NCBI RefSeq assembly: GCF_001435955.1
Contig: NZ_AYYT01000005.1
Location: 1-64,000 of the forward strand
Source: Ligilactobacillus salivarius DSM 20555 = ATCC 11741
GTDB taxonomy: Bacteria; Bacillota; Bacilli; Lactobacillales; Lactobacillaceae
DNA length: 64,000 bases
Reading direction: 5' to 3'
Of the stretch, positions 1-64,000 are shown piece by piece; positions within the stretch are counted from its first letter, which is position 1, and each line of letters begins with the position of its first letter. The translations under genes were made by a program, and so were the position numbers. The notes under the pieces are model-generated. The model was not told where the DNA came from. It ran no database searches and saw only the letters and a list, made by a program, of their open reading frames with translations.

Positions 1-1
1 T

Positions 2-151
2 CGCAATCATGAAAAACATGAATATCACTGTGATAATTGTAGTTATCGTTCTAACGATGACCGTATCGGTGCCATGAATATCCAATTACTTGGAACTCAG
101 TATATTAGCGGACAAGAACAACCTAAATTTGAACTAACAACTAATGCGTAA
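2..151 (+). CDS. tnpB: TnpB RNA-guided nuclease, C-terminal fragment (partial)
   Basis: The frame encodes 49 residues running in from upstream. It shows the second half of the TnpB zinc ribbon (HCDNC) followed by the RuvC-III segment RSNDDRIGAMNI, which carries the conserved aspartate of the nuclease site. In the family this protein is an RNA-guided DNA endonuclease that uses an RNA made from the element's right end. Only the tail is visible, so whether the full protein is intact cannot be judged. The sequence here is in frame and shows no damage. Confidence 0.8.
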   Translation, partial: RNHEKHEYHCDNCSYRSNDDRIGAMNIQLLGTQYISGQEQPKFELTTNA

Positions 152-288
152 ACGTGTTAGTTAAGTGGGTGCTGTCAACCACCCAATGACGTAGCCACGT
201 ATAGTGTGGGAGCAACGAAGTTGCGTTATTACCACTGACCGTAAGGTCGTGAGTTACAAGCCTCAGTCTTTAGACTGGGGCAGTTGAC
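140..288 (+). ncRNA. Candidate TnpB omega-RNA scaffold in the IS right end
   Basis: Directly after the tnpB stop there are several short hairpins in a row: around 157-183 (gggt/accc type), gcaac-gaa-gttgc near 212-224, gacc-gtaa-ggtc near 237-249, and cctcagtc/gactgggg at 261-280. For characterised TnpB systems the guide RNA is transcribed through the 3' end of tnpB and the right end, and the guide is the chromosomal DNA just outside. Here that guide would begin at about 289. Transcription is inferred, not shown. Confidence 0.5.
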
Positions 289-344
289 TTTTGGTTCTTA
301 ATAAAGATAGACTTATTTTTGGTTCTTAATAAAGATAGACTTAT
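289..344 (+). repeat. Perfect 28-bp tandem duplication next to the IS end
   Basis: Positions 289-316 and 317-344 are identical. Each unit begins ttttggttcttaataa and ends gatagacttat. The second copy runs into aat, completing TATAAT at 342-347, while the first reads TATTTT at the same place. The repeat abuts the inferred right end of the mobile element. Confidence 0.9.
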
Positions 345-347
345 AAT
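319..347 (+). promoter_or_regulatory. Putative promoter for the 431-2076 gene pair
   Basis: TTGGTT (319-324) and TATAAT (342-347) are separated by 17 bases, a good sigma-A match, about 85 bases upstream of the first start codon. A small inverted repeat (tttagca 364-370 / tgctaaa 388-394) lies in the leader. Confidence 0.45.
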
Positions 348-430
348 AGTAGTATAAGGAAAATTTAGCATGAAAATAGGGGATTTGTGCTAAAATAGTT
401 AAAGTGATTATTATTAAGGACGTGAACTAA

Positions 431-1210
431 TTGAGTAATGAAGAACTATTAATTTTTCATTTGCAAGTTGCACGTAAAAAGCCAGAAAATATTAAACATC
501 CTGAAGGTTACTGTCCTTTCTGTGATAGAGAGAATTTGACTAATATATTAGATAAGGATGGAGATTGCATCTGGCTTGTAAATAAGTTTCGTACACTTCA
601 AGATACAATGCAGACGATCATTATTGAATCTAAAGACCATCTTGGAGATCAAAGTAGTTACAGTCAACTTGAAAATCGGAAAATTATAAAATATGCTTTA
701 GAATGTTGGCAAAAGATGATTAATCAAAATAAGTATAAGAGTGTTTTGCTATATAAGAATTTTGGACCACGATCTGGTGGTAGTTTAAGGCATCCGCATT
801 TTCAAATTGTAGGATTAGATAAAAAGGATGGATATGCTAATATTTCATCGAAAAACTTCCAGGGAGTAGATGTCGTTTCTAAAAATAATGTTCAACTTAA
901 CATTTCTCGCTATCCTTTAAAGGGATTTGTTGAGTTTAATGTTCAAATGTCACAAGATGGTGATGTTGCAACTTTTGCTGATTATATTCAATCAACTGTT
1001 AAATTTATTTTGAGCGATGACTTTTATCATGGACACTATGACTCCTATAATTTATTTTTCTATAATATAGATCAAAAAATCGAGTGTAAGATAATGCCAC
1101 GTTATGTAGCTAGTCCATATTTCATAGGTTACCAAATTTCTCAGGTTAATAATGAGGAAAGCCTTATGCAAATTGCAGAAGCATTACAAAAAAGAATTTT
1201 AGCAGAGTAG
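431..1210 (+). CDS. DUF4931-type protein, HIT/GalT-like fold
   Basis: This 259-residue protein resembles the DUF4931 family of lactobacilli, related to galactose-1-phosphate uridylyltransferase and other HIT-superfamily nucleotidyl transferases/hydrolases. A CPFC pair near residue 28 looks like a metal-binding knuckle, and GGSLRHPHFQIVGL near residue 115 carries the His-x-His core of the active site. There is no signal peptide, so it is probably cytosolic. The start is TTG at 431, with aagga about nine bases upstream; no better in-frame ATG exists nearby. Eight bases separate it from the phosphoesterase gene, so the two are likely co-transcribed. The substrate is unknown; a nucleotide-sugar or dinucleotide is only a guess from the fold. 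Confidence 0.75.
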   Translation: MSNEELLIFHLQVARKKPENIKHPEGYCPFCDRENLTNILDKDGDCIWLVNKFRTLQDTMQTIIIESKDHLGDQSSYSQLENRKIIKYALECWQKMINQNKYKSVLLYKNFGPRSGGSLRHPHFQIVGLDKKDGYANISSKNFQGVDVVSKNNVQLNISRYPLKGFVEFNVQMSQDGDVATFADYIQSTVKFILSDDFYHGHYDSYNLFFYNIDQKIECKIMPRYVASPYFIGYQISQVNNEESLMQIAEALQKRILAE

Positions 1211-1218
1211 GTGATTAA

Positions 1219-2076
1219 ATGGGTGAAAGAATTGCCGTCTTTTCAGATGTGCATGGGAATACGACTGCATTAGAGGCAGTTTATCAAGATTCAATCAAAC
1301 AAAAAGTTGATAAGTACTGGTTTTTAGGTGATTTATTTTCTCCTGGACCAGGTGCTCAGGACTTATGGGATTTATTTAAACAAATAAAACCTGAAATATG
1401 TATTCGTGGAAATTGGGATAATTTGTTTTTAAATGCTCTCAGAGGAGTAGTTGATACTGATAGGACAAGTTTAGTTTATATCTCTAAATTGGCACAAACA
1501 TTGTCTAAAAGGTTAGACGCTAATGAAGTAACGTCTACTATAAAAAAATGGCCTATAAGGGAAGAAACAAGGGTTAGAGATATTAGGGTAGGATTGACAC
1601 ACAATTTACCTGATTTAAATTACGGACAGGCTTTGTATCCTACTGAGAAACAGCGCAATTTCAATGAATTGTTTGATGGAAATCAAAATCTTGATTTAGC
1701 TATTTATGCCCATGTTCATCACCCACTAATGAGATATAGTAGCGATGAGCAATTCGTTTTAAATCCTGGATCTGTAGGGCAGCCGTTTTTTGCATGGGAT
1801 AAATTTCAAAAAGATATGCGTGCTGAATATTTGATTTTAGAAATTGATGAACATGGAATTCAAGAAACGAACTTTAGGAAAGTCTATTATGATAGAGATT
1901 TAGAATATAAGCGGGCTGAACTAGCTAATTTACCTTATTTAGACATTTATAAGTTACAACTTGTGACAGGAAAAGTACATACACATGATCATGAATTGAT
2001 GAAGAAAATTAATGATGAACGTGGTTACTTAAATGATGTAATAAAATTTAATGAAAAGGTACGAAAAAAAGGATAA
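1219..2076 (+). CDS. Calcineurin-like metallophosphoesterase
   Basis: This 285-residue cytosolic protein has the full metallophosphoesterase motif series: FSDVHGN at the N-terminus, GDLFSPGP near residue 37, GNWD near 64, THN near 128 and HVHHP near 164. These supply the two-metal site of the YfcE/MJ0936-type phosphodiesterases. It starts eight bases after the upstream DUF4931 gene, with a GGTGA-type ribosome binding site, and ends just before a strong hairpin terminator. The two genes form a small operon. The physiological substrate cannot be told from sequence. Confidence 0.85.
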   Translation: MGERIAVFSDVHGNTTALEAVYQDSIKQKVDKYWFLGDLFSPGPGAQDLWDLFKQIKPEICIRGNWDNLFLNALRGVVDTDRTSLVYISKLAQTLSKRLDANEVTSTIKKWPIREETRVRDIRVGLTHNLPDLNYGQALYPTEKQRNFNELFDGNQNLDLAIYAHVHHPLMRYSSDEQFVLNPGSVGQPFFAWDKFQKDMRAEYLILEIDEHGIQETNFRKVYYDRDLEYKRAELANLPYLDIYKLQLVTGKVHTHDHELMKKINDERGYLNDVIKFNEKVRKKG

Positions 2077-2081
2077 AGAAA

Positions 2082-2122
2082 AAAGCAAGTAAATCTGACT
2101 AGAGCCAGAATTTACTTGCTTT
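2082..2122. terminator. Bidirectional terminator between phosphoesterase and apf-like gene
   Basis: A perfect 13-bp stem (2082-2094 with 2110-2122, aaagcaagtaaat and complement) closes a 15-base loop. A/T runs lie on both sides, and it sits between two convergent genes. Confidence 0.8.
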
Positions 2123-2142
2123 CGTTATATTATGGTCTTATT

Positions 2143-2796
2143 TTAGTACCAACCATGTGATTGCCAGAATTGTTGAGCAGCAACCCATGAACCATAACGT
2201 GATGTTACGTATTGGTTAGCAACTCTTTCTTGGTTAGCAGCAGAGTAGTCACCATTTAAATATGATGCAGATAATTGATACTTACCAATGTATTGACCAT
2301 TAGTAGCTGTATAACTACCACCAGATTCCTTATTAGCGATCCATGCTTTAGCAGCTTCTTCACTTGAGCTACCTGTAGCTTGGTAGTTGTAACCAGAGTT
2401 AGTAGTAGCTTGAGTATTAGCATTAGCGTTGTAGCTATAGTTATTATTGTTATTGTAGCTATAGCTAGGTGTTGTAGCTGCTTGGTAATTATAGTTATAA
2501 GTTTGAGCTGGTAATTGGTAGTTATTTGTTGTAGCACTTGTTGTAGTTGCATTATCGGAAGCTGTTGCTTGACCATTTTCACCTACTTCAAGTGTTTGAC
2601 CAGCATAAATTAAGTTTACGTTTGCTAAGTTATTTAATTGTTGGATACTATCAACTGTTGTATTGTGCTCTTGAGCAATCTTAGAAACTGTGTCACCAGG
2701 TTGTACGGTAACTTGGTCCGCATTTGCTGCAATAGTTCCAACTGCGAGTAAACCTGCTGCGGCTGTAACTGACAATAAAGCTTTGTTGAATTTCAT
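2143..2796 (-). CDS. LysM / Apf-type cell-wall protein (short paralogue)
   Basis: This secreted protein of about 217 residues has three parts. A signal peptide (MKFNKALLSVTAAAGLL..., cleavage near ANA-DQ) comes first. A LysM peptidoglycan-binding repeat follows (about residues 29-71; VQPGDTVSKIAQEH). A Tyr/Asn/Thr-rich linker leads to a C-terminal domain of about 70 residues with WIANKESGGSYT and GKYQLSASYL. That C-terminal domain is characteristic of lactobacillar aggregation-promoting factors and Sep proteins and is related to lysozyme-like folds with a conserved Glu. The ATG at 2796 follows aggagtg at normal spacing. The in-frame GTG at 2811 lies inside that ribosome binding site and is rejected. 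The protein is probably attached non-covalently to the wall and affects shape, autolysis or adhesion. Confidence 0.88.
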   Translation of the reverse strand: MKFNKALLSVTAAAGLLAVGTIAANADQVTVQPGDTVSKIAQEHNTTVDSIQQLNNLANVNLIYAGQTLEVGENGQATASDNATTTSATTNNYQLPAQTYNYNYQAATTPSYSYNNNNNYSYNANANTQATTNSGYNYQATGSSSEEAAKAWIANKESGGSYTATNGQYIGKYQLSASYLNGDYSAANQERVANQYVTSRYGSWVAAQQFWQSHGWY

Positions 2797-2848
2797 ATAA
2801 AAAATATTCACTCCTGTAAATTAAATCTATTATTTGTGTATCTACTTA

Positions 2849-2867
2849 ATTCGCCTGTTATGCGAAT
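2849..2867 (-). promoter_or_regulatory. Hairpin in the leader of the short apf-like gene
   Basis: ATTCGC (2849-2854) and GCGAAT (2862-2867) form an inverted repeat with a seven-base loop, about 50 bases upstream of the start codon. TATACT on the minus strand (2884-2879), with a weak TTTCAC 16 bases further upstream, could be its promoter. If so the hairpin lies in the mRNA leader, where it could stabilise the transcript. Low certainty. Confidence 0.35.
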
Positions 2868-2937
2868 CAACGGTTAGAAGTATACGGAAAGAATATAACA
2901 GTGAAATTCCAGAAAGGTTACTAAAATCAGCTTTAAT

Positions 2938-2951
2938 GTAATAATTATTAC
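2938..2951. promoter_or_regulatory. Palindrome GTAATAATTATTAC upstream of the short apf-like gene
   Basis: A perfect 14-bp palindrome lies about 140 bases upstream of the start codon, of the size and symmetry of a dimeric repressor site. A related inverted repeat (tagtaa-aaata-ttacta) occurs upstream of the long paralogue at 4925-4941. No regulator is assigned. Confidence 0.3.
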
Positions 2952-3370
2952 AGTTTGTAGTATTCAGAAACATAAAATCGTCATTTTTTAATAAGAACAT
3001 TGCTATAATAGCAATTCAAGAGTGGAAATTATATGACAAAAATCGGCTTTTTTTGTCAAGCATTTTGTTTATTAGAAAATATTTAATGATAAAAAGTAGG
3101 AATTTTTGCTAATTTTCTTTGAAAAACGCTAGAATTTGGACAAAATACCATTTTTTGTAAAATTACTGTTATTTTGAAACAAAAAATGGAAGGGCTTTCC
3201 CTTGTTTTTTTACCCTTAAAAATAAAATAACATTTTACTTTTAACTAAGAAAAGAAGATAATACATTGCAATTATTATTAAAATAGATTTTTTTCGTAAG
3301 TTTTAAAATAAAAGCTCCCATAATTAGACGACAAGTTTTAACTAGGGAGACTTCAGATAGAAATTTTTAT

Positions 3371-3398
3371 AATAAAAAAGCAAGGACGAATCCTTGCT
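3371..3398 (-). terminator. Terminator of the rhodanese-like gene
   Basis: The stem agcaagga (3379-3386) / tccttgct (3391-3398) has a CGAA loop. Read on the minus strand it is followed by a run of T, just after the stop codon of the rhodanese-like gene. Confidence 0.8.
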
Positions 3399-3402
3399 AA
3401 AG

Positions 3403-3729
3403 TTACTTATCATGTTCTAGTTTACCAGTCCAACTATTTAAGCCACCTTTAACATTGATGGCTTTATATCCTTTGTTACGCAAAATCTTAGTAGCTTCTT
3501 CACTACGTTTACCAGATTGACTGATAAGATATATTCTATTTTTCTTACTATTAGAATAGCTATCAATTTGAACCAAAGGATAATTTCTAACATTAGGTAG
3601 ATGTGCAGTGTGGAATTCGGGTGGAGTCCGTACATCTAAAACTGTTATCGGAGTCTTTTTAGCTAATAATTCAGCTAATTTATCAGTTGTAATAGTAGGA
3701 GTCTTACTAAAAAAATTAGTAAAAAACAT
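3403..3729 (-). CDS. Rhodanese-like domain protein lacking the catalytic cysteine
   Basis: This 108-residue single-domain protein has typical rhodanese features: VLDVRTPPEF, then HLPNVRNYPL, and a C-terminal GYKAINVKGGLNSW. The active-site loop, normally C-x-S-G-x-R, reads S-Q-S-G-K-R here, so the persulfide-forming cysteine is a serine and sulfurtransferase activity is unlikely. A short hydrophobic N-terminus (MFFTNFFSK) may only be a leader. It stands alone on the minus strand between the two LysM-Apf genes, with its own terminator. A binding or regulatory role is possible but unproven. Confidence 0.8.
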   Translation of the reverse strand: MFFTNFFSKTPTITTDKLAELLAKKTPITVLDVRTPPEFHTAHLPNVRNYPLVQIDSYSNSKKNRIYLISQSGKRSEEATKILRNKGYKAINVKGGLNSWTGKLEHDK

Positions 3730-3802
3730 TTTTAATCACCTTTATAATTTGTATATCTAATAGACAATTTTAAGTTAAAATTGCAAAGAATACAATAAAA
3801 AA

Positions 3803-3825
3803 ATAGGAAGATAAAAACTTCCTAT
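3803..3825 (-). terminator. Terminator of the long apf-like gene
   Basis: The 8-bp stem ataggaag / cttcctat has a seven-base loop. On the minus strand it is followed by eight or more T, starting 15 bases past the stop codon. Confidence 0.8.
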
Positions 3826-3839
3826 ATATAGTAATTATA

Positions 3840-4847
3840 TTAATACCAGTTATTTGCTTCCCAATGAGCTTTAGCAGCAGTCCATGAACCATAACGAGAA
3901 GCTACATATTCATTAGCAACTTTTTCTTGGTTTTCGGCAGAATAGTCACCATTCAAGTAAGTTGCAGTTAATTGATACTTACCATAGTAGATACCATTCT
4001 TAGCTGTGTAACTACCACCAGATTCCTTATTAGCAATCCATTCTCTAGCAGCATCTTCATCGCTAGAAGTAGAGCTAGTAGTAGTATTTTGAGTAGCTGT
4101 TGTAGTAGCAGCAGGTGTAGTACTTGCTGAAGAATAGTTAGAGTTAGTATTAGCTACAGTATTATTTACAGAACTAGTAGTATCTGTCCAAGTTGTAGTA
4201 GGAGCTTCAGCAGGTGTATTTTCTACATATGTTGTAGTAGCAGGTGCTTGAACTTCTGCTTGTGCTTGAGTTGTTGTAGTTTTTGTTTCTACAGGAGCTG
4301 CTGTTTGATCAGTAGTATTTGTGGAAACTGCATCATTTGTTGTAGTAGCTGCTTGATCAGTATTTGTAGCATCAACTTGTGCTTCAGAAGTTGTAGTATC
4401 GCTAGCAACATTAGTTTGAGCATCTTGAGTAGTTGTATCTTCAGGAGTAGCTGTTTGGTCAACAGTAGTTGTAGTATCTTGAACTTGATCTGTTGTAGCA
4501 GGCACATTATTTTGAGCAGCACTATAATCAGTTTGAGTATAGTTAGCTTGTGCATCTGTATTTTGAGCGTAATTTTGTTGGTATTGGGATGCAGTTTGAT
4601 ATGTAGTTGTAGTATAACTACCATCGCCCATTTCAAGAGTTTGACCAACAAAGATCAAATCAACATTTTCAAGGTTATTTAATTGTTGTACGTTATCAAC
4701 GGTAGTAGCATGGTCTAAAGCAAGTTGAGAAACAGTATCACCGGATTTTACAGTGATTTTGTCAGCTTTAGCACCATTAGCAGCTGCACCAGTTGCGATA
4801 ATACCAGTAGCGGCAGTTAAGGATAATAAAGTCTTGTTTAATTTCAT
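3840..4847 (-). CDS. LysM / Apf-type cell-wall protein (long paralogue)
   Basis: This 335-residue protein has the same plan as its neighbour at 2143-2796. A signal peptide (MKLNKTLLSLTAATG...) precedes one LysM repeat (about residues 30-75; VKSGDTVSQLALDH). About 180 residues of Thr/Gln/Ala/Val-rich low-complexity linker follow, then the Apf C-terminal domain with WIANKESGGSYTAKNG and GKYQLTATYL. The last 70 residues are clearly homologous to the short paralogue, while the linker differs in length and composition. The ATG at 4847 follows a tggagtg ribosome binding site. The Ser/Thr-rich linker is the sort that is often O-glycosylated or spans the wall. Likely a wall-bound muralytic or aggregation protein. 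Confidence 0.88.
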   Translation of the reverse strand: MKLNKTLLSLTAATGIIATGAAANGAKADKITVKSGDTVSQLALDHATTVDNVQQLNNLENVDLIFVGQTLEMGDGSYTTTTYQTASQYQQNYAQNTDAQANYTQTDYSAAQNNVPATTDQVQDTTTTVDQTATPEDTTTQDAQTNVASDTTTSEAQVDATNTDQAATTTNDAVSTNTTDQTAAPVETKTTTTQAQAEVQAPATTTYVENTPAEAPTTTWTDTTSSVNNTVANTNSNYSSASTTPAATTTATQNTTTSSTSSDEDAAREWIANKESGGSYTAKNGIYYGKYQLTATYLNGDYSAENQEKVANEYVASRYGSWTAAKAHWEANNWY

Positions 4848-4924
4848 ATACTAAGTTCACTCCAAATTAAATAGATTTTCTGTCTATACTTATATAGTAT
4901 AACTAAAAATCGTTTACATTAAAA

Positions 4925-4941
4925 TAGTAAAAATATTACTA
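4925..4941. promoter_or_regulatory. Inverted repeat upstream of the long apf-like gene
   Basis: TAGTAA - aaata - TTACTA lies about 80 bases upstream of the start codon. It resembles in spacing and composition the palindrome upstream of the other paralogue, so a shared operator is possible. Also nearby is tatact-tatat-agtata (4885-4901). Confidence 0.25.
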
Positions 4942-5067
4942 AGTTATTAATTTTTTGTAATCTTAGCTTTTTTTAATTATTTTTTTGAAAGGGGAGAAGA
5001 AATAATAAAGTTGGGTAAAGGTTGATAAATAGCTAATAGTAAGTAGAAATTTATTTTAGATAAAGTA

Positions 5068-5096
5068 TTGTAATTTACTGATGCTTAGTGTAGTAT
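5068..5096 (+). promoter_or_regulatory. Putative asnA promoter
   Basis: TTGTAA (5068-5073), 17 bases, TAGTAT (5091-5096), about 37 bases upstream of the TTG start. No T-box specifier structure or AGGGTGG core is present in the leader. Confidence 0.4.
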
Positions 5097-5133
5097 TAAT
5101 GACATATTAATTAATAGAAAAGAAGTGATTAGA

Positions 5134-6144
5134 TTGGATTTAATTATTCCAAAGGATTATGATCCTAAATTATCAATCCGCGAAACCCAAGAAGCAATTC
5201 GTTATATTCGCGAAACATTCCAAGATGAATTTGGCAAGGAAATGGGCTTAAATCGTGTTTCAGCTCCAATGTATGTCGAAAAGAGTTCAGGGATTAATGA
5301 TAATTTGAATGGATATGAAAAACCAGTATCTTTTACTATGAAAGATATGCCTGGCGAAACCATCGAAGTTGTCCATTCTTTGGCTAAATGGAAACGTATG
5401 GCCTTAAAGAAATATGGCTTCGGCTTACATGAAGGTTTATATACTAATATGAACGCTATTCGCAAGGATGAAGATTTGGATAATTTCCATTCTAGTTATG
5501 TTGATCAATGGGATTGGGAAAAAGTCATTTCCAAAGATGAACGCAATGAAAAAACATTAAAAGAAACAGTTGAATTAATCTTTAAAGTTGTCAAGCATAT
5601 GGAACACGAAGTATGGTACAAATTCCCTAATGCTGTTTACCATTTGCCTGATAAGATTCATTTTATAACTTCACAAGAATTGGAAGACAAATATCCAGAG
5701 TTAGAAGATGCTAAAGATCGTGAAAATGCCATCTGTAAAGAACTAGGTTGTGTCTTTGTGATGCAAATTGGTGATGTTCTAAAGAGTGGTAAGCGTCATG
5801 ATGGTAGAGCTCCTGACTATGATGATTGGAAATTAAATGGTGACATCTTATTCTGGTATGAACCATTACAATGTGCTTTAGAATTATCAAGTATGGGTAT
5901 TCGTGTTGATGAAGATTCTATGGTGGAACAGTTGAAGAAGACAGGCGATGAAGATCGTTTGAAATTACAATATCATAAGATGATTTTGAACAAAGAATTA
6001 CCATACACAATTGGTGGAGGAATTGGACAATCTCGCTTATGTATGTTACTTCTAGGTAAAGCACATGTTGGGGAAGTACAAGCAAGTATTTGGCCAGATG
6101 AAATGCTTAAAAAATGTGAAGAAAATGGTATTCATATTTTGTAG
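5134..6144 (+). CDS. asnA: Aspartate-ammonia ligase (asparagine synthetase A)
   Basis: This 336-residue cytosolic enzyme makes asparagine from aspartate, ammonia and ATP. Family landmarks are clear: the N-terminal [25 protein letters not shown] near residue 52, [16 protein letters not shown] near 79, [11 protein letters not shown] near 222, and [16 protein letters not shown] near 292. The fold is that of class II tRNA synthetases. I chose TTG at 5134 because gaagtgat lies at proper spacing and the family begins at M-x-L-I-I-P-K. The GTG at 5125 would overlap that ribosome binding site. It is monocistronic, with promoter and terminator of its own. Confidence 0.95.
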
Positions 6145-6214
6145 TATCAAGTGATGATTATCATTAGATATAAATAATGTATGTAATTTTAAATATGATA
6201 CTAAATATTTTATT

Positions 6215-6252
6215 AAAAGTACTAGTAATTAAATGATTACTAGTATTTTTTT
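6215..6252 (+). terminator. asnA terminator
   Basis: A perfect 10-bp stem (tactagtaat 6220-6229 / attactagta 6236-6245) with a six-base loop, extended by AAAA on one side and seven T on the other. Confidence 0.8.
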
Positions 6253-6291
6253 GTGTATTTAAGTAAACCATCTAAATTAATTAAAATTATA

Positions 6292-6307
6292 TTGAAAACA
6301 TTTTCAA
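6292..6307. promoter_or_regulatory. cre-like palindrome upstream of cydA
   Basis: TTGAAAACATTTTCAA is a perfect inverted repeat. Its inner 14 bases match the CcpA consensus TGNAANCGNTNNCA at every defined position except CG, which is CA. It lies about 80 bases upstream of the extended -10 of the cyd promoter. Bacillus cydABCD is known to be under CcpA and Rex control, so a regulatory role is plausible but unproven. Confidence 0.4.
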
Positions 6308-6383
6308 ACAAAAATGGTATAAAATATTGAAAACAATTAATAAAAAGGCTAAAATAACATTGTAAAGAATTATTTAAGATTAG

Positions 6384-6392
6384 TGGTATACT
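6384..6392 (+). promoter_or_regulatory. Extended -10 of the cydABCD promoter
   Basis: TG-G-TATACT (TATACT at 6387-6392) lies 35 bases before the cydA start. No good -35 box is seen, as expected for an extended -10 promoter. Confidence 0.4.
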
Positions 6393-6426
6393 GATTTTTT
6401 TAAAATTTGAATGGAGGTTTATCGTT

Positions 6427-7845
6427 ATGAGTATTTTAAGTTTGGCTCGTTTCCAATTTGCCATGACGACCATATTCCATTTCTTCTTCGTTCCATTTTC
6501 AATCGGAATGGTTTTTATGGTTGCGTTGATGGAAACATGCTATGTTCGTACAAAGAACGAAGCTTATAAGAAAATGACAAAGTTCTGGGGGAATATTTTC
6601 TTGTTGAGTTTCGCTGTTGGTGTTGTAACCGGGCTTATTCAAGAGTTCCAATTTGGTATGAACTGGTCAGATTACTCTAGATTCATGGGGGATATCTTTG
6701 GTGCTCCACTTGCTATGGAAGCTTTACTATCTTTCTTCATTGAATCTACATTTATTGGTTTATGGATGTTTACTTGGGATAGAGTGAAACCAGGTTTGCA
6801 CTTATTCTTTGTTTGGATGGTTGTAATTGGTACAATGACATCTGCTCTTTGGATTTTGACTGCTAACTCATTTATGCAACATCCAGTAGGTTACACAATC
6901 CGTAATGGACGTGCTGAAATGACAAGTTTTTCTGCTCTATTAAGAAACCCACAAGTTTGGTATGAATGGGGACACGTTATTTCTGGTGCTATCATGATGG
7001 GTGGTGTAGTTGTAGCTGGTATGGCTGCATTTAGACTTTTGAAGAGAAAGTCTCTATCTGAAGTAAGTAAGGATATTTTCAAACGTTCAATGCGTTTAGG
7101 TATGATTGTAAGTTTACTAGGTTCCTTATCTGTAATGGGTGTAGGTGACCTTCAAATGAAAGACTTACTTCACACACAACCAATGAAATTTAGCGCAATG
7201 GAAGCATTGTACAAAGATACTGGTAAATCAGCAGGTTGGACAGTTGTCGGAATTGCTGATACCAAGAATCATAAGACAAATTATACAATTGAAATTCCAG
7301 GTATGTTGAGTGTTCTTTCCTATGGTAAGACAACTGGTTCAGTTAAAGGTATGGACACAATCAACAAAGAATTACAAGCAAAATACGGAACTAAGAATAA
7401 TTACTACGTTCCAGTTAACACATTATTCTGGAGTTTCCGTGTAATGGCAGGTTTTGGTGCTTTAACATTCCTTGTATCTGCTTTAGGATTGTTCTTCACA
7501 CGTAAGAAGAAGGCAAGCTTATTTAATACAAATTGGATGTTGTGGGTTGTAGCTTTAATGACATTTACACCATTCTTGGCAAATACATGTGGTTGGTTAA
7601 TTACAGAATTAGGTCGTTACCCATGGACTGTATATGGATTGTTTACAATCGCACAAAGTGTATCACCAAGTGTTTCTGCAACATCATTATTGATTTCAAA
7701 CATCTTATACTTTACAATCTTCACAGTTCTAGCTATTGTAATGGTTGGCTTTGTAGTTAAGGAACTTCGTAAAGGTCCTGACGAAGCTAGTGAACCTGAA
7801 TTTGCAAAACATGGTTTAGATCCTTTTGACAAGGAGGCGTTTTAG
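6427..7845 (+). CDS. cydA: Cytochrome bd ubiquinol/menaquinol oxidase subunit I
   Basis: This 472-residue polytopic membrane protein is the haem-bearing, quinol-oxidising subunit of cytochrome bd, which reduces oxygen to water. Seen in the sequence: the N-terminal His ligand in MTTIFHFFFVPFSIGM (about residue 19), EWGHVISG with the second conserved His near residue 186, and GRYPWTVYGL near 398. The loop between helices 6 and 7 (the Q-loop) is short, as in Firmicutes. The ATG follows tggaggt at good spacing. The stop codon directly abuts the ATG of cydB. It is the first gene of the cydABDC operon. Confidence 0.96.
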   Translation: MSILSLARFQFAMTTIFHFFFVPFSIGMVFMVALMETCYVRTKNEAYKKMTKFWGNIFLLSFAVGVVTGLIQEFQFGMNWSDYSRFMGDIFGAPLAMEALLSFFIESTFIGLWMFTWDRVKPGLHLFFVWMVVIGTMTSALWILTANSFMQHPVGYTIRNGRAEMTSFSALLRNPQVWYEWGHVISGAIMMGGVVVAGMAAFRLLKRKSLSEVSKDIFKRSMRLGMIVSLLGSLSVMGVGDLQMKDLLHTQPMKFSAMEALYKDTGKSAGWTVVGIADTKNHKTNYTIEIPGMLSVLSYGKTTGSVKGMDTINKELQAKYGTKNNYYVPVNTLFWSFRVMAGFGALTFLVSALGLFFTRKKKASLFNTNWMLWVVALMTFTPFLANTCGWLITELGRYPWTVYGLFTIAQSVSPSVSATSLLISNILYFTIFTVLAIVMVGFVVKELRKGPDEASEPEFAKHGLDPFDKEAF

Positions 7846-8862
7846 ATGACTGCTTTACAATTTTTATGGTTTATTTTAATTGGGGTACTATTTGCAGGTT
7901 TCTTCTTCCTTGATGGATTTGATTATGGTGTAGGGATGGCAACTAAGACTTTGGCACAAAATGATGCTGAAAGAACTCAATTAATTAGAACAATCGGTCC
8001 AGTTTGGGACGGAAATGAAGTTTGGCTCATCACTGCTGGTGGCGCAATGTTTGCATCTTTCCCTTACTGGTATGCATCCTTATTCTCAGGATACTACTTA
8101 ATTTTATTAATTATCCTATTAGGTTTAATTATTCGTGGAGTATCATTTGAATTTAGACATCATGCTGAAGGTGCTAAGAAGAGAACATGGGATTGGACTT
8201 TAGCAATCGGTAGTTTCATCGTACCATTCTTCTTTGGTATTTTATTCATCAGTATGGTTCAAGGCATGCCAATTGATGCTAATGGTAATATGCATGCTGG
8301 TTTCTTTGATTACATCAATGTCTTTTCAGTTGTTGGTGGTGTAGCTTTAACTTTATTAGTTTACTTACATGGTTTGAACTACATTGCATTGAAGACAGAA
8401 GGTGCTATCAGAGATAGAGCTAAGAACTATGCTCAATTCTTATATTGGGTACTATATGTAGGTTTGGTTGTATTTGCACTATTGTTAATTTTCCAAACAG
8501 ACTTCTTGAAAGTACATCCAATTAGCACATTAGCTATTTTAGTTGTAATTGTACTTTTAACTGTTTTAGCACATGTATCAGTATTTAAAGGTAAGGAAAT
8601 TAATTCTTTCATTTATAGTGGATTGACTTTAGTAGCTTTAGTAGCATTACTATTCTCAGGTTTATTCCCACGTTTGATGATTTCCTCTATCAGTGCTAAA
8701 TACAATTTAGTAATTTCGACAGCATCTTCAACACCTTATACTTTGAAGATCATGACAATTGCAACATTCTGTCTTTTACCTTTTGTATTGGCATACACAA
8801 TTTGGGCATACTATATCTTCAGAAGAAGAATTAAAATGCCTACTATAACGGAGGGTGAATAA
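7846..8862 (+). CDS. cydB: Cytochrome bd oxidase subunit II
   Basis: This 338-residue membrane protein with about nine helices pairs with CydA. Characteristic stretches are GFFFLDGFDYGVGM near the N-terminus, GPVWDGNEVWLITAGGAMFASFP near residue 50 (quoted as separate family blocks GPVWDGNEVW and AGGAMFASFP) and RGVSFEFRHH near 105. The start follows the cydA stop without gap, with the aaggagg ribosome binding site inside the end of cydA. The last base of its stop codon is the first base of the next start, so translation is coupled. Confidence 0.96.
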   Translation: MTALQFLWFILIGVLFAGFFFLDGFDYGVGMATKTLAQNDAERTQLIRTIGPVWDGNEVWLITAGGAMFASFPYWYASLFSGYYLILLIILLGLIIRGVSFEFRHHAEGAKKRTWDWTLAIGSFIVPFFFGILFISMVQGMPIDANGNMHAGFFDYINVFSVVGGVALTLLVYLHGLNYIALKTEGAIRDRAKNYAQFLYWVLYVGLVVFALLLIFQTDFLKVHPISTLAILVVIVLLTVLAHVSVFKGKEINSFIYSGLTLVALVALLFSGLFPRLMISSISAKYNLVISTASSTPYTLKIMTIATFCLLPFVLAYTIWAYYIFRRRIKMPTITEGE

Positions 8863-10586
8863 TGTTTGATAAGGGTTTATTAACCCTGACAGACATTAAA
8901 AAAACTATGAGAGGGCTTGTAGGACTTTATATCCTACAAGCTTTTCTTATAGTTGGTCAAGCTGTCAGTCTAGGGTTAGTGATTACACATTTATGGAATG
9001 GAAAACCGCTTAAGGAACAATTTATCTATATTATTGGTTTTATGATTTCTTTTGCCGGAAGAGAAGGACTACAGTGGTGGAGCAATCGCTGGTTAGACGA
9101 TTATGCACGTGTGGAAGCAAAAAAATTACGTAAAACTTTATTAGAAAAAGTCTTCATTTTAGGACCAGAATTGGTACAGAAACAAGGAACTGGACACATG
9201 GTCACTTTGACTTTAGATGGTATTTCTGAAGTTGAAGATTATATTCAACTAACACTTAGCAAAATGATTAGTATGATGATTGTGCCAATTGTAGTTTTAG
9301 CGATGGCCTTTTATCTGGATTGGGTATCAGGAGTAATCTTATTCTTCATCTATCCTTTAATTGTATTGTTTATGATTATTTTAGGATATGCAGCTAAGGC
9401 TAAGGCAGATAAACAATTTGTTTCTTTTCAACGTTTATCCAATCACTTTATTGATTCTTTACGAGGAATTGATACATTAAAATACTTTGGTTTAAGTAAA
9501 CGATACGCCAACAGTATTTATAAGACAAGTGAACGCTTTAGAAAGACTACAATGAGTGTATTACGCGTTGCAATTCTTTCAACATTTGCGTTAGACTTTT
9601 TTACAACTTTATCAATCGCGGTAGTAGCTGTATTTTTGGGATTACGTTTGATCAATGGTGAAATTACATTATTTCCAGCTTTAACAGTATTGATTTTATC
9701 GCCGGAATACTTCTTACCAATTAGAGCATTTGCTAACGATTATCATGCAACTTTAAATGGGAAAAATTCTTTCCACTCAATTCAAGAAATTATCAATAGT
9801 GCTGAAGTCAAAGAAAGTAAGTTAGAGCTTCATCAATGGCAACCTACAGATAGTTTGAAACTAGATAATATTGAGTTTGCTTATGATGATAATGCAGAGC
9901 CAGTTAAGTTTAATACAGAGTTTACAGGCTATCAAAAAGTTGGAATTATTGGAATGAGTGGGGCTGGTAAGACAACTCTAATTAATTTGTTAAGTGGCTT
10001 TTTACCTTTGAAAAATGGAAAATTTGAAATTCAAGGTAAAGAAACCACTGATTTAAATGAAGATGCATGGCGAAACCAAATTATCTATATTCCACAAAGC
10101 CCATATATCTTTGATAATACTTTGCGTTACAATATTGCTTTCCATACACCTGATGCTAGCGATGAAGAAATTATTGAAGCAATTAAAGCAGTAGGATTGG
10201 AAGATTTATTAGAAGAACTTCCAGATAAACTTGATACATTAATTGGTAATGGTCAAAGAACTTTAAGTGGTGGACAAGCTCAACGAATTGCTTTAGCTAG
10301 AGCATTTTTAGATAAGCAAAGAAAAGTATTGATTTTTGATGAACCAACAGCTCACTTAGATATTGAGACTGAATTGGAATTAAAGGAAAGAATGTTACCT
10401 TTAATGAAGGATAGATTGGTAATTTTTGCTACACATCGTCTACATTGGATGAAAGATATGGATAAAATCGTCGTCTTAAAGGATGGAAAAATTGCCGAAG
10501 AAGGACAATATGATGAATTGTTAGCTCATCAAGCATATTTCTATGAATTATTAAATCGAGCAAAAGGTGGTGAAAAGAATGTTTAA
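8862..10586 (+). CDS. cydD: Thiol reductant ABC exporter subunit CydD
   Basis: This 574-residue half-transporter has an N-terminal six-helix exporter domain (about 1-320) and a C-terminal ATPase. Walker A is GMSGAGKTT near residue 367, the signature is LSGGQAQR near 468, Walker B is VLIFDEPTAHLD near 490 and the switch His is in THRLH. CydDC exports glutathione/cysteine or haem-related reductant and is needed to assemble cytochrome bd. It overlaps cydB by one base and the next gene by eight. Confidence 0.92.
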   Translation: MFDKGLLTLTDIKKTMRGLVGLYILQAFLIVGQAVSLGLVITHLWNGKPLKEQFIYIIGFMISFAGREGLQWWSNRWLDDYARVEAKKLRKTLLEKVFILGPELVQKQGTGHMVTLTLDGISEVEDYIQLTLSKMISMMIVPIVVLAMAFYLDWVSGVILFFIYPLIVLFMIILGYAAKAKADKQFVSFQRLSNHFIDSLRGIDTLKYFGLSKRYANSIYKTSERFRKTTMSVLRVAILSTFALDFFTTLSIAVVAVFLGLRLINGEITLFPALTVLILSPEYFLPIRAFANDYHATLNGKNSFHSIQEIINSAEVKESKLELHQWQPTDSLKLDNIEFAYDDNAEPVKFNTEFTGYQKVGIIGMSGAGKTTLINLLSGFLPLKNGKFEIQGKETTDLNEDAWRNQIIYIPQSPYIFDNTLRYNIAFHTPDASDEEIIEAIKAVGLEDLLEELPDKLDTLIGNGQRTLSGGQAQRIALARAFLDKQRKVLIFDEPTAHLDIETELELKERMLPLMKDRLVIFATHRLHWMKDMDKIVVLKDGKIAEEGQYDELLAHQAYFYELLNRAKGGEKNV

Positions 10587-12339
10587 GAAAATTCCATTAT
10601 TACAAGAATTGAAAAAAGATACTTGGGTTAAGCCTTTCTTGAAAAAATACAAGAAAACTTTGGTACTAGCAATTTTCTTAGGAATTTTAACATTCTTTTG
10701 TGCAGGAGCCTTGATGTTTAATTCTGGTTATCTAATTAGTCGTTCAGCTACACGTCCAGAAAATATTTTGCTAGTTTATGTTCCAATTGTTTTGACACGT
10801 GCATTTGGTGTAGGTAGACCGGTATTCCATTATCTTGAAAGATTAACAAGTCATAACTGGGTTTTTAAAATGACTTCTGATTTACGTGTTAAGTTATACA
10901 AAGCTTTGGAAAAAGATGCTGTATTTTTTAAGAGTAAGTATCAATTAGGCGATGTCTTGGGATTGTTATCAGAAGATATTAATCACATCCAAAATTTGTA
11001 TCTAAGAACTATTTTCCCAACCTTTGTTGCATGGGGACTTTATGTATTTATTGTAATTGGAGTCGGTATTTTTTCAATTTGGATGGGACTTTTGATGTTA
11101 TTAATGATAGGCATTATGTTAGTAGCATTCCCAATCTGGTCAGTTATCGTAAATGGTGCTAGACAAGAATATGAAAAGAAAATAAAGAATGAATTATACC
11201 TAGACTTAACTGATAATATTGTTGGGATTACAGATTGGATTTTTGCTCAACGTGGTCGTGATTATGTTAAGCTACATGAACAAAATGAGGAAAAATTGAT
11301 AGATGTTCAAGAAAAACTACATCATTTTGATCAAATCAGAGATTATCTCTTACAGTTAGTGTTTATGTTGGTAGTTGTGAGTCTTATTTTATGGGGCGGT
11401 ACATACCTAGGTGGCAGTAATGGAGTATATACAGGTCTAGCTAACTGGATTGCTGCTTTTGTTTTGTGTCTTTTCCCTGTGGTTGATGCATTTGCAGTAA
11501 TTCCAGCTGCTTCACAAGAAACTAATGTATATAAGGATTCTTTAGTTAGATTAAATAGACTACAAGATAATTCATTTGAAGAAGAAAAATCAGAAATTAA
11601 ATTAATTGCACCTTATGATATTAAATTAGATAATGTGCATTTTAGATATGAAAATGGTAGTCGTGAAATCCTTAAGGGTATTAACTTAGATATATCTTCT
11701 GGCGATAAGTTAGCAATTTTAGGTCGAAGTGGTTCAGGTAAAAGTACGTTAGCTAACTTGATTAGAGGGGATAGAGTTGCTACTGAAGGTACGATTACTA
11801 TAAATGATATTGACGTAAGCAAAGTTGGCGATCAAATTTCCAATTATATTGGAGTAATACATCAGACTCCATATTTATTTAATACTACTATTTTAAATAA
11901 TCTTAGAATCGGAAATGAAGAGGCTACTATCGAGCAAGTATGGCAAGTGCTGGAACGTGTAGGCTTGAAAGATATGGTTAAAGCTTTACCACAAGGGCTG
12001 GAAACAATGGTGGACGAAGCCGGAATGCGTTTTTCTGGTGGTGAAAGACATCGAATGGCATTGGCAAGAATTTTGTTAAAAGATGCTCCAATTATCATTT
12101 TAGATGAACCAACTGTGGGCTTAGATCCATTAACTGAACAAGAAGTAATTTCAATTTTTAATCGTGAATTGAAAGATAAAACTTTAATTTGGATAACTCA
12201 TCACTTACAAGGTGTTGAAGCAATGGATCAAGTTATCTTTATTGAAGATGGAACTATTGAAATGCAGGGTAGTCCTGATTATTTGAGAAAAACAAACGAA
12301 CGTTATCAAAAGCTTAAAGCAATTGATGAAGGACGATAA
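10579..12339 (+). CDS. cydC: Thiol reductant ABC exporter subunit CydC
   Basis: This 586-residue exporter half-transporter is the partner of the upstream CydD. After six helices the ATPase shows GRSGSGKST (Walker A), FSGGERHRMALAR (signature) and IIILDEPTVGLD (Walker B). The ATG at 10579 is preferred because ggtggtg, six bases upstream, is a proper ribosome binding site. The two GTG codons at 10567 and 10570 fall within it. It ends just before a strong terminator, closing the operon. Confidence 0.92.
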   Translation: MFKKIPLLQELKKDTWVKPFLKKYKKTLVLAIFLGILTFFCAGALMFNSGYLISRSATRPENILLVYVPIVLTRAFGVGRPVFHYLERLTSHNWVFKMTSDLRVKLYKALEKDAVFFKSKYQLGDVLGLLSEDINHIQNLYLRTIFPTFVAWGLYVFIVIGVGIFSIWMGLLMLLMIGIMLVAFPIWSVIVNGARQEYEKKIKNELYLDLTDNIVGITDWIFAQRGRDYVKLHEQNEEKLIDVQEKLHHFDQIRDYLLQLVFMLVVVSLILWGGTYLGGSNGVYTGLANWIAAFVLCLFPVVDAFAVIPAASQETNVYKDSLVRLNRLQDNSFEEEKSEIKLIAPYDIKLDNVHFRYENGSREILKGINLDISSGDKLAILGRSGSGKSTLANLIRGDRVATEGTITINDIDVSKVGDQISNYIGVIHQTPYLFNTTILNNLRIGNEEATIEQVWQVLERVGLKDMVKALPQGLETMVDEAGMRFSGGERHRMALARILLKDAPIIILDEPTVGLDPLTEQEVISIFNRELKDKTLIWITHHLQGVEAMDQVIFIEDGTIEMQGSPDYLRKTNERYQKLKAIDEGR

Positions 12340-12342
12340 AAT

Positions 12343-12381
12343 AAAAGTCATCATTCTAAAAAATTAGAGTGATGACTTTTT
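12343..12381. terminator. Bidirectional terminator between cydC and the polyprenyl synthase gene
   Basis: A stem of about 16 bp (aaaagtcatcattcta with tagagtgatgactttt, one G-T pair) has a six-base loop and A/T flanks. It serves both convergent genes. Confidence 0.85.
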
Positions 12382-13366
12382 AATTTGTACGTTTTAATAA
12401 GACTTTAGTAAGTTTAGCAAGTTTCTTTTTAGCTGTAGAATCAGGTAATTTATCGATATCAATAAGTGCTTTATTAGTAAATTTAGCAGCTAAATCTTTA
12501 GCTTTTTCTACACCACCTAATTCAACGACTAAAGCTTGGATACGTTGAATTTCAGGTAAAGTTAGGTCTTGCTTTTTAGCTAATAAAGTATGTAATTCAT
12601 CTGAATCTTCATTAAGAACTAGCAATAATGGTAAAGAATAAACCCCAGTTGCCAAATCTTCGAGAGTTGGTTTATTAAGTCTTGATGCGTCAGAATAATC
12701 AAGAATATCATCTAAAATCTGGAAACTAATTCCGATATTTTGTCCGATTCTAGTAGCTAAGCTAACGGTTTGTGAAGAAGCTCCACCAAAATATGCTCCT
12801 TCAGCACTTGCTAAGCGGAAAAGATAGGCGGTCTTACCATTTACATTACGCAAATAATTCAAGAAAGTTTGTTGGGTATTGTAGCGATGTTTCATCTGAT
12901 TTAATTCGCCTAATAAAATTTTCTTCATAGTTCTTGAATTGATCTTAAAAAATGGTGTGTCTAAAACATTATCAGTGATTAAATCAAAGAAGACTGTAAA
13001 TAAATAATCACCAGCATAGACTGCAATATCCTTACCAAATTGGCTTTGGACACTAACTTCACCACGCCGTTTAGGAGAATCATCAATAATATCATCATGA
13101 ATAAGTGTGGACATATGTAAAACTTCAAGTGAAGTAGCTATATCAATGAGTTTTTTATCGTCTACACGATTTTGTGAGTCTGCTGTTAATTTGGTAAATA
13201 GTAAGAAAAAGGCTGGACGTAAAAATTTACCGCCATTGCTTGCCATTTTTGATAGAGCAGCTTGTAAATCAGGATAGTCGACAGAGATTTTATCTTGAAG
13301 ATTATGTTTAACTTTTTCGATATCTTTTGCCAATTCAGGGTACTGTAACCATAAATTGAATGCCAT
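12380..13366 (-). CDS. Polyprenyl (heptaprenyl-type) diphosphate synthase
   Basis: This 328-residue trans-prenyltransferase makes the isoprenoid tail for menaquinone/demethylmenaquinone. Both Asp-rich motifs are present: LIHDDIIDDSPKRRG (first, near residue 92) and QILDDILDY (second, near 218), plus GGKFLRP near the N-terminus. The small regulatory subunit found in Bacillus (HepS) is not next to it. The ATG at 13366 follows aaggtggtg. It is divergent from menA-ndh and probably shares the intergenic control region with them. It corresponds to dmkB of the lactobacillar electron-transfer loci. Confidence 0.9.
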   Translation of the reverse strand: MAFNLWLQYPELAKDIEKVKHNLQDKISVDYPDLQAALSKMASNGGKFLRPAFFLLFTKLTADSQNRVDDKKLIDIATSLEVLHMSTLIHDDIIDDSPKRRGEVSVQSQFGKDIAVYAGDYLFTVFFDLITDNVLDTPFFKINSRTMKKILLGELNQMKHRYNTQQTFLNYLRNVNGKTAYLFRLASAEGAYFGGASSQTVSLATRIGQNIGISFQILDDILDYSDASRLNKPTLEDLATGVYSLPLLLVLNEDSDELHTLLAKKQDLTLPEIQRIQALVVELGGVEKAKDLAAKFTNKALIDIDKLPDSTAKKKLAKLTKVLLKRTN

Positions 13367-13559
13367 TTTTTCACCACCTTAATGATAGTCTATGTTTCTA
13401 TTTTACCCTAAAATAGCCTGTGCAACCACGATGAATTAAAAATTATTTTGAAGAATATGATTTTGTAATGAGTAAATAAAAAATTGAGACAAATAAGCAA
13501 AATTATTTTGCTAAATATGAATTTTTTGAGAGATTATTGTAACTAATTACATAAGAATA

Positions 13560-13568
13560 TGGTAATAT
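13560..13568 (+). promoter_or_regulatory. Extended -10 of the menA-ndh promoter
   Basis: TG-G-TAATAT (TAATAT 13563-13568) lies about 45 bases before the menA start. A similar gtaatatatt is repeated at 13581-13590. No convincing -35. Confidence 0.35.
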
Positions 13569-13613
13569 ATTATGTAGAGGGTAATATATTTTATTTTACT
13601 AGGAGGCAGAGTT

Positions 13614-14519
13614 TTGTCTTTAAAAGTCTTCCTAGAGCTTGTTGAGATCAAAGCTAAAACGGCAAGTATTTTACCATTTTTGATAGGAATTTGTTTTAGT
13701 TATTACTACTATAACTCAGTACACTTAGGTCTATCGGTGGTATTTTTTATTGCGATGCTTTTGTTTAATATGGCAGTTGACGCATTAGATAATTATAATG
13801 ATTATCACCATGCAGTTGATAAACTAGAATATAAGCGTAAGACAAATATCATCGGAAGAGAAAATATCTCTCCTAAATTGGTATTTGTAATTTTAGCAAT
13901 TATGACAGTAATTGCTGCAATTATGGGACTATATCTAGTATATGTAACTGGCTTGCCATTGCTTTGGATGGGAATGTTTTGTTTTGCTGTAGGAATTTTC
14001 TATTCCTCAGGTCCACGTCCTTTATCTAGTTTACCTTTAGGAGAATTTTTCTCCGGTATTACAATGGGTTTTGTAATAAGCTTAATCTGTGTTTATCTTA
14101 ATTCATACCAAATATTTTCATGGCATTGGGAGAATCTAGCTAAGGTATTTTTGATTTCTTTACCAAATATTTTATGGATCTCTAATCTAATGTTAGCTAA
14201 TAATATTTGTGATTATGACGAGGATGAAAGAAATAATCGACACACAATTGTTCATTTTATTGGTGTAAAAAATGCTTTATTTGCATTTAGCTTGAAGAAT
14301 GTTTTAGCATTTGCTGCAATTATTCTATCTTTTTATCTCAAGCTAGCACCATGGACAAGTTTGTTAGCTTTGTTGGCAATACCATTTGTATATAAACAAG
14401 ATAGGATGTTGATGAAAGAACAAGTTAAATCCAAAACATTTAAGTGTGCAGTAAAGATTTTAGCTTTTGGTTCATTTATACAAGTTCTAACCTATTCTAT
14501 TGGATTATTATTTTTGTAG
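13614..14519 (+). CDS. menA: 1,4-dihydroxy-2-naphthoate polyprenyltransferase
   Basis: This 301-residue membrane protein of the UbiA family joins the polyprenyl tail to dihydroxynaphthoate, giving demethylmenaquinone. Both Asp-rich metal sites are visible: DALDNYNDYHHAVD near residue 56 and NNICDYDEDERNNRHT near 195. About eight hydrophobic helices follow one another. The start is TTG at 13614, with an ideal aggagg ribosome binding site. It is co-transcribed with ndh (13-base gap). No gene for making dihydroxynaphthoate (menFDHCEB) is present in the window. Confidence 0.92.
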   Translation: MSLKVFLELVEIKAKTASILPFLIGICFSYYYYNSVHLGLSVVFFIAMLLFNMAVDALDNYNDYHHAVDKLEYKRKTNIIGRENISPKLVFVILAIMTVIAAIMGLYLVYVTGLPLLWMGMFCFAVGIFYSSGPRPLSSLPLGEFFSGITMGFVISLICVYLNSYQIFSWHWENLAKVFLISLPNILWISNLMLANNICDYDEDERNNRHTIVHFIGVKNALFAFSLKNVLAFAAIILSFYLKLAPWTSLLALLAIPFVYKQDRMLMKEQVKSKTFKCAVKILAFGSFIQVLTYSIGLLFL

Positions 14520-14532
14520 GAGGTTTTAAACC

Positions 14533-15738
14533 ATGAAAGAAGTTTTAGTTTTAGGTGCTGGCTATGCGGGCTTAAAAGCAGTTAGAAATCTTCAAAAAGA
14601 AGTAGGAGACAACGCTCATATTACTTTAGTTGATATGAATGACTATCATTATGAAGCTACAGAATTGCACGAAGTTGCTGCAGGTTCTGTAGACAAGAAT
14701 AAAATTACATATCCAATTAAAGATGTTTTGAATAACAAGGTTAAATTTATTCAAGACGAAGTAGTTAAAGTAGATGCTGATAAGAAGACTGTTGAATTGA
14801 AGAATTCAGGTCAATTACGCTATGACTACTGTGTATTAGCTTTAGGTTTTGTATCTGAAACATTTGGCATTAAAGGTGCTTTAGATAATGCTTTACAAAT
14901 GACAGATATTGACCAAGCTGTTGCTATTCATGAACACATCGTTGAAACTATGAAGAAGTATCGTGAAACACAAGACAAGGAATACTTGAACATTGTTGTT
15001 TGTGGTGCTGGTTTCACAGGTATCGAATTAGCAGGTGCTTTAGTTGATGAACGTCCAAAATATGCTAAGCTTGCAGGTGTAGACGAATCTGAAATTTCTA
15101 TCACAATTGTTGAAGCTGCAACTAAGTTATTACCAATGTTTAGTGAAAATCTTGCAAACTACGGTGTATCATTAGTTAAGAGTTTAGGTGTTAAGATCAT
15201 GACGGGTTGCATGATTAAAGAAATCCAAGATGGTCGTGTAATGTACGCAACACAAGATAACGAAGAACTTCAAGCAGTTCCAGGTAAGACAATTATTTGG
15301 ACAACTGGTGTTAGTGGTAGTCCCGTTATGGGTGAATCTGGTTTCAAGGAACGTCGTGGTCGTGTAATTGTTAATGATAACTTACTTGATCCAGATCATG
15401 ATGATTTATACATCATTGGTGACGTATCTGCTCTTATGGATAAGGCAACAGATCGTCCATACCCAACAACAGCTCAAATTGCTACACGTATGGGTGCTTA
15501 TGTTGGACATGCAATTGCTCAACGTTTGAAGGGTGAAGTTCCAGAACCATTTAGTTACAACTCCTTAGGTACAGTTGCTTCTGTTGGTAACACACATGCC
15601 TTTGGTCTTGTAGGTAAGAAAGAATACAAAGGTTTCCCAGCTTCATTCGTCAAGAAGATGATTATGAACAAATCATTAGCTGATATTGGTGGGGCAAAAG
15701 AATTATTTGCTAAAGGTCGTTTCGACTTATATCACTAG
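14533..15738 (+). CDS. ndh: Type II NADH dehydrogenase
   Basis: This 401-residue flavoprotein oxidises NADH and reduces the quinone pool without pumping protons. It has an FAD-binding GAGYAGLKA at the N-terminus, a second nucleotide-binding GAGFTGIELAG near residue 157, TTGVSGSP near 257 and the FAD-contacting IIGDVSALMD near 296. The basic, hydrophobic C-terminus probably holds it to the membrane. An aggagg ribosome binding site precedes ATG 14533. With MenA, the prenyl synthase and cytochrome bd it makes a minimal respiratory chain. Confidence 0.94.
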   Translation: MKEVLVLGAGYAGLKAVRNLQKEVGDNAHITLVDMNDYHYEATELHEVAAGSVDKNKITYPIKDVLNNKVKFIQDEVVKVDADKKTVELKNSGQLRYDYCVLALGFVSETFGIKGALDNALQMTDIDQAVAIHEHIVETMKKYRETQDKEYLNIVVCGAGFTGIELAGALVDERPKYAKLAGVDESEISITIVEAATKLLPMFSENLANYGVSLVKSLGVKIMTGCMIKEIQDGRVMYATQDNEELQAVPGKTIIWTTGVSGSPVMGESGFKERRGRVIVNDNLLDPDHDDLYIIGDVSALMDKATDRPYPTTAQIATRMGAYVGHAIAQRLKGEVPEPFSYNSLGTVASVGNTHAFGLVGKKEYKGFPASFVKKMIMNKSLADIGGAKELFAKGRFDLYH

Positions 15739-15752
15739 AATTAATGACAAGA

Positions 15753-15786
15753 GAGCTATCTCACTTAGGTGAGGTGGCTCTTTTTT
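15753..15786 (+). terminator. ndh terminator
   Basis: A 12-bp stem (gagctatctcac / gtgaggtggctc, two G-T pairs) with a TTAG loop is followed by six T. Confidence 0.85.
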
Positions 15787-15798
15787 ATGGGCTATCCC

Positions 15799-15827
15799 TT
15801 GACTATGAAACCTATTTCCGCTACATT
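15799..15827 (+). promoter_or_regulatory. Promoter of the NCS2 permease gene
   Basis: TTGACT (15799-15804), 17 bases, TACATT (15822-15827), leaving a leader of under 30 bases. There is no room for a purine riboswitch. Confidence 0.45.
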
Positions 15828-15861
15828 AAAATAGTTGCACTTTAAGAGAAAGGGCGAAAGT

Positions 15862-17151
15862 ATGGAAAATAAAATAAAAAGATCTTGGCAACCCAAGAAA
15901 ACACCAATTCAAAAGGAAATTTTAGCAGGGATTACAGGATTCTTTGCAATCTCTTATATTATTATTGTTAATCTGATAATTTTAACTGATGCAGGAATTC
16001 CAGCTAATTTAAGTGTCTTTGCAACAATTTTTTCTTCATTTATAGGTTCATTAATAATGGGTATTTGGGCTGATGCGCCAATTATCATTACTCCAGGAAT
16101 GGGGGTTAATGCATTTTTTACCTATACTTTAGTTGTAGGGATGGATTTAACTTGGGAACAAGCTATTGCGATCTCAATAATTAGTAGCTTTTTATACATG
16201 GTAATAGCGTTTACTCCAATTAGTGAGTATTTAGCACAAAAGATACCACAAAATTTAAAGATAGGGATAACAGCTGGAATTGGAATGTTCCTAGTAGTTT
16301 TAGGATTAGAAAAAGCTGGCATTGTTAAGTCAGGTGGCAGTCGATCTTTACTAGCTATGGGTAACTTATTAGCACCTGAAGTTATTCTATCCTTATTAGG
16401 AATAATGTTAACTTTGATCTTATTTTTACGTAGAGTTCCAGGTGATTTTATAATAGGAATAATTGTGATTAGTATTTTAGGGAATATCATCGGAGTGAAG
16501 GGCTCGAACGTACCTAATATTAGATTGACCGAGATTAGTAAGTACAGTGAAATTGTTGCTCAAGGTGATTTTAGTCAGCTATTTACGTTAAAATTTTTAA
16601 TAGCAATCTTTTCTATGACAATGATCTTAGTTTTTGAATCGATGGGGATTTTAGAAGGGTTACTGCCAATTAAATCACAGTTCAAAAAGGCATTTCAAGC
16701 AAGTTCAATTGCAGCTTTTCTTTCAGGATTTTTAGGAACTAGTCCAACAGTAGCAGCAGCTGAAAGTGCTTCTGGTATTCAAAGTGGTGGTCGTAGAGGG
16801 GCAATGGCAATTACTTCAGGTTTATTGTTTTTAGCAGCAATTTTCTTGATTCCATTATTATCATTTATACCTGAATCAGCGATTGCACCAGTAATAATTA
16901 TTACAGGAGCCATTATGATGCAACAGTTAAGATTTGTAAAATTTGCAGATTTTAGTGAATGGTTCCCAACATTCTTGATCCTAGTCTTAATCCCTTTAAC
17001 TAGTTCAATATCAACAGGTCTAGCTTTTGGATTCATCGTATATCCAATCTGTAAATTAGTAGTAGGAAATTATCGCGATGTATCTAAAGTGATGTATGCT
17101 TTAAGTTTATTATTTTTGATTCAACTAGTTTGCGAATCAATTATAGGATAG
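15862..17151 (+). CDS. NCS2-family purine permease (AzgA/PbuG type)
   Basis: This polytopic membrane transporter of about 429 residues belongs to the nucleobase-cation symporter 2 superfamily, AzgA-like branch. Features are AGITGFFAISYIIIVN near the N-terminus, PGMGVNAFFTYTLV near residue 87 and GTSPTVAAAESASGI near 300, the block that contributes substrate contacts. It likely imports adenine, guanine or hypoxanthine. ATG 15862 follows aagggcg; the more upstream TTG at 15835 lacks a ribosome binding site and lies next to the promoter. It is a single-gene unit between two terminators. Confidence 0.88.
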   Translation: MENKIKRSWQPKKTPIQKEILAGITGFFAISYIIIVNLIILTDAGIPANLSVFATIFSSFIGSLIMGIWADAPIIITPGMGVNAFFTYTLVVGMDLTWEQAIAISIISSFLYMVIAFTPISEYLAQKIPQNLKIGITAGIGMFLVVLGLEKAGIVKSGGSRSLLAMGNLLAPEVILSLLGIMLTLILFLRRVPGDFIIGIIVISILGNIIGVKGSNVPNIRLTEISKYSEIVAQGDFSQLFTLKFLIAIFSMTMILVFESMGILEGLLPIKSQFKKAFQASSIAAFLSGFLGTSPTVAAAESASGIQSGGRRGAMAITSGLLFLAAIFLIPLLSFIPESAIAPVIIITGAIMMQQLRFVKFADFSEWFPTFLILVLIPLTSSISTGLAFGFIVYPICKLVVGNYRDVSKVMYALSLLFLIQLVCESIIG

Positions 17152-17155
17152 TATC

Positions 17156-17188
17156 AAAACGTTTGCGTGAATACGTAGACGTTTTTTT
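17156..17188 (+). terminator. Terminator of the NCS2 permease gene
   Basis: The stem aaaacgt...acgtttt with an inner gcgt/acgt helix is followed by seven T, beginning five bases after the stop codon. Confidence 0.75.
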
Positions 17189-17535
17189 GATTTGCATATT
17201 AAAATTAATAAATTAAAATAATATTTTTTCGCTATATAAATTAATATCAAAAAATAAATAATGATTTATTGAAAAAAATTGCTGATATACGAAATTTTAT
17301 ACTTATTACTCACTTTGAGAAATATAAACGTTTATTAATAGTATCATTAAATATTCAGTTGTGATACTTGGCAAAAAAACTAGGATATAATTAGTAATCC
17401 TTATTAAAAATAGCGATTATATCACTAAAAAATGATGATTGACAACTAGAGCAAATATTTATATTATCTAATAGTACGAGTAATAATTTAAGAGTGAAAG
17501 ATAATTTATTTTAGTATTTAGGTGGTGAAACACTA
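17189..17535. other. Control region of the c-di-GMP exopolysaccharide operon
   Basis: There are no genes in this AT-rich stretch. It holds an inverted repeat AGTATCA (17340-17346) / TGATACT (17362-17368), a possible operator lying 70 bases upstream of the -35 box, and the promoter listed separately. Confidence 0.45.
17439..17467 (+). promoter_or_regulatory. Promoter of the c-di-GMP exopolysaccharide operon
   Basis: TTGACA (17439-17444), exactly 17 bases, TATTAT (17462-17467). It is one of the best sigma-A matches in the window, about 70 bases upstream of the cyclase start. Confidence 0.65.
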
Positions 17536-18711
17536 TTGTACAAGGCGATTATTTTGTCTTTAGTGATGCCTCTGATGATAGTTAGCTTATTATACAGTCA
17601 GTGGACTTTTTATAAAAGTTATATTGAGGAACGTTTAAGTAAGGTTCAAAGTTATGTTGCTGTATTATTAATCTTTTGCTTATATCAATTCTTTATTATA
17701 GAATTTTGTCGCTCCACAATTGATGGCTTGTATTATCAATATTCAATGGCGATTTTGAGCTTCTATTTATCAAATTACATGCGTGAAAAATATTTAGGAC
17801 ATGTAATGTTAGTGCTTGCGCCATTATTTGATAATTTCTTTCTATATACTATCAACGATATTCCTGCAGCAGCGATGCTTAATTTTGCTTGGGAAGGTGC
17901 ACTATTACTAATTATATGTGAAATCTTCATTAGAATTGAAGCACTGCCACTGATCTACCGCTGTACATTAGAATTCCTAATTGTTAACCAAATTCCACCA
18001 TTGGTATATTTTGTATTGCCTGGTAAATATCATGCGATGAGTGCAACACATTTTACATTTGCATCAATAATAGATGTAACCTTAGGGACGTTATTAATGT
18101 TTGCAGTGGCAAATGTTTACGTTAACTTCCTAACTAAGCAATATGAAGAATTGAGAATGGCAAGATATGATGTATCTCATGATGGACTAACAAACTTGTT
18201 AAATTATGATTCATTTCATAGTCATATGAATGAGTTATCACAAAAGAGCAGTAGACATCAAATAATTTGCATCTTAGATATTGATGATTTTAAAAAGTTT
18301 AATGATACTTATGGTCATCTTGAGGGTAATGATGTATTGGTTTATTTTACTAAACGTTTGTTTGCTGAAGTTAAGGCTCATTTTGGTGAATTAGCTTCAG
18401 TATATCGTTTTGGTGGAGAAGAATTTTGTGTTTCTGTACATGGAGTAACAGTTGAAGATTGTCTAGAGATGACAGATAAACTAGCTGAAGAATTACGAAC
18501 TAAAGATTATGTAACAGCAACCGGTGATAAAATTACAGTCACATTTTCTGGAGGAATTGCCCTAGGATGTGATAAGAAAGATATCAAAACTGTTTTAAGA
18601 GAGGCCGATAAAGCACTCTATTACAGTAAACGACATAAAAAGGGGAGTGTAACCTGTGCTAAAGATTTGGAAAAGAAGTCTACTGATACTGATATGCCTC
18701 TTAGCTACTAA
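17536..18711 (+). CDS. Membrane diguanylate cyclase (active GGEEF, no I-site)
   Basis: This 391-residue protein has about six membrane helices in residues 1-205 and then a GGDEF domain. DGLTNLLNYDSF begins near residue 216, the metal-binding DIDDFKKFNDTYGH near 249, and the active-site GGEEF is at 293-297. All catalytic residues look intact, so it should make cyclic di-GMP from two GTP. The product-inhibition I-site, R-x-x-D at the position before GGEEF, reads G-E-L-A and is absent. The start is TTG at 17536 with taggtggtg upstream. It is the first gene of the operon and overlaps the next by 56 bases. Confidence 0.9.
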   Translation: MYKAIILSLVMPLMIVSLLYSQWTFYKSYIEERLSKVQSYVAVLLIFCLYQFFIIEFCRSTIDGLYYQYSMAILSFYLSNYMREKYLGHVMLVLAPLFDNFFLYTINDIPAAAMLNFAWEGALLLIICEIFIRIEALPLIYRCTLEFLIVNQIPPLVYFVLPGKYHAMSATHFTFASIIDVTLGTLLMFAVANVYVNFLTKQYEELRMARYDVSHDGLTNLLNYDSFHSHMNELSQKSSRHQIICILDIDDFKKFNDTYGHLEGNDVLVYFTKRLFAEVKAHFGELASVYRFGGEEFCVSVHGVTVEDCLEMTDKLAEELRTKDYVTATGDKITVTFSGGIALGCDKKDIKTVLREADKALYYSKRHKKGSVTCAKDLEKKSTDTDMPLSY

Positions 18712-19711
18712 TTTTCCAAATTTAGTTAAGGCAGATACAGTTACTTCTAGTGATGCACTGGTTCATTTCATAGATAATAAGCTAACAGGAAAATATGGAA
18801 TATATACTAATTATTTAGCAAAAATAGGCAATGATGATACTTTAGCAACAGGTCATCAATATTTAAGTGAATCATCTGGATATTATCTGCAATATTTAGC
18901 TGAAACAAAGCAAAATAAAAAGTTTAGAGCATTTTATGCGTTAACGAAGAAAACTTTTTATCGTCAAGGAGTATTCTTATATCGTTTTGATGCCAAACAT
19001 CCAGATAAATATCAAGTTAATGCAACAGTGGATGATTTGCGTATTATATCCGCATTAGTGACTTATGATAAAGTTAATCACACAAAAAAGTACCAGTCTG
19101 AAGTTAAAGATCTATACAAGAAATTAAGTATAAGAGTGAAACAAGCAGGCTTATTGACTGATATGTATAGTCTTGATAGTAAGACACATAATCAGTTGGT
19201 TACTTTGTGCTACCAAGATTTATCTGTTTTGAAGAAATTAGATTCAAGGAGTTATCACAAAGCTTTACGAGTAGTGGAAGAGGGTAAAATTAGTCGTGAA
19301 GTGCCATTATATTATCAAAGTTATAACTTAAAGGATAAAAAATATGCTAAAGATAAGTTGGTAACTCCTCAGCTTTTAATAACATTTTTACATTTAGCTG
19401 AGGTAGATAAGTTACCTAAAGATAGTTTGAATTGGGTAAAACAAAAAGTAGACACACAAACTTTATACAATGCTTATTCTGTTACAGGAAAGGCAGAAGA
19501 TAAGTCTACTTCAGCAGCTAATTATGCAATTGCGATGATGATAGGGAATGCAGTTCATGATGACCAATTGTATGATGCTGCAAAAAAAGTTTTACTATCG
19601 ATGCAAGTTACAGATAAGAAATCTGAAATTTACGGAAGTTTTGGAGATAGTAAGACTAAACAGGTATATTCATTTAATGAATTAAATGCTTTAGTAGCAT
19701 TAAATCAATAG
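18656..19711 (+). CDS. Secreted glycoside hydrolase family 8-like protein
   Basis: This 351-residue protein has a signal peptide (MLKIWKRSLLILICLLATNF, cleavage near VKA-DT) and an (alpha/alpha)6-type helical body. The GH8 signatures are recognisable. SESSGY around Glu72 matches the catalytic acid block SE-x-x-GY, and ATVDDLRI (Asp126-Asp127) matches the second acidic block. GH8 enzymes (BcsZ, and PssZ of Listeria) trim the polymer made by the neighbouring synthase. The GTG start at 18656 has aaggggagtg upstream and lies inside the end of the cyclase gene, implying translational coupling. The substrate is unknown and probably the polymer of this locus. Confidence 0.8.
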   Translation: MLKIWKRSLLILICLLATNFPNLVKADTVTSSDALVHFIDNKLTGKYGIYTNYLAKIGNDDTLATGHQYLSESSGYYLQYLAETKQNKKFRAFYALTKKTFYRQGVFLYRFDAKHPDKYQVNATVDDLRIISALVTYDKVNHTKKYQSEVKDLYKKLSIRVKQAGLLTDMYSLDSKTHNQLVTLCYQDLSVLKKLDSRSYHKALRVVEEGKISREVPLYYQSYNLKDKKYAKDKLVTPQLLITFLHLAEVDKLPKDSLNWVKQKVDTQTLYNAYSVTGKAEDKSTSAANYAIAMMIGNAVHDDQLYDAAKKVLLSMQVTDKKSEIYGSFGDSKTKQVYSFNELNALVALNQ

Positions 19712-19722
19712 GAATGTGAGTA

Positions 19723-21183
19723 ATGATAGAAAAATTTAGGAAAAATATTTCTCCGCCCCTACTAGCCTGTGTTTTAGCAGCAGTGATAGTGGGGTATTTG
19801 TTATTTGTATCTCCAATTAATGGATATGCAGATAACGGGGATTTTGCCAGGGTAATTTATATTAATGGAATCTACCCATTAGATACGAAGAATTACCAGT
19901 ATACAACTTATTTAACGCAACATTATGGGTTATTTAAATACTACAATGAACATATTGCGATGCTATTTTCTTCACAGGGTATTTTTGTAAAAACAGCAGT
20001 ATTGTTAAATAAGTTATTCTACAGCAAAACAGTGTTTGATATTAGGTTTATGGGATTAGTTTATTACGTCTTTTATTTAGGGGCAATTTACTTACTAACT
20101 CTAGCTGTAACAAACTCAAATAGGCGCAAAAATGTAGATTATGTAATAGCACTAATTGTAGTTTTGATGTTTGCTGATTCATCGCTGACATTGTATTTTA
20201 ACTCTTTTTTCGCTGAACCAGTTATGATAATAGCAATGATGTATATTACAGCTTCTTTATTATTACTGATGAAAAAACATTTTGCTCGTAGTTGGTATAT
20301 GCTAGCAGTGTATTTTTTGTCATCATTAGCATTGGTAACTGTTAAACAGCAAAATGCACCATTAGCATTGAGTTTAGTTGTAGTTACAATCGGAATTTAT
20401 TTTGTATATAGAAATAAATTGTCTAGATTACTAATTCCAATTTCTTGTTTAATCTTATTGGGATCAGGGATTGCGACTTATGTAATGATTACAGATCAAT
20501 TTAGTAATATTAATAGTTATCAATCAATGACTCGAGGAGTAATGTTAAAAGAACAAGATCCGGGTAATTCTCTAGAAAAGGGTGGGATATCTCGTCAATA
20601 TGGATTGTTGAAAGGGGATATTTATACCCAAACTTATGCCGCAACATCTATTAAGTCTAAAAACATAACCAAGGATTTTATTCCAAAATATAATTTTGCT
20701 TGGATTTTGAAATATTATCTAACACATAAGCAACAATTTAATGAAATGTTAGACGTAGCTGCACGTGATGGTTACCTAGTACAAATTAAAGCGGTCGGTG
20801 ATTTTACTAAAAAATCTGGTGCAAAACCGCATCAACAAGTGCAATACTTTACTTTATATGGAGCGATGATGAAGGCTTTCTTCCCTAAAAAGTTTGCTTT
20901 CTATATGACATTATGTGTAGTTTTAGTTGCTTTATATATAGTAATTTTTGTTATTAGCGTAAAAAGTAATGAAATGGAATCTGCAATTAAAGTTTTTATG
21001 ATAATTGGATATACAACAATGGTGATAGGGACCTTTATTACAGCGGTTGTTGGTGACGGTGATGCTGATTTAGCTAAGCATTTATTGATGGTACCTTTAT
21101 CATTAAACTTAATTTTCTTGCAGATAATTTCAGATGTCTTACATCATAATTTTTGGCATCCTTCGAGGGAGGGTGAATATTGA
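19723..21183 (+). CDS. Polytopic membrane protein, GT-C-like (PssA-like position)
   Basis: This 486-residue protein has roughly ten hydrophobic helices and a large non-membrane segment (about residues 260-390). The first outer loop reads INGYADNGDFARV. An acidic N-G-D-F motif just after helix 1 is reminiscent of GT-C-fold glycosyltransferases, but I cannot assign a family. It lies between the GH8-like hydrolase and the deacetylase-like gene and shares the operon, so a role in making or modifying the exopolysaccharide is likely. In Listeria the first pss gene also encodes a large membrane protein of unclear function. Confidence 0.6.
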   Translation: MIEKFRKNISPPLLACVLAAVIVGYLLFVSPINGYADNGDFARVIYINGIYPLDTKNYQYTTYLTQHYGLFKYYNEHIAMLFSSQGIFVKTAVLLNKLFYSKTVFDIRFMGLVYYVFYLGAIYLLTLAVTNSNRRKNVDYVIALIVVLMFADSSLTLYFNSFFAEPVMIIAMMYITASLLLLMKKHFARSWYMLAVYFLSSLALVTVKQQNAPLALSLVVVTIGIYFVYRNKLSRLLIPISCLILLGSGIATYVMITDQFSNINSYQSMTRGVMLKEQDPGNSLEKGGISRQYGLLKGDIYTQTYAATSIKSKNITKDFIPKYNFAWILKYYLTHKQQFNEMLDVAARDGYLVQIKAVGDFTKKSGAKPHQQVQYFTLYGAMMKAFFPKKFAFYMTLCVVLVALYIVIFVISVKSNEMESAIKVFMIIGYTTMVIGTFITAVVGDGDADLAKHLLMVPLSLNLIFLQIISDVLHHNFWHPSREGEY

Positions 21184-22751
21184 AAAGATATTTATTATTA
21201 ATTTGTTTGTCAATTCTCAGCATCTTGAGTATACATATTCCAGTACAGGCAGATGATAATCGACCAGTTTTGTTAGTGTATGATAGTGAAAATGTCTACT
21301 ATAACGGTTCTAAAAAAATTGATTCTGTTCAAAGAATGTTAACGGCAGACGGGTTAAAGGTAAAAACAGTTATGTTAGAAAATTACCGAAGTGGAGAATT
21401 GAGCGACAACAAATATCGGGGAGTAGTAACTCTGATTAATTGGCAGGAAGCTGATTTAAGTAATGATAGCTTTACACATGATAGAGCTAAATTCTCAGGT
21501 ACTAAATTGCATATTGGGCCTAATTTACAAGATGATGAATTAGAAGGCTTACATGCAAAAAAAGGTATGATTATTAAGCAGCAGTTAACACTGTCAGATG
21601 ATGGAATAACAGAACAGATACCATATACTAATCGAATGGAATATTTGGTAGACGTTGCTGGTAGTGACAAATATGGTGTTTTGAATACGCAAAATGTAGG
21701 AAATCAAAAAACTTTACCATATGGGGTCAAAGTAGATAGTAATGCCTTCCTACCATTTTGGAATACTAGTGGTTTAGCAGTTAATTGTGAAGAGAAATTA
21801 ATTGCTGATTTGTTTAATACGAAGACAGATAGTAGGCCATTATTAGTAATTAATAATGTTACACCAACAAGTAATCTAGAATATCTTGATAAGTTAGTTG
21901 ATGATTTATATCGTAATAATATTCCTTTTGCAGTCAGTGCAACTAATGTCGAAGGTAATACCAATCAATTTGCTTATAAGAAATATATGTATTCTTTAAG
22001 AATAATTGAATTGAAAAATGGAATTATTTTTATGCGAGTACCATATTTATATTCCTATACTGGCAAAGAAATTAATGCGCAGAATTTAAAGGCAACAATG
22101 AGTGAACGTCTGCAATTAATGGTAAGAAGTGGTGTTTATCCAACTGGTTTATCTACGCCTAATCATTGGAATCAGGATGCAGTTTTAGGAAAAGTCGGAT
22201 TAAAATCAGCTTCTAATGTTTTGCTACTGCCAGATCCTAAAACATATCCAAAAGTTAAGCAAACGGATTATAGTCAAGAATTTGATAAGGCATATTATGT
22301 AATGTCTTTAAAAGATTTGGATAAGGCTAAAACGACGGTATCTTTGACTAAAGCAAATAATTTAAATTACACTTTACCGACAGCCTTGAATATAAAAATG
22401 CCACGAACATTGTCGGAATTACGTAAGGTTGAGAAGAGTGTCTCGGGATCAGAATTAAATTGGGAAAATCCAGCTGCAGAAGATAATTCAAGAGAAATGA
22501 ATTTTGCAAAAATGAAGTTGGAATACCATGCTGGAACGTATTTTGTTAATGGTAATGAACAAAATATTAACGATACTGCTCCAGTTCAAAAGAAACATAA
22601 ACACAAAGAATACCAAGAAACTGGTTTGAATTTGATCTTATCTTATCAAGGTAAATTCTTAACAGTCTTCATTTTAGTAACTTTGATAGGCTTTGTCTTA
22701 CTTATTTATAAAGGTCGCAAAGTTTATTGGGATAAATTTAAAAGAAAGTAG
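21180..22751 (+). CDS. DUF2334-like secreted/membrane polysaccharide deacetylase-like protein
   Basis: This 523-residue protein has an N-terminal signal peptide (MKRYLLLICLSILSILSIHI, then QADDN). A long extracellular part follows, with RPVLLVYDSENVYYNG, a central LVINNVTPTSNLEYLDKLVDDL (quoted in part) and GLSTPNHWNQD near residue 325. A single C-terminal helix and a basic tail complete it. The central part resembles DUF2334, a branch of the NodB deacetylase superfamily, though canonical metal ligands are not all obvious. The start is TTG at 21180, overlapping the preceding stop by four bases. It probably modifies the polymer outside the cell. Confidence 0.65.
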   Translation: MKRYLLLICLSILSILSIHIPVQADDNRPVLLVYDSENVYYNGSKKIDSVQRMLTADGLKVKTVMLENYRSGELSDNKYRGVVTLINWQEADLSNDSFTHDRAKFSGTKLHIGPNLQDDELEGLHAKKGMIIKQQLTLSDDGITEQIPYTNRMEYLVDVAGSDKYGVLNTQNVGNQKTLPYGVKVDSNAFLPFWNTSGLAVNCEEKLIADLFNTKTDSRPLLVINNVTPTSNLEYLDKLVDDLYRNNIPFAVSATNVEGNTNQFAYKKYMYSLRIIELKNGIIFMRVPYLYSYTGKEINAQNLKATMSERLQLMVRSGVYPTGLSTPNHWNQDAVLGKVGLKSASNVLLLPDPKTYPKVKQTDYSQEFDKAYYVMSLKDLDKAKTTVSLTKANNLNYTLPTALNIKMPRTLSELRKVEKSVSGSELNWENPAAEDNSREMNFAKMKLEYHAGTYFVNGNEQNINDTAPVQKKHKHKEYQETGLNLILSYQGKFLTVFILVTLIGFVLLIYKGRKVYWDKFKRK

Positions 22752-22759
22752 GAAAGTAG

Positions 22760-24007
22760 TTGTCATTACTTGATATATTATTATTTATCAGTATTTTTTC
22801 AATTTGGACAATTTTAGCGGTTAATGTTGTCTTGATTTTTGCTGGTTATATGAATTATTTAACAATGAAAGTTCATGATAAATTACCAGCAGATGCACCA
22901 TTCGTAACAATTATGGTTCCTGCACATAATGAAGGTATTGTAATTGTTAGAACGGTAAAATCATTGCTAGCATTGGACTATCCTCAAGATAAATATGAAA
23001 TTATTGTAATTAATGATAATTCATCTGACAATTCAGCTGAACTTTTAGCACAGGTACAAAGTAAGTATCCTAACCGAAATCTTAAAATTATCAATACTGA
23101 TAATATAACCGGGGGAAAAGGGAAGTCTAATGCTTTAAATATTGGTTTAAAAGAGGCCAAAGGATCTATTATCGCAGTTTATGATGCTGATAATACTCCT
23201 GAAAAACAGGCATTACGTATTTTAGTATCTGAATTATTAGCTGATGATAAAGCTGGAGCAGTAATCGGAAAATTCAGGACACGTAATAAGAATGCTAGTT
23301 TATTAACACGATTTATTAATATTGAAACTCTGTCATTTCAATGGATGGCACAAGCAGGTAGAAAAAAACTATTTAATTTATGTACAATACCAGGAACTAA
23401 TTTTGTTATTCGTCGTAGTTTATTGGAGAAAATTGGTGGTTGGGACGTAAAAGCCCTAGCTGAAGATACAGAGATAAGTTTTAGAACTTATTTAATGGGT
23501 TATCACATTAATTTTCAACCGGCAGCTGTTACCTGGGAGCAAGAGCCACAAACTTTTGTGGTTTGGTTTAGACAGAGAACGAGATGGGTTAAAGGTAATA
23601 TTTATGTGATTTTAAAAAACTTGAAATTACTATTTAATCCTAAGAGTAAGGCTATTCGCTTTGATTTGATATACTTTTTATCAATTTATTTTCTATTAAT
23701 GACATCTTTAGTTATTTCAGATACAGTTTTTGTTCTATCAGTATCTGGATTAGTTCATACATCAATTAATGGTTTTAGTAATTGGTTATGGTTCTTTGCG
23801 GTTATCTTATTTGTATTAGGAACTTTTATAACTATTACAACAGAAAAAGGTGAGATGACACTCCAAAATTTATTAATCATTGTCTTGATGTATCTAGTCT
23901 ATAGTCAAATGTGGTTAGTAGTAGCCTTTTATGGCATGATCATGTATGTTCAAGAACAAATTTTTCATAAAAAAGCTAAATGGTATAAAACACAGAGGTA
24001 TGAATAG
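22760..24007 (+). CDS. BcsA-like processive glycosyltransferase, family 2, no PilZ
   Basis: This 415-residue inner-membrane synthase has one helix, a GT2 catalytic domain and four C-terminal helices. Catalytic motifs are complete: NDNSSD near residue 91, DADN (Asp142/Asp144), AEDTE (Glu235-Asp236) and QRTRW (272-276), the Q-x-x-RW of processive synthases. Unlike BcsA it has no PilZ domain, so it cannot bind cyclic di-GMP itself. The start is TTG with aggaaag upstream. It matches PssC of Listeria in position and plan. Confidence 0.88.
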   Translation: MSLLDILLFISIFSIWTILAVNVVLIFAGYMNYLTMKVHDKLPADAPFVTIMVPAHNEGIVIVRTVKSLLALDYPQDKYEIIVINDNSSDNSAELLAQVQSKYPNRNLKIINTDNITGGKGKSNALNIGLKEAKGSIIAVYDADNTPEKQALRILVSELLADDKAGAVIGKFRTRNKNASLLTRFINIETLSFQWMAQAGRKKLFNLCTIPGTNFVIRRSLLEKIGGWDVKALAEDTEISFRTYLMGYHINFQPAAVTWEQEPQTFVVWFRQRTRWVKGNIYVILKNLKLLFNPKSKAIRFDLIYFLSIYFLLMTSLVISDTVFVLSVSGLVHTSINGFSNWLWFFAVILFVLGTFITITTEKGEMTLQNLLIIVLMYLVYSQMWLVVAFYGMIMYVQEQIFHKKAKWYKTQRYE

Positions 24008-24008
24008 A

Positions 24009-26081
24009 ATGAAGAAAAAATTATTCATTGCGATTTTATCAATGTTAGTTTTGATGATTTCGTGGTGTACACAAGTTAAGGCAGATGATATGAAGAGTTA
24101 TACGCAACCATTTCAAAATTCAACGCAAACTCTTTCAGGGAAATCTGTGTCAGATAATACATATTTTACAAAAATCGATTACTGGGATGTTAAGAAAGCA
24201 ACTTTGAACTTGAGTTACCAAGTTTCACAAATTGCTGATGATCAAACATCTGACATTACAGTATCAATTAATGGGGTTAAATTTTACTCATTTAGACCTG
24301 AAATAAAAGATGGTGTTCAAACTAAGCAAATTGATATTCCTTTAAATTTAATTAAAGGGGCAAATAATCTTAAAATTTACGGACAAATTTTGAATAAGTC
24401 TGATAAATCAACGGTTGGTGTACAAACACCTGCTAACTGGTTGACAATTTATGAAGAGTCAAATGTTAACTTCCAATATAATTTAAAGCAACCAGATTAT
24501 TATTTAAAGTCTTTCTATAACCATTTTTCAGGGGCAGATACAATTTCATTTGGACAATCTGTTATTGCAGTTCCTCAACAACCTAGTGATGCTGAGTTGT
24601 CAGCTGCAACTTATGCTTTAACTGGGGTAACTAGAACAATCGCAACAGATACAGACAAAGTTAGAATTTTACCATACAATGATGGTAGAGTTAAGGATGC
24701 AGATTATCGCGTTATTATCGCCAAATATGACAATTTACCTAAGAATTATAAGAGTAAGTTTTCGGTAGATAGATTGAAGAATCGTGGTTGTTTAAGATTA
24801 GTGTATAGTAAGAATAAATACACATTGATAATAACAGCCTTAAATGATGAAATGTTGCAAAAAGCAACTCGTTTTATAGCTAATACAGAATTGATGACAG
24901 AAACTAAAAAGCCAGTTAAGTATGTAAGATCTAAGACAGCAACTTATATGTCAAGCTTACATTACGATGGCAGTTACCAATTGACTAATCAAGGAGCAAC
25001 TTTAACTGGAAGTGGACATCACGAAGAAACATTCTTTGTTGCTTTACCAGCTAGTCAAAGTAACTCCTATGGTAGTAAGGTAAAATTGAGTTTGAAGTAT
25101 TCAAAGAACTTGAATTTTAAAAACTCTTTAGCAACTGTATATATCAATAACCGCAACATTGGCAGCTATAAGTTAACTAAAGATAATGCTGATAATGATG
25201 AGCTAACCTTCAATATTCCTAATAATATGAAAATAGGTAGTGGTTTTTCTGTCAGAGTAGCTTTTGATTTAGAACCAAGTCAAATTACTAAGTCAGATAA
25301 TAGTGAAACACCTTGGGCAGCAATCAATACTAACTCAAAGATTTTTGTTAAGTCTATTGAAAAGAACGACATCCTATTTTCAAATTATCCAAGTTTATTC
25401 ATTAGAAACAATACTTATAGTAACTTAGCAGTTGTTAAGCCTAGAAAGATGACAACAAATGATTTTGAAGCATTATCTAATATTTTCAATTTGATTGGTA
25501 TCTATGCTAAGAGCAATACTGGAAAAATTGAATTCTATAGTCAACAACCTGATGATGAAACATTAAAGAACAGTAATGTAATCGTATTGGGAACACCTAG
25601 TCAAAATTCTATGATTAAGAACTTAAATGACAAACTTTATTTCCAATATAATAAAAAATATACAAGCTTTATCTCTAATGAAAAATTGAGTATCGAATAT
25701 GATTATGGTAAGACAATGGGTACAGCTCAATTATTGCGCTCTCCTTACAATGATAAGAGAGGTATGTTAGTTGTAACAGGTATTACATCTAAAGACGTTT
25801 ATCTAGCATCAACACAAATTAATTATCAAAAGACCATTGTTGAACATGGTGGCGATGCAATTGTGGTGGATAATGATAATAATATTTATAATTATCGTTT
25901 CAAGAAGAAAGCTGATTTAGACAAAAAGGTATCTTTGAAGCAAACAATTCACAAAAATACCAAGTTGATCATTTACTTAGTAATTGCTTTAATCTTTGTT
26001 GCTTTGCTAGCTGCAGCAATCTTTATGGTTCTATGGAAAAATAATCTGTTAAGAAAGGATAAAAATAATGAGAAGAAATGA
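24009..26081 (+). CDS. BcsB-like exopolysaccharide synthase subunit
   Basis: This protein of about 690 residues has a signal peptide (MKKKLFIAILSMLVLMISW, then VKADD), a long extracellular beta-rich region and a single C-terminal helix (about residues 655-680). Two carbohydrate-binding-like jelly-roll segments alternate with flavodoxin-like segments, as in BcsB; KATLNLSYQVSQI and VTVSINGVKF-type stretches mark the first. ATG 24009 is chosen because gagg lies ten bases upstream; the ATG at 24000 is too close to it. BcsB supports the synthase and passes the glucan out. It overlaps the next gene by 14 bases. Confidence 0.82.
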   Translation: MKKKLFIAILSMLVLMISWCTQVKADDMKSYTQPFQNSTQTLSGKSVSDNTYFTKIDYWDVKKATLNLSYQVSQIADDQTSDITVSINGVKFYSFRPEIKDGVQTKQIDIPLNLIKGANNLKIYGQILNKSDKSTVGVQTPANWLTIYEESNVNFQYNLKQPDYYLKSFYNHFSGADTISFGQSVIAVPQQPSDAELSAATYALTGVTRTIATDTDKVRILPYNDGRVKDADYRVIIAKYDNLPKNYKSKFSVDRLKNRGCLRLVYSKNKYTLIITALNDEMLQKATRFIANTELMTETKKPVKYVRSKTATYMSSLHYDGSYQLTNQGATLTGSGHHEETFFVALPASQSNSYGSKVKLSLKYSKNLNFKNSLATVYINNRNIGSYKLTKDNADNDELTFNIPNNMKIGSGFSVRVAFDLEPSQITKSDNSETPWAAINTNSKIFVKSIEKNDILFSNYPSLFIRNNTYSNLAVVKPRKMTTNDFEALSNIFNLIGIYAKSNTGKIEFYSQQPDDETLKNSNVIVLGTPSQNSMIKNLNDKLYFQYNKKYTSFISNEKLSIEYDYGKTMGTAQLLRSPYNDKRGMLVVTGITSKDVYLASTQINYQKTIVEHGGDAIVVDNDNNIYNYRFKKKADLDKKVSLKQTIHKNTKLIIYLVIALIFVALLAAAIFMVLWKNNLLRKDKNNEKK

Positions 26082-26928
26082 GAATTATAGTTTAAATACT
26101 GATATTTATATTATCTTGTTGTTAGTTTGTTCAATCATGACAGCTATTTTCGTTGGAATTTCATCTAATTTGATGATTTTGAATTGTGTTTTCTTAGCAA
26201 TTACTTGTTTCTTAGTATTGATTACTTATTTTCTCGGCCTATTAGCTGGATTAATCTTTAATTTACTGTTTGTCTTTATTCAGGGAAGTTATGTTTTATA
26301 TGCAGATGTGGTCTTAGGAAAAGAACTAGATTTATGGTTAATTGTTTGGATTTTCTTACCATTGATTTGGTCATTATTAGTAAGCTTTATGACACGAAAT
26401 CTTCAAAAACTACAAGAAGAAAATCTAAGTCTTAGAGAAAGTAATGCACGTAATCTGGGGTATAATAGTGAAACAGACTTGCGTACCATGAGATCTTATC
26501 GTCAAGATGCAGAAGTATTTATTGAAACTCATAAACGTTTTGACATTCCTGTTTCAACGGGAATAATTTCAATTCGTTACTTCCATCAAATTATGAATAT
26601 TTTAACAGAAGAACAACATCATCATTTGATCAAAAGATTATCAGATATTTTATCTGAGAGTTTTAGAAATAATGATATTGTCTACAGTATTGATGGCGTA
26701 GGTGGTGTGCCTCAATGGGGAGTTCTATTATTCGCGGATTATGATGGAGCAATGGTGGCGATGGATAGAATTAAGCAAAGAGTAACGACTTTACTACGTG
26801 AAGATGAGGAATTAGGAAAGTATGATATTCAAATTTCTATTGGAGTTGTTGAATACAATGAAGATAAGATAAAGAGTGTCAGCCAATTTATTGACTCTGC
26901 TCAGCATGTACTTCAATACGACGTTTAG
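26068..26928 (+). CDS. Membrane c-di-GMP receptor candidate: degenerate GGDEF with intact I-site
   Basis: This 286-residue protein has four membrane helices (about 10-105), a short coiled coil (about 112-130) and a GGDEF-like domain. The active-site loop is destroyed: where GG[D/E]EF belongs the sequence reads DGVGGVPQW. Four residues earlier the I-site is kept as R200-N-N-D203, at exactly the spacing seen in active cyclases (R-x-x-D then five residues then the GGDEF loop). This pattern is known from PelD and from PssE of Listeria, which bind cyclic di-GMP and switch on the synthase. Translation is coupled to the BcsB-like gene. Confidence 0.85.
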   Translation: MRRNENYSLNTDIYIILLLVCSIMTAIFVGISSNLMILNCVFLAITCFLVLITYFLGLLAGLIFNLLFVFIQGSYVLYADVVLGKELDLWLIVWIFLPLIWSLLVSFMTRNLQKLQEENLSLRESNARNLGYNSETDLRTMRSYRQDAEVFIETHKRFDIPVSTGIISIRYFHQIMNILTEEQHHHLIKRLSDILSESFRNNDIVYSIDGVGGVPQWGVLLFADYDGAMVAMDRIKQRVTTLLREDEELGKYDIQISIGVVEYNEDKIKSVSQFIDSAQHVLQYDV

Positions 26929-26959
26929 TTATATAAGTTGAATTGTATATTGAAAATTA

Positions 26960-26988
26960 TTTACATAAAGATGATATAAGTATATAAT
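26960..26988 (+). promoter_or_regulatory. Separate promoter of the EAL phosphodiesterase gene
   Basis: TTTACA (26960-26965), 17 bases, TATAAT (26983-26988), about 40 bases before the ATG. It lets the phosphodiesterase be expressed apart from the synthase operon. Confidence 0.6.
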
Positions 26989-27028
26989 TTAGCTAGTGGG
27001 ATTAGACTTGACTAGAGGGGGAGATGGA

Positions 27029-27775
27029 ATGAATTCTACTTTAAACATAGCACCAAATAATCTAACTTTAGCATTTCAACCTATAGTCAGAATAGTTAGT
27101 GAAGATACATTTGAAATATCTGATTACGAGGTATTGTTGCGGTCGAAGGACAAGAAGAGTTTCCCTGCTGCAATATTTGAAAAGATTGTAAATAATGAAA
27201 GTTGTAATCAAATGTTTTGGGGATGGTTTACTCCTGAAATAAAGAAAGTTTTAACAGACAAAAAAGTTAGAGTAGATATAAATATTGATCCACATCAATT
27301 TTTGTATCAATCAACCTGGGATTTTTTGAACAAAATGGTTGAGTACAACCAACAAATTACAATTGAAATTACAGAGCGTGTATCGCAAGAATTAAACTTG
27401 AAAAAGGGTTTAATTGATACAGTTAAGCATATAAAAGATTTAGGCTATCGTGTAGCTTTAGATGATATTAGTTCTGGACAATATAGTTTTAAAGTTGTTC
27501 AAGAAAATATCAAAGGTATTGATAGGGTTAAGTTATCCTTGTTAATTTTTAATGACGATAGCACAGACTCAAAGACGAAAAATCTCTTCATTATGTCTTG
27601 GATAAATTTTGCTAAGGCCAATAATGTTGAGTTGGTAATTGAAGGTATTGAGGATAATATCGCAGCTAAAGAGATGTTGTGCCACAATATCAAGTTGCAA
27701 CAAGGATTTTTCTGGCAAGTACCTCAAGATTATATAAGTCCCAAAGAAGTACATAATTTTAAAGAATTTGAATAA
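27029..27775 (+). CDS. EAL-domain c-di-GMP phosphodiesterase
   Basis: This 248-residue stand-alone cytosolic EAL domain carries all the usual catalytic positions. The signature is E34-V-L rather than EAL, followed by the Asn block INIDPHQF, the Glu in EITERV, D145-D146 in LDDISSG, the Lys in RVKLS, E205-G-I-E and the Gln in QQGFFW. It should hydrolyse cyclic di-GMP to pGpG and oppose the cyclase at 17536. ATG 27029 has an ideal agagggggag ribosome binding site; the GTG at 26996 has none. It has its own promoter and is followed by two hairpins. Confidence 0.88.
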   Translation: MNSTLNIAPNNLTLAFQPIVRIVSEDTFEISDYEVLLRSKDKKSFPAAIFEKIVNNESCNQMFWGWFTPEIKKVLTDKKVRVDINIDPHQFLYQSTWDFLNKMVEYNQQITIEITERVSQELNLKKGLIDTVKHIKDLGYRVALDDISSGQYSFKVVQENIKGIDRVKLSLLIFNDDSTDSKTKNLFIMSWINFAKANNVELVIEGIEDNIAAKEMLCHNIKLQQGFFWQVPQDYISPKEVHNFKEFE

Positions 27776-27783
27776 GTAACAGA

Positions 27784-27804
27784 AGAAACTAGAAAATAGT
27801 TTCT
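27784..27804 (+). terminator. Hairpin directly after the phosphodiesterase gene
   Basis: agaaact - seven-base loop - agtttct, without a T run. It may act together with the stronger terminator 16 bases further on. Confidence 0.4.
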
Positions 27805-27819
27805 AAATGAAAATATAAG

Positions 27820-27867
27820 TTCGACCCTTAATTTTGTGAATGCAAGATTGAGAGTCGAATTTTTTTA
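27820..27867 (+). terminator. Terminator of the c-di-GMP locus
   Basis: TTCGAC (27820-27825) pairs with GTCGAA (27854-27859). Inner pairing runs through cttaatttt/aagattgag, and eight T follow. Confidence 0.7.
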
Positions 27868-27976
27868 TGTATCATAGTAACTAATGGTAGGCAGCAAATA
27901 TCGATCCTAGTATTAACTTTTTAAAATAAAGCTGGTATTCTTAGAATAGATTAATAATAGGATTAGGAGAAAGTTT

Positions 27977-28399
27977 ATGAAGAATATTTATGTTGTTGGA
28001 GCTGCGCTAATAGAAGATGGTAAATTATTAGTTACTAAGAGAAATAGTGATCGTATATTGGGAGATTTATGGGAATTTCCTGGTGGCAAAATTGAACAAG
28101 GCGAGCTACCTCAAGAAAGTCTTAAGCGTGAGTTAAAAGAAGAGTTTAATGATGAGATTATTGTAGGAGAAAAAGTTACTGAAACAGCGAGCTATGAATA
28201 TGAATTTGGAACAGTACATTTGACGGTTTATTATGCTAAATTTTTGTCAAAGAATTTCGATTTAATTGCTCATAGTGAGGTAAAATGGATTGATCCGGCA
28301 GAAGTTTCAAAATTAACTTGGGCTCCAGCAGATATTCCTGCTGCTAAAGTAATAAGTAAAACAAATTTAAATGGGGTAAAATTTGATGCAGTCGACTAA
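27977..28399 (+). CDS. Nudix hydrolase (MutT / 8-oxo-dGTP diphosphatase-like)
   Basis: This 140-residue cytosolic protein has a near-perfect Nudix box, starting GGKIEQGELPQ and ending RELKEEF (about residues 37-58). It is close to MutT-type pyrimidine/8-oxo-dGTP diphosphatases, which remove damaged nucleotides. It has an aggag ribosome binding site. The last 14 bases overlap the start of the large helicase gene, so the two are translationally coupled. That pairing suggests a nucleic-acid repair or defence role. Confidence 0.88.
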   Translation: MKNIYVVGAALIEDGKLLVTKRNSDRILGDLWEFPGGKIEQGELPQESLKRELKEEFNDEIIVGEKVTETASYEYEFGTVHLTVYYAKFLSKNFDLIAHSEVKWIDPAEVSKLTWAPADIPAAKVISKTNLNGVKFDAVD

Positions 28400-31346
28400 C
28401 CAAAAAATAAAGAATGCAATTTTGAATTCTTTTTTGGACAAAAATACATTTGAACAAAATGATGAATATGCTGCCAAATTAATTGCTAATACCAAAGATG
28501 AAACAATGTATAATCGTATCTTGGATGAAGTTCAACATTGTAAATCTTTTACATTTGCGGTGGCTTTTATTGAGAGTGGTATTCTTAATTCTTTAAAGAC
28601 AGTTTTGAAAGATTTGAATGTTCAAGGAAGAATATTGACATCTACATATCTATACTTTAATAAACCTCAGATGTTTAGAGAATTATTAAAGCTACCAAAT
28701 GTTGAAATAAGAGTCTATGAACAGAATCATGGTAAATTTCATGCGAAAGGGTATCTATTTCAACATGAAGGTTATCAGTCTGCGCTAGTGGGAAGTTCTA
28801 ATTTTACTGCTGGTGCTTTAAAAGTAAATAAGGAATGGAATTTACTTTTTACTTCTCATAATAACGGAAAACTCACAGAAGACATAGCTTCAGAAATAGA
28901 GGAACAATGGAAAGGAGCTAGCAAATTATCTCCTGAGTGGATTGATGAGTATGAGAAAAAATACAAGATTCAAAATAAACCTGCGATAAAAGTTGTTTCT
29001 CAATCGGTAGATGAAGATAACAGTAATTACTCTATAATTAAACCAAATAAGATGCAAAAAGAGGCATTGAAAAATCTACAAAAATTAAGGCTTTTGAGAG
29101 AAACAAAGGGTTTAATTATCTCTGCAACAGGGACTGGTAAAACATATTTAGCAGCTTTAGATGTGAAAAATTATAATCCTAAACGCTTTTTATTTGTGGC
29201 TCATAGAGAACAAATACTAAAGAAATCCTTAGATAGTTTCCATAAAGTACTAGGTGGAGATAAAAAGACAAATTATGGAATAATATCTGGAAATACTAAA
29301 AATACTGATGCCAAATATTTATTTGCAACTGTTCAAACTTTGAGTAAAGTTGAAAATTTGAACCAGTTTAAAAGAGATGAATTTGATTATATTTTAATTG
29401 ATGAAGCTCACCATGTTGGAAGTAAAATATATGGGAAATTACTAGATTATTTTACTCCAGATTTCTTGTTAGGAATGACAGCCACACCTGAGCGAAGTGA
29501 TGATAAGAATATTTATGAATTATTTGATTATAATGTTCCTTATGAAATTAGATTACAAGAAGCATTGGAAGAAGAAATGTTAGTACCCTTTCACTATATA
29601 GGTGTATCTGATTATACATATAACGGCGAAGTTATTGATGATAATACTAATTTGAAATATCTAGTTAGTGAAGAACGAGTAAAATATGTTGTGGAACAAA
29701 GCAAGTATTATGGTTATGATGGCGATGTACTCCATGGCTTAGTTTTTGTTAGCAGAAAAGAAGAAGCAGATGAAATTGCTAAGTTATTAACCAAAAATGG
29801 ATATCCATCACAAATGTTAAGTGGTGAAGATAATCAAGAACAACGTGAACAAGCTATTGAAAAATTAAAAAATGGAGAATTAACATATCTAGTTACAGTA
29901 GATATTTTTAATGAAGGGATAGATATTCCTTTTATAAATCAGGTAATTATGATGAGAAAAACAGAATCTGTAATAGTATTTGTTCAACAATTAGGTCGAG
30001 GTTTAAGAAAAGCTCAAGGAAAAGAATATTTAACGGTTATAGATTTCATTGGTAACTACAAGAATAATTATTTGATACCAGTAGCGCTGACAGGTGACCA
30101 ATCTAGGATACGTGAAGGCATTAGAGAACACGTTGAAACTGGACAAATAGAAGGTTTATCGACAATTAATTTTGAATTAGTTGCGAAAAAACGTATTTTG
30201 AAACAGTTGAGAGGAAAGAAAAATCTCTTTACTTTAGAAATAAAAAAGGATTATCAAGAATTAAAGAGACGTTTGAATAAAACACCATTGATAGCCGATT
30301 TTATAAAGAATAACATGGTTGCTTCACAAGCTATTTTGTCTATTTTGAATAAAAAAGGTAATTATAATGATTTTCTTCTTAGGGTTGATAAAGACGCTGC
30401 TTATTTATGGGAAAATGATTATTTAGATAAGACCCTTACTTTTATTACATCAGAATTTTTAAGTGGAAAAAGAATACACGAATTATTGTTATTGCAAAAA
30501 CTTTTAGACAATGGTGTGAGTTCTAGATCAGAGTTGGAAAAACTAGTAGTTGATAATGGAAGTTACTGTAATGATGATGTATTGAATAGTGTGGAAAGAA
30601 TTCTAACTCTAGAGTATTACAAACCTAAAAGTTATGATGATAAGAACGATAAAGAGAAAAATAAAACAGAGTTTGCTAAGTTAGGTGGGCAAGCATTAAT
30701 TGAAATCAGTAATAATAAAGAATATCGTTTCAATAAAGAAATCTCTAAATCATTGGAAAATAATCATGGCTTTAAAAATCTCTTTGTAGATGTTATCAAG
30801 GCTGGGTTATTAAATGCTCGTAAATATGATAAGGAAAATATCTTTACGATAGAAAAAAGATACACTAGATCAGACGTCAATAGATTATTGAATTGGCAGA
30901 GAAAAATACCAGCTCAAAGTATAGGGGGATATTTCATTGAAAATGGGTATTGTCCAATCTTTGTAACTTATGTGAAGAGTAATGATATAGATGATTCTAT
31001 TAAGTATGAAGATAGATTTATATCTAATAGCAAAATTCATTGTTATACAAAAAATGGAAGGAAATTAGGACAAGGTGAAACATTAAAGATGTTTGCCGGA
31101 GTTAGTGAAGGGAACCCCAAATTAACATATTTACTTTTCGTAAAGAGATCAGATGCTGAAGATGATGATGAGTTTGTTTACTTAGGAACAGGTAAAGTAA
31201 CAGCTGATTCTCTGAAACAAGAATATAGAGAAATAGATAAAAAAGGTAAGTTAGTAAATACACCAATTGTTTCGTATGATCTTAAGTTAGATACTCCAAT
31301 CTCACTTACAAGATATAGAATGCTAACTGAAGGAAGTAATGAATAA
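28386..31346 (+). CDS. PLD-nuclease / DEAD-DEAH helicase / DUF3427 protein
   Basis: This protein has about 986 residues. The N-terminal domain (about 45-195) is phospholipase D-like, with the half-site H-G-K-F-HAK-G and GSSNFT typical of PLD nucleases. A superfamily 2 helicase core spans about 220-570: Walker A ATGTGKT, motif II DEAH, ATPER, and motif VI QQLGRGLRKAQ. The remaining 400 residues match the DUF3427 region in layout. ATG 28386 is favoured over the TTG three bases earlier. Such proteins are widespread in Firmicutes next to Nudix hydrolases, with no settled function. DNA repair or anti-phage activity is inferred. Confidence 0.85.
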   Translation: MQSTNQKIKNAILNSFLDKNTFEQNDEYAAKLIANTKDETMYNRILDEVQHCKSFTFAVAFIESGILNSLKTVLKDLNVQGRILTSTYLYFNKPQMFRELLKLPNVEIRVYEQNHGKFHAKGYLFQHEGYQSALVGSSNFTAGALKVNKEWNLLFTSHNNGKLTEDIASEIEEQWKGASKLSPEWIDEYEKKYKIQNKPAIKVVSQSVDEDNSNYSIIKPNKMQKEALKNLQKLRLLRETKGLIISATGTGKTYLAALDVKNYNPKRFLFVAHREQILKKSLDSFHKVLGGDKKTNYGIISGNTKNTDAKYLFATVQTLSKVENLNQFKRDEFDYILIDEAHHVGSKIYGKLLDYFTPDFLLGMTATPERSDDKNIYELFDYNVPYEIRLQEALEEEMLVPFHYIGVSDYTYNGEVIDDNTNLKYLVSEERVKYVVEQSKYYGYDGDVLHGLVFVSRKEEADEIAKLLTKNGYPSQMLSGEDNQEQREQAIEKLKNGELTYLVTVDIFNEGIDIPFINQVIMMRKTESVIVFVQQLGRGLRKAQGKEYLTVIDFIGNYKNNYLIPVALTGDQSRIREGIREHVETGQIEGLSTINFELVAKKRILKQLRGKKNLFTLEIKKDYQELKRRLNKTPLIADFIKNNMVASQAILSILNKKGNYNDFLLRVDKDAAYLWENDYLDKTLTFITSEFLSGKRIHELLLLQKLLDNGVSSRSELEKLVVDNGSYCNDDVLNSVERILTLEYYKPKSYDDKNDKEKNKTEFAKLGGQALIEISNNKEYRFNKEISKSLENNHGFKNLFVDVIKAGLLNARKYDKENIFTIEKRYTRSDVNRLLNWQRKIPAQSIGGYFIENGYCPIFVTYVKSNDIDDSIKYEDRFISNSKIHCYTKNGRKLGQGETLKMFAGVSEGNPKLTYLLFVKRSDAEDDDEFVYLGTGKVTADSLKQEYREIDKKGKLVNTPIVSYDLKLDTPISLTRYRMLTEGSNE

Positions 31347-31366
31347 GTAAAAAGAAAGGCATAGTT

Positions 31367-31807
31367 ATGGAAGAAATTAACATTAAAAATCGAAATCTTT
31401 CCTTAATTGAGAAGTTAATTGATGTATGGAAAAGATCAGTAAGGGAAACTCATTTATTCTTATCAAATGAAGAAATAGAAGAAATTAAGAATTTTGTACC
31501 AATGGCTTTGAAATCAGTTCCACATTTAATTATCGAAAATGATGTAAATGGAGTTCCGATAGCGTTTATGGGGATTGATGATGGAAAATTAGAAATGCTG
31601 TTTATCGATCCCAGAGAACGAGGCAAAGGACTAGGAAGAAAATTATTAGAGCATGGTATAACAAAATATGGTGTAAAAGAAGTAGTTGTTAATGAACAGA
31701 ACCCGCAAGCAAAAGGATTTTATGAGCATATGGGATTTAAGGTTTATGAAAGATCTGAAATAGATGAGCAGGGAAATCCTTATCCAATTTTATTCATGAA
31801 ATTATAA
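31367..31807 (+). CDS. GNAT-family N-acetyltransferase
   Basis: This 146-residue GNAT protein has the acetyl-CoA-binding motif A in IDPRERGKGLGRKLL (R/Q-x-x-G-x-G/A, near residue 85), followed by NEQNPQAKGFYEHMGF. It is close to the YjaB/ElaA-like small acetyltransferases. It lies 20 bases after the helicase gene with its own aaagg ribosome binding site and shares the downstream terminator, so it may belong to the same transcript. The substrate is unknown. Confidence 0.8.
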   Translation: MEEINIKNRNLSLIEKLIDVWKRSVRETHLFLSNEEIEEIKNFVPMALKSVPHLIIENDVNGVPIAFMGIDDGKLEMLFIDPRERGKGLGRKLLEHGITKYGVKEVVVNEQNPQAKGFYEHMGFKVYERSEIDEQGNPYPILFMKL

Positions 31808-31813
31808 TTTAGT

Positions 31814-31857
31814 ACCTCATAATTGTTAGGTAAAACTGACAGTTATGAGGTGTTTTT
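31814..31857 (+). terminator. Terminator after the GNAT gene
   Basis: acctcataa (31814-31822) pairs with ttatgaggt (31843-31851), with imperfect inner pairing, then gtttttatt. Confidence 0.7.
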
Positions 31858-31991
31858 ATTGTGAAAATGAATTTTGAACAATGAAATAAGTACGCTTTTT
31901 GCAGTTTCTAAGTCGCAAATAGCGGAACATTTAGATGTAAGATTCGTTATATTTAAAGTGGTTAGAAGATATAAGTCAGGAGGAAATTAGT

Positions 31992-34229
31992 ATGCCAATT
32001 ACATATAACGAACAAAGCAGAGAGTTTCACTTGTATAATAACAAAATTAGTTATCTAATTAAAATTTTAGCTAATAAACAGCTAGGACAATTGTATTTTG
32101 GAAAGCGTATTCCTAATAGAGAAAATCATGACTATTTAGTAGAGAATACATATCGTCCAGTTACTTCCTATGTTTTCGATGATGACTATTCATTTTCATT
32201 AGGAAACGTAAAACAAGAATATCCAGCTTATGGTACGACAGATCAACGACGCCCAGCACTTGATATAAAACAACCTAATGGCAGTCGAATTACTGATTTT
32301 AAATATGTTTCTCATAAAATTTATGCTGGGAAGAGAAAATTAACAGGATTACCAGCAACTTATGTAGAAGATGAAAGTGAAGCAACTACACTTGAAATAA
32401 ATTTGTATGATAAATTAATTCAAGTTACATTGTGCTTACAATATACTATTTTTGAAAATAGTGCTGCAATTGCTAGAAGTGTGAAGTTTAGTAATGATAG
32501 CGATCAGAAATATCAATTAAAAACAGCACTAAGTTTAAATTTAGATTTGCCCGATGCTAATTATGAATGGTTACAATTTTCAGGTGCTTGGGGTCGAGAA
32601 AGACACTTACATAAGACACCTTTACGTCCAGGAATTCAAGCAATAAACAGTGCTAGAGGTGCTTCAAGTCATATGCAGAATCCTTTTGTTATCCTAAAAA
32701 GACCATTTACGACAGAAGAACAAGGTGAAGCTTTAGGGGTTAGCTTTGTATACAGTGGCAACTTTTTAGCACAAGCAGAAGTAGATGAATATTCAGTAAC
32801 TCGTTTACAAATTGGAATAGATCCATTCCAATTCAGCTGGTGTTTAAAGCCAAATGAAACGTTCCAAACACCAGAAGCAATTTTAGCTTATACTAGCGAA
32901 GGATTAAACCAACTTAGTCAGACTTTCCAAAAATTATATACGACTAGGCTAGCTCGAGGATATTGGAGAGATAAAGAACGTCCAATTTTGATTAATAATT
33001 GGGAAGCTACTTATTTTGACTTTACTGAAGAAAAGCTATTATCAATCGCAAAGAAAGCAAAAGAATTGGGAATTGAATTATTTGTATTAGATGATGGCTG
33101 GTTTGGAGAGAGAACAAAAGAAACAGCAGGTCTAGGTGATTGGTACGTTAATCGAAATCGATTAAAAAATGGAATTTCAGGTTTATCAAGGAAAATTCAT
33201 GATTTGGGGATGATGTTTGGTTTATGGTTTGAGCCAGAAATGGTTAATAAAGATAGTGATCTTTATCGAAAACACCCAGACTATATTATTGAAACGCCTA
33301 AACGACATGCTTCACATGGTAGAAAACAATATGTATTAGATTTTTCAAGGAAAGAAGTAGTTGATAATATTTATGAACAGTTAGTTAAGATTTTAGATGA
33401 AGGTGAAATAGATTATATTAAATGGGATATGAATCGTAATATTACTGAATGTTATTCAATAGCTTATCCTCCAGAACAACAAGGAGAAATCATGCATCGC
33501 TACATTTTAGGTGTTTATGATTTATATGAACGCTTAATTGAACGTTATCCAAAAATTCTATTTGAATCTTGTGCAAGTGGTGGAGGAAGATTTGATGCTG
33601 GAATGTTGTATTATGCTCCACAAGCTTGGACGAGTGATGATAGCGATGCAATTGAGCGTTTAAAAATTCAGTATGGAACGAGTTTTGGATATCCACAAAG
33701 TATGATGGGAGCACATGTTTCAGCTTCACCTAATGAACAGTTAGGACGAAATACTCCATTAAAGATAAGGGGAGATGTTGCCTTCTTTGGAGCTTTTGGA
33801 TATGAACTTGATTTAGATAAATTAAGTTCAACAGAGTTAGCAAGTATTAAGAAACAAATCGAACTTATGAAAAAATATCGTAGTATATTCCAATATGGCA
33901 CTTTTTATCGCTTAAAGAGTCCTTTTGAAGGAAATATTGTATCTTGGATGGTTGTATCTGAAGATAAATCACAAGCAATAGTGGGATACTATAAGATTTT
34001 AAATGATGTAAATTGCGAATACAGACGACTATGCTTACCAGGATTAGATGCAGATACTTTATATAATGTCCAAGAAGAATTGGGTTCATATTTGGGTAAT
34101 TTTACTGGTGATGAGTTAGCTAATATAGGTTTAGTTACAACAGATGCCTCTGCTGGTCAAAATCAAGAAACAACTGATTTTTATAGTAAACTATTTATTT
34201 TAGAAAGGTGTGGGGAATTAAGTGACTAG
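31992..34229 (+). CDS. Alpha-galactosidase, glycoside hydrolase family 36
   Basis: This 745-residue cytosolic enzyme releases galactose from melibiose, raffinose and stachyose. It has an N-terminal beta-sandwich (about 1-325), a catalytic barrel and a C-terminal sheet. Catalytic blocks are LDDGWFGER near residue 370, the nucleophile Asp in KWDMNR near 478, SCASGGGRFDAGM near 526 and the acid/base Asp in WTSDDSDAIERL near 548. There is no signal peptide. It has an ideal aggagg ribosome binding site. A weak TATATT -10 at about 31958 without a -35 suits activation by the AraC-type protein encoded 2.9 kb downstream. It overlaps the next gene by eight bases. Confidence 0.93.
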   Translation: MPITYNEQSREFHLYNNKISYLIKILANKQLGQLYFGKRIPNRENHDYLVENTYRPVTSYVFDDDYSFSLGNVKQEYPAYGTTDQRRPALDIKQPNGSRITDFKYVSHKIYAGKRKLTGLPATYVEDESEATTLEINLYDKLIQVTLCLQYTIFENSAAIARSVKFSNDSDQKYQLKTALSLNLDLPDANYEWLQFSGAWGRERHLHKTPLRPGIQAINSARGASSHMQNPFVILKRPFTTEEQGEALGVSFVYSGNFLAQAEVDEYSVTRLQIGIDPFQFSWCLKPNETFQTPEAILAYTSEGLNQLSQTFQKLYTTRLARGYWRDKERPILINNWEATYFDFTEEKLLSIAKKAKELGIELFVLDDGWFGERTKETAGLGDWYVNRNRLKNGISGLSRKIHDLGMMFGLWFEPEMVNKDSDLYRKHPDYIIETPKRHASHGRKQYVLDFSRKEVVDNIYEQLVKILDEGEIDYIKWDMNRNITECYSIAYPPEQQGEIMHRYILGVYDLYERLIERYPKILFESCASGGGRFDAGMLYYAPQAWTSDDSDAIERLKIQYGTSFGYPQSMMGAHVSASPNEQLGRNTPLKIRGDVAFFGAFGYELDLDKLSSTELASIKKQIELMKKYRSIFQYGTFYRLKSPFEGNIVSWMVVSEDKSQAIVGYYKILNDVNCEYRRLCLPGLDADTLYNVQEELGSYLGNFTGDELANIGLVTTDASAGQNQETTDFYSKLFILERCGELSD

Positions 34230-34827
34230 ACTGACAAAAAAACGCATAATGGCAATATCTGGAACAACTTTATGTGGTTGTTCTGTGGGAATTCTACAAG
34301 ATTCAGCTTTAGGCTTGGATCCGTTTAGTTGTTTTGTTACGGGAATTGCCAATATTTTTGGCAGTAGTTATGGAACTTTTTACTTAATAGTAACTTCTAT
34401 TTTATTGCTTATTGTAATTTTCTTAAAAAGAAGTTATCTTGGCTATACCACACTGGCTAATCTGCTGTTAACAGGAATAATAGCTGACTATACATTAGCT
34501 TTTTTGAATGGTTTTGTAAAAGCTCCAACATATTTAATTCGAATCATACTATTACTGTCAGGGTTAGGATTAATGTGTTTAGCAGCTTCGCTATATTTTA
34601 CAGCAGCATTAGGTGTATCAGCATATGACGCAATTGCTTTAATATCTGCAGATAAATATAGAGCATTACCTTTTAAATATCATAGAGTTATAACAGATGG
34701 TTTTTGCGTAACAATAGGTTTAATTTTTGGGGCTACCGTAGGAATAGGAACTTTAATTACAGCCTTCTTTATGGGACCTATGATTCAGTGGTTTAATAAT
34801 CATGTTTCTGAGCCACTGTTAAGATAG
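34222..34827 (+). CDS. YczE/YitT-type integral membrane protein
   Basis: This 201-residue protein has five to six membrane helices and the family's small-residue motifs, GLDPFSCFVTGIANIFG near residue 30 and ALGVSAYDAI near 130. Homologues (YczE, YyaS) are poorly characterised. The GTG start lies inside the end of the alpha-galactosidase gene with gtgggg upstream, so translation is coupled. Coupling to a sugar-cleaving enzyme hints at a transport-related role but does not show it. Confidence 0.75.
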   Translation: MTRLTKKRIMAISGTTLCGCSVGILQDSALGLDPFSCFVTGIANIFGSSYGTFYLIVTSILLLIVIFLKRSYLGYTTLANLLLTGIIADYTLAFLNGFVKAPTYLIRIILLLSGLGLMCLAASLYFTAALGVSAYDAIALISADKYRALPFKYHRVITDGFCVTIGLIFGATVGIGTLITAFFMGPMIQWFNNHVSEPLLR

Positions 34828-34830
34828 TAA

Positions 34831-34879
34831 AAAAGAGTTTCTAGCATTAATGAAAATCATAATGTTAGAAGCTCTTTTT
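34831..34879. terminator. Bidirectional terminator between the YczE-like gene and the AraC-type regulator gene
   Basis: A stem of about 18 bp (aaaagagtttctagcatta with taatgttagaagctcttttt, few mismatches) has flanking A and T runs. The regulator's stop codon lies inside it. Confidence 0.75.
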
Positions 34880-35693
34880 GTTGTAGTCTGAAGTCACTAG
34901 GTGTTAAACCATAGGTAGCTTTAAAAGTTCTTGCCAGGGAATCAACTCGCTGGTAGCCACATCTTTGAGAAATTTCAAGTAAAGAAAGATTTGTTGATTC
35001 AATTAAATGTCGTGCTTGTGTAATTTTATAATTTTTTAAATATGTTTGAAGTGTCATTCCTGTTACTTTCTTAAATCTTTTTCCCAGATAACTTCTATCT
35101 AGTCCAATCATTTGTGCCAATGAAGCAGCCGAGATGTTAGGAAAGTTTTTATTGATTAAAGAAATAGCTTTCTCAACATAAACATCAGAAATAGAAGTGG
35201 TTGACTCACGAGATATAATTGTAGCATTGGAAATAATACTCAAAAATTCCAGCAAATAACTAAGATTGAGTAATTTCTTTGTTGTTGAATTAACTGACTT
35301 TAATAACAATAAATTAACTAACTCAATTAAGCGTTTGGAATCATTTAAACTGAAGATTGGTTCACGTTGATTTAGTGGAATTTGCTGCATAAGTTGATCA
35401 GCAAAATTACCAGAAAAGCCAATCCACACATAAGACCAAGGCGTATTTTTATCGGCAATATAGGTCGTTTCTTGTCCTGGTTCAATTAGAAAACCTTGTC
35501 CAGCATGTAATTTGTAGATTGATTGATCAGTTTTAAATGTTCCAGAACCAGCTAAGATGTAGTGGATAAGGTAATATGGTCTAACTGCTGGTCCATACTT
35601 ATGTCCACTCAATGTATCTGAGCGTCCTACATTTGCTAGTTGTAATTGATCACTTGGAACTGAAATAAAGTTTAATGAAACTGCTTTTTCCAT
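34857..35693 (-). CDS. AraC-family transcriptional regulator (MsmR/RafR-like)
   Basis: This 278-residue protein has an N-terminal cupin-like sugar-sensing domain (about 15-150; GHKYGPAVRPYYLIHYI) and two C-terminal helix-turn-helix motifs (about 175-272; SAASLAQMIGLDRSYLGKRF quoted as the first, LLEISQRCGY as the second). ATG 35693 follows a ggtgatt ribosome binding site. AraC proteins of this type activate alpha-galactoside uptake and cleavage genes in lactic acid bacteria, and the convergent alpha-galactosidase gene is the obvious target. The ligand is inferred only. Confidence 0.85.
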   Translation of the reverse strand: MEKAVSLNFISVPSDQLQLANVGRSDTLSGHKYGPAVRPYYLIHYILAGSGTFKTDQSIYKLHAGQGFLIEPGQETTYIADKNTPWSYVWIGFSGNFADQLMQQIPLNQREPIFSLNDSKRLIELVNLLLLKSVNSTTKKLLNLSYLLEFLSIISNATIISRESTTSISDVYVEKAISLINKNFPNISAASLAQMIGLDRSYLGKRFKKVTGMTLQTYLKNYKITQARHLIESTNLSLLEISQRCGYQRVDSLARTFKATYGLTPSDFRLQQKELLTL

Positions 35694-35732
35694 TTAATCA
35701 CCACGATTAATCATAGCATAAAATAATAAAAA

Positions 35733-35754
35733 AGACCGAGAAAATTCTCAGTCT
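35733..35754 (-). terminator. Terminator of the pepD operon
   Basis: agaccgagaa / ttctcagtct with a two-base minimal loop; on the minus strand it is followed by a T run. It lies 12 bases past the stop of the degenerate MBL-like gene. Confidence 0.75.
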
Positions 35755-35765
35755 AGTTTAAAGTA

Positions 35766-36662
35766 TTAAACAAAATATACGTGTTTAGCTGCGATATATT
35801 TCAAAATTTCTTTTAGCTCAGCTTCAGTTGGATAAGCAAAATTATTCATAAAATCAATCTTGCCATCTTCTGCTAATAATGGAGAACTAATGGTCAAATC
35901 ATCAGCAATATGAGCTTGAGCTTCACGTTGAATTAAAGTTTTATCTGTTGCAGCAGGAGAGCCTTCTTTAAAATCAAGTTGTTTGAAATAAGAAATTAAC
36001 TCAGCATAGCCAGGTAGCCACTTAATTTGATAATCTAGGCGATGTGCTAAATCGTCAATTTTTACCAATTGTTCAGGATCAAAAGGAGTCATTTCCAAAT
36101 AAATTTGAGTACTATCTGCTTGTTCTAAAGTTTTTTCAATATTTTTTAACTGGCCAGTTTTAGAGAGATAATTATCACTATCATCGCGATCTTGATAACC
36201 TAAAATCAAGTAGTCCAATTTTTGTTGAGAAAAGAACTTTTTCCAAGCTTTAATACGTTTTTTGTGGATTCCATGAATATCAAATTTAGCAACATAGCCT
36301 AATTTTTGATGATCATGTTCCAAATAGAGAGCCATTGATCCCCATAAACCATCATCGCTATTGAGTGCAGTAATTTTTGAATCAGCAACGGATACAGCGA
36401 ATCCATAAGGAAGAACCTTTAGATCTAAATTTAAATTAGCTATTAGTTCAAATTTAGTTAATTTTTGTAATAGTAAAAATAAATTTTGAGATACAAATGT
36501 TTTTGCAGGCAAAGTTGCTTGCTGCAAATAAGCTAAGTTATCAGCTGATAAATGACTAATAATCACAAATTTCTCTTTAGGGCTATCAATATTAATATAA
36601 TTGTCGAAAAAGATAATTGTCTCATCAGTTTCAACAAATTTGTTTTCAAAATTATATTCCAT
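35766..36662 (-). CDS. Degenerate metallo-beta-lactamase-fold protein
   Basis: This 298-residue protein is not assigned to a named family. The order of its segments follows RNase J/beta-CASP-type metallo-beta-lactamase folds. VIISHLSADNLAYL near residue 33 stands where I-x-x-H-x-H-x-D-H should be, giving H-L-S-A-D-N, so two metal ligands are lost. Further on, DDGLWGSMALYLE then GYVAKFDIHG near 123 stand where HSIPGA and Y-T-G-D-F/L-R-x-H-G are found. The protein is therefore probably not a hydrolase, or has changed chemistry. It lies 12 bases downstream of pepD, in the same operon, with a gaggtt ribosome binding site. Confidence 0.55.
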   Translation of the reverse strand: MEYNFENKFVETDETIIFFDNYINIDSPKEKFVIISHLSADNLAYLQQATLPAKTFVSQNLFLLLQKLTKFELIANLNLDLKVLPYGFAVSVADSKITALNSDDGLWGSMALYLEHDHQKLGYVAKFDIHGIHKKRIKAWKKFFSQQKLDYLILGYQDRDDSDNYLSKTGQLKNIEKTLEQADSTQIYLEMTPFDPEQLVKIDDLAHRLDYQIKWLPGYAELISYFKQLDFKEGSPAATDKTLIQREAQAHIADDLTISSPLLAEDGKIDFMNNFAYPTEAELKEILKYIAAKHVYFV

Positions 36663-36674
36663 AATATAACCTCA

Positions 36675-38099
36675 TTAAAGATTGACATCAACTTTAAATG
36701 ATAATGGAGATAGGGCGGTTGAAGCTGTAATTAGTTTAGCTATCAACTCATTGTATTTATCAAGTCCAATTTGTTGGCAAGCAATACTTTCTGTTGTTAG
36801 GTAATCTCTTAGTTCTTGACCAGAAAGCGTAAGGGCCTTAGCGTCAATTTCATGAACTTTATTGTTAAGTAAGATTGAAACTTCTTTTTGAGTATCTTTT
36901 AGCATTTTTCCAAATTCTTTGTAATGTGCATCAACTAGGACGCCAGCTAATTTGTATACCCAATAAGCAGACTTATCATCATAAGTTTCACCACCTACTT
37001 TATATGCAGGGTGGACATCAGTAGCTGCAGGATAGAATGGAATATAAGAACTTTGAGCAGTTACACCCATTGCTAACCATTGAATACCGCGTACATCAAC
37101 TGGCATACCACTTCTAATTTGTAGAATATGTGATTCTTGAGTGGCAGCTAAACTAATAGGACGGAACTTATGACCATCAGCATTATCATTGTTTAATGGA
37201 TCATATGGTGTATTTTGGTAGTGAGAACCTAATACATAGGCAATATCATCCAAATGGAGTAAACGATTAGCTTTACGAATGAAAGGTAATTCTTCACTCA
37301 TTGGATCTTGATCATTATCGCCAGAAAGGTATTTTTGACCGTACCATACACGAGGAGTGCTATAGATTTCATCGCTATATTCATGTGTACCAAAGACATT
37401 ACGGAAGTTAAAATTATCAAAATCAACTTCAAAATGATTTTGGTATACAAATTGTACAATACCTTTGGAATACATGAAATTATCAGGATCGTCAAGATCA
37501 ACTTTTTGGATAGCTAATTGATTAGCTACTACTGCATAGCAATCATCTGGGATACGTTGTGCAACCCAATGATGACCACTACCACTTTCAAAGTACCAAA
37601 CTTCATCTTCATCAGAGAAGAGGACACCATTTGTTTCACTAGTACCATATTTTTCAATAATGCTTCCTAGACGTGCAACACCTTCACGTGCAGACTTAAT
37701 ATATGGAAGAACAACAGTTACCATTGCTTCTTCACTAATACCATTCTCAACGAGTGGATCAGCGCCAAGTACACGTGGATTGGAGTAGGCACTTTCAGTA
37801 GCACTCATTGCTACACCATATTCGTTGATTCCATCTTCTTCGAATAAACCAAACTTATCAGTCCATTCAGGAGTGGCAGAGTATCTAAATCTAACCTTAG
37901 GAAGTGGTATTGTAAACTTGTTATCGTTTGATACAAAAACTTGCTCTTCTTCGAATTCTTTATGTTCATGAACAGTAAGATGTTTAGGCCAAGCAGTTTT
38001 AGCATCTTCATTACGAGCGATGATAGTTGAATTGTCAGCCATCGCTTTTTTTCCAACTAAAATGCTAGTACAAGCAGATAATTTTTTTTGAATTTTCAC
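36675..38099 (-). CDS. pepD: Dipeptidase A, family C69 (Ntn hydrolase)
   Basis: This 474-residue cytosolic dipeptidase is of the type found in lactobacilli. The nucleophile is the Cys in LSACTSILVGKKAM (residue 10), which in this family is exposed by removal of a short propeptide. Other family blocks are IIARNEDAKTAWPKH, GLFEEDGINEYGVAMSATE and GVARLGSIIEKYGTSETNG. It cleaves dipeptides taken up from protein breakdown. The GTG start at 38099 is preceded by aaggggcg. It is the first gene of a two-gene minus-strand operon with the degenerate MBL-like protein. Confidence 0.93.
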   Translation of the reverse strand: MKIQKKLSACTSILVGKKAMADNSTIIARNEDAKTAWPKHLTVHEHKEFEEEQVFVSNDNKFTIPLPKVRFRYSATPEWTDKFGLFEEDGINEYGVAMSATESAYSNPRVLGADPLVENGISEEAMVTVVLPYIKSAREGVARLGSIIEKYGTSETNGVLFSDEDEVWYFESGSGHHWVAQRIPDDCYAVVANQLAIQKVDLDDPDNFMYSKGIVQFVYQNHFEVDFDNFNFRNVFGTHEYSDEIYSTPRVWYGQKYLSGDNDQDPMSEELPFIRKANRLLHLDDIAYVLGSHYQNTPYDPLNNDNADGHKFRPISLAATQESHILQIRSGMPVDVRGIQWLAMGVTAQSSYIPFYPAATDVHPAYKVGGETYDDKSAYWVYKLAGVLVDAHYKEFGKMLKDTQKEVSILLNNKVHEIDAKALTLSGQELRDYLTTESIACQQIGLDKYNELIAKLITASTALSPLSFKVDVNL

Positions 38100-38230
38100 A
38101 ATTTTCGCCCCTTGTATAAATATTATTACTGTATAATTCTAACATATCGTAAGAATGGATAAAAATAATTTGAAAAGTAATAGCTTTTTTGATTTAATTA
38201 AGTTAGTTAATTAAGAAAAGAGGGACTATT

Positions 38231-38419
38231 ATGCCATTAGTACATATTGAATTAATCGAAGGCCGTTCAGAAGAACAATTAAAGAACTTAGTAAAAGACG
38301 TTACAGATGCAGTTACTAAGAATACAGGTGCTCCAGCAGAACACGTACATGTTGTTTTAAGTGAAATGAAGAAGAATCGTTACAGTGTTGCTGGTGTATT
38401 AAAGAGTGAAGAAAAATAA
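38231..38419 (+). CDS. 4-oxalocrotonate tautomerase family protein
   Basis: This 62-residue protein starts [11 protein letters not shown]. After removal of Met, Pro1 is the catalytic base of the tautomerase family. The rest ([14 protein letters not shown] near residue 37) fits the small 4-OT/YwhB type. The substrate in lactobacilli is unknown. It has a clear agaggga ribosome binding site, stands alone and is followed by a hairpin terminator. Confidence 0.9.
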
Positions 38420-38430
38420 TTAATAATTAT

Positions 38431-38467
38431 AAAAGAGATTAACTATTGAAAGTTAGTCTTTTTTTAT
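38431..38467 (+). terminator. Terminator of the tautomerase gene
   Basis: agattaact / agttagtct (one G-T pair) with a six-base loop is followed by eight T. Confidence 0.75.
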
Positions 38468-38563
38468 TGTCATTAAAATTAAGTGGGAAAAAGATTATCA
38501 ATATGTTAGAATTAATAAAAATACATCTTGTGCAATTAGTTGAAAGGGGAATTAACTATAATT

Positions 38564-39856
38564 ATGAAAAGAGAAATTCCAGTAAATAGTGAAGGACATT
38601 ACACAATTGGGGGACTTGACTCTTTAGAACTAGCTAAAAAATTTGGCACACCTACAATTGTTTATGATGTTGCTAAAATCAAAGAACAAATTGCAAAGTT
38701 TAAAGCAGGTTTTGAAGAAGAAAATGTTAAATATCACATTTCTTATGCTAGTAAAGCTTTTTCAAGTTTAGCAATGTATGACTTGGTGGCTAAGAGTGGT
38801 ATTGGAAGCGATGTTGTTTCTGGTGGAGAACTTTATGCAGCTTTAAAAGGTGGAATGGATCCACAAGAGTTGGAATTTCATGGTAATAATAAATCCCGTG
38901 CTGAATTAGAAATGGCAGTTGATAGCAATGTTGGTTATATAATTGTTGATAATTTCTATGAAATTGATTTATTAAATGAAGTACTTACAGAAAAGAATAA
39001 GACAGCTAATATTCTATTACGTTTAGCACCGGGGATTCATGCCGAAACTCATGAATATATCTCAACAGGTCAAGCTAAATCTAAATTTGGTTTTGACTTA
39101 CAAAGTGGACAAGCAAGTGAAGCATTAGAAAAAACATTGGCTAACCCTCGTTTTAAAGTACTAGGTGTTCACAGTCATATTGGTTCACAAATTTTTGCAA
39201 CTGCTGGTTTTGTAGAGGCAGCTAAGAAATTGATGGACTTTTTGAGTGCATGGAGAGAAAAATATAATTTTACAGCTGAAGTACTTAATCTTGGTGGTGG
39301 TTTTGGAATTAGATATACAGATCAAGATGAACCATTAGATGTAAAAGATTTTGTTAAGATCATTGTTGAAGCAGTCAAAGAAAAGAGTAAGGAATTAGAT
39401 TATCCAATGCCTGCTATTTGGATTGAACCTGGTCGTTCAGTTGTTGGGGAAGCTGGTGTAAGTTTATACACAGTTGGTTCACGTAAAGATGTTGAAGATG
39501 TTGGAAGTTTTGTTGCAGTTGATGGTGGTATGGGTGATAATATTCGTCCAGCCTTATATGGTGCTGAATATGATGCTGTTTTAGCTAAAGATCCTAATGC
39601 ACCAATCGCACAAAATGCTTCAATTGTAGGTAAGTTCTGTGAATCTGGAGATATTTTGATTAAGGATTATGATTTTCCTAAGACAGAACCTGGCGATGTG
39701 ATTGCGATGCTATCGACTGGTGCTTATGGCTATGTTATGGCAAGTAATTATAACCGTAACCCACGTCCAGCAATCGTCTTTGTTGAAGATGGCAAAGCTC
39801 GTTTAGTTGTAAAACGTGAAAGTTATGAAGATATGATTCGCAATGAAATTCTTTAA
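38564..39856 (+). CDS. lysA: Diaminopimelate decarboxylase
   Basis: This 430-residue PLP enzyme catalyses the last step of lysine synthesis, meso-diaminopimelate to L-lysine. The PLP-binding Lys is in HISYASKAFSS near residue 55. HSHIGSQ near 190, GGGFGIRYT near 234, EPGRSVVGEAG near 277 and the catalytic Cys in GKFCESGDIL near 345 are all present. ATG 38564 is chosen. The aagggg ribosome binding site is rather far (about 14 bases), and the TTG at 38540 precedes it. No lysine riboswitch is seen in the short leader, and no other lysine genes are nearby. A GNAT gene follows 20 bases later. Confidence 0.94.
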   Translation: MKREIPVNSEGHYTIGGLDSLELAKKFGTPTIVYDVAKIKEQIAKFKAGFEEENVKYHISYASKAFSSLAMYDLVAKSGIGSDVVSGGELYAALKGGMDPQELEFHGNNKSRAELEMAVDSNVGYIIVDNFYEIDLLNEVLTEKNKTANILLRLAPGIHAETHEYISTGQAKSKFGFDLQSGQASEALEKTLANPRFKVLGVHSHIGSQIFATAGFVEAAKKLMDFLSAWREKYNFTAEVLNLGGGFGIRYTDQDEPLDVKDFVKIIVEAVKEKSKELDYPMPAIWIEPGRSVVGEAGVSLYTVGSRKDVEDVGSFVAVDGGMGDNIRPALYGAEYDAVLAKDPNAPIAQNASIVGKFCESGDILIKDYDFPKTEPGDVIAMLSTGAYGYVMASNYNRNPRPAIVFVEDGKARLVVKRESYEDMIRNEIL

Positions 39857-39876
39857 TTAGCTAGGAAGTGAGCAAG

Positions 39877-40404
39877 GTGGTAGTTGAACTAAAAAAGTTA
39901 GATATGAACCATTCACTTGAGTTTTGGGAGTTGGCTTTTTCTGATCCTAAAGCAGAATGGCGAAATTGGAATGGTCCTTATTTCGATAATCACTACCCAA
40001 CTAGAAAAGATTGGGTAGCTGGTAGAGAACTTGATTATCTTGAAAATGATATGCGAAAGATAATCTATGTTGATGGTGAAATGGTCGGTTCAGTTTCTGC
40101 TTATTACGATGATGGATATCTAGAACGTTGGCTGGAAGTTGGGTTAGCGATTTATGATGAACGAAAATGGGGTCAAGGAATTGGCCGCCAAGCTCTAGAA
40201 CTTTGGATTGACGAGTTATTTCAACGAATTTCGCTACCACATGTTGGACTCACTACTTGGTCTGGAAATCAGCGTATGATGAAGTTGGCTGATAGACTGG
40301 GTTTAAAATGTGAAGGACGAATAAGAAAAGTCAGATATTGGCAAAATACTTATTACGATTCTGTTAAATACGGTGTTTTGCGTGAAGAATGGGAAAATAG
40401 ATAA
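39877..40404 (+). CDS. GNAT-family N-acetyltransferase (RimJ/RimL-like)
   Basis: This protein of about 175 residues has the RimJ/RimL-type GNAT layout: an E-x-W region early on, GVGLAIYDERKWGQGIGR-type acetyl-CoA loop (Q-G-I-G near residue 98), then LTTWSGNQRMMKLADRLG. GTG 39877 has agga ten bases upstream, while GTG 39868 is only one base from it and so less likely. It lies just after lysA and may be co-transcribed. The substrate is unknown. Confidence 0.8.
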   Translation: MVVELKKLDMNHSLEFWELAFSDPKAEWRNWNGPYFDNHYPTRKDWVAGRELDYLENDMRKIIYVDGEMVGSVSAYYDDGYLERWLEVGLAIYDERKWGQGIGRQALELWIDELFQRISLPHVGLTTWSGNQRMMKLADRLGLKCEGRIRKVRYWQNTYYDSVKYGVLREEWENR

Positions 40405-40444
40405 GAAAAAACGATTTCTAGTAATATAGAAATCGTTTTTTCTT
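40403..40444. terminator. Bidirectional terminator between the GNAT and HAD genes
   Basis: A perfect 18-bp stem (40403-40420 with 40427-40444, core acgatttct) has a six-base loop and A6/T6 arms. Confidence 0.9.
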
Positions 40445-40447
40445 GCA

Positions 40448-41257
40448 TTATGCTAATTTTAAGTAATCTTCAAGATATCTTGCTAGGCCATCATGTTCAT
40501 TATCATATTCAGTGATATCGTTAGCGAGTGATTTTAGTTTATCAGTTCCATTTTGCATAACAACACCCCAACCAGCATAATCAATCATAGAAGCATCATT
40601 ATGTTCATCGCCAAAAGCAATAATATTCTTTTTATCAATATTGTATGTCTTAGCTAGGAAATCCACGCCTTTAGCTTTATTGACACCTTTAGGAGAAAGT
40701 TCAAGAATCGGATTCTTACCACCCCAAACACCAACTGTAATCTTATCGCCAAAGTTAGCTTTTAAAGTTTCAACAATATTAGGTAATTTGTGTTCATCAA
40801 CTAACATAGTCATCGCAGAAGGATCTTTTTGCAAGTTAATGGCATTTAAGACTTCATTTGCTTTCAAAGTTGATGGAAAGAAATCTGGAATAATATTATT
40901 AGGTTGATCAGCTAAAGCATAGTTTTTACTTTCGGCAGCGACAATCTTGATTCCAAGTTTTTCTTTTTCAGCTACTAAATCAAGTGCGATATCTTTAGAA
41001 AAAGTTTCAATGTATTCTTTATCCCAATTTTTATGTGGAATATGTCCTAAAGCACCGTTGAAATTAATCATCGGAGTAGGAATATTCAATTCATCGTAAA
41101 AGTTTTCAGAAATACGATTAGGACGACCAGTCACGATTGAAACGATATGGCCAGCTTGGGCAGCTTTTTGTAAAACTTCTTTAGTATATGATGAAATTTT
41201 AGATTCGTTATTTAAAGTTGTTCCGTCTAAGTCAATCGCAATTAACTTTCTTTCCAA
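40448..41257 (-). CDS. Cof-type HAD hydrolase
   Basis: This sugar-phosphatase-like enzyme of about 269 residues belongs to HAD subfamily IIB. It has the nucleophile motif AIDLDGTTLN at the N-terminus, motif II in IVTGRPNRI near residue 42, the Lys in NKAKGVDFLAK near 195 and FGDEHNDASMI near 217. It probably dephosphorylates sugar phosphates or flavin/PLP-type substrates. I prefer TTG 41257: the aagga ribosome binding site sits ten bases away, whereas the in-frame GTG at 41266 is only one base from it. Confidence 0.88.
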   Translation of the reverse strand: MERKLIAIDLDGTTLNNESKISSYTKEVLQKAAQAGHIVSIVTGRPNRISENFYDELNIPTPMINFNGALGHIPHKNWDKEYIETFSKDIALDLVAEKEKLGIKIVAAESKNYALADQPNNIIPDFFPSTLKANEVLNAINLQKDPSAMTMLVDEHKLPNIVETLKANFGDKITVGVWGGKNPILELSPKGVNKAKGVDFLAKTYNIDKKNIIAFGDEHNDASMIDYAGWGVVMQNGTDKLKSLANDITEYDNEHDGLARYLEDYLKLA

Positions 41258-41404
41258 ATTATTCACGTCCTTAATCTTAATTTTTACCTGTAATAAAAAC
41301 AGTAACGTTTTAAATTTAACATAAAGCTGTTAGAAATACTAGAGAGAAGTAAAGAGTTCGTTGTATAATTAATTCATTATATAGTAAGAAAAGAGGCGGA
41401 GTTC

Positions 41405-42178
41405 ATGATTTCTATTAGTACAAAAGAAATTAATGATTTACCAATCCTAGAAATTTGCGATAGTGAGAAATTAGGTGAAGAATTACCACTTGTCTTTTTC
41501 TATCATGGTTGGACTGGATGTAAAGAAAGAGTTTTAACTCAAGGTTATGAGATTGCTAAAAAAGGATTTAGAGTAATTTTACCGGATGCTTTATATCATG
41601 GAGATCGTCAAGAGGGCGATGTAAAAGGGCATGTTCTTGAATTTTGGAAAATTGTCTTAAATTCAGTTAAGGAATTTCCAACTTTGGTTGATTACTATCG
41701 TGAAAATGTTGGAATTAAAGATGGTTTTGTAGGAGTTAGTGGTTTATCAATAGGTGGGATAACAACTAACGCTTTAATGACAACATATCCATGGATAAAT
41801 GCAGGAGTTTGCCTAATGGGTAGTCCTAAACCAGTTAAATTTGCGAAGAAATTAGTTGCTGATGCGGCTACACAAGTTAAAGGAATGCCTGATACTGAAG
41901 TTGATAAGCAAATTTCAGCTTTAGAACCATTTGATTTATCCTTGAATTTAGAGAAATTAGCTAGTCGTCCGCTTCATTTTTGGCATGGTACAGCAGATAA
42001 AATGGTACCTTACCAAGATACAGTGGACTTTTATCGCGAAAACATAGGTAAAAGTTATACAGAAAATGTTACTTTAACCAAAACAGAGAATGCGGGTCAT
42101 AAAGTCAGCCAAGAAACAACTTTAGAAATGGCAAATAAATTTAATCAATATTATCAAAAGTTTGTCGGTAAGAGGTAA
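41405..42178 (+). CDS. Alpha/beta hydrolase (esterase-like)
   Basis: This 257-residue cytosolic protein has the alpha/beta hydrolase triad: a Ser in SGLSIGG near residue 118, an Asp in HGTADKMVPYQD near 197 and a His in NAGHKVSQ near 233. The oxyanion region is FYHGWTGCKE. It resembles YitV/dienelactone-hydrolase-type esterases. It has an agaggcgg ribosome binding site. Nine bases separate it from the membrane protein gene downstream. Confidence 0.85.
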   Translation: MISISTKEINDLPILEICDSEKLGEELPLVFFYHGWTGCKERVLTQGYEIAKKGFRVILPDALYHGDRQEGDVKGHVLEFWKIVLNSVKEFPTLVDYYRENVGIKDGFVGVSGLSIGGITTNALMTTYPWINAGVCLMGSPKPVKFAKKLVADAATQVKGMPDTEVDKQISALEPFDLSLNLEKLASRPLHFWHGTADKMVPYQDTVDFYRENIGKSYTENVTLTKTENAGHKVSQETTLEMANKFNQYYQKFVGKR

Positions 42179-42186
42179 GCAGAATC

Positions 42187-43164
42187 ATGAGAATATTTAG
42201 AAATAAGTTGTTGATCATTTTATATGTCTGCTTATTAGCTTTTTGTAGTGTTTGGGTGTTCTTTAAGATTCAAGAACGCGATATTGTTAATCAATTGAAC
42301 AATCATAACCTTTCACAAAATGCCTATGAAGTAGTGATGAAAGGAACAACTTCTTTGGAAGATATTAATAATAAGATTTCTAAGTCTAGCAAAATTGATG
42401 ATGTTCAAGTTCATTATCAAGATAAGAAGAATAGTAATCTAACTTATTTCTTTGGAAAAGGTGATTACAGCACTACACCAATGGTTTCTGGCAGTTTTTT
42501 TGCTGATAATGACTTTAATTCAGAAGTTACAGTAGCTTTAGTAGGAAAGAATATCGCTAAAAAACTATACAAACCTAAAGATCAAGATTATTTAAAAGTA
42601 AACTCAGGCTATTTACCAGTATTAGGAGTTATGGGAGAAAAACGAAGCTCTTCAAGTTTAGATGATCAGATCTTTATTTCAGGTGCAATTTCAACTTTAA
42701 AGACTTTAACAAGTAATGATTATCGAATTGTGATAGATTCTGAAAAGCCTTTAGATGCAAAAGTTATTAAACATGTCTTAGGTGCCAAAGAAGTTAAGAC
42801 AATGTTTACTAACTCATTGGGTATTCCTAAGGGTGTATGGTTAACTTCCTTAGTTCGTAAATTAGTTGCGCTATTGTTTATTTTTGCGGCTTTCTTGGCA
42901 GAAGCAATTTTATGGGGTGTATCTTACAAGAGAAGATATGCTATTGCACGTGCAACTGTTAATCGCGCAACTTTCCAAGAGTGGCAAGTCTTTACGATTT
43001 TAGCAATTGTAGGAATGATTGCAGGGACAATTTTAGGTTTGATATACTTTACTCTATACAGTTATACTGGAACTATTATTTTTAACTCCTTAATGTTAAT
43101 AATCGGAAGTATCGTTTGTTACTTAACTATTTATGATAGAATAAAAAAACAAGTAAAGGAATAG
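42187..43164 (+). CDS. Orphan FtsX/MacB-like permease
   Basis: This 325-residue protein has one N-terminal helix, an extracellular domain of about 190 residues and three C-terminal helices (about 227-315), the topology of FtsX/MacB-type ABC permeases. The outer domain has VALVGKNIAKKLY and LPVLGVMGEK, as in MacB periplasmic cores. No ATPase gene adjoins it, so its partner is elsewhere or absent. The ribosome binding site is weak. It lies between an esterase and rsmF, likely in one transcript. Confidence 0.65.
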   Translation: MRIFRNKLLIILYVCLLAFCSVWVFFKIQERDIVNQLNNHNLSQNAYEVVMKGTTSLEDINNKISKSSKIDDVQVHYQDKKNSNLTYFFGKGDYSTTPMVSGSFFADNDFNSEVTVALVGKNIAKKLYKPKDQDYLKVNSGYLPVLGVMGEKRSSSSLDDQIFISGAISTLKTLTSNDYRIVIDSEKPLDAKVIKHVLGAKEVKTMFTNSLGIPKGVWLTSLVRKLVALLFIFAAFLAEAILWGVSYKRRYAIARATVNRATFQEWQVFTILAIVGMIAGTILGLIYFTLYSYTGTIIFNSLMLIIGSIVCYLTIYDRIKKQVKE

Positions 43165-43173
43165 ATTAGAAGA

Positions 43174-44544
43174 ATGGATTTACCTAAAGAGTTTATTGAG
43201 AAATATCAAAAATTATTGGGCGATGAAGCTGAGGCATTCTTAGCTAGTTTGGATGAAAAAAGCGTGATTGGTTTTCGTCTAAATCCTTTGAAACGTCATT
43301 ATAAAGATGTAGATTATGATTTAACTGCTAGTGTTCCTTTTGCGCAAGATGGATTTATCGGCAAAGTAAGTGGGCGTTCATTAGAACATCAAGCAGGTTA
43401 TGTATATAGTCAAGATTTAAGTGCGATGTATGTAGCGGCAGTGGCAAATGCTCAACCAGGGGATAAGGTGTTGGATTTGTGTGCAGCACCTGGAGGAAAA
43501 TCTACACAACTTGCTGAACAACTCAACAATCAAGGGTTATTGGTAAGTAATGAAATTAATACTAAACGTGCTAAAATCCTAGCAGAAAATATGGAACGTA
43601 TAGGTGCCAAGAATGTAATTATCACTAATGAATCACCAGATAATCTTGCGAAAGTATTCAAGGGATACTTTGACAAGATTGTAGTTGATGCGCCTTGTTC
43701 TGGAGAAGGAATGTTTCGTAAGGATCATAGTGCAGTTAAGTATTGGCATAAGGACTATCCTGCTGAGTGTGCTCGTCGACAGAAATTAATTCTAGAAGAA
43801 GCAATGAAAATGCTCAAAACTGGGGGAGAGTTGGTTTATTCAACTTGTACATTTGCTCCAGAAGAAGACGAGCAAATTGTAGCTTGGTTGTTAGAAAACT
43901 ATGATCTAACTTTAGAACCAATTACTAAATATGATGGTATGGATAGTGGTCGCCCAGAATTTGCAGATGGCAATGAAGACTTAACAAAGACAATTCGTTT
44001 AATGCCACATCATTTTGAAGGTGAGGGACAATTTTTAGCTAAGTTAAAATTTAATGGTGAAGCTGCAAGTGTAGCTAAAAAGAAAGCTAAGAAGAAAAAG
44101 AAAAGCAAAACTATTTCAGCTGATGAATTGGATTTATGGCATAAATTTGTATCTGATTTTTCAAGTCAGGAATTGAATTTTGCTGATCAAGATTTACGTA
44201 TTAATGGCGACTATCTTTACTATTACAATAAAGATTGGTTAGATATTAATAAGTTAAAATATGTTCGACCAGGTTTGATGTTGGGGACTTTCAAGAAGAA
44301 TCGCTTTGAACCTAGTTATGCCTTGGCTTTGGCAGTACAGGAAGCTGCTGAAGAAAATGTAATTGAATTATCTAAAGATCAATGGGCAGAATACGTAGCA
44401 GGTAACACTATATTTTTGAGTGGTAACACTAGAAAAAATGGCTGGTATTTATTACGTTGTGAAGAAAAGAATTTTGCATTTGGCAAATTAGTTAATGGAA
44501 CTATAAAGAACTTTTTCCCTAAAGGATTAAGATTTCAAGCTTGA
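43174..44544 (+). CDS. rsmF: rRNA (cytosine-C5) methyltransferase, RsmF type
   Basis: This 456-residue SAM-dependent enzyme is of the NOL1/NOP2/Sun family. It has the SAM-binding DLCAAPGGKSTQLA near residue 108 and two catalytic Cys, one in DAPCSGEGMF near 173 and one in YSTCTFAPEEDE near 225. A C-terminal RNA-binding (PUA-like) region (about 320-456) follows a Lys-rich stretch. It methylates 16S rRNA. The ribosome binding site is weak; the gene starts nine bases after the permease gene. Confidence 0.9.
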   Translation: MDLPKEFIEKYQKLLGDEAEAFLASLDEKSVIGFRLNPLKRHYKDVDYDLTASVPFAQDGFIGKVSGRSLEHQAGYVYSQDLSAMYVAAVANAQPGDKVLDLCAAPGGKSTQLAEQLNNQGLLVSNEINTKRAKILAENMERIGAKNVIITNESPDNLAKVFKGYFDKIVVDAPCSGEGMFRKDHSAVKYWHKDYPAECARRQKLILEEAMKMLKTGGELVYSTCTFAPEEDEQIVAWLLENYDLTLEPITKYDGMDSGRPEFADGNEDLTKTIRLMPHHFEGEGQFLAKLKFNGEAASVAKKKAKKKKKSKTISADELDLWHKFVSDFSSQELNFADQDLRINGDYLYYYNKDWLDINKLKYVRPGLMLGTFKKNRFEPSYALALAVQEAAEENVIELSKDQWAEYVAGNTIFLSGNTRKNGWYLLRCEEKNFAFGKLVNGTIKNFFPKGLRFQA

Positions 44545-44566
44545 AGCAGGAAAGAAGACTTACTAT

Positions 44567-45082
44567 ATGAGTATCAAAGAAATAAGTAATAGTGCTAAAG
44601 ACATTAAGGCATTACAAGCAATAGCTAAGCAAACTTTTACTGAGACATTTGGTAGTCAAAATACTGCTGAAGATTTGGCGAAGTTTCTCAATGAAGAATA
44701 TGATTTTGACAAGTTAAAAGCTGAAGTGGAAAATCCAGAATCATTTTATTACTTCTATTATTTTGAGGATGAACTTGCGGGGTATTTAAAATTGAATGTT
44801 GGTGCAGCGCAAACAGAATCAGATTATCCAGAAGCGTTAGAAATTCAAAGGATATACGTATTACAAAAATATCAAGGAAAAAGAATTGGTCTAGCTATGA
44901 TGCAACAAGCGTTAGCAGTAGCAGAAGAATTAAAGAAACCCCAAGTTTGGCTAGGTGTTTGGGAAAATAACTTTAAGGCGCAAGCTTTTTATCAAAAATC
45001 TGGTTTCAAAAAAGTTGGCTCACATGATTTTATTTTGGGCGATGATAGACAAACAGATTATATTTTGTTAAAAACTTTATAA
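44567..45082 (+). CDS. GNAT-family N-acetyltransferase
   Basis: This 171-residue GNAT protein shows IQRIYVLQKYQGKRIGLAMM (motif A with Q-x-x-R-I-G, near residue 93) followed by WLGVWENNFKAQAFYQKSGF. It is similar to spermine/spermidine-type acetyltransferases of lactobacilli. A gcaggaaag ribosome binding site lies upstream, somewhat far. It is the last gene before the polysaccharide cluster and is followed by a terminator. Confidence 0.82.
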   Translation: MSIKEISNSAKDIKALQAIAKQTFTETFGSQNTAEDLAKFLNEEYDFDKLKAEVENPESFYYFYYFEDELAGYLKLNVGAAQTESDYPEALEIQRIYVLQKYQGKRIGLAMMQQALAVAEELKKPQVWLGVWENNFKAQAFYQKSGFKKVGSHDFILGDDRQTDYILLKTL

Positions 45083-45090
45083 AGGAATGA

Positions 45091-45122
45091 AGGCTATATC
45101 AGGATTGGTATAGTCTTTTTTC
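45091..45122 (+). terminator. Terminator after the GNAT gene
   Basis: aggctata (45091-45098) / tatagtct (45109-45116) with one G-T pair is followed by six T. Confidence 0.75.
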
Positions 45123-45125
45123 AAG

Positions 45126-45154
45126 TTGTATTATATAAATATCTATACTATAAT
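45126..45154 (+). promoter_or_regulatory. Promoter of the Wzx/Wzy polysaccharide cluster
   Basis: TTGTAT (45126-45131), exactly 17 bases, TATAAT (45149-45154). The start codon of wzd is 230 bases further on, giving a leader of more than 200 bases. Confidence 0.6.
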
Positions 45155-45303
45155 ATATTTAGAAAAAGTAATGTAATTTAAATTATTTAATAGAAGGGAT
45201 TTAGAAAAATTTATTTTAATGAGTGTTAAGGTGTATGTGACTATATAGTTATAATTGGCGATGAGGACAGTTTTAAAAGTAAATAATTTAATTGAATTAG
45301 CTA

Positions 45304-45362
45304 AGCAGTAATCAAAACCATGACTTTATCACTTTAGTTAGGGTTGATTACTGCTTTTTTCA
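45304..45362 (+). terminator. Terminator-like hairpin in the leader of the polysaccharide cluster
   Basis: agcagtaatcaa (45304-45315) pairs perfectly with ttgattactgct (45344-45355) and seven T follow. It lies between the promoter and the first gene, so it must be read through for expression; an attenuator or antitermination site is likely. The 302-base gap 45083-45384 holds nothing else except a 16-codon ATG frame (45261-45311) without a good ribosome binding site, whose end enters the hairpin. Confidence 0.65.
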
Positions 45363-45384
45363 TAATAATTGTTGAGGTGGTAGT

Positions 45385-46128
45385 ATGGATAACATAAAAA
45401 AAGAATATCGAGAACTCGATTTATTCGAAATATTCCAAATGTTATTGCGGCATTGGTGGATAATTTTACTGAGCGGTCTTTTATGCGGATTGGCAGCGTT
45501 TACCTATAGTAAGTTTGCGGTTGTTCCTCAGTATACTTCAGTTACGAAAATCTATCTATCCAATAAGTTAACGGAAAACCAGACTAATCCCACTCCTTCA
45601 ACAGAGTTAATAAAAGACTATGAAGAAATGGTAAAAAGTCGAGCTGTTTTAGAGAATATTATCGAAAAACAGGATCTACGCTATAGTTATGGTGAATTAA
45701 GTAAGAAAGTTAATGCAGAAAATAAAGATGAAACTCAAATCATTAGCATAAGTGTTACTGATCCTAATCCAGTTGTGGCGCAGAGATTGGCCAATAGTAT
45801 TCGCGATGAATCGATTAAACATGTTACAAAAGTTATGAAAGTTATTTCCGTTGGTGTGGTAGATAAAGCCAATTATCCTCAAAGTCAATCATATCCAATT
45901 ACAATAAAATGGATTGAATACGGATTTTTAATTGGTTTTGTATTATCAATTGGGGTACTTTTGATACGCTTCATCTTAGATGACACAATTAAGACAAGCG
46001 AAGATGTTGAAAAGTATCTAGGATTGAGTACCTTAGCTGTAATTCCTAAGATTAGTGATAGTAATAATAAGAAGAAATACTATGGAAATTATGGTAAAGG
46101 TAAGAGCAAACGGAGAAAGAGGGTGTGA
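45385..46128 (+). CDS. wzd: Polysaccharide chain-length regulator / kinase activator (Wzz/CpsC type)
   Basis: This 247-residue membrane protein has two helices (about 26-46 and 175-197) around an extracellular domain, with a Pro-rich segment (YPQSQSYPI) before helix 2, as in Wzz proteins. The basic cytosolic tail is short (ends SKRRKRV). In Gram-positive bacteria this subunit activates the separate tyrosine kinase encoded next. It has a strong gaggtggtag ribosome binding site. It is the first gene of the cluster. Confidence 0.9.
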   Translation: MDNIKKEYRELDLFEIFQMLLRHWWIILLSGLLCGLAAFTYSKFAVVPQYTSVTKIYLSNKLTENQTNPTPSTELIKDYEEMVKSRAVLENIIEKQDLRYSYGELSKKVNAENKDETQIISISVTDPNPVVAQRLANSIRDESIKHVTKVMKVISVGVVDKANYPQSQSYPITIKWIEYGFLIGFVLSIGVLLIRFILDDTIKTSEDVEKYLGLSTLAVIPKISDSNNKKKYYGNYGKGKSKRRKRV

Positions 46129-46132
46129 GTGG

Positions 46133-46795
46133 ATGCAAAAGTTTGAGTTGCGTTTAGATGATATTGATTTTCAAAGTCAAGAATCATTTAAAACTTTAAG
46201 ATTCAATGTTGAATTTTCTGGAGAGAAGAATCAAGTGTTTTATATAACTAGTACATATCCAAATGAAGGTAAAAGTACAGTTTCATTAGAGTTAGCCTTA
46301 GCTTTCTCTGATAATGGAAAAAAAGCATTGTTAATAGATGCGGATTTAAGAAAGTCAGTTTCAAGACAGTTAATTCGTACTGGTAGTATTGAGATGGGAC
46401 TATCAGATTACTTAGTAGGCAGAGCACAATTTGATGATGTGATCGCTCAAAGTAATATAGAAAACTTTAGTATGATATTTTCTGGACCAGTTCCACCTAA
46501 TCCAAGTGAAATATTGGATGGAGAAAGATTTAAGCATTTAATAGAAACTGTTAAAGAAAAATTCGATATTGTTATCATTGATACGCCACCAATGGGAAGT
46601 GTCATTGATGCAGCAGTGATTGCTAAAAATTGTGATGGTGGCATTATTGTAATTAATAGTGGACAAGCTAGTTATCGACAAATTAGAAAAACTAAAGAAC
46701 AATTGGAACGTGCTGATAGTAAAATCATCGGATGTGTCTTAAATAAAGTAGATGCTTCCAATAATGATTACTACTACGGTTACTACCATAAATAA
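46133..46795 (+). CDS. wze: Capsular/exopolysaccharide tyrosine kinase (BY-kinase, CpsD type)
   Basis: This 220-residue kinase has Walker A STYPNEGKSTVSLE near residue 40, Walker A' ALLIDADLRKS near 65 and Walker B IVIIDTPPMG near 148. The C-terminus ends in a tyrosine cluster, NDYYYGYYHK, the usual autophosphorylation site. ATG 46133 has agaggg upstream. The frame is open further upstream, but those codons lie in wzd. The usual phosphatase gene (wzh/cpsB) does not follow. Its stop codon is five bases before a G12 run. Confidence 0.92.
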   Translation: MQKFELRLDDIDFQSQESFKTLRFNVEFSGEKNQVFYITSTYPNEGKSTVSLELALAFSDNGKKALLIDADLRKSVSRQLIRTGSIEMGLSDYLVGRAQFDDVIAQSNIENFSMIFSGPVPPNPSEILDGERFKHLIETVKEKFDIVIIDTPPMGSVIDAAVIAKNCDGGIIVINSGQASYRQIRKTKEQLERADSKIIGCVLNKVDASNNDYYYGYYHK

Positions 46796-46799
46796 GCGT

Positions 46800-46811
46800 G
46801 GGGGGGGGGGG
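46800..46811 (+). repeat. Homopolymer run of 12 G at the ribosome binding site of the dehydratase gene
   Basis: Twelve consecutive G lie in otherwise AT-rich DNA, between the wze stop (46793-46795) and the ATG at 46816. The run itself must serve as the ribosome binding site. Runs of this length change by slipped-strand mispairing. Sequencing error in the length is possible. Confidence 0.9.
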
Positions 46812-46815
46812 AACT

Positions 46816-48630
46816 ATGAATTCTATCAACAAGATAAAATCACTTCCTCAATGGGTGTTTCGAGCATTCTACCTATCTTTGTATGACTTGATAACAGTCA
46901 ATTTTGCTTATTTTATAGTGTTATGGTTACACTATAATTTGAGATACACAACCATCCCCTTAAAGTATTTACAAGCATATCTAAGTTTTGTACCAATATA
47001 CTCTTTATTTACTTTGAGTGTTTTCTATTTTTTGAAATTATATAAGAGTATTTGGAAATACGTTAGTCTGAGTGAAATGAACCGAATATTATTAGCGACA
47101 ATTGTAACAGCGATTTTTCATGGAATCGGTATTACCGTTTTATGCACAAGAATGCCTATTTCCTATTATTTAATGGGACCGCTATTTCAATTTATGTTTA
47201 CCGTGAGTGTAAGGTTTGCATATCGTTTTATTAATTTAGTGAGAAGACGAAAACAAAGAAATGAAAATGCTAAATATAATTCTTTAATTATTGGAGCTGG
47301 TTCAGCAGGTCAAATTATTATTAAAGAACTAGAAAATTCATCAGTAGCACAATCTGTTCCTAAATGTGTAATTGATGATGATCCAAACAAATGGGGTAGA
47401 ATGTTGAAAAATATTCCAATTATAGGTGGACGTGAGAAAATCATTGAAGCAGTTCAAAAATTTGATATCACACAAATTATTTTTACAATACCTTCTGCAA
47501 GTGCTAAAGATAAAAGAGAGATTTTGAATATCTGTAAGGAAACGGATTGTAAGTTATTGACATTGCCAGGAGTGTATCAATTATTAAACGAAGAAGTTTT
47601 CTTACAGCATTTAAAGCCAGTAGCGGTTGAAGATTTATTAGGAAGAGAACCAATAAAGGCAGATTTAGGCCAAATCAAGAAACAAATTCAAGGTAAAGTT
47701 GTATTAATAACTGGTGGTGGAGGCTCAATTGGTTCAGAGCTTTGTCGTCAGATTGCGACCTATGATCCTAAGCAATTAATCGTTTTTGATATCTATGAGA
47801 ATAATGCTTATAGTATTGAACAAGAATTAAAAAGAAACTATCCTAATTTAAATTTAAAAGTTTTAATTGGATCAGTTCGAGATCAAAAAAGAGTAGATGA
47901 TATTTTTTCGAGTTATCGACCAGATATTGTTTATCACGCTGCTGCCCATAAGCATGTTCCATTAATGGAAGGTAGTCCTAATGAAGCAGTTAAAAACAAT
48001 GTTGTTGGTACTTATAACACTTCTAAGGCAGCCTTAAAGTACAATGCTGAACGATTTGTACTAATTAGTACAGATAAGGCAGTTAATCCAACAAATGCAA
48101 TGGGAGCTAGCAAGCGTATTTGTGAGATGATTATTCAAATGATGGATAAAGACAGTCGCAATAGAAAGAAACGAACACAGTTTGTAGCAGTTAGATTTGG
48201 AAATGTTCTAGGCAGTAATGGTTCTGTGATTCCTTTATTCAAGAAACAAATTGCAGCCGGTGGTCCAGTTACAGTAACTCATCCTGATATTATTCGATAT
48301 TTCATGACGATTTCAGAAGCAGTTGGGTTGGTTTTGCAAGCCGGAGCATATGCGGCTGGTGGAGAAATATTTGTTTTAGATATGGGACAACCAATTAAAA
48401 TTGATACTTTAGCACGAAACTTAATTAAGTTATCAGGATTACATCCAGATGAAGATATCGAAATTAAATATATTGGTTTGCGTCCAGGAGAAAAGCTATA
48501 TGAAGAAAAGTTAATGGCTGAAGAAGGATTACAAAAGACTGAAAATCAACTTATCTATATTGGAAAACCAATTCCATTTGATGAGAAGAAATTCTTAAAG
48601 GATTTACAGAGTCTAATTCAAAGTAGTTAA
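46816..48630 (+). CDS. UDP-sugar 4,6-dehydratase, membrane type (PglF/CapD/WbpM family)
   Basis: This protein of about 604 residues has four membrane helices (about 10-120), a first Rossmann-like domain (IIGAGSAGQIII near 152) and a catalytic SDR domain (VLITGGGGSIGSELCRQI quoted in part, near 294; STDKAVNPTNAMGASKR near 415 with the TDK and M-x-x-x-K active site of this family). It should convert UDP-GlcNAc to the 4-keto-6-deoxy sugar. ATG 46816 is taken as the start. A GTG at 46798 is in frame and would put the G run into the coding sequence as glycine codons. Confidence 0.9.
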   Translation: MNSINKIKSLPQWVFRAFYLSLYDLITVNFAYFIVLWLHYNLRYTTIPLKYLQAYLSFVPIYSLFTLSVFYFLKLYKSIWKYVSLSEMNRILLATIVTAIFHGIGITVLCTRMPISYYLMGPLFQFMFTVSVRFAYRFINLVRRRKQRNENAKYNSLIIGAGSAGQIIIKELENSSVAQSVPKCVIDDDPNKWGRMLKNIPIIGGREKIIEAVQKFDITQIIFTIPSASAKDKREILNICKETDCKLLTLPGVYQLLNEEVFLQHLKPVAVEDLLGREPIKADLGQIKKQIQGKVVLITGGGGSIGSELCRQIATYDPKQLIVFDIYENNAYSIEQELKRNYPNLNLKVLIGSVRDQKRVDDIFSSYRPDIVYHAAAHKHVPLMEGSPNEAVKNNVVGTYNTSKAALKYNAERFVLISTDKAVNPTNAMGASKRICEMIIQMMDKDSRNRKKRTQFVAVRFGNVLGSNGSVIPLFKKQIAAGGPVTVTHPDIIRYFMTISEAVGLVLQAGAYAAGGEIFVLDMGQPIKIDTLARNLIKLSGLHPDEDIEIKYIGLRPGEKLYEEKLMAEEGLQKTENQLIYIGKPIPFDEKKFLKDLQSLIQSS

Positions 48631-48701
48631 GAAAATCCTAAGAATATTGAAGCTCAGATGCAAAAAATTGTACCGAACTTCAAGTTTCAGGAGGTGGTAG
48701 G

Positions 48702-49898
48702 ATGAAGCAAAAATTTGAGCCTTTCACAGAAAGAGTTTATTTATCTTCGCCAACAATGCATGGTGAAGAATTAAAGTATATGACAGAAGCCTATCAAACG
48801 AATTGGATGTCGACGATAGGGGCGAATATCGATTCAATTGAAGCTGATGTAGCTAAAAAAATAGGTGTGGGGTACACCGTAGCATTATCATCAGGAACAG
48901 CGGCTTTGCATTTGGCGATGAAACTAGCCAAGATTAAACACGGGGAAAAGGTATTTTGTACAGATATGACCTTTAGCGCTACAGCTAATCCAATAGTTTA
49001 TGAAGGTGGAGTACCTATCTTTATTGATAGTGAGCCTGATACATGGAATATGAGTCCAGAAGCATTAGAAAAAGCTTTTGAATTATATCCAGATGTAAGA
49101 GTAGTTATGTTAGCTCATCTGTACGGAGTACCGGCAAAATTAACAGAAATTAAGGAAATTTGTAGGCAACACAAAGCGATTTTAATAGAAGATGCAGCTG
49201 AGTCTTTAGGGGCAACTTATCAAGGACAACAGACTGGATCATTTGGAGAAATTGGAGTTATTTCTTTTAATGGTAATAAAATTATCACCGGATCTTCAGG
49301 TGGTATGTTACTGACAGATAAGAAAGAATTAGCTGATAAAGCAAGGAAATTATCGACACAAGCTAGAGAAGATGCACCTTGGTATCAGCATAAAGAGATA
49401 GGATACAACTATCGCATGAGTAATGTAATTGCAGGAATAGTTCGAGGACAATTTCCGTATTTAGAAGAACATATTGTCCAAAAGAAGAAAATCTATCAAC
49501 GTTATCAAGCCGGATTGAGTGAATTGCCGGTTAAGATGAATCCTTTTGATAGTGATAAGAGTGAACCTAATTTTTGGTTATCATGTTTAGTGATCGATAA
49601 AGAGGCGATGTGTAAGCAAACTAGGACAGATACCGAAGCTAGTTATATTTCTGAGCAAGGTAAATCTTGTCCGACAGAGATTTTAGAAGCACTGGCTGCC
49701 ATTAACGCAGAGGGGCGTCCAATTTGGAAACCAATGCATCTTCAACCTATTTATGAGAAAAACGTATTTGTTAAAGTTGATGAAAATGGTGTAGATGAAG
49801 ATATTTTTAATCGCGGGTTGTGTTTACCTAGTGATAATAAGATGACTCCAGAACAACAAGATAGAATTATTGATGTAATTAAATCATGTTTTGAGTGA
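48702..49898 (+). CDS. DegT/DnrJ/EryC1/StrS-family sugar aminotransferase (PglE-like)
   Basis: This 398-residue PLP enzyme has SSGTAALHLAMKLA near residue 63, LIEDAAESLGATY near 166 and SFNGNKIITGSSGGM near 191, where the Lys binds PLP. It is the type that aminates 4-keto-6-deoxy nucleotide sugars. Placed directly after the 4,6-dehydratase and before the PglC- and PglD-like genes, it should make UDP-4-amino-4,6-dideoxy-GlcNAc. It has an aggaggtgg ribosome binding site. A 71-base gap precedes it. Confidence 0.9.
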   Translation: MKQKFEPFTERVYLSSPTMHGEELKYMTEAYQTNWMSTIGANIDSIEADVAKKIGVGYTVALSSGTAALHLAMKLAKIKHGEKVFCTDMTFSATANPIVYEGGVPIFIDSEPDTWNMSPEALEKAFELYPDVRVVMLAHLYGVPAKLTEIKEICRQHKAILIEDAAESLGATYQGQQTGSFGEIGVISFNGNKIITGSSGGMLLTDKKELADKARKLSTQAREDAPWYQHKEIGYNYRMSNVIAGIVRGQFPYLEEHIVQKKKIYQRYQAGLSELPVKMNPFDSDKSEPNFWLSCLVIDKEAMCKQTRTDTEASYISEQGKSCPTEILEALAAINAEGRPIWKPMHLQPIYEKNVFVKVDENGVDEDIFNRGLCLPSDNKMTPEQQDRIIDVIKSCFE

Positions 49899-49947
49899 TG
49901 AGAAGTTTGAGTGGGATTTTGAGTGGAAGTTAAGGGGATGATGAAAT

Positions 49948-50595
49948 ATGATCCAGACTACAACCATTAAGCCAAAGGGTTTCTACGAAAGATATATAAA
50001 AAGACTACAAGCTATTGTACTTAGTTTGATTGCGATAATTATACTTTCACCAATTTTGCTAATCACATATTTATTAGTAAGAGTAAAGTTTGGAAAACCT
50101 GCCATTTTTATACAAAAAAGGGTAGGTAAAGATGGAAAAGTATTTGATTTGTATAAATTTAGAACAATGACTAATCAAAGAGGTAAAGATGGAAAATTAT
50201 TACCTGATGATCAACGTTTGACTAGCTTTGGTAAAAAATTACGTAGTACAAGTTTAGATGAATTACCAGAGTTGTTCAATATTTTAAAGGGTGATATGGC
50301 ATTGATTGGACCACGTCCTTTATTAGTGAAGTATTTACCTTTATATAATGATGAACAAGCTAGAAGACATGAAGTAAGACCAGGCTTGACAGGTTATGCT
50401 CAAGTAAACGGACGAAATGCAATTACTTGGGAAGATCGTTTTAAATTAGATGTAGAGTATGTTGATAATGTTACTTTTCTCAATGACTGGAAGATAATTT
50501 TCAAAACTATTAAAACAGTTTTTAAGAGAGAAGGAATATCAGAAAAAGGTTCAGCGACAATGGACGAATTTAAAGGAAATGGGCATAGAGTATGA
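49948..50595 (+). CDS. Initiating phosphoglycosyltransferase (PglC-like, monotopic PGT)
   Basis: This 215-residue enzyme of the bacterial sugar transferase family has one re-entrant N-terminal membrane helix (about 18-40), then KRVGKDGKVFDLYKFRTM near residue 54, SLDELPELFNILKGDMALIG quoted as the catalytic D-E region near 98, and RPGLTGYAQVNGRN near 147. It transfers a sugar phosphate from the UDP-sugar to undecaprenyl phosphate and so starts each repeat unit. It is short, like PglC, rather than the long WbaP type. The start of the next gene overlaps by four bases. Confidence 0.92.
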   Translation: MIQTTTIKPKGFYERYIKRLQAIVLSLIAIIILSPILLITYLLVRVKFGKPAIFIQKRVGKDGKVFDLYKFRTMTNQRGKDGKLLPDDQRLTSFGKKLRSTSLDELPELFNILKGDMALIGPRPLLVKYLPLYNDEQARRHEVRPGLTGYAQVNGRNAITWEDRFKLDVEYVDNVTFLNDWKIIFKTIKTVFKREGISEKGSATMDEFKGNGHRV

Positions 50596-51182
50596 AAAAA
50601 TTAGTTATCCTAGGTGCTGGTGGTCATGGAAAAGTCGTAGCTGATATTGCTGTGAAAAACGGCTATGAAGAAATTGTTTTTTTAGATGATAATAAAACAT
50701 CATGTGCTGGTTTTAGTGTCGTTGGAAAAATAGAAGATGCAGCTAAAATAAAAGGAGATAAATTTGTAGCAATTGGGGATGCAAATCTTCGCCAAAAATT
50801 AATGGAAAAGATTAAGACAGTTACGTTGATCCATCCCCGAGCTACAATCAGCAGAAGGGTAACTATTGGTGAAGGAACAGTGGTGATGGCTGGAGTGGTA
50901 ATCAATTCTGATACTAAGATTGGTAAGGGATGTATTATCAATACTTCAGCTTCGGTTGACCACGATTGTACATTGGATGATTTTGTTCACGTTTCTGTGG
51001 GAGCACATCTAGCGGGAAATGTGAAGGTTGCGACTAGAACTTGGCTAGGGGTTTCAGCCAGTGTTATCAATAATATTGCTATCTGCAAAGATTGCATGAT
51101 AGGTGCTGGAGCAGTAGTCGTTAAAGATATTAATAAAAGTGGAACTTATGTGGGAGTACCAGCTAGACTTTTAACAAGGTAA
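50592..51182 (+). CDS. Sugar O/N-acetyltransferase, left-handed beta-helix (PglD/NeuD-like)
   Basis: This 196-residue protein has an N-terminal Rossmann-like domain (VILGAGGHGKVVADIA) and a hexapeptide-repeat C-terminus (about 85-190: ISRRVTIGEGTVVMAGVVIN, HDCTLDDFVHVSVGAHLAG). PglD N-acetylates the 4-amino sugar to give UDP-diacetyl-bacillosamine. The neighbours (dehydratase, aminotransferase, PglC-like) make this the likely role here. It overlaps the preceding gene (ATGA). Confidence 0.9.
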   Translation: MKKLVILGAGGHGKVVADIAVKNGYEEIVFLDDNKTSCAGFSVVGKIEDAAKIKGDKFVAIGDANLRQKLMEKIKTVTLIHPRATISRRVTIGEGTVVMAGVVINSDTKIGKGCIINTSASVDHDCTLDDFVHVSVGAHLAGNVKVATRTWLGVSASVINNIAICKDCMIGAGAVVVKDINKSGTYVGVPARLLTR

Positions 51183-51195
51183 GAGGTGATTAGTA

Positions 51196-52293
51196 ATGAA
51201 AAGAATTTTGATTATTGCAAATAATGATGTAGGCTTATATAAATTCAGAAAAGAACTAATTACGGAACTTACTAAAGAAAATGAAATCTATCTACTTCTG
51301 CCATATGGGAAAAATGTCGATAAATTAATAGCATTAGGTGCTAAATTCATTGATTGTCCTTATTTAGAAAGACGCGGAACGAACCCATTTAAAGATATTC
51401 GGTTAATGTTGTATTTTAGAAAAAATATTAGAAAACTAAAGCCAGATGTAATTTTGACATACACAATCAAGCCCAATATTTACGGTGGATATGCTGCTCG
51501 TTTATGTAAGATTCCATATATAGTCAATGTCACAGGCTTAGGAACAGCTTTAGAAAATGAAGGAATTTTACAAAAAATAACAAGTTTGATGTACAAAGTA
51601 GCTTTAAAAGATGCGAAAAAAATTTTCTTTCAAAATCAAGCTAATCAAGATTTTATGTTAGATAGGAAAATAATCGATAAAAGTAATAGTTATGAAATTA
51701 TTCCTGGATCTGGAGTAAATTTACAAGAATATCAAAAGAAACCATATCCTAAACATGAAGTAGTAAAATTTGCTTTTGTTTCAAGGATTATGCGCCAGAA
51801 AGGTATAGATCAATATTTAGCAGCAGCTAAGTATATTAAAAAGAAGTATTCAGAGACAGAATTTCATATCTATGGCTTTTGTGAAGAAGAGTATCAAAGT
51901 GTGTTAGCTAAGTTGCAAGCTGAAAAGATTATTAATTATCATGGAATGGTTCAAGATATGAAATCTGTATATCAAGAAATTGATTGTTTGATTCATCCAA
52001 CTTATTATCCAGAAGGAATGTCGAATGTTTTGTTGGAGGCATGTGCGAGTGGTCGTCCGATTATTACAACTGATCGACCAGGTTGTCGAGAAATTGTTGA
52101 TGATGGGGTGAATGGTTTTGTCGTTGTAGAACAAAATAGCAAAGACTTAACTGATAAGATAGAACAATTTCTCCATTTAGATTTAGAACAAAGAGAAAAA
52201 ATGGGAATTGCAGCACGCAAAAAAGTAGAACAAGAATTTGATCGACAAATCATAGTGTCTAAGTATCTTGCTGAAATACAAAATATTAGATAG
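51196..52293 (+). CDS. Glycosyltransferase family 4 (PglA-like position)
   Basis: This 365-residue GT-B enzyme has the N-terminal NDVGLYKFRKEL, VTGLGTALENEG near residue 112, and the C-terminal nucleotide-sugar site PTYYPEGMSNVLLEACASGRP near 272, quoted in part, with the E-x7-E motif. It resembles transferases that add the second sugar to Und-PP-bacillosamine (PglA). The assignment to that step is inferred from gene order. A taagaggtg ribosome binding site precedes it. Confidence 0.88.
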   Translation: MKRILIIANNDVGLYKFRKELITELTKENEIYLLLPYGKNVDKLIALGAKFIDCPYLERRGTNPFKDIRLMLYFRKNIRKLKPDVILTYTIKPNIYGGYAARLCKIPYIVNVTGLGTALENEGILQKITSLMYKVALKDAKKIFFQNQANQDFMLDRKIIDKSNSYEIIPGSGVNLQEYQKKPYPKHEVVKFAFVSRIMRQKGIDQYLAAAKYIKKKYSETEFHIYGFCEEEYQSVLAKLQAEKIINYHGMVQDMKSVYQEIDCLIHPTYYPEGMSNVLLEACASGRPIITTDRPGCREIVDDGVNGFVVVEQNSKDLTDKIEQFLHLDLEQREKMGIAARKKVEQEFDRQIIVSKYLAEIQNIR

Positions 52294-52305
52294 AGGGTGA
52301 TGAGA

Positions 52306-53454
52306 ATGAAAATTTGTATTTGTGTGGGAACAATTTCTGGTATAGGTGGAATCCAAAGGGTAATTACACTTTTTGCAAATGAATTAGCTAAGAAGCATGA
52401 GGTTACAATTTCTTCTTACGATACACCTGAAATTTTATCCAATTCAGTTTATAAATTAGATAAAAGTATAAACTTTGTTGAATTTCCAAAGAATAAAATT
52501 GCGTCTAATATTCTTTATAGAATTGTTAGGAAAATACTATCTAAAGTTGCAAGAAATGATAAATATTTAGAGAAAATAGATTTTCCTAAATTTATGCAAA
52601 AAAAGCTAGTAACTTTTTTTAATCAAGGTGACTATGATGTCGTGATAGGTGTTGCTTGGTATCACAGCCTTTTGTTGGCAATGGTTGCTCCAGAAATAGA
52701 AGCTAAAACAATTGGTTGGCAACATAATTCATACGACGCTTATTTTTGTACTCCTGGACGTTATGCTTGGAAGAAAGCTGGTCTTTTTAAAAAGTATCTT
52801 TCCAACCTTGATGCATACGTTGTTTTAAATGAAACAGCTAAAGAAAAGGTAGATGCTAATTTTGGAATTAATTCAACTGTCATTTACAATCCTAAGAGTT
52901 ATGTTTCTAAGGAAAAATCAGATATGAGAAATAAGGTCTTCCTTGCAGCTGGACGAATGGCTTATGCCAAAGGATTCGATACCCTGATAGATGCTTTTAA
53001 AATTTTTGCCAAAAAAAATTCGGATTGGAAGTTGCTGTTAGTCGGTGATGGTGAGGAACTTCCAGCGATAAAGGATAAAATTAAAGAATATGAATTGGAA
53101 GAAAGAATCCTAACTCCTGGGAAAACTGATGATATAAAGAAATACTTCTTACAATCTTCGGTACTGCTTTTATCGTCAAGATGGGAAGGAATGCCGATGA
53201 TAGTTCTTGAATCTCTTGAAATGGGATGTCCAATTGTTGCATTTGATATTGATGCAATGGGTCCATTGGTTACTAATGGAATTGAAGGACTAATTGTTAA
53301 AAATAAGCAAGATGCAAATGCTTATGCTCAAGCGATGTTAAAAATAGCTGAAAATCAAGCTTTGAGAGATCAGATGCATCAGGCTGCAATTCAAAAATCA
53401 CGTCAATTTTCCGTAGATAAAATAGTAAGTAAGTGGGAAGAAATTCTTAGGTAG
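52306..53454 (+). CDS. Glycosyltransferase family 4
   Basis: This 382-residue GT-B enzyme has GTISGIGGIQRVITLFANEL at the N-terminus (glycine-rich acceptor-domain loop). FLAAGRMAYAKGFDTLIDAF near 212 and SRWEGMPMIVLESLEMGCPI near 290 form the donor site with the E-x7-E pair. ATG 52306 has gaggg eight bases upstream; ATG 52300 is too close. The donor sugar is unknown. Confidence 0.87.
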   Translation: MKICICVGTISGIGGIQRVITLFANELAKKHEVTISSYDTPEILSNSVYKLDKSINFVEFPKNKIASNILYRIVRKILSKVARNDKYLEKIDFPKFMQKKLVTFFNQGDYDVVIGVAWYHSLLLAMVAPEIEAKTIGWQHNSYDAYFCTPGRYAWKKAGLFKKYLSNLDAYVVLNETAKEKVDANFGINSTVIYNPKSYVSKEKSDMRNKVFLAAGRMAYAKGFDTLIDAFKIFAKKNSDWKLLLVGDGEELPAIKDKIKEYELEERILTPGKTDDIKKYFLQSSVLLLSSRWEGMPMIVLESLEMGCPIVAFDIDAMGPLVTNGIEGLIVKNKQDANAYAQAMLKIAENQALRDQMHQAAIQKSRQFSVDKIVSKWEEILR

Positions 53455-53484
53455 AAAATTTCCGATAGAAATTAGGTGGCAACA

Positions 53485-54591
53485 ATGAAAATCTTATTTG
53501 TTAATAACGGTCTAGCAGGTGGCGGTGTTGAGAAATTATTGAATGACATGTTGCCACTAATTAATGAAAGTGGGAATTACTGTGAACTATTAATTTTATT
53601 TGACGATAACGCTAAGTATTTGGAATCTCTGCGAAATCATGGGGTTAAAGTTCAGATTGTTCCTAAAAATATCTATAATAAAGGCCACTTTAAGAGAATG
53701 ATATACATAATGAATTATATAAAGAATAATAACTTTGATATAGTTCACGCTAATGAATTTCCATTGATATATTATTGTTCTATTATAAAGGTTATTTTAG
53801 GGGAAAAGATGCCTAAGCTAGTAATGACGGAGCATAATACTGATAATAGGCGTCGTCATATCAAGTTAAGTCGACCATTAGAGAAAATAATTTATCGTAA
53901 TTATGATAAAGTTACGTCGATAAGTGATAAGGTACAAGAGGTTTTATTGGATTGGCTACGACCTAATGATAGGGATAAATATGTGGTTATCTGTAATGGG
54001 ATAGTCATAGAAGATTTTAGAAAATCCCAACCATATAAGAGAAGTGACTTGCTTCCGGGGATTGGTGAGAAAGATAAATTACTTTGTATTATTGGATCAC
54101 TAACTGAACAAAAGAATTACTTCTTTATGCTAGAAGTTATGGAGAATTTACCTGATAACTATCATTTACTCTGTCTAGGTGAAGGTCCATTAAAACAAGA
54201 GATTATGAATAAAATCCAACAGAAAAAACTACAAAAAAAGGTTCATTTGTTAGGATTTAGAAAAGATGTAGCTAGGGTTTTAAAAACAATTGATGTATTG
54301 GTTATTCCATCGCTCTGGGAAGGATTTGGCTTGATTGCAGTAGAAGCCATGGCAAGTCAAACTCCAGTCATTGTATCAGATGTGCCTGGTTTAGCTGAAG
54401 TAGTTGGTGAAGCTGGAGTTAAATGTTCAGTAAATGACGTTGAAAAGTTTGTTCAAGCAATAAAGAAAGTAGTTAGTGATAGTGAGTATTCACATAAGTT
54501 AACCAAATTGAGTGAGAAACAAGCCAGTAAATATGATATAAGAAAAATGACTGAGAATTATTTGAGGTTATACAAGCATTTACTGGAGTGA
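53485..54591 (+). CDS. Glycosyltransferase family 4
   Basis: This 368-residue GT-B enzyme has FVNNGLAGGGVEKLLNDML at the N-terminus, CIIGSLTEQKNYFFMLEVM near residue 193 and PSLWEGFGLIAVEAMASQTP near 275, with the E-x7-E donor motif. ATG 53485 follows aggtgg; the GTG at 53476 is inside that ribosome binding site. It is part of the polysaccharide operon; the linkage is unknown. Confidence 0.87.
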   Translation: MKILFVNNGLAGGGVEKLLNDMLPLINESGNYCELLILFDDNAKYLESLRNHGVKVQIVPKNIYNKGHFKRMIYIMNYIKNNNFDIVHANEFPLIYYCSIIKVILGEKMPKLVMTEHNTDNRRRHIKLSRPLEKIIYRNYDKVTSISDKVQEVLLDWLRPNDRDKYVVICNGIVIEDFRKSQPYKRSDLLPGIGEKDKLLCIIGSLTEQKNYFFMLEVMENLPDNYHLLCLGEGPLKQEIMNKIQQKKLQKKVHLLGFRKDVARVLKTIDVLVIPSLWEGFGLIAVEAMASQTPVIVSDVPGLAEVVGEAGVKCSVNDVEKFVQAIKKVVSDSEYSHKLTKLSEKQASKYDIRKMTENYLRLYKHLLE

Positions 54592-54604
54592 GAAGGTGTA
54601 GGAA

Positions 54605-55474
54605 TTGAAATTTTGTGGAGTAGTAGTTTGGTACAATCCTGACGGTGATATCTTAGATAATATTAGTTCTTACATTACTGATATTGATAAATTATATATT
54701 GTTGATAACTCAAATGGAAGTCATATCAACTTATTAGCTAATTACAAATATCAGAATAAATGTGAGTATATTCCTTTACATAAAAATCTAGGTTTAGCAT
54801 ATGCTTTAAATGTAGGTTGCAAAAAAGCAATCAAAGATAGATTTGACTATATTCTAACAATGGATCAGGATTCAATATTTGAACCAACAGCTGTTAGTAA
54901 ATTAAAGGTAGCAGCTCAAAAAAATAAAAGATATGGTATTATTTGTCCAAATGTTAAGTCTATTTATCATGATGAGAAAACTAATTTAGACAAAGTAGCT
55001 TATCTAAAATGGAGCAAGGAAGAATTTAAAGAAATTCCCTGGACAATGACTTCTGGAAGCTTAACTTCACTCAAAGCTTACACTGATGTTGGTGGTTTTG
55101 ATGATGACTTATTTATAGCTCATATTGATATAGATTTTTGTATCAAATTGAATCAAAATAATTGGAAAATTTTGATGGTGGGACCAGCGATTATTAAGCA
55201 GCGTTTTGGAAATTCTAAACCAGTTCGAATTTTATGGAAGAAAGTTCATCCGTCGTTTGCTAACCCAGTACGTACATATTATTTATTTAGAAATCAGAAA
55301 TATTTAGAGATGAAATATGGAAAAGAGATCCATGAATTTATTGGAGTAGATCTATGTAAATTTTTTGTGAAAATTACTTTATTTGAGAAACAAAAAGCAA
55401 AGAAATACTTGATGATGCTTCGAGGATATAGGGATGCTAAGGCAAATAGAATGGGAAAATATAAGGACGGATGA
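54605..55474 (+). CDS. Glycosyltransferase family 2 (rhamnosyltransferase-like)
   Basis: This 289-residue GT-A enzyme starts KFCGVVVWYNPDGDILDNI. It has NKNLGLAYALNVG-type block (HKNLGLAYALNVGC near residue 59), the metal-binding DQD in LTMDQDSIF near 82 and FIAHIDIDFCIKLNQNNW near 173. The layout is that of the rhamnosyltransferase group (RfbF/WsaF-like). The start is TTG with gtagga upstream. The substrate cannot be told. Confidence 0.85.
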   Translation: MKFCGVVVWYNPDGDILDNISSYITDIDKLYIVDNSNGSHINLLANYKYQNKCEYIPLHKNLGLAYALNVGCKKAIKDRFDYILTMDQDSIFEPTAVSKLKVAAQKNKRYGIICPNVKSIYHDEKTNLDKVAYLKWSKEEFKEIPWTMTSGSLTSLKAYTDVGGFDDDLFIAHIDIDFCIKLNQNNWKILMVGPAIIKQRFGNSKPVRILWKKVHPSFANPVRTYYLFRNQKYLEMKYGKEIHEFIGVDLCKFFVKITLFEKQKAKKYLMMLRGYRDAKANRMGKYKDG

Positions 55475-55478
55475 GTAT

Positions 55479-56366
55479 ATGGGAAAATTGTTGACAATAT
55501 TAACCCCAACATATAATCGTGGCGAATATTTAGAAAATATTTTTGTATCTCTACAACAACAAACAGATAAAGATTTTGAGTGGTTGATAATTGATGATGG
55601 TAGTACAGATAATACAAAGGAAATTGTAGAATCATTCATTAAAAGCAACAAATTAAGAATTAGATATTTTTATAAGGAAAATGGTGGGAAGCATACTGCT
55701 ATAAATTATGGATTAAAGTATACTTTCACGAAGTTAATAGTCATTTTGGATAGTGATGATACTTTTACGAATGATGCGGTTGAAGTGATTGAGAAGACTT
55801 ACAATGAAAATAAAAATAAAGAAAATATTTGTGGATTTACTTTTTTAAGACAGAGAAAAAATGGTGAACTATTTGGAAAAGATTTTCCTAGAGAAGGCAG
55901 ATATAATTTCTTAAAATGGAGGCTAAGCAAAGTTTCTACTGGTGAAAGATGTGACGTATTTTATAGTGAAATTATGAAACAATATCCATTCAGTGAGTAT
56001 GAAGGTGAAAAATATATTGGTGAAAGCACAATGATGATTAAAATGGCATATCAATACGATATGATTGGTAAAAATAGTGTGATTGGTATTTCAGATTACT
56101 TAGAAGGTGGTTTGACTAACAGTAATAGAGTATTGAGATTACACTCCTTATTGGGAAGTATAGAGTACTGTAATTTATGCATGATGCCAGGAATATATTG
56201 GAGAAGAAGATTAAAATCAGCTCTTTTATATGATACATATGGATTTTTGAAGAATATAGGACTTAAGCAACTCATTAACGATAGTAATGCACCATTGTTA
56301 ACGACAATATTTTATCCAATATCTACAATTATAGGAAGATATTGGAAAAATAAATATAAATTATAG
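55479..56366 (+). CDS. Glycosyltransferase family 2
   Basis: This 295-residue GT-A enzyme begins LLTILTPTYNRGEYLENIF, followed by DFEWLIIDDGSTDNT near residue 33, NGGKHTAINYGL near 69 and the DxD in VILDSDDTF near 89. ATG 55479 follows aaggacgg and comes four bases after the previous stop. The frame is open upstream to 55434, but that stretch lies in the preceding gene. Confidence 0.87.
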   Translation: MGKLLTILTPTYNRGEYLENIFVSLQQQTDKDFEWLIIDDGSTDNTKEIVESFIKSNKLRIRYFYKENGGKHTAINYGLKYTFTKLIVILDSDDTFTNDAVEVIEKTYNENKNKENICGFTFLRQRKNGELFGKDFPREGRYNFLKWRLSKVSTGERCDVFYSEIMKQYPFSEYEGEKYIGESTMMIKMAYQYDMIGKNSVIGISDYLEGGLTNSNRVLRLHSLLGSIEYCNLCMMPGIYWRRRLKSALLYDTYGFLKNIGLKQLINDSNAPLLTTIFYPISTIIGRYWKNKYKL

Positions 56367-56377
56367 GAAGTGATGAT

Positions 56378-57469
56378 ATGGTTTATTATTTGGGAATCGC
56401 AACTTTAATATTTATTGGCTACTTCACTTCCAAAAATAGTGACAAATATTTAAATGCTATGCTATGTATATTATTTGTGTTTATTACCTTACATAATCCC
56501 TACATAACAGGAACTGATGGTAGATCATATCGAGCATACTTTAAGGAAAATATCCCAACCTTATTTCATTTTTCTGAGTATAATCACACATATGAAATTG
56601 GATATGCTTTACTAAACTCGCTAGCTAAAACCATTCATAACGACTACTTTATTTTTCAGTTAATATATAGTTTTATTGCCATCTTTTTATTAGGGTTGGT
56701 TTTGAAGAAGACTAAATTAGCTGATCAAGAAAAATTATTATTATTGTTTGTTTACTTCTGCTATCGTTTTTTTCAAAATAATATGGAATTTTTACGACAA
56801 AATATTGCTATCTTACTTATCTGGTTAGCAGTTCTTTCAATAAGTGATTATTACCAAGAAAAAGGTAAGAATAAAATTAAATATTTACTAACAATTATTG
56901 CTTGGACTTTCCACCGAAGTGCGATTTTCAATTTGATATTATTACCATTGATTGAGAGATTGAAAAGGACTGATGTTAAAAAATTAGTAGTAATAACTTC
57001 AGTTGCTTCTTTTGGAATTTTATTTTTAGGAAATAGTGCAATTTCAAAGATTGTTCAATTCGCCATAATAATTGGTGGTGATAGGTATTCTTCATACTTG
57101 ATTAATCCAGGAGAAGTTGTACCACCAATTAATCCGGTTAATTATGGTATTCGTTATATATTTTATATTATGTATTTCTTAAGTATTGATAACTATGAAT
57201 ATAGCAAGAAGAAAACTATTTTGGTAGTTGCAAGTCTAGCAATTATTTGTGGCTCTATTAATCAAAATATATTCACTAGATTATTAGAATATTACATGAT
57301 AGGAATTTATATAGCAATTGTTAAAAGTAAACATCTGATGACAGCTGGAAGATCTAGAAATTTGTATTTATTAATCTTGTACGTAGCTTTTATGATCATT
57401 CTAGCAAGGAATTTAATGTCGGTATCTGGTGGTACATATATGAATTATCAATTATATCCATTTAAATAA
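56378..57469 (+). CDS. Wzy/EpsG-type polysaccharide polymerase
   Basis: This 363-residue protein has about ten membrane helices. The N-terminal half carries GTDGRSYRAYF and YEIGYALLNSLAKTIH, which fit the EpsG family of O-antigen/EPS polymerases (acidic and Tyr-rich motif between helices 1 and 3, then FFQNNMEFLRQNIAILLIW near residue 128). It polymerises flipped repeat units outside the membrane. It has a good taggaagtg ribosome binding site. Confidence 0.82.
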   Translation: MVYYLGIATLIFIGYFTSKNSDKYLNAMLCILFVFITLHNPYITGTDGRSYRAYFKENIPTLFHFSEYNHTYEIGYALLNSLAKTIHNDYFIFQLIYSFIAIFLLGLVLKKTKLADQEKLLLLFVYFCYRFFQNNMEFLRQNIAILLIWLAVLSISDYYQEKGKNKIKYLLTIIAWTFHRSAIFNLILLPLIERLKRTDVKKLVVITSVASFGILFLGNSAISKIVQFAIIIGGDRYSSYLINPGEVVPPINPVNYGIRYIFYIMYFLSIDNYEYSKKKTILVVASLAIICGSINQNIFTRLLEYYMIGIYIAIVKSKHLMTAGRSRNLYLLILYVAFMIILARNLMSVSGGTYMNYQLYPFK

Positions 57470-57483
57470 GGGGGAAGATTAGA

Positions 57484-58426
57484 ATGGTAGCTAAAATAGG
57501 AGTAATAATCCCATATTTTGGAAAATTACCAAATTATTTTGATGTATGGTACCAGTCAGCAATCCAGAGTAAAAAGGTAGATTTTATTTTTTATACAGAT
57601 TGTAAGATAGAACCGACACAAAATATTATTGTGCACAACTGTAGCTTTACAGATTTTCGTAACAAAGTCCAGAGTAAATTTGATTTTAAAATTAGTTTGG
57701 AAAGGGCATATAAAATTTGTGATTTTCGTCCAGCCTATAGTTATATTTTTCAGGAAGAGTTAGAAAAATATAAATTTTGGGGATATTGTTTTTGGTGATA
57801 TTGACAAATATTTATCTGATGAAATTTTATTTAAGAATGATGTCATTGGTAAGTATGGACATTTTTCTATATATCAAAATAATGAAGAACTAAGATATCT
57901 TTTTATGGATGATGGAGTATATCCAGAAAAAAATTATCGAGAAGTATTCCAAAATAACGATGCCTTCTACTTTGATGAATTTGGAGGAATGATGTTAAAG
58001 AAATCTAGAAATGGGTATAAAACGTATCCCTTGAAAATAGCTAATTTCTTACCTATGCCTCCATATTTTAATGATCGAGGAGAATCGGTATACATAAAGT
58101 GGAGTAATGGTAAAGTATATACAATTTCTAAAGATAATCATTTAGAAGAATACTTTTATGTGCATTACAGTAAAAGAAAATTTAATCTTCATAAGGGTAA
58201 CCAAAGCTCGGAAATAATTGTAACACCTAGTGATATTTACATGGGGAATGATAATTTACATATTAAACTAAAAGATCTTAAATTAGGTAAATTTTACTAC
58301 TACAAATATATGCTAAGAAGAATATATATGCATCGTAATAATATTGGAAAGTTAATTCAACGAATGATTTGGGGACGTGATTTGAAAAAGTATACTGATA
58401 GCCTTAACGATAAGAAGAATTTTTAG
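57484..58426 (+). pseudogene. Frameshifted DUF6625-type polysaccharide gene
   Basis: An ATG frame at 57484 (ribosome binding site ggggaag) encodes KIGVIIPYFGKLPNYF and, further on, CDFRPAYSYIFQEELEKY then FWGYC, and stops at 57796. The protein continues without stop in the +1 frame from 57782 (DIVFGDIDKYLSDEILF) to 58426. Joined, the two parts give one protein of the DUF6625 family, which usually has W-G-x-C-D-x-D-x-x-F-G-D here. The missing C-D-L-D stretch and the frame change fit loss of 14 bases. The C-terminal part could start at ATG 57905 but lacks the catalytic-looking half. Probably an inactivated glycosyltransferase-like enzyme. Confidence 0.8.
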
Positions 58427-58445
58427 TAAGGAGGAGGTGTGATAT

Positions 58446-59561
58446 ATGAAAATAATTGCTTTCTATTTACCTCAATATCATGAGATAAAAGAAAATAATG
58501 AGTGGTGGGGTAAAGGTTTTACCGAATGGACGAATGTAAGGAATTCTAAGCCTTATTTTAAAGGACATAATATGCCACGCCGCCCATTAAATGACAATTA
58601 CTATGACTTAACAGATGTAAAAACGATGTTATGGCAAAAAGATCTAGCCAAAAAATATGGTATTTATGGATTTGCATATTATCATTACTGGTTCGAAGGA
58701 GAAATGTTATTGGAAAAACCAGCCGAGATAATGCTAAGGCATCCAGAAGTAGATATGCCGTTCTGCTTTTCCTGGGCAAATCATACTTGGTCGCGAGTTT
58801 GGGCGGATAAGACAAATAATGTATTAAAACTTCAGAAGTATGGCGATGAAAAAGATTGGAAACGTCATTTTGATTACTTATTACCTTTCTTCAAAGATAA
58901 ACGCTATATTAAAGAAAATGGCCGACCAGTAATGATAATTTATAATCCTTTAGGTGTAAAAGAATTTCCTGAGATGATGAAAAAGTGGCAACAATGGGCT
59001 AAAGATGCAAGTTTGCCAGGAATTTTTTTCCTACATCAACAAAATGAATTTAATCATAATGAGGAATTTGGTGGTAATTCATTTGAAGGTGGAATTGAGT
59101 TTCAGCCTAATCGAGCTGTGGTAGAATACATACGTAAAAGTTTAACTTTTAAATTGGAAGCTTTAGGTAGCAGAATAGCAAATAAAATTCCTGTATTAAT
59201 CTGTAAACATACTATGAAACATTATAGCTATGATGATATTTGGAAAATTATCTTAAAACAACAACCTAAAGGTAATGATTGGTATCCAGGTGCTTTTGCA
59301 GATTGGGACAATACTCCACGTAGAAAGAATAAAGGAGTATTTTGCGATGGAACGAGTCCAGAAAAGTTTGAATATTATTTAACGCAACAGATAAAACGAG
59401 CAAGGAATGTTTACCATAAGAATTATTTATTCATGTTTGCCTGGAATGAATGGGGAGAGTCTGGTTATTTAGAACCGGATACGAAAAATAGTTATAAGAT
59501 GCTAGAGGCGGTAAGGAACGCCTTGATAGCTAATGATGAATTCCCAGATTTTGATAATTGA
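58446..59561 (+). CDS. WbsX-like / GH99-like glycan enzyme, copy 1
   Basis: This 371-residue protein has the WbsX family opening IIAFYLPQYHEIKENNEWWG, then GFTEWTNV, GFAYYHYWFEG, CFSWANHTWSR near residue 109 and, near the end, FMFAWNEWGESGYLEPD. The family is related in fold to glycoside hydrolase family 99 and occurs in O-antigen and EPS clusters as a putative glycosyltransferase. It has an aaggaggagg ribosome binding site. It is followed directly by a close paralogue. Confidence 0.85.
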   Translation: MKIIAFYLPQYHEIKENNEWWGKGFTEWTNVRNSKPYFKGHNMPRRPLNDNYYDLTDVKTMLWQKDLAKKYGIYGFAYYHYWFEGEMLLEKPAEIMLRHPEVDMPFCFSWANHTWSRVWADKTNNVLKLQKYGDEKDWKRHFDYLLPFFKDKRYIKENGRPVMIIYNPLGVKEFPEMMKKWQQWAKDASLPGIFFLHQQNEFNHNEEFGGNSFEGGIEFQPNRAVVEYIRKSLTFKLEALGSRIANKIPVLICKHTMKHYSYDDIWKIILKQQPKGNDWYPGAFADWDNTPRRKNKGVFCDGTSPEKFEYYLTQQIKRARNVYHKNYLFMFAWNEWGESGYLEPDTKNSYKMLEAVRNALIANDEFPDFDN

Positions 59562-59633
59562 AATAATAATATTATATTTAAAAAATATATTGTAGGGTGA
59601 TAAAAATTTCTAGTGAATGGAGGATTGTGTTAT

Positions 59634-60746
59634 ATGAAGATAATAGCATTTTATTTACCTCAATATCACGAAATAAAAGAAAATAATGAGTGGTGGGGTA
59701 AAGGATTTACGGAATGGACAAATGTAAAAAATTCTAAACCATATTTTAAAGGGCATAATATGCCACGCCGCCCATTGAATGATAATTATTATAATCTAAC
59801 AGATATAAAAACAATGTTATGGCAAAAAGATTTAGCTAAAAAATATGGCATTTATGGATTTGCGTATTATCATTACTGGTTTGAAGGTAAGATGTTATTA
59901 GAAAAACCGGCTGAGATAATGCTAAGGCATCCAGAAGTAGATATGCCATTTTGTTTTTCCTGGGCAAATCATACCTGGTCTCGAGCATGGGCGGATAAGA
60001 CAAATGAAAAATTAATAATTCAAAAATATGGTGATGAAAAAGACTGGAAACGTCATTTTGATTATCTACTACCTTTCTTCAAAGATAGTAGGTATATTAA
60101 GGAGGATGGTCGACCAGTAATGATATTATATAATCCTTTAGGTGTAAAGGAATTTCCTGAGATGATGAAAAAGTGGCAACAATGGGCTAAAGAAGCAGGT
60201 TTACCAGGAATCTTTTTCTTACATCAGCAAGATAAATTTGATCATCATAAAAAAGATAGTGATGGCTTATATGATGGAGGAATTGAATTTCAGATGAGTC
60301 GAGCCATAGTAGAATATGGACGTAAGAGTTTAACTTTTAAACTAGAGACACTAGGCAGTATGATAGCTGATAGATTTCCTATGCTTATTTGTAAGAATAC
60401 TATAAGACATTATAAGTATGATGATATTTGGAAAATTATTTTAAAACAACAGCCTAAAGGTGATGACTGGTATCCAGGTGCCTTTGTAGATTGGGATAAT
60501 ACTCCACGTCGGAAAAATAAGGGTTCATTTTGTGATGGAACAAGTCCAGAAAAATTTGAATATTATTTAACGCAACAGATAAAACGAGCAAGGAATGTTT
60601 ATCATAAGGATTATTTATTCATGTTTGCCTGGAATGAATGGGGTGAATCAGGTTATTTAGAACCAGATACGAAAAATGGCTATAAAATGTTAGAAGCAGT
60701 GCGAAACGCTTTAATAGCTAATAATGAATTCCCAGATTTTGATTAG
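59634..60746 (+). CDS. WbsX-like / GH99-like glycan enzyme, copy 2
   Basis: This 370-residue protein is about 85-90 percent identical by eye to copy 1, with all the same motif blocks. Divergence is concentrated near residues 120-126 and 200-225 and around 245-260. Some DNA stretches, for example in the last 180 bases, are nearly identical, suggesting recent duplication or gene conversion. ATG 59634 follows ggagga; the GTG at 59613 has no ribosome binding site. Both copies look intact, so they may act on different acceptors. Confidence 0.85.
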   Translation: MKIIAFYLPQYHEIKENNEWWGKGFTEWTNVKNSKPYFKGHNMPRRPLNDNYYNLTDIKTMLWQKDLAKKYGIYGFAYYHYWFEGKMLLEKPAEIMLRHPEVDMPFCFSWANHTWSRAWADKTNEKLIIQKYGDEKDWKRHFDYLLPFFKDSRYIKEDGRPVMILYNPLGVKEFPEMMKKWQQWAKEAGLPGIFFLHQQDKFDHHKKDSDGLYDGGIEFQMSRAIVEYGRKSLTFKLETLGSMIADRFPMLICKNTIRHYKYDDIWKIILKQQPKGDDWYPGAFVDWDNTPRRKNKGSFCDGTSPEKFEYYLTQQIKRARNVYHKDYLFMFAWNEWGESGYLEPDTKNGYKMLEAVRNALIANNEFPDFD

Positions 60747-60774
60747 TAGAATAAACTATAAATGAGGAATGGAT

Positions 60775-62307
60775 ATGAAAAGCTCAAGAGTTGAAAATTC
60801 AATCAGAAATACAATTTATGCACTTAGTACTCAAATTTTTTCTATGTTAATGTCTTTTGCTGTACGTACTGTTTTTATTCATACTTTAGGAAAAGAGTAT
60901 TTGGGTTTTAATGGTTTGTTCAGTAATATTTTTTCCATACTATCGTTAACAGAATTAGGTATGGGAACAGCTATTGTTTACTCCATGTACAAACCAGTAG
61001 CTCAAGGAGATCATAGAAAAGTAGCAGCTTTATTAAATTTATATCGGACTTTTTATAGAATAGTTGGAACTATTATTGCTGTTTTAGGATTGAGCTTGCT
61101 TCCATTTCTAAATTACTTAGTTTCAGGTATAAGAGATATTCCAGAACTAAAAATTATTTACTTGTTATATCTATCTAGTTCAGTTATAAGTTACTTTTTT
61201 GTATATAAAAAGAGTATTTTGACTGTATACCAACAAGATTATATTTCATCTAGAATTGATCTAATAATAAATTTCATACAAGGAATTATTCAAATTGCAA
61301 TATTGATATTGTGGCATAATTATATTTTGTATTTAATAATTTTAATATTAACGGTGTTTTTTGGTAACTTACTAAATTCTCTCTATGTTGATTACAAATA
61401 TCAATATTTAAAAGAATACCATTCAGAAAAAGTAGGAAAAGAAACTAAAAAGAAAATATATACAGATGTTAAAGCAATATTTGTTAGTAGAATTAGTTCA
61501 GCGATAGTGACTTCAACAGATAATTTACTAATTTCTGCATTCATTAGTACAATCATACTAGGATTATATTCTAATTATCTAATGCTAATAGGTGTTGTTA
61601 ATACAATAACAAGTAAAATGATAGATTCTTTGACAGGTAGTGTAGGTAATTTAATTGCGGTTGAATCAATTGAAAGAGTTTATTTAATTTTTAAAAGAGT
61701 CTGGTTTATCAATTACTGGTTAGTCGCTTTTAGTTCAATATCGTTCTTTATTTTAGCTAATCCTTTCATTATTTTATGGGTAGGGAAATCATATCTTTTA
61801 AGTAGTGGAATTATTTTCATGATAGCGTTGAATCTTTTTATGCGACTGATTAGGAATACTTTTCTCATGTTTAATAATGCTTTTGGACATTTTGTAGAAT
61901 TAAAGAAGAAAAATATTATTGAGCCAATTATTAATATGATAGCATCTTTATTATTTATCTTAGTATTCAAGATGGGAATAGTTGGTGTTTTACTAGGTAC
62001 ATTTGTTAGTAACATTACAACCAATTTTTGGTTTGAACCGTATCTGATATTTAAAAAATGTCAGGTTAGTTTAAAGGAATATTTTAAAATAGTTGGTAAA
62101 TACTTGTTAACAAATATTGTGGCTGGGGGGCTAACGTATATACTTTGTGATATTTGTATAACAGGAAACAGTTGGATGTTATTTTTCGTTCGAATAGTAA
62201 TTTGTTGTTTGGTTATTAATTTGACAATAATTTTATTTTATCGAAAAACAGATGAATATCATTATTTTATGATGTTAGTTAAGAAAGTTTTGAAATTAAG
62301 TAGGTGA
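60775..62307 (+). CDS. wzx: Wzx-type oligosaccharide flippase
   Basis: This 510-residue protein has about 12-14 membrane helices of the MOP/MATE superfamily. Early blocks include RTVFIHTLGKEYLGFNGLF near residue 27 and LTELGMGTAIVYSMY near 60. It moves lipid-linked repeat units across the membrane for the Wzy polymerase. ATG 60775 has gagga six bases upstream; ATG 60769 abuts it. Confidence 0.88.
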   Translation: MKSSRVENSIRNTIYALSTQIFSMLMSFAVRTVFIHTLGKEYLGFNGLFSNIFSILSLTELGMGTAIVYSMYKPVAQGDHRKVAALLNLYRTFYRIVGTIIAVLGLSLLPFLNYLVSGIRDIPELKIIYLLYLSSSVISYFFVYKKSILTVYQQDYISSRIDLIINFIQGIIQIAILILWHNYILYLIILILTVFFGNLLNSLYVDYKYQYLKEYHSEKVGKETKKKIYTDVKAIFVSRISSAIVTSTDNLLISAFISTIILGLYSNYLMLIGVVNTITSKMIDSLTGSVGNLIAVESIERVYLIFKRVWFINYWLVAFSSISFFILANPFIILWVGKSYLLSSGIIFMIALNLFMRLIRNTFLMFNNAFGHFVELKKKNIIEPIINMIASLLFILVFKMGIVGVLLGTFVSNITTNFWFEPYLIFKKCQVSLKEYFKIVGKYLLTNIVAGGLTYILCDICITGNSWMLFFVRIVICCLVINLTIILFYRKTDEYHYFMMLVKKVLKLSR

Positions 62308-62312
62308 AGGCG

Positions 62313-63392
62313 ATGAAAGAAATAGATTTGACTGGAAAAAGAATTCTGATAACTGGAGGAGCCGGTTTTGTTGGAGCTAATTTGATTCTTTCCTTATTAC
62401 GAACAGTTAAAGGTGTAAATATTTTAACAGTTGATAATATGAATGACTATTATGATGTTTCTTTAAAAGAATGGCGCCTTCAACAAATAGAGACAGAAAT
62501 TAATCAACATGCAGAAAGTAAATTTGAATTCATTAAGGGAGATATTGCTGATGCTGGCTTAGTAAATCAAATATTTACTGACTTTAAACCTGATATTGTT
62601 GTTAATTTAGCAGCTCAAGCAGGAGTCAGGAATTCAATTACTAATCCAGATGCCTACATTAAGAGTAATATTATTGGTTTTTACAATATTTTAGAGGCAT
62701 GTCGCCATTCTTATGATAATGAAAATGGTGTAGAACATTTAGTATTCGCTTCATCTTCGTCGATTTATGGTGATGGTAAAGAGATACCATATAAAATTGA
62801 TAGTAATACAGATAAACAAATTTCTTTGTATGCTGCTACTAAGAAATCTGATGAAGTATTAGCTCATGTATATAGTCATCTTTTTGGGATTCCAGTAACA
62901 GGTTTGCGGTTCTTTACAGTTTATGGTCCAGGCGGCCGACCTGATATGGCATATTTTAAATTTACCAAGAAATTGATAAATGATGAAAAAATTCAGATTT
63001 TTAATTATGGAAATTGTCGCCGCGACTTTACTTATATTGACGATGTAGTTGAGGGGGTTAAGCGGGTAATGGCTGGAGTTCCAGAAAAATCAGAGCAAGA
63101 CCTAGAACCAGCTTATCGAATCTACAACATTGGTAACCATCATCCTGAAAATTTGATGGAATTTGTACAAATTTTACAAGATGAGTTGGTGAAAGCAGAT
63201 ATTTTGCCGAAAGACTACGATTTTGAGGGACATATGGAACTAGTTCCAATGCAACCAGGAGACGTGGCTGTTACATATGCCGATATCAGCGAATTAGAAA
63301 AAGATTTTAATTTTAAACCAGATACCAAATTGAGAGTGGGCTTGAAAAGATTTATTAAGTGGTATCGAGATTTTTATAAATTAGGGAAGTGA
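62313..63392 (+). CDS. NAD-dependent epimerase, UDP-glucuronate 4-epimerase-like
   Basis: This 359-residue SDR enzyme has ITGGAGFVGANLILSLL near the N-terminus, LAAQAGVRNSITNP near 105, SSSSIYGDG near 145, the catalytic Y-x-x-x-K in YAATKKSDE near 169 and FFTVYGPGGRPDMAYFKF near 197. The GPGGRPDMA stretch is typical of UDP-glucuronate C4-epimerases (CapI/LpsL). The next gene, a UDP-glucose dehydrogenase, would make its substrate. ATG 62313 is preferred over the GTG nine bases earlier. Confidence 0.88.
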   Translation: MKEIDLTGKRILITGGAGFVGANLILSLLRTVKGVNILTVDNMNDYYDVSLKEWRLQQIETEINQHAESKFEFIKGDIADAGLVNQIFTDFKPDIVVNLAAQAGVRNSITNPDAYIKSNIIGFYNILEACRHSYDNENGVEHLVFASSSSIYGDGKEIPYKIDSNTDKQISLYAATKKSDEVLAHVYSHLFGIPVTGLRFFTVYGPGGRPDMAYFKFTKKLINDEKIQIFNYGNCRRDFTYIDDVVEGVKRVMAGVPEKSEQDLEPAYRIYNIGNHHPENLMEFVQILQDELVKADILPKDYDFEGHMELVPMQPGDVAVTYADISELEKDFNFKPDTKLRVGLKRFIKWYRDFYKLGK

Positions 63393-63398
63393 TAGTTG

Positions 63399-64000
63399 AT
63401 GGAAAAAAGTTTAAATATAGCAGTAGCTGGAGTGGGCTACGTGGGTTTATCGTTGGCTGTGTTGCTTGCTCAGCACAATCATGTATCAGCGGTTGATACA
63501 GTTCCTGAGAAAGTAGAATTAATTAATAAGCGACAATCTCCAATTCAGGATGAATATATTGAAAAATACCTTGCAGAAAAAGAATTGGATTTACATGCAA
63601 CAATAAACAGCGAAGAAGCGTATAGACAAGCAGATATCGTAATTGTAGCGACACCTACTAATTACGATGTAGTCAAAAATTATTTTGACACAAGTTCAGT
63701 AGAAAGTGTAATTGAAATGGTTTTAAGTGTTAACTCACATGCAACGATTGTCATAAAATCGACAATTCCTGTCGGTTATACAGAATCAGTTCGAGAAAAA
63801 TACCAAACAGATAGAATTATTTTTAGTCCAGAATTTTTACGTGAATCAAAAGCTTTATATGATAATTTATATCCAAGTCGAATTATTGTAGCGACTGATA
63901 AGAGTGATGATAATCAACTTAAAGCTTCGCAACAATTTGCAGAGCTACTACAAGAAGGTGCAATAAAGGAAAATATCCCAGTGCTATTTCCAGGTTTTTC
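63399..64000 (+). CDS. UDP-glucose 6-dehydrogenase (3'-truncated by the window)
   Basis: About 200 residues are visible from ATG 63399 (agggaagtg upstream), open to the window end. It has an N-terminal Rossmann motif [20 protein letters not shown] near residue 84, [11 protein letters not shown] near 119, [19 protein letters not shown] near 143. It belongs to the UDP-glucose/GDP-mannose dehydrogenase family, and the SPEFLRES block with the adjacent UDP-glucuronate epimerase favours UDP-glucose. It would supply UDP-glucuronate for an acidic polymer. The catalytic Cys lies beyond the window. Confidence 0.9.

Follow-up and report, generated by a model that had tools for sequence, protein, structure and literature searches.

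Positions 17536 to 27775 of the window (the whole 64,000-nucleotide stretch analyzed here, from a Ligilactobacillus genome of 1.98 Mb) very probably encode a Pss/Yda-type exopolysaccharide (EPS) synthase operon that is activated by cyclic di-GMP (c-di-GMP) and has its own dedicated signaling circuit. This assignment draws on gene content, gene order, sequence motifs, and the lack of other c-di-GMP genes in the genome; polymer chemistry, input signal, and phenotype are what we infer. The operon type is already known, and the new element is a comparison of the receptor I-site with cyclase presence, a natural experiment spanning about 110 genomes in which, once the signal is lost, the binding site of the receptor erodes but the subunit is otherwise retained. 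The features of the locus are as follows:

17156..17185, + strand: terminator-like hairpin 3′ of the upstream permease (13-pair stem, then a T run; pattern match only)
17439..17467, + strand: promoter-like site TTGACA-17-TATTAT upstream of dgc (11/12 consensus positions)
17536..18711, + strand: Dgc, predicted membrane diguanylate cyclase (Pfam GGDEF, 101 bits, E=5.5e-29; at least 4 hydrophobic segments)
18656..19711, + strand: GH126 glycosidase, PssZ/YdaJ type (PDB 3REN, E=7.6e-36; 6R2M [PssZ], E=3e-6)
19723..21183, + strand: WsfD-like polytopic membrane protein (NF051875 WsfD, 477 bits vs a cutoff of 80; 9 hydrophobic segments)
21180..22751, + strand: DUF2334/PssB/YdaL-type extracytoplasmic protein (family membership; predicted model, Foldseek)
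22760..24007, + strand: processive GT2 synthase, PssC/YdaM type (PF13641, 117 bits; GT2, E=2e-33; 415 aa)
23946..26081, + strand: BcsB-like partner, PssD/YdaN type (PF03170, 123.5 bits, E=1.2e-35)
26068..26928, + strand: RecE, putative degenerate-GGDEF receptor, PssE/YdaK type (weak Pfam GGDEF match, E=1e-4; 4 TM helices)
26960..26988, + strand: promoter-like site TTTACA-17-TATAAT just 5′ of pde (11/12 consensus positions)
26996..27775, + strand: Pde, predicted stand-alone EAL phosphodiesterase (PDE; Pfam EAL, 76 bits, E=3e-21; 3KZP, E=5e-23)

The eight genes lie where the initial annotation had placed them, all on the forward strand, in the order dgc, GH126, WsfD-like, DUF2334-like, GT2, BcsB-like, recE, and pde, and every reading frame is full length. 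The middle six (GH126 to recE) constitute the Pss/Yda cassette; from the WsfD-like gene to recE, its five genes follow the Listeria pssA-E order. Adjacent genes overlap or almost abut as far as recE, including an overlap of dgc with the GH126 gene, and a 67-bp gap then precedes pde. The BcsB-like protein probably starts at 24009, as the first 22 residues of the longer frame are missing in the Limosilactobacillus ingluviei orthologue. The terminator-like hairpin sets the locus apart from the upstream permease, whereas the promoter-like site within the 67-bp gap suggests that the eight genes may not form one transcript; promoter-like sites in the window did not exceed in total those in shuffled sequence, so that both this site and the one upstream of dgc are weak evidence. 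An Rfam search of the window returned no matches. Just upstream of the locus, positions 6427-15738 carry respiratory genes (cytochrome bd, CydCD, polyprenyl synthase, UbiA family prenyltransferase, and NADH dehydrogenase).

The pairing of a c-di-GMP maker (GGEEF) with a breaker (EAL), claimed from the first reading of the sequence, is borne out by intact catalytic motifs in both proteins. Dgc has a full GGDEF domain, of the active type by sequence, with RFGGEEF and the metal-binding Asp in DIDDFKKFND; at the I-site position it reads GELA instead of RxxD, so product inhibition there is not expected. Pde, which probably starts at the ATG at 27029, judging by overlap and the ribosome binding site, retains all of the catalytic Glu, Asn, Glu, Asp-Asp, Lys, Glu, and Gln positions in the alignment. 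Its loop-6 motif is divergent (DDISSGQYS), as is loop 6 of the active Lactobacillus acidophilus PdeA (PMC6123363). Dgc is thus a likely cyclase and Pde a likely phosphodiesterase.

RecE had been proposed as the receptor, a dead GGDEF protein with an I-site, and its features agree with that role: DGVGG stands in place of GGDEF, while R200-x-x-D203 (RNND) is in register with the RxxD of active GGDEF domains. The predicted RecE model (pLDDT 88.6) matched GGDEF folds in the PDB (E about 1e-8). R200 and D203 align to R202 and D205 of Bacillus subtilis YdaK, where substitution of either residue abolishes EPS (PMC5422440) and the R202A protein neither binds c-di-GMP nor interacts with DgcK (PMC7064775). 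Listeria PssE binds c-di-GMP with a Kd of 0.79 μM and is essential for Pss EPS (PMC4125290). By analogy with PssE and YdaK, RecE would bind c-di-GMP and be needed for EPS.

The cassette proteins called for some relabeling. The GH126 protein carries an N-terminal signal or anchor, and the equivalents of Glu84, Asp136, Arg139, and Tyr194 (residues named in PMC7479077) are conserved in the alignment. It had been called GH8-like, an older naming of PssZ; the matches to 3REN and 6R2M place it in GH126. The WsfD-like gene occupies the place of Listeria pssA, and we know of no WsfD-like gene in the B. subtilis yda operon. The 21180 protein, initially annotated as a DUF2334-like deacetylase, has no Pfam match of its own, DUF2334 being weakly matched in 18 of its 31 family members. 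Foldseek searches with its AlphaFold model returned PelA and CE4 folds at low TM-scores (PelA, the top match in the PDB, had a query TM-score of 0.36), and the Asp-Asp and His-His metal ligands of CE4 enzymes are absent from this protein and from every aligned family member. What remains is a weakly deacetylase-like fold, and deacetylase catalysis is not supported. Similarly, the "BcsA-like" synthase is indeed a GT2 synthase (62-88% identical to its orthologues), but the functional label does not carry over: a profile search detected no PilZ domain in its 415 residues, and it scores higher with the PgaC/IcaA model than with CelA (174 vs 82 bits).

We propose that membrane-bound Dgc would make c-di-GMP, which would bind R200-x-x-D203 of the membrane receptor RecE; the bound receptor would then activate the membrane-located complex of the GT2 synthase and its BcsB-like partner, and the stand-alone EAL enzyme Pde would remove the signal. 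Outside the cell, the GH126 enzyme may trim or release the polymer, and the WsfD-like protein probably helps to decorate a HexNAc-type chain. Genome-wide profile searches found GGDEF only in Dgc and RecE, EAL only in Pde, and no PilZ or HD-GYP genes. A survey for further GGDEF, EAL, and PilZ genes had been suggested as a check, and its outcome supports a circuit that looks dedicated to this locus, divergent receptors and riboswitches lying beyond the scope of such profiles. The description of the locus as a self-contained module stands insofar as the cyclase and PDE genes flank the cassette and are the sole copies found in the genome; the arrangement is not unique, since cyclase and PDE genes also lie near the cassette in a minority of relatives, in differing layouts. 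The locus is therefore ordinary in kind and unusually compact in wiring. The predicted cyclase, phosphodiesterase, and receptor each occur once, which gives this small lactic acid bacterium a near-minimal circuit; the link from signal to polymer could be studied in it free of the redundancy that is usual elsewhere.

The gene order of the window was repeated in more than 100 loci and is thus not a chance arrangement. The six-gene order was present in nearly all of ∼80 named loci and occurs in Lactobacillaceae, Enterococcus, and Paenibacillus. Full c-di-GMP circuits had been thought rare in lactobacilli, a claim that fails against Pfam GGDEF matches in 203 of 399 Lactobacillaceae genomes (23 of 40 genera) and against the published, related circuit of L. 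acidophilus (PMC6123363). BcsB was found in 83 of the 399 genomes and in 42 of 396 sampled from the order to which the family belongs.

Receptor sequences were gathered for nearly all cassette genomes (about 110). Of the 97 genomes that have a GGDEF gene, 89 keep RxxD, whereas it has been lost from every one of the 13 with either no GGDEF (12 genomes, absence meaning no Pfam match) or a weak match alone (G017). Besides G017, these comprise six Ligilactobacillus (loci L126-L130 and L183, in genomes G269, G330, G296, G340, G392, and G384) and six Enterococcaceae (L206-L211); EAL, searched for in the six Ligilactobacillus genomes of this set, is likewise absent from them. In the GGDEF-less loci, xTGHE, SGKG, DDRF, KQSV, and other sequences replace RxxD. 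Among 42 receptor columns conserved in the presence of a cyclase, the largest drop in its absence was at D203 (0.94 to 0); R200 and position 130 shared second place (0.92 to 0), whereas the conservation of several TM positions and of YDV at the C terminus stayed near 100%. In three closely related cyclase-less Ligilactobacillus, the six cassette genes are intact and under strong purifying selection (dN/dS, 0.006-0.07; RecE, 0.038-0.051). Split cassette frames, indicating decay, were seen in G269, G330, and G607.

The association between cyclase and I-site is strong when kinship is ignored (Fisher p = 8e-12), but it rests on only 3-4 independent events: on a FastTree phylogeny with some long branches, cyclase presence changed 3 times and the I-site 4 times, and paired tests were unable to reach significance. 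Nor is the link absolute, as eight GGDEF genomes lack RxxD, namely, seven of the Secundilactobacillus type (g21) and G593. The g21 loci without the I-site (L146, L156, L157, L158, L164, L144, and L187) have an intact EAL gene directly downstream of the cassette. A degenerate EAL protein as substitute receptor in these genomes was considered and rejected, because their EAL proteins keep the catalytic residues. The Ligilactobacillus cassettes without a cyclase branch with those of Enterococcaceae and so probably represent one older variant that moved between hosts, which weakens the idea of several independent co-losses of cyclase and I-site. On balance, we lean slightly toward the existence of a c-di-GMP-free Pss/Yda synthase, in which Enterococcaceae and some Ligilactobacillus would keep the cassette and its receptor subunit after losing the I-site in genomes without cyclases. 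If so, receptor and signal are separable, and the window holds the signal-controlled form with its own cyclase and PDE.

Such relatives also lend some weight to a different reading of the window itself, in which polymer synthesis does not depend on c-di-GMP, RecE has a chiefly structural role, and Dgc and Pde have other targets. Retention of the cassette in the 13 genomes with no or weak GGDEF, the low dN/dS of RecE in the three Ligilactobacillus, the near-complete conservation of its TM and YDV residues, and the seven g21 genomes that lack RxxD despite having GGDEF proteins would all fit. However, both I-site residues are present in RecE of the window, the flanking cyclase and PDE are intact, and the RecE orthologues YdaK and PssE need the I-site or c-di-GMP (PMC5422440, PMC4125290). 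We therefore regard this reading as quite improbable and retain c-di-GMP activation of the synthase.

Very improbable, too, is a coincidental placement of the cyclase and PDE genes next to the cassette, with targets elsewhere (a second EPS system, for example). The closest cassette, that of L. ingluviei (69-88% identity per protein; G+C, 0.45 vs 0.56 in its upstream flank), has neither dgc nor pde beside it, and a dgc-pde pair in that species flanks a different GT2; in addition, a Wzx/Wzy-type EPS cluster lies ∼17 kb downstream of the locus in the window. Against this stand the absence of any other predicted receptor (PilZ) from the genome, the repeated presence of cyclase or EAL genes next to the cassette in other genera, and the overlap of dgc with the GH126 gene. 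A decayed, nonfunctional locus is extremely improbable given eight full-length frames and intact catalytic residues in Dgc, GH126, and Pde. The L. ingluviei pair (L223:4764-9639; 27% and 32% identical) encloses, besides the GT2 gene, two genes whose small products are membrane-bound or secreted; this looks like a second EPS locus linked to c-di-GMP in that species. The Wzx/Wzy-type cluster of the window (45385-63392) encodes a chain-length regulator, a kinase, epimerases, transferases, and a flippase; two of its genes, arranged in tandem (58446-59561 and 59613-60746), are almost identical.

The parallel with Listeria drawn at the outset holds well for the signal-controlled synthase proposed here. 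In Listeria monocytogenes, where pssA-E is accompanied by pssZ, dgcA-C, and pdeB-D (PMC4125290), the same five genes occur in the same order (WsfD, DUF2334, GT2, BcsB, and RecE), and this order recurs in genomes that fit Listeria (f8/g47), with GT2 62-66% and RecE 29-30% identical to the window proteins. Both systems have a PssE-type I-site receptor, a GH126 PssZ-like enzyme, an EAL PDE, and a membrane cyclase lacking the I-site (Lmo1911 in Listeria; PMC6123363). Listeria differs in having three cyclases and three PDEs encoded elsewhere, whereas the window cassette includes the GH126 gene and is bordered by a single cyclase gene and a single PDE gene. B. subtilis ydaJKLMN with DgcK (PMC5422440, PMC7064775) shares the GH126-like enzyme, the degenerate-GGDEF receptor with RxxD, the GT2 and its partner, and a cognate membrane cyclase; its receptor gene is instead second in the operon, and the species has three cyclases, PdeH, and the PilZ receptor DgrA. 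In L. acidophilus (dgcA-pdeA and gtsA-gtsB-pdeB; PMC6123363), a cyclase without an I-site, an EAL PDE, and a GT2 synthase are also present, encoded in neighboring operons, but BcsB, DUF2334, and GH126 genes are not described there, the synthase is of a different type, and the receptor is the degenerate EAL protein PdeB. Among the cassette loci, a degenerate EAL gene adjoins the receptor gene in L149, L179, L181, L105, and L059 and possibly encodes a second c-di-GMP receptor like PdeB. In L192, L195, and L205 (f2/g54), the gene directly 3′ of the receptor gene codes for a bifunctional GGDEF-EAL protein of ∼800 aa.
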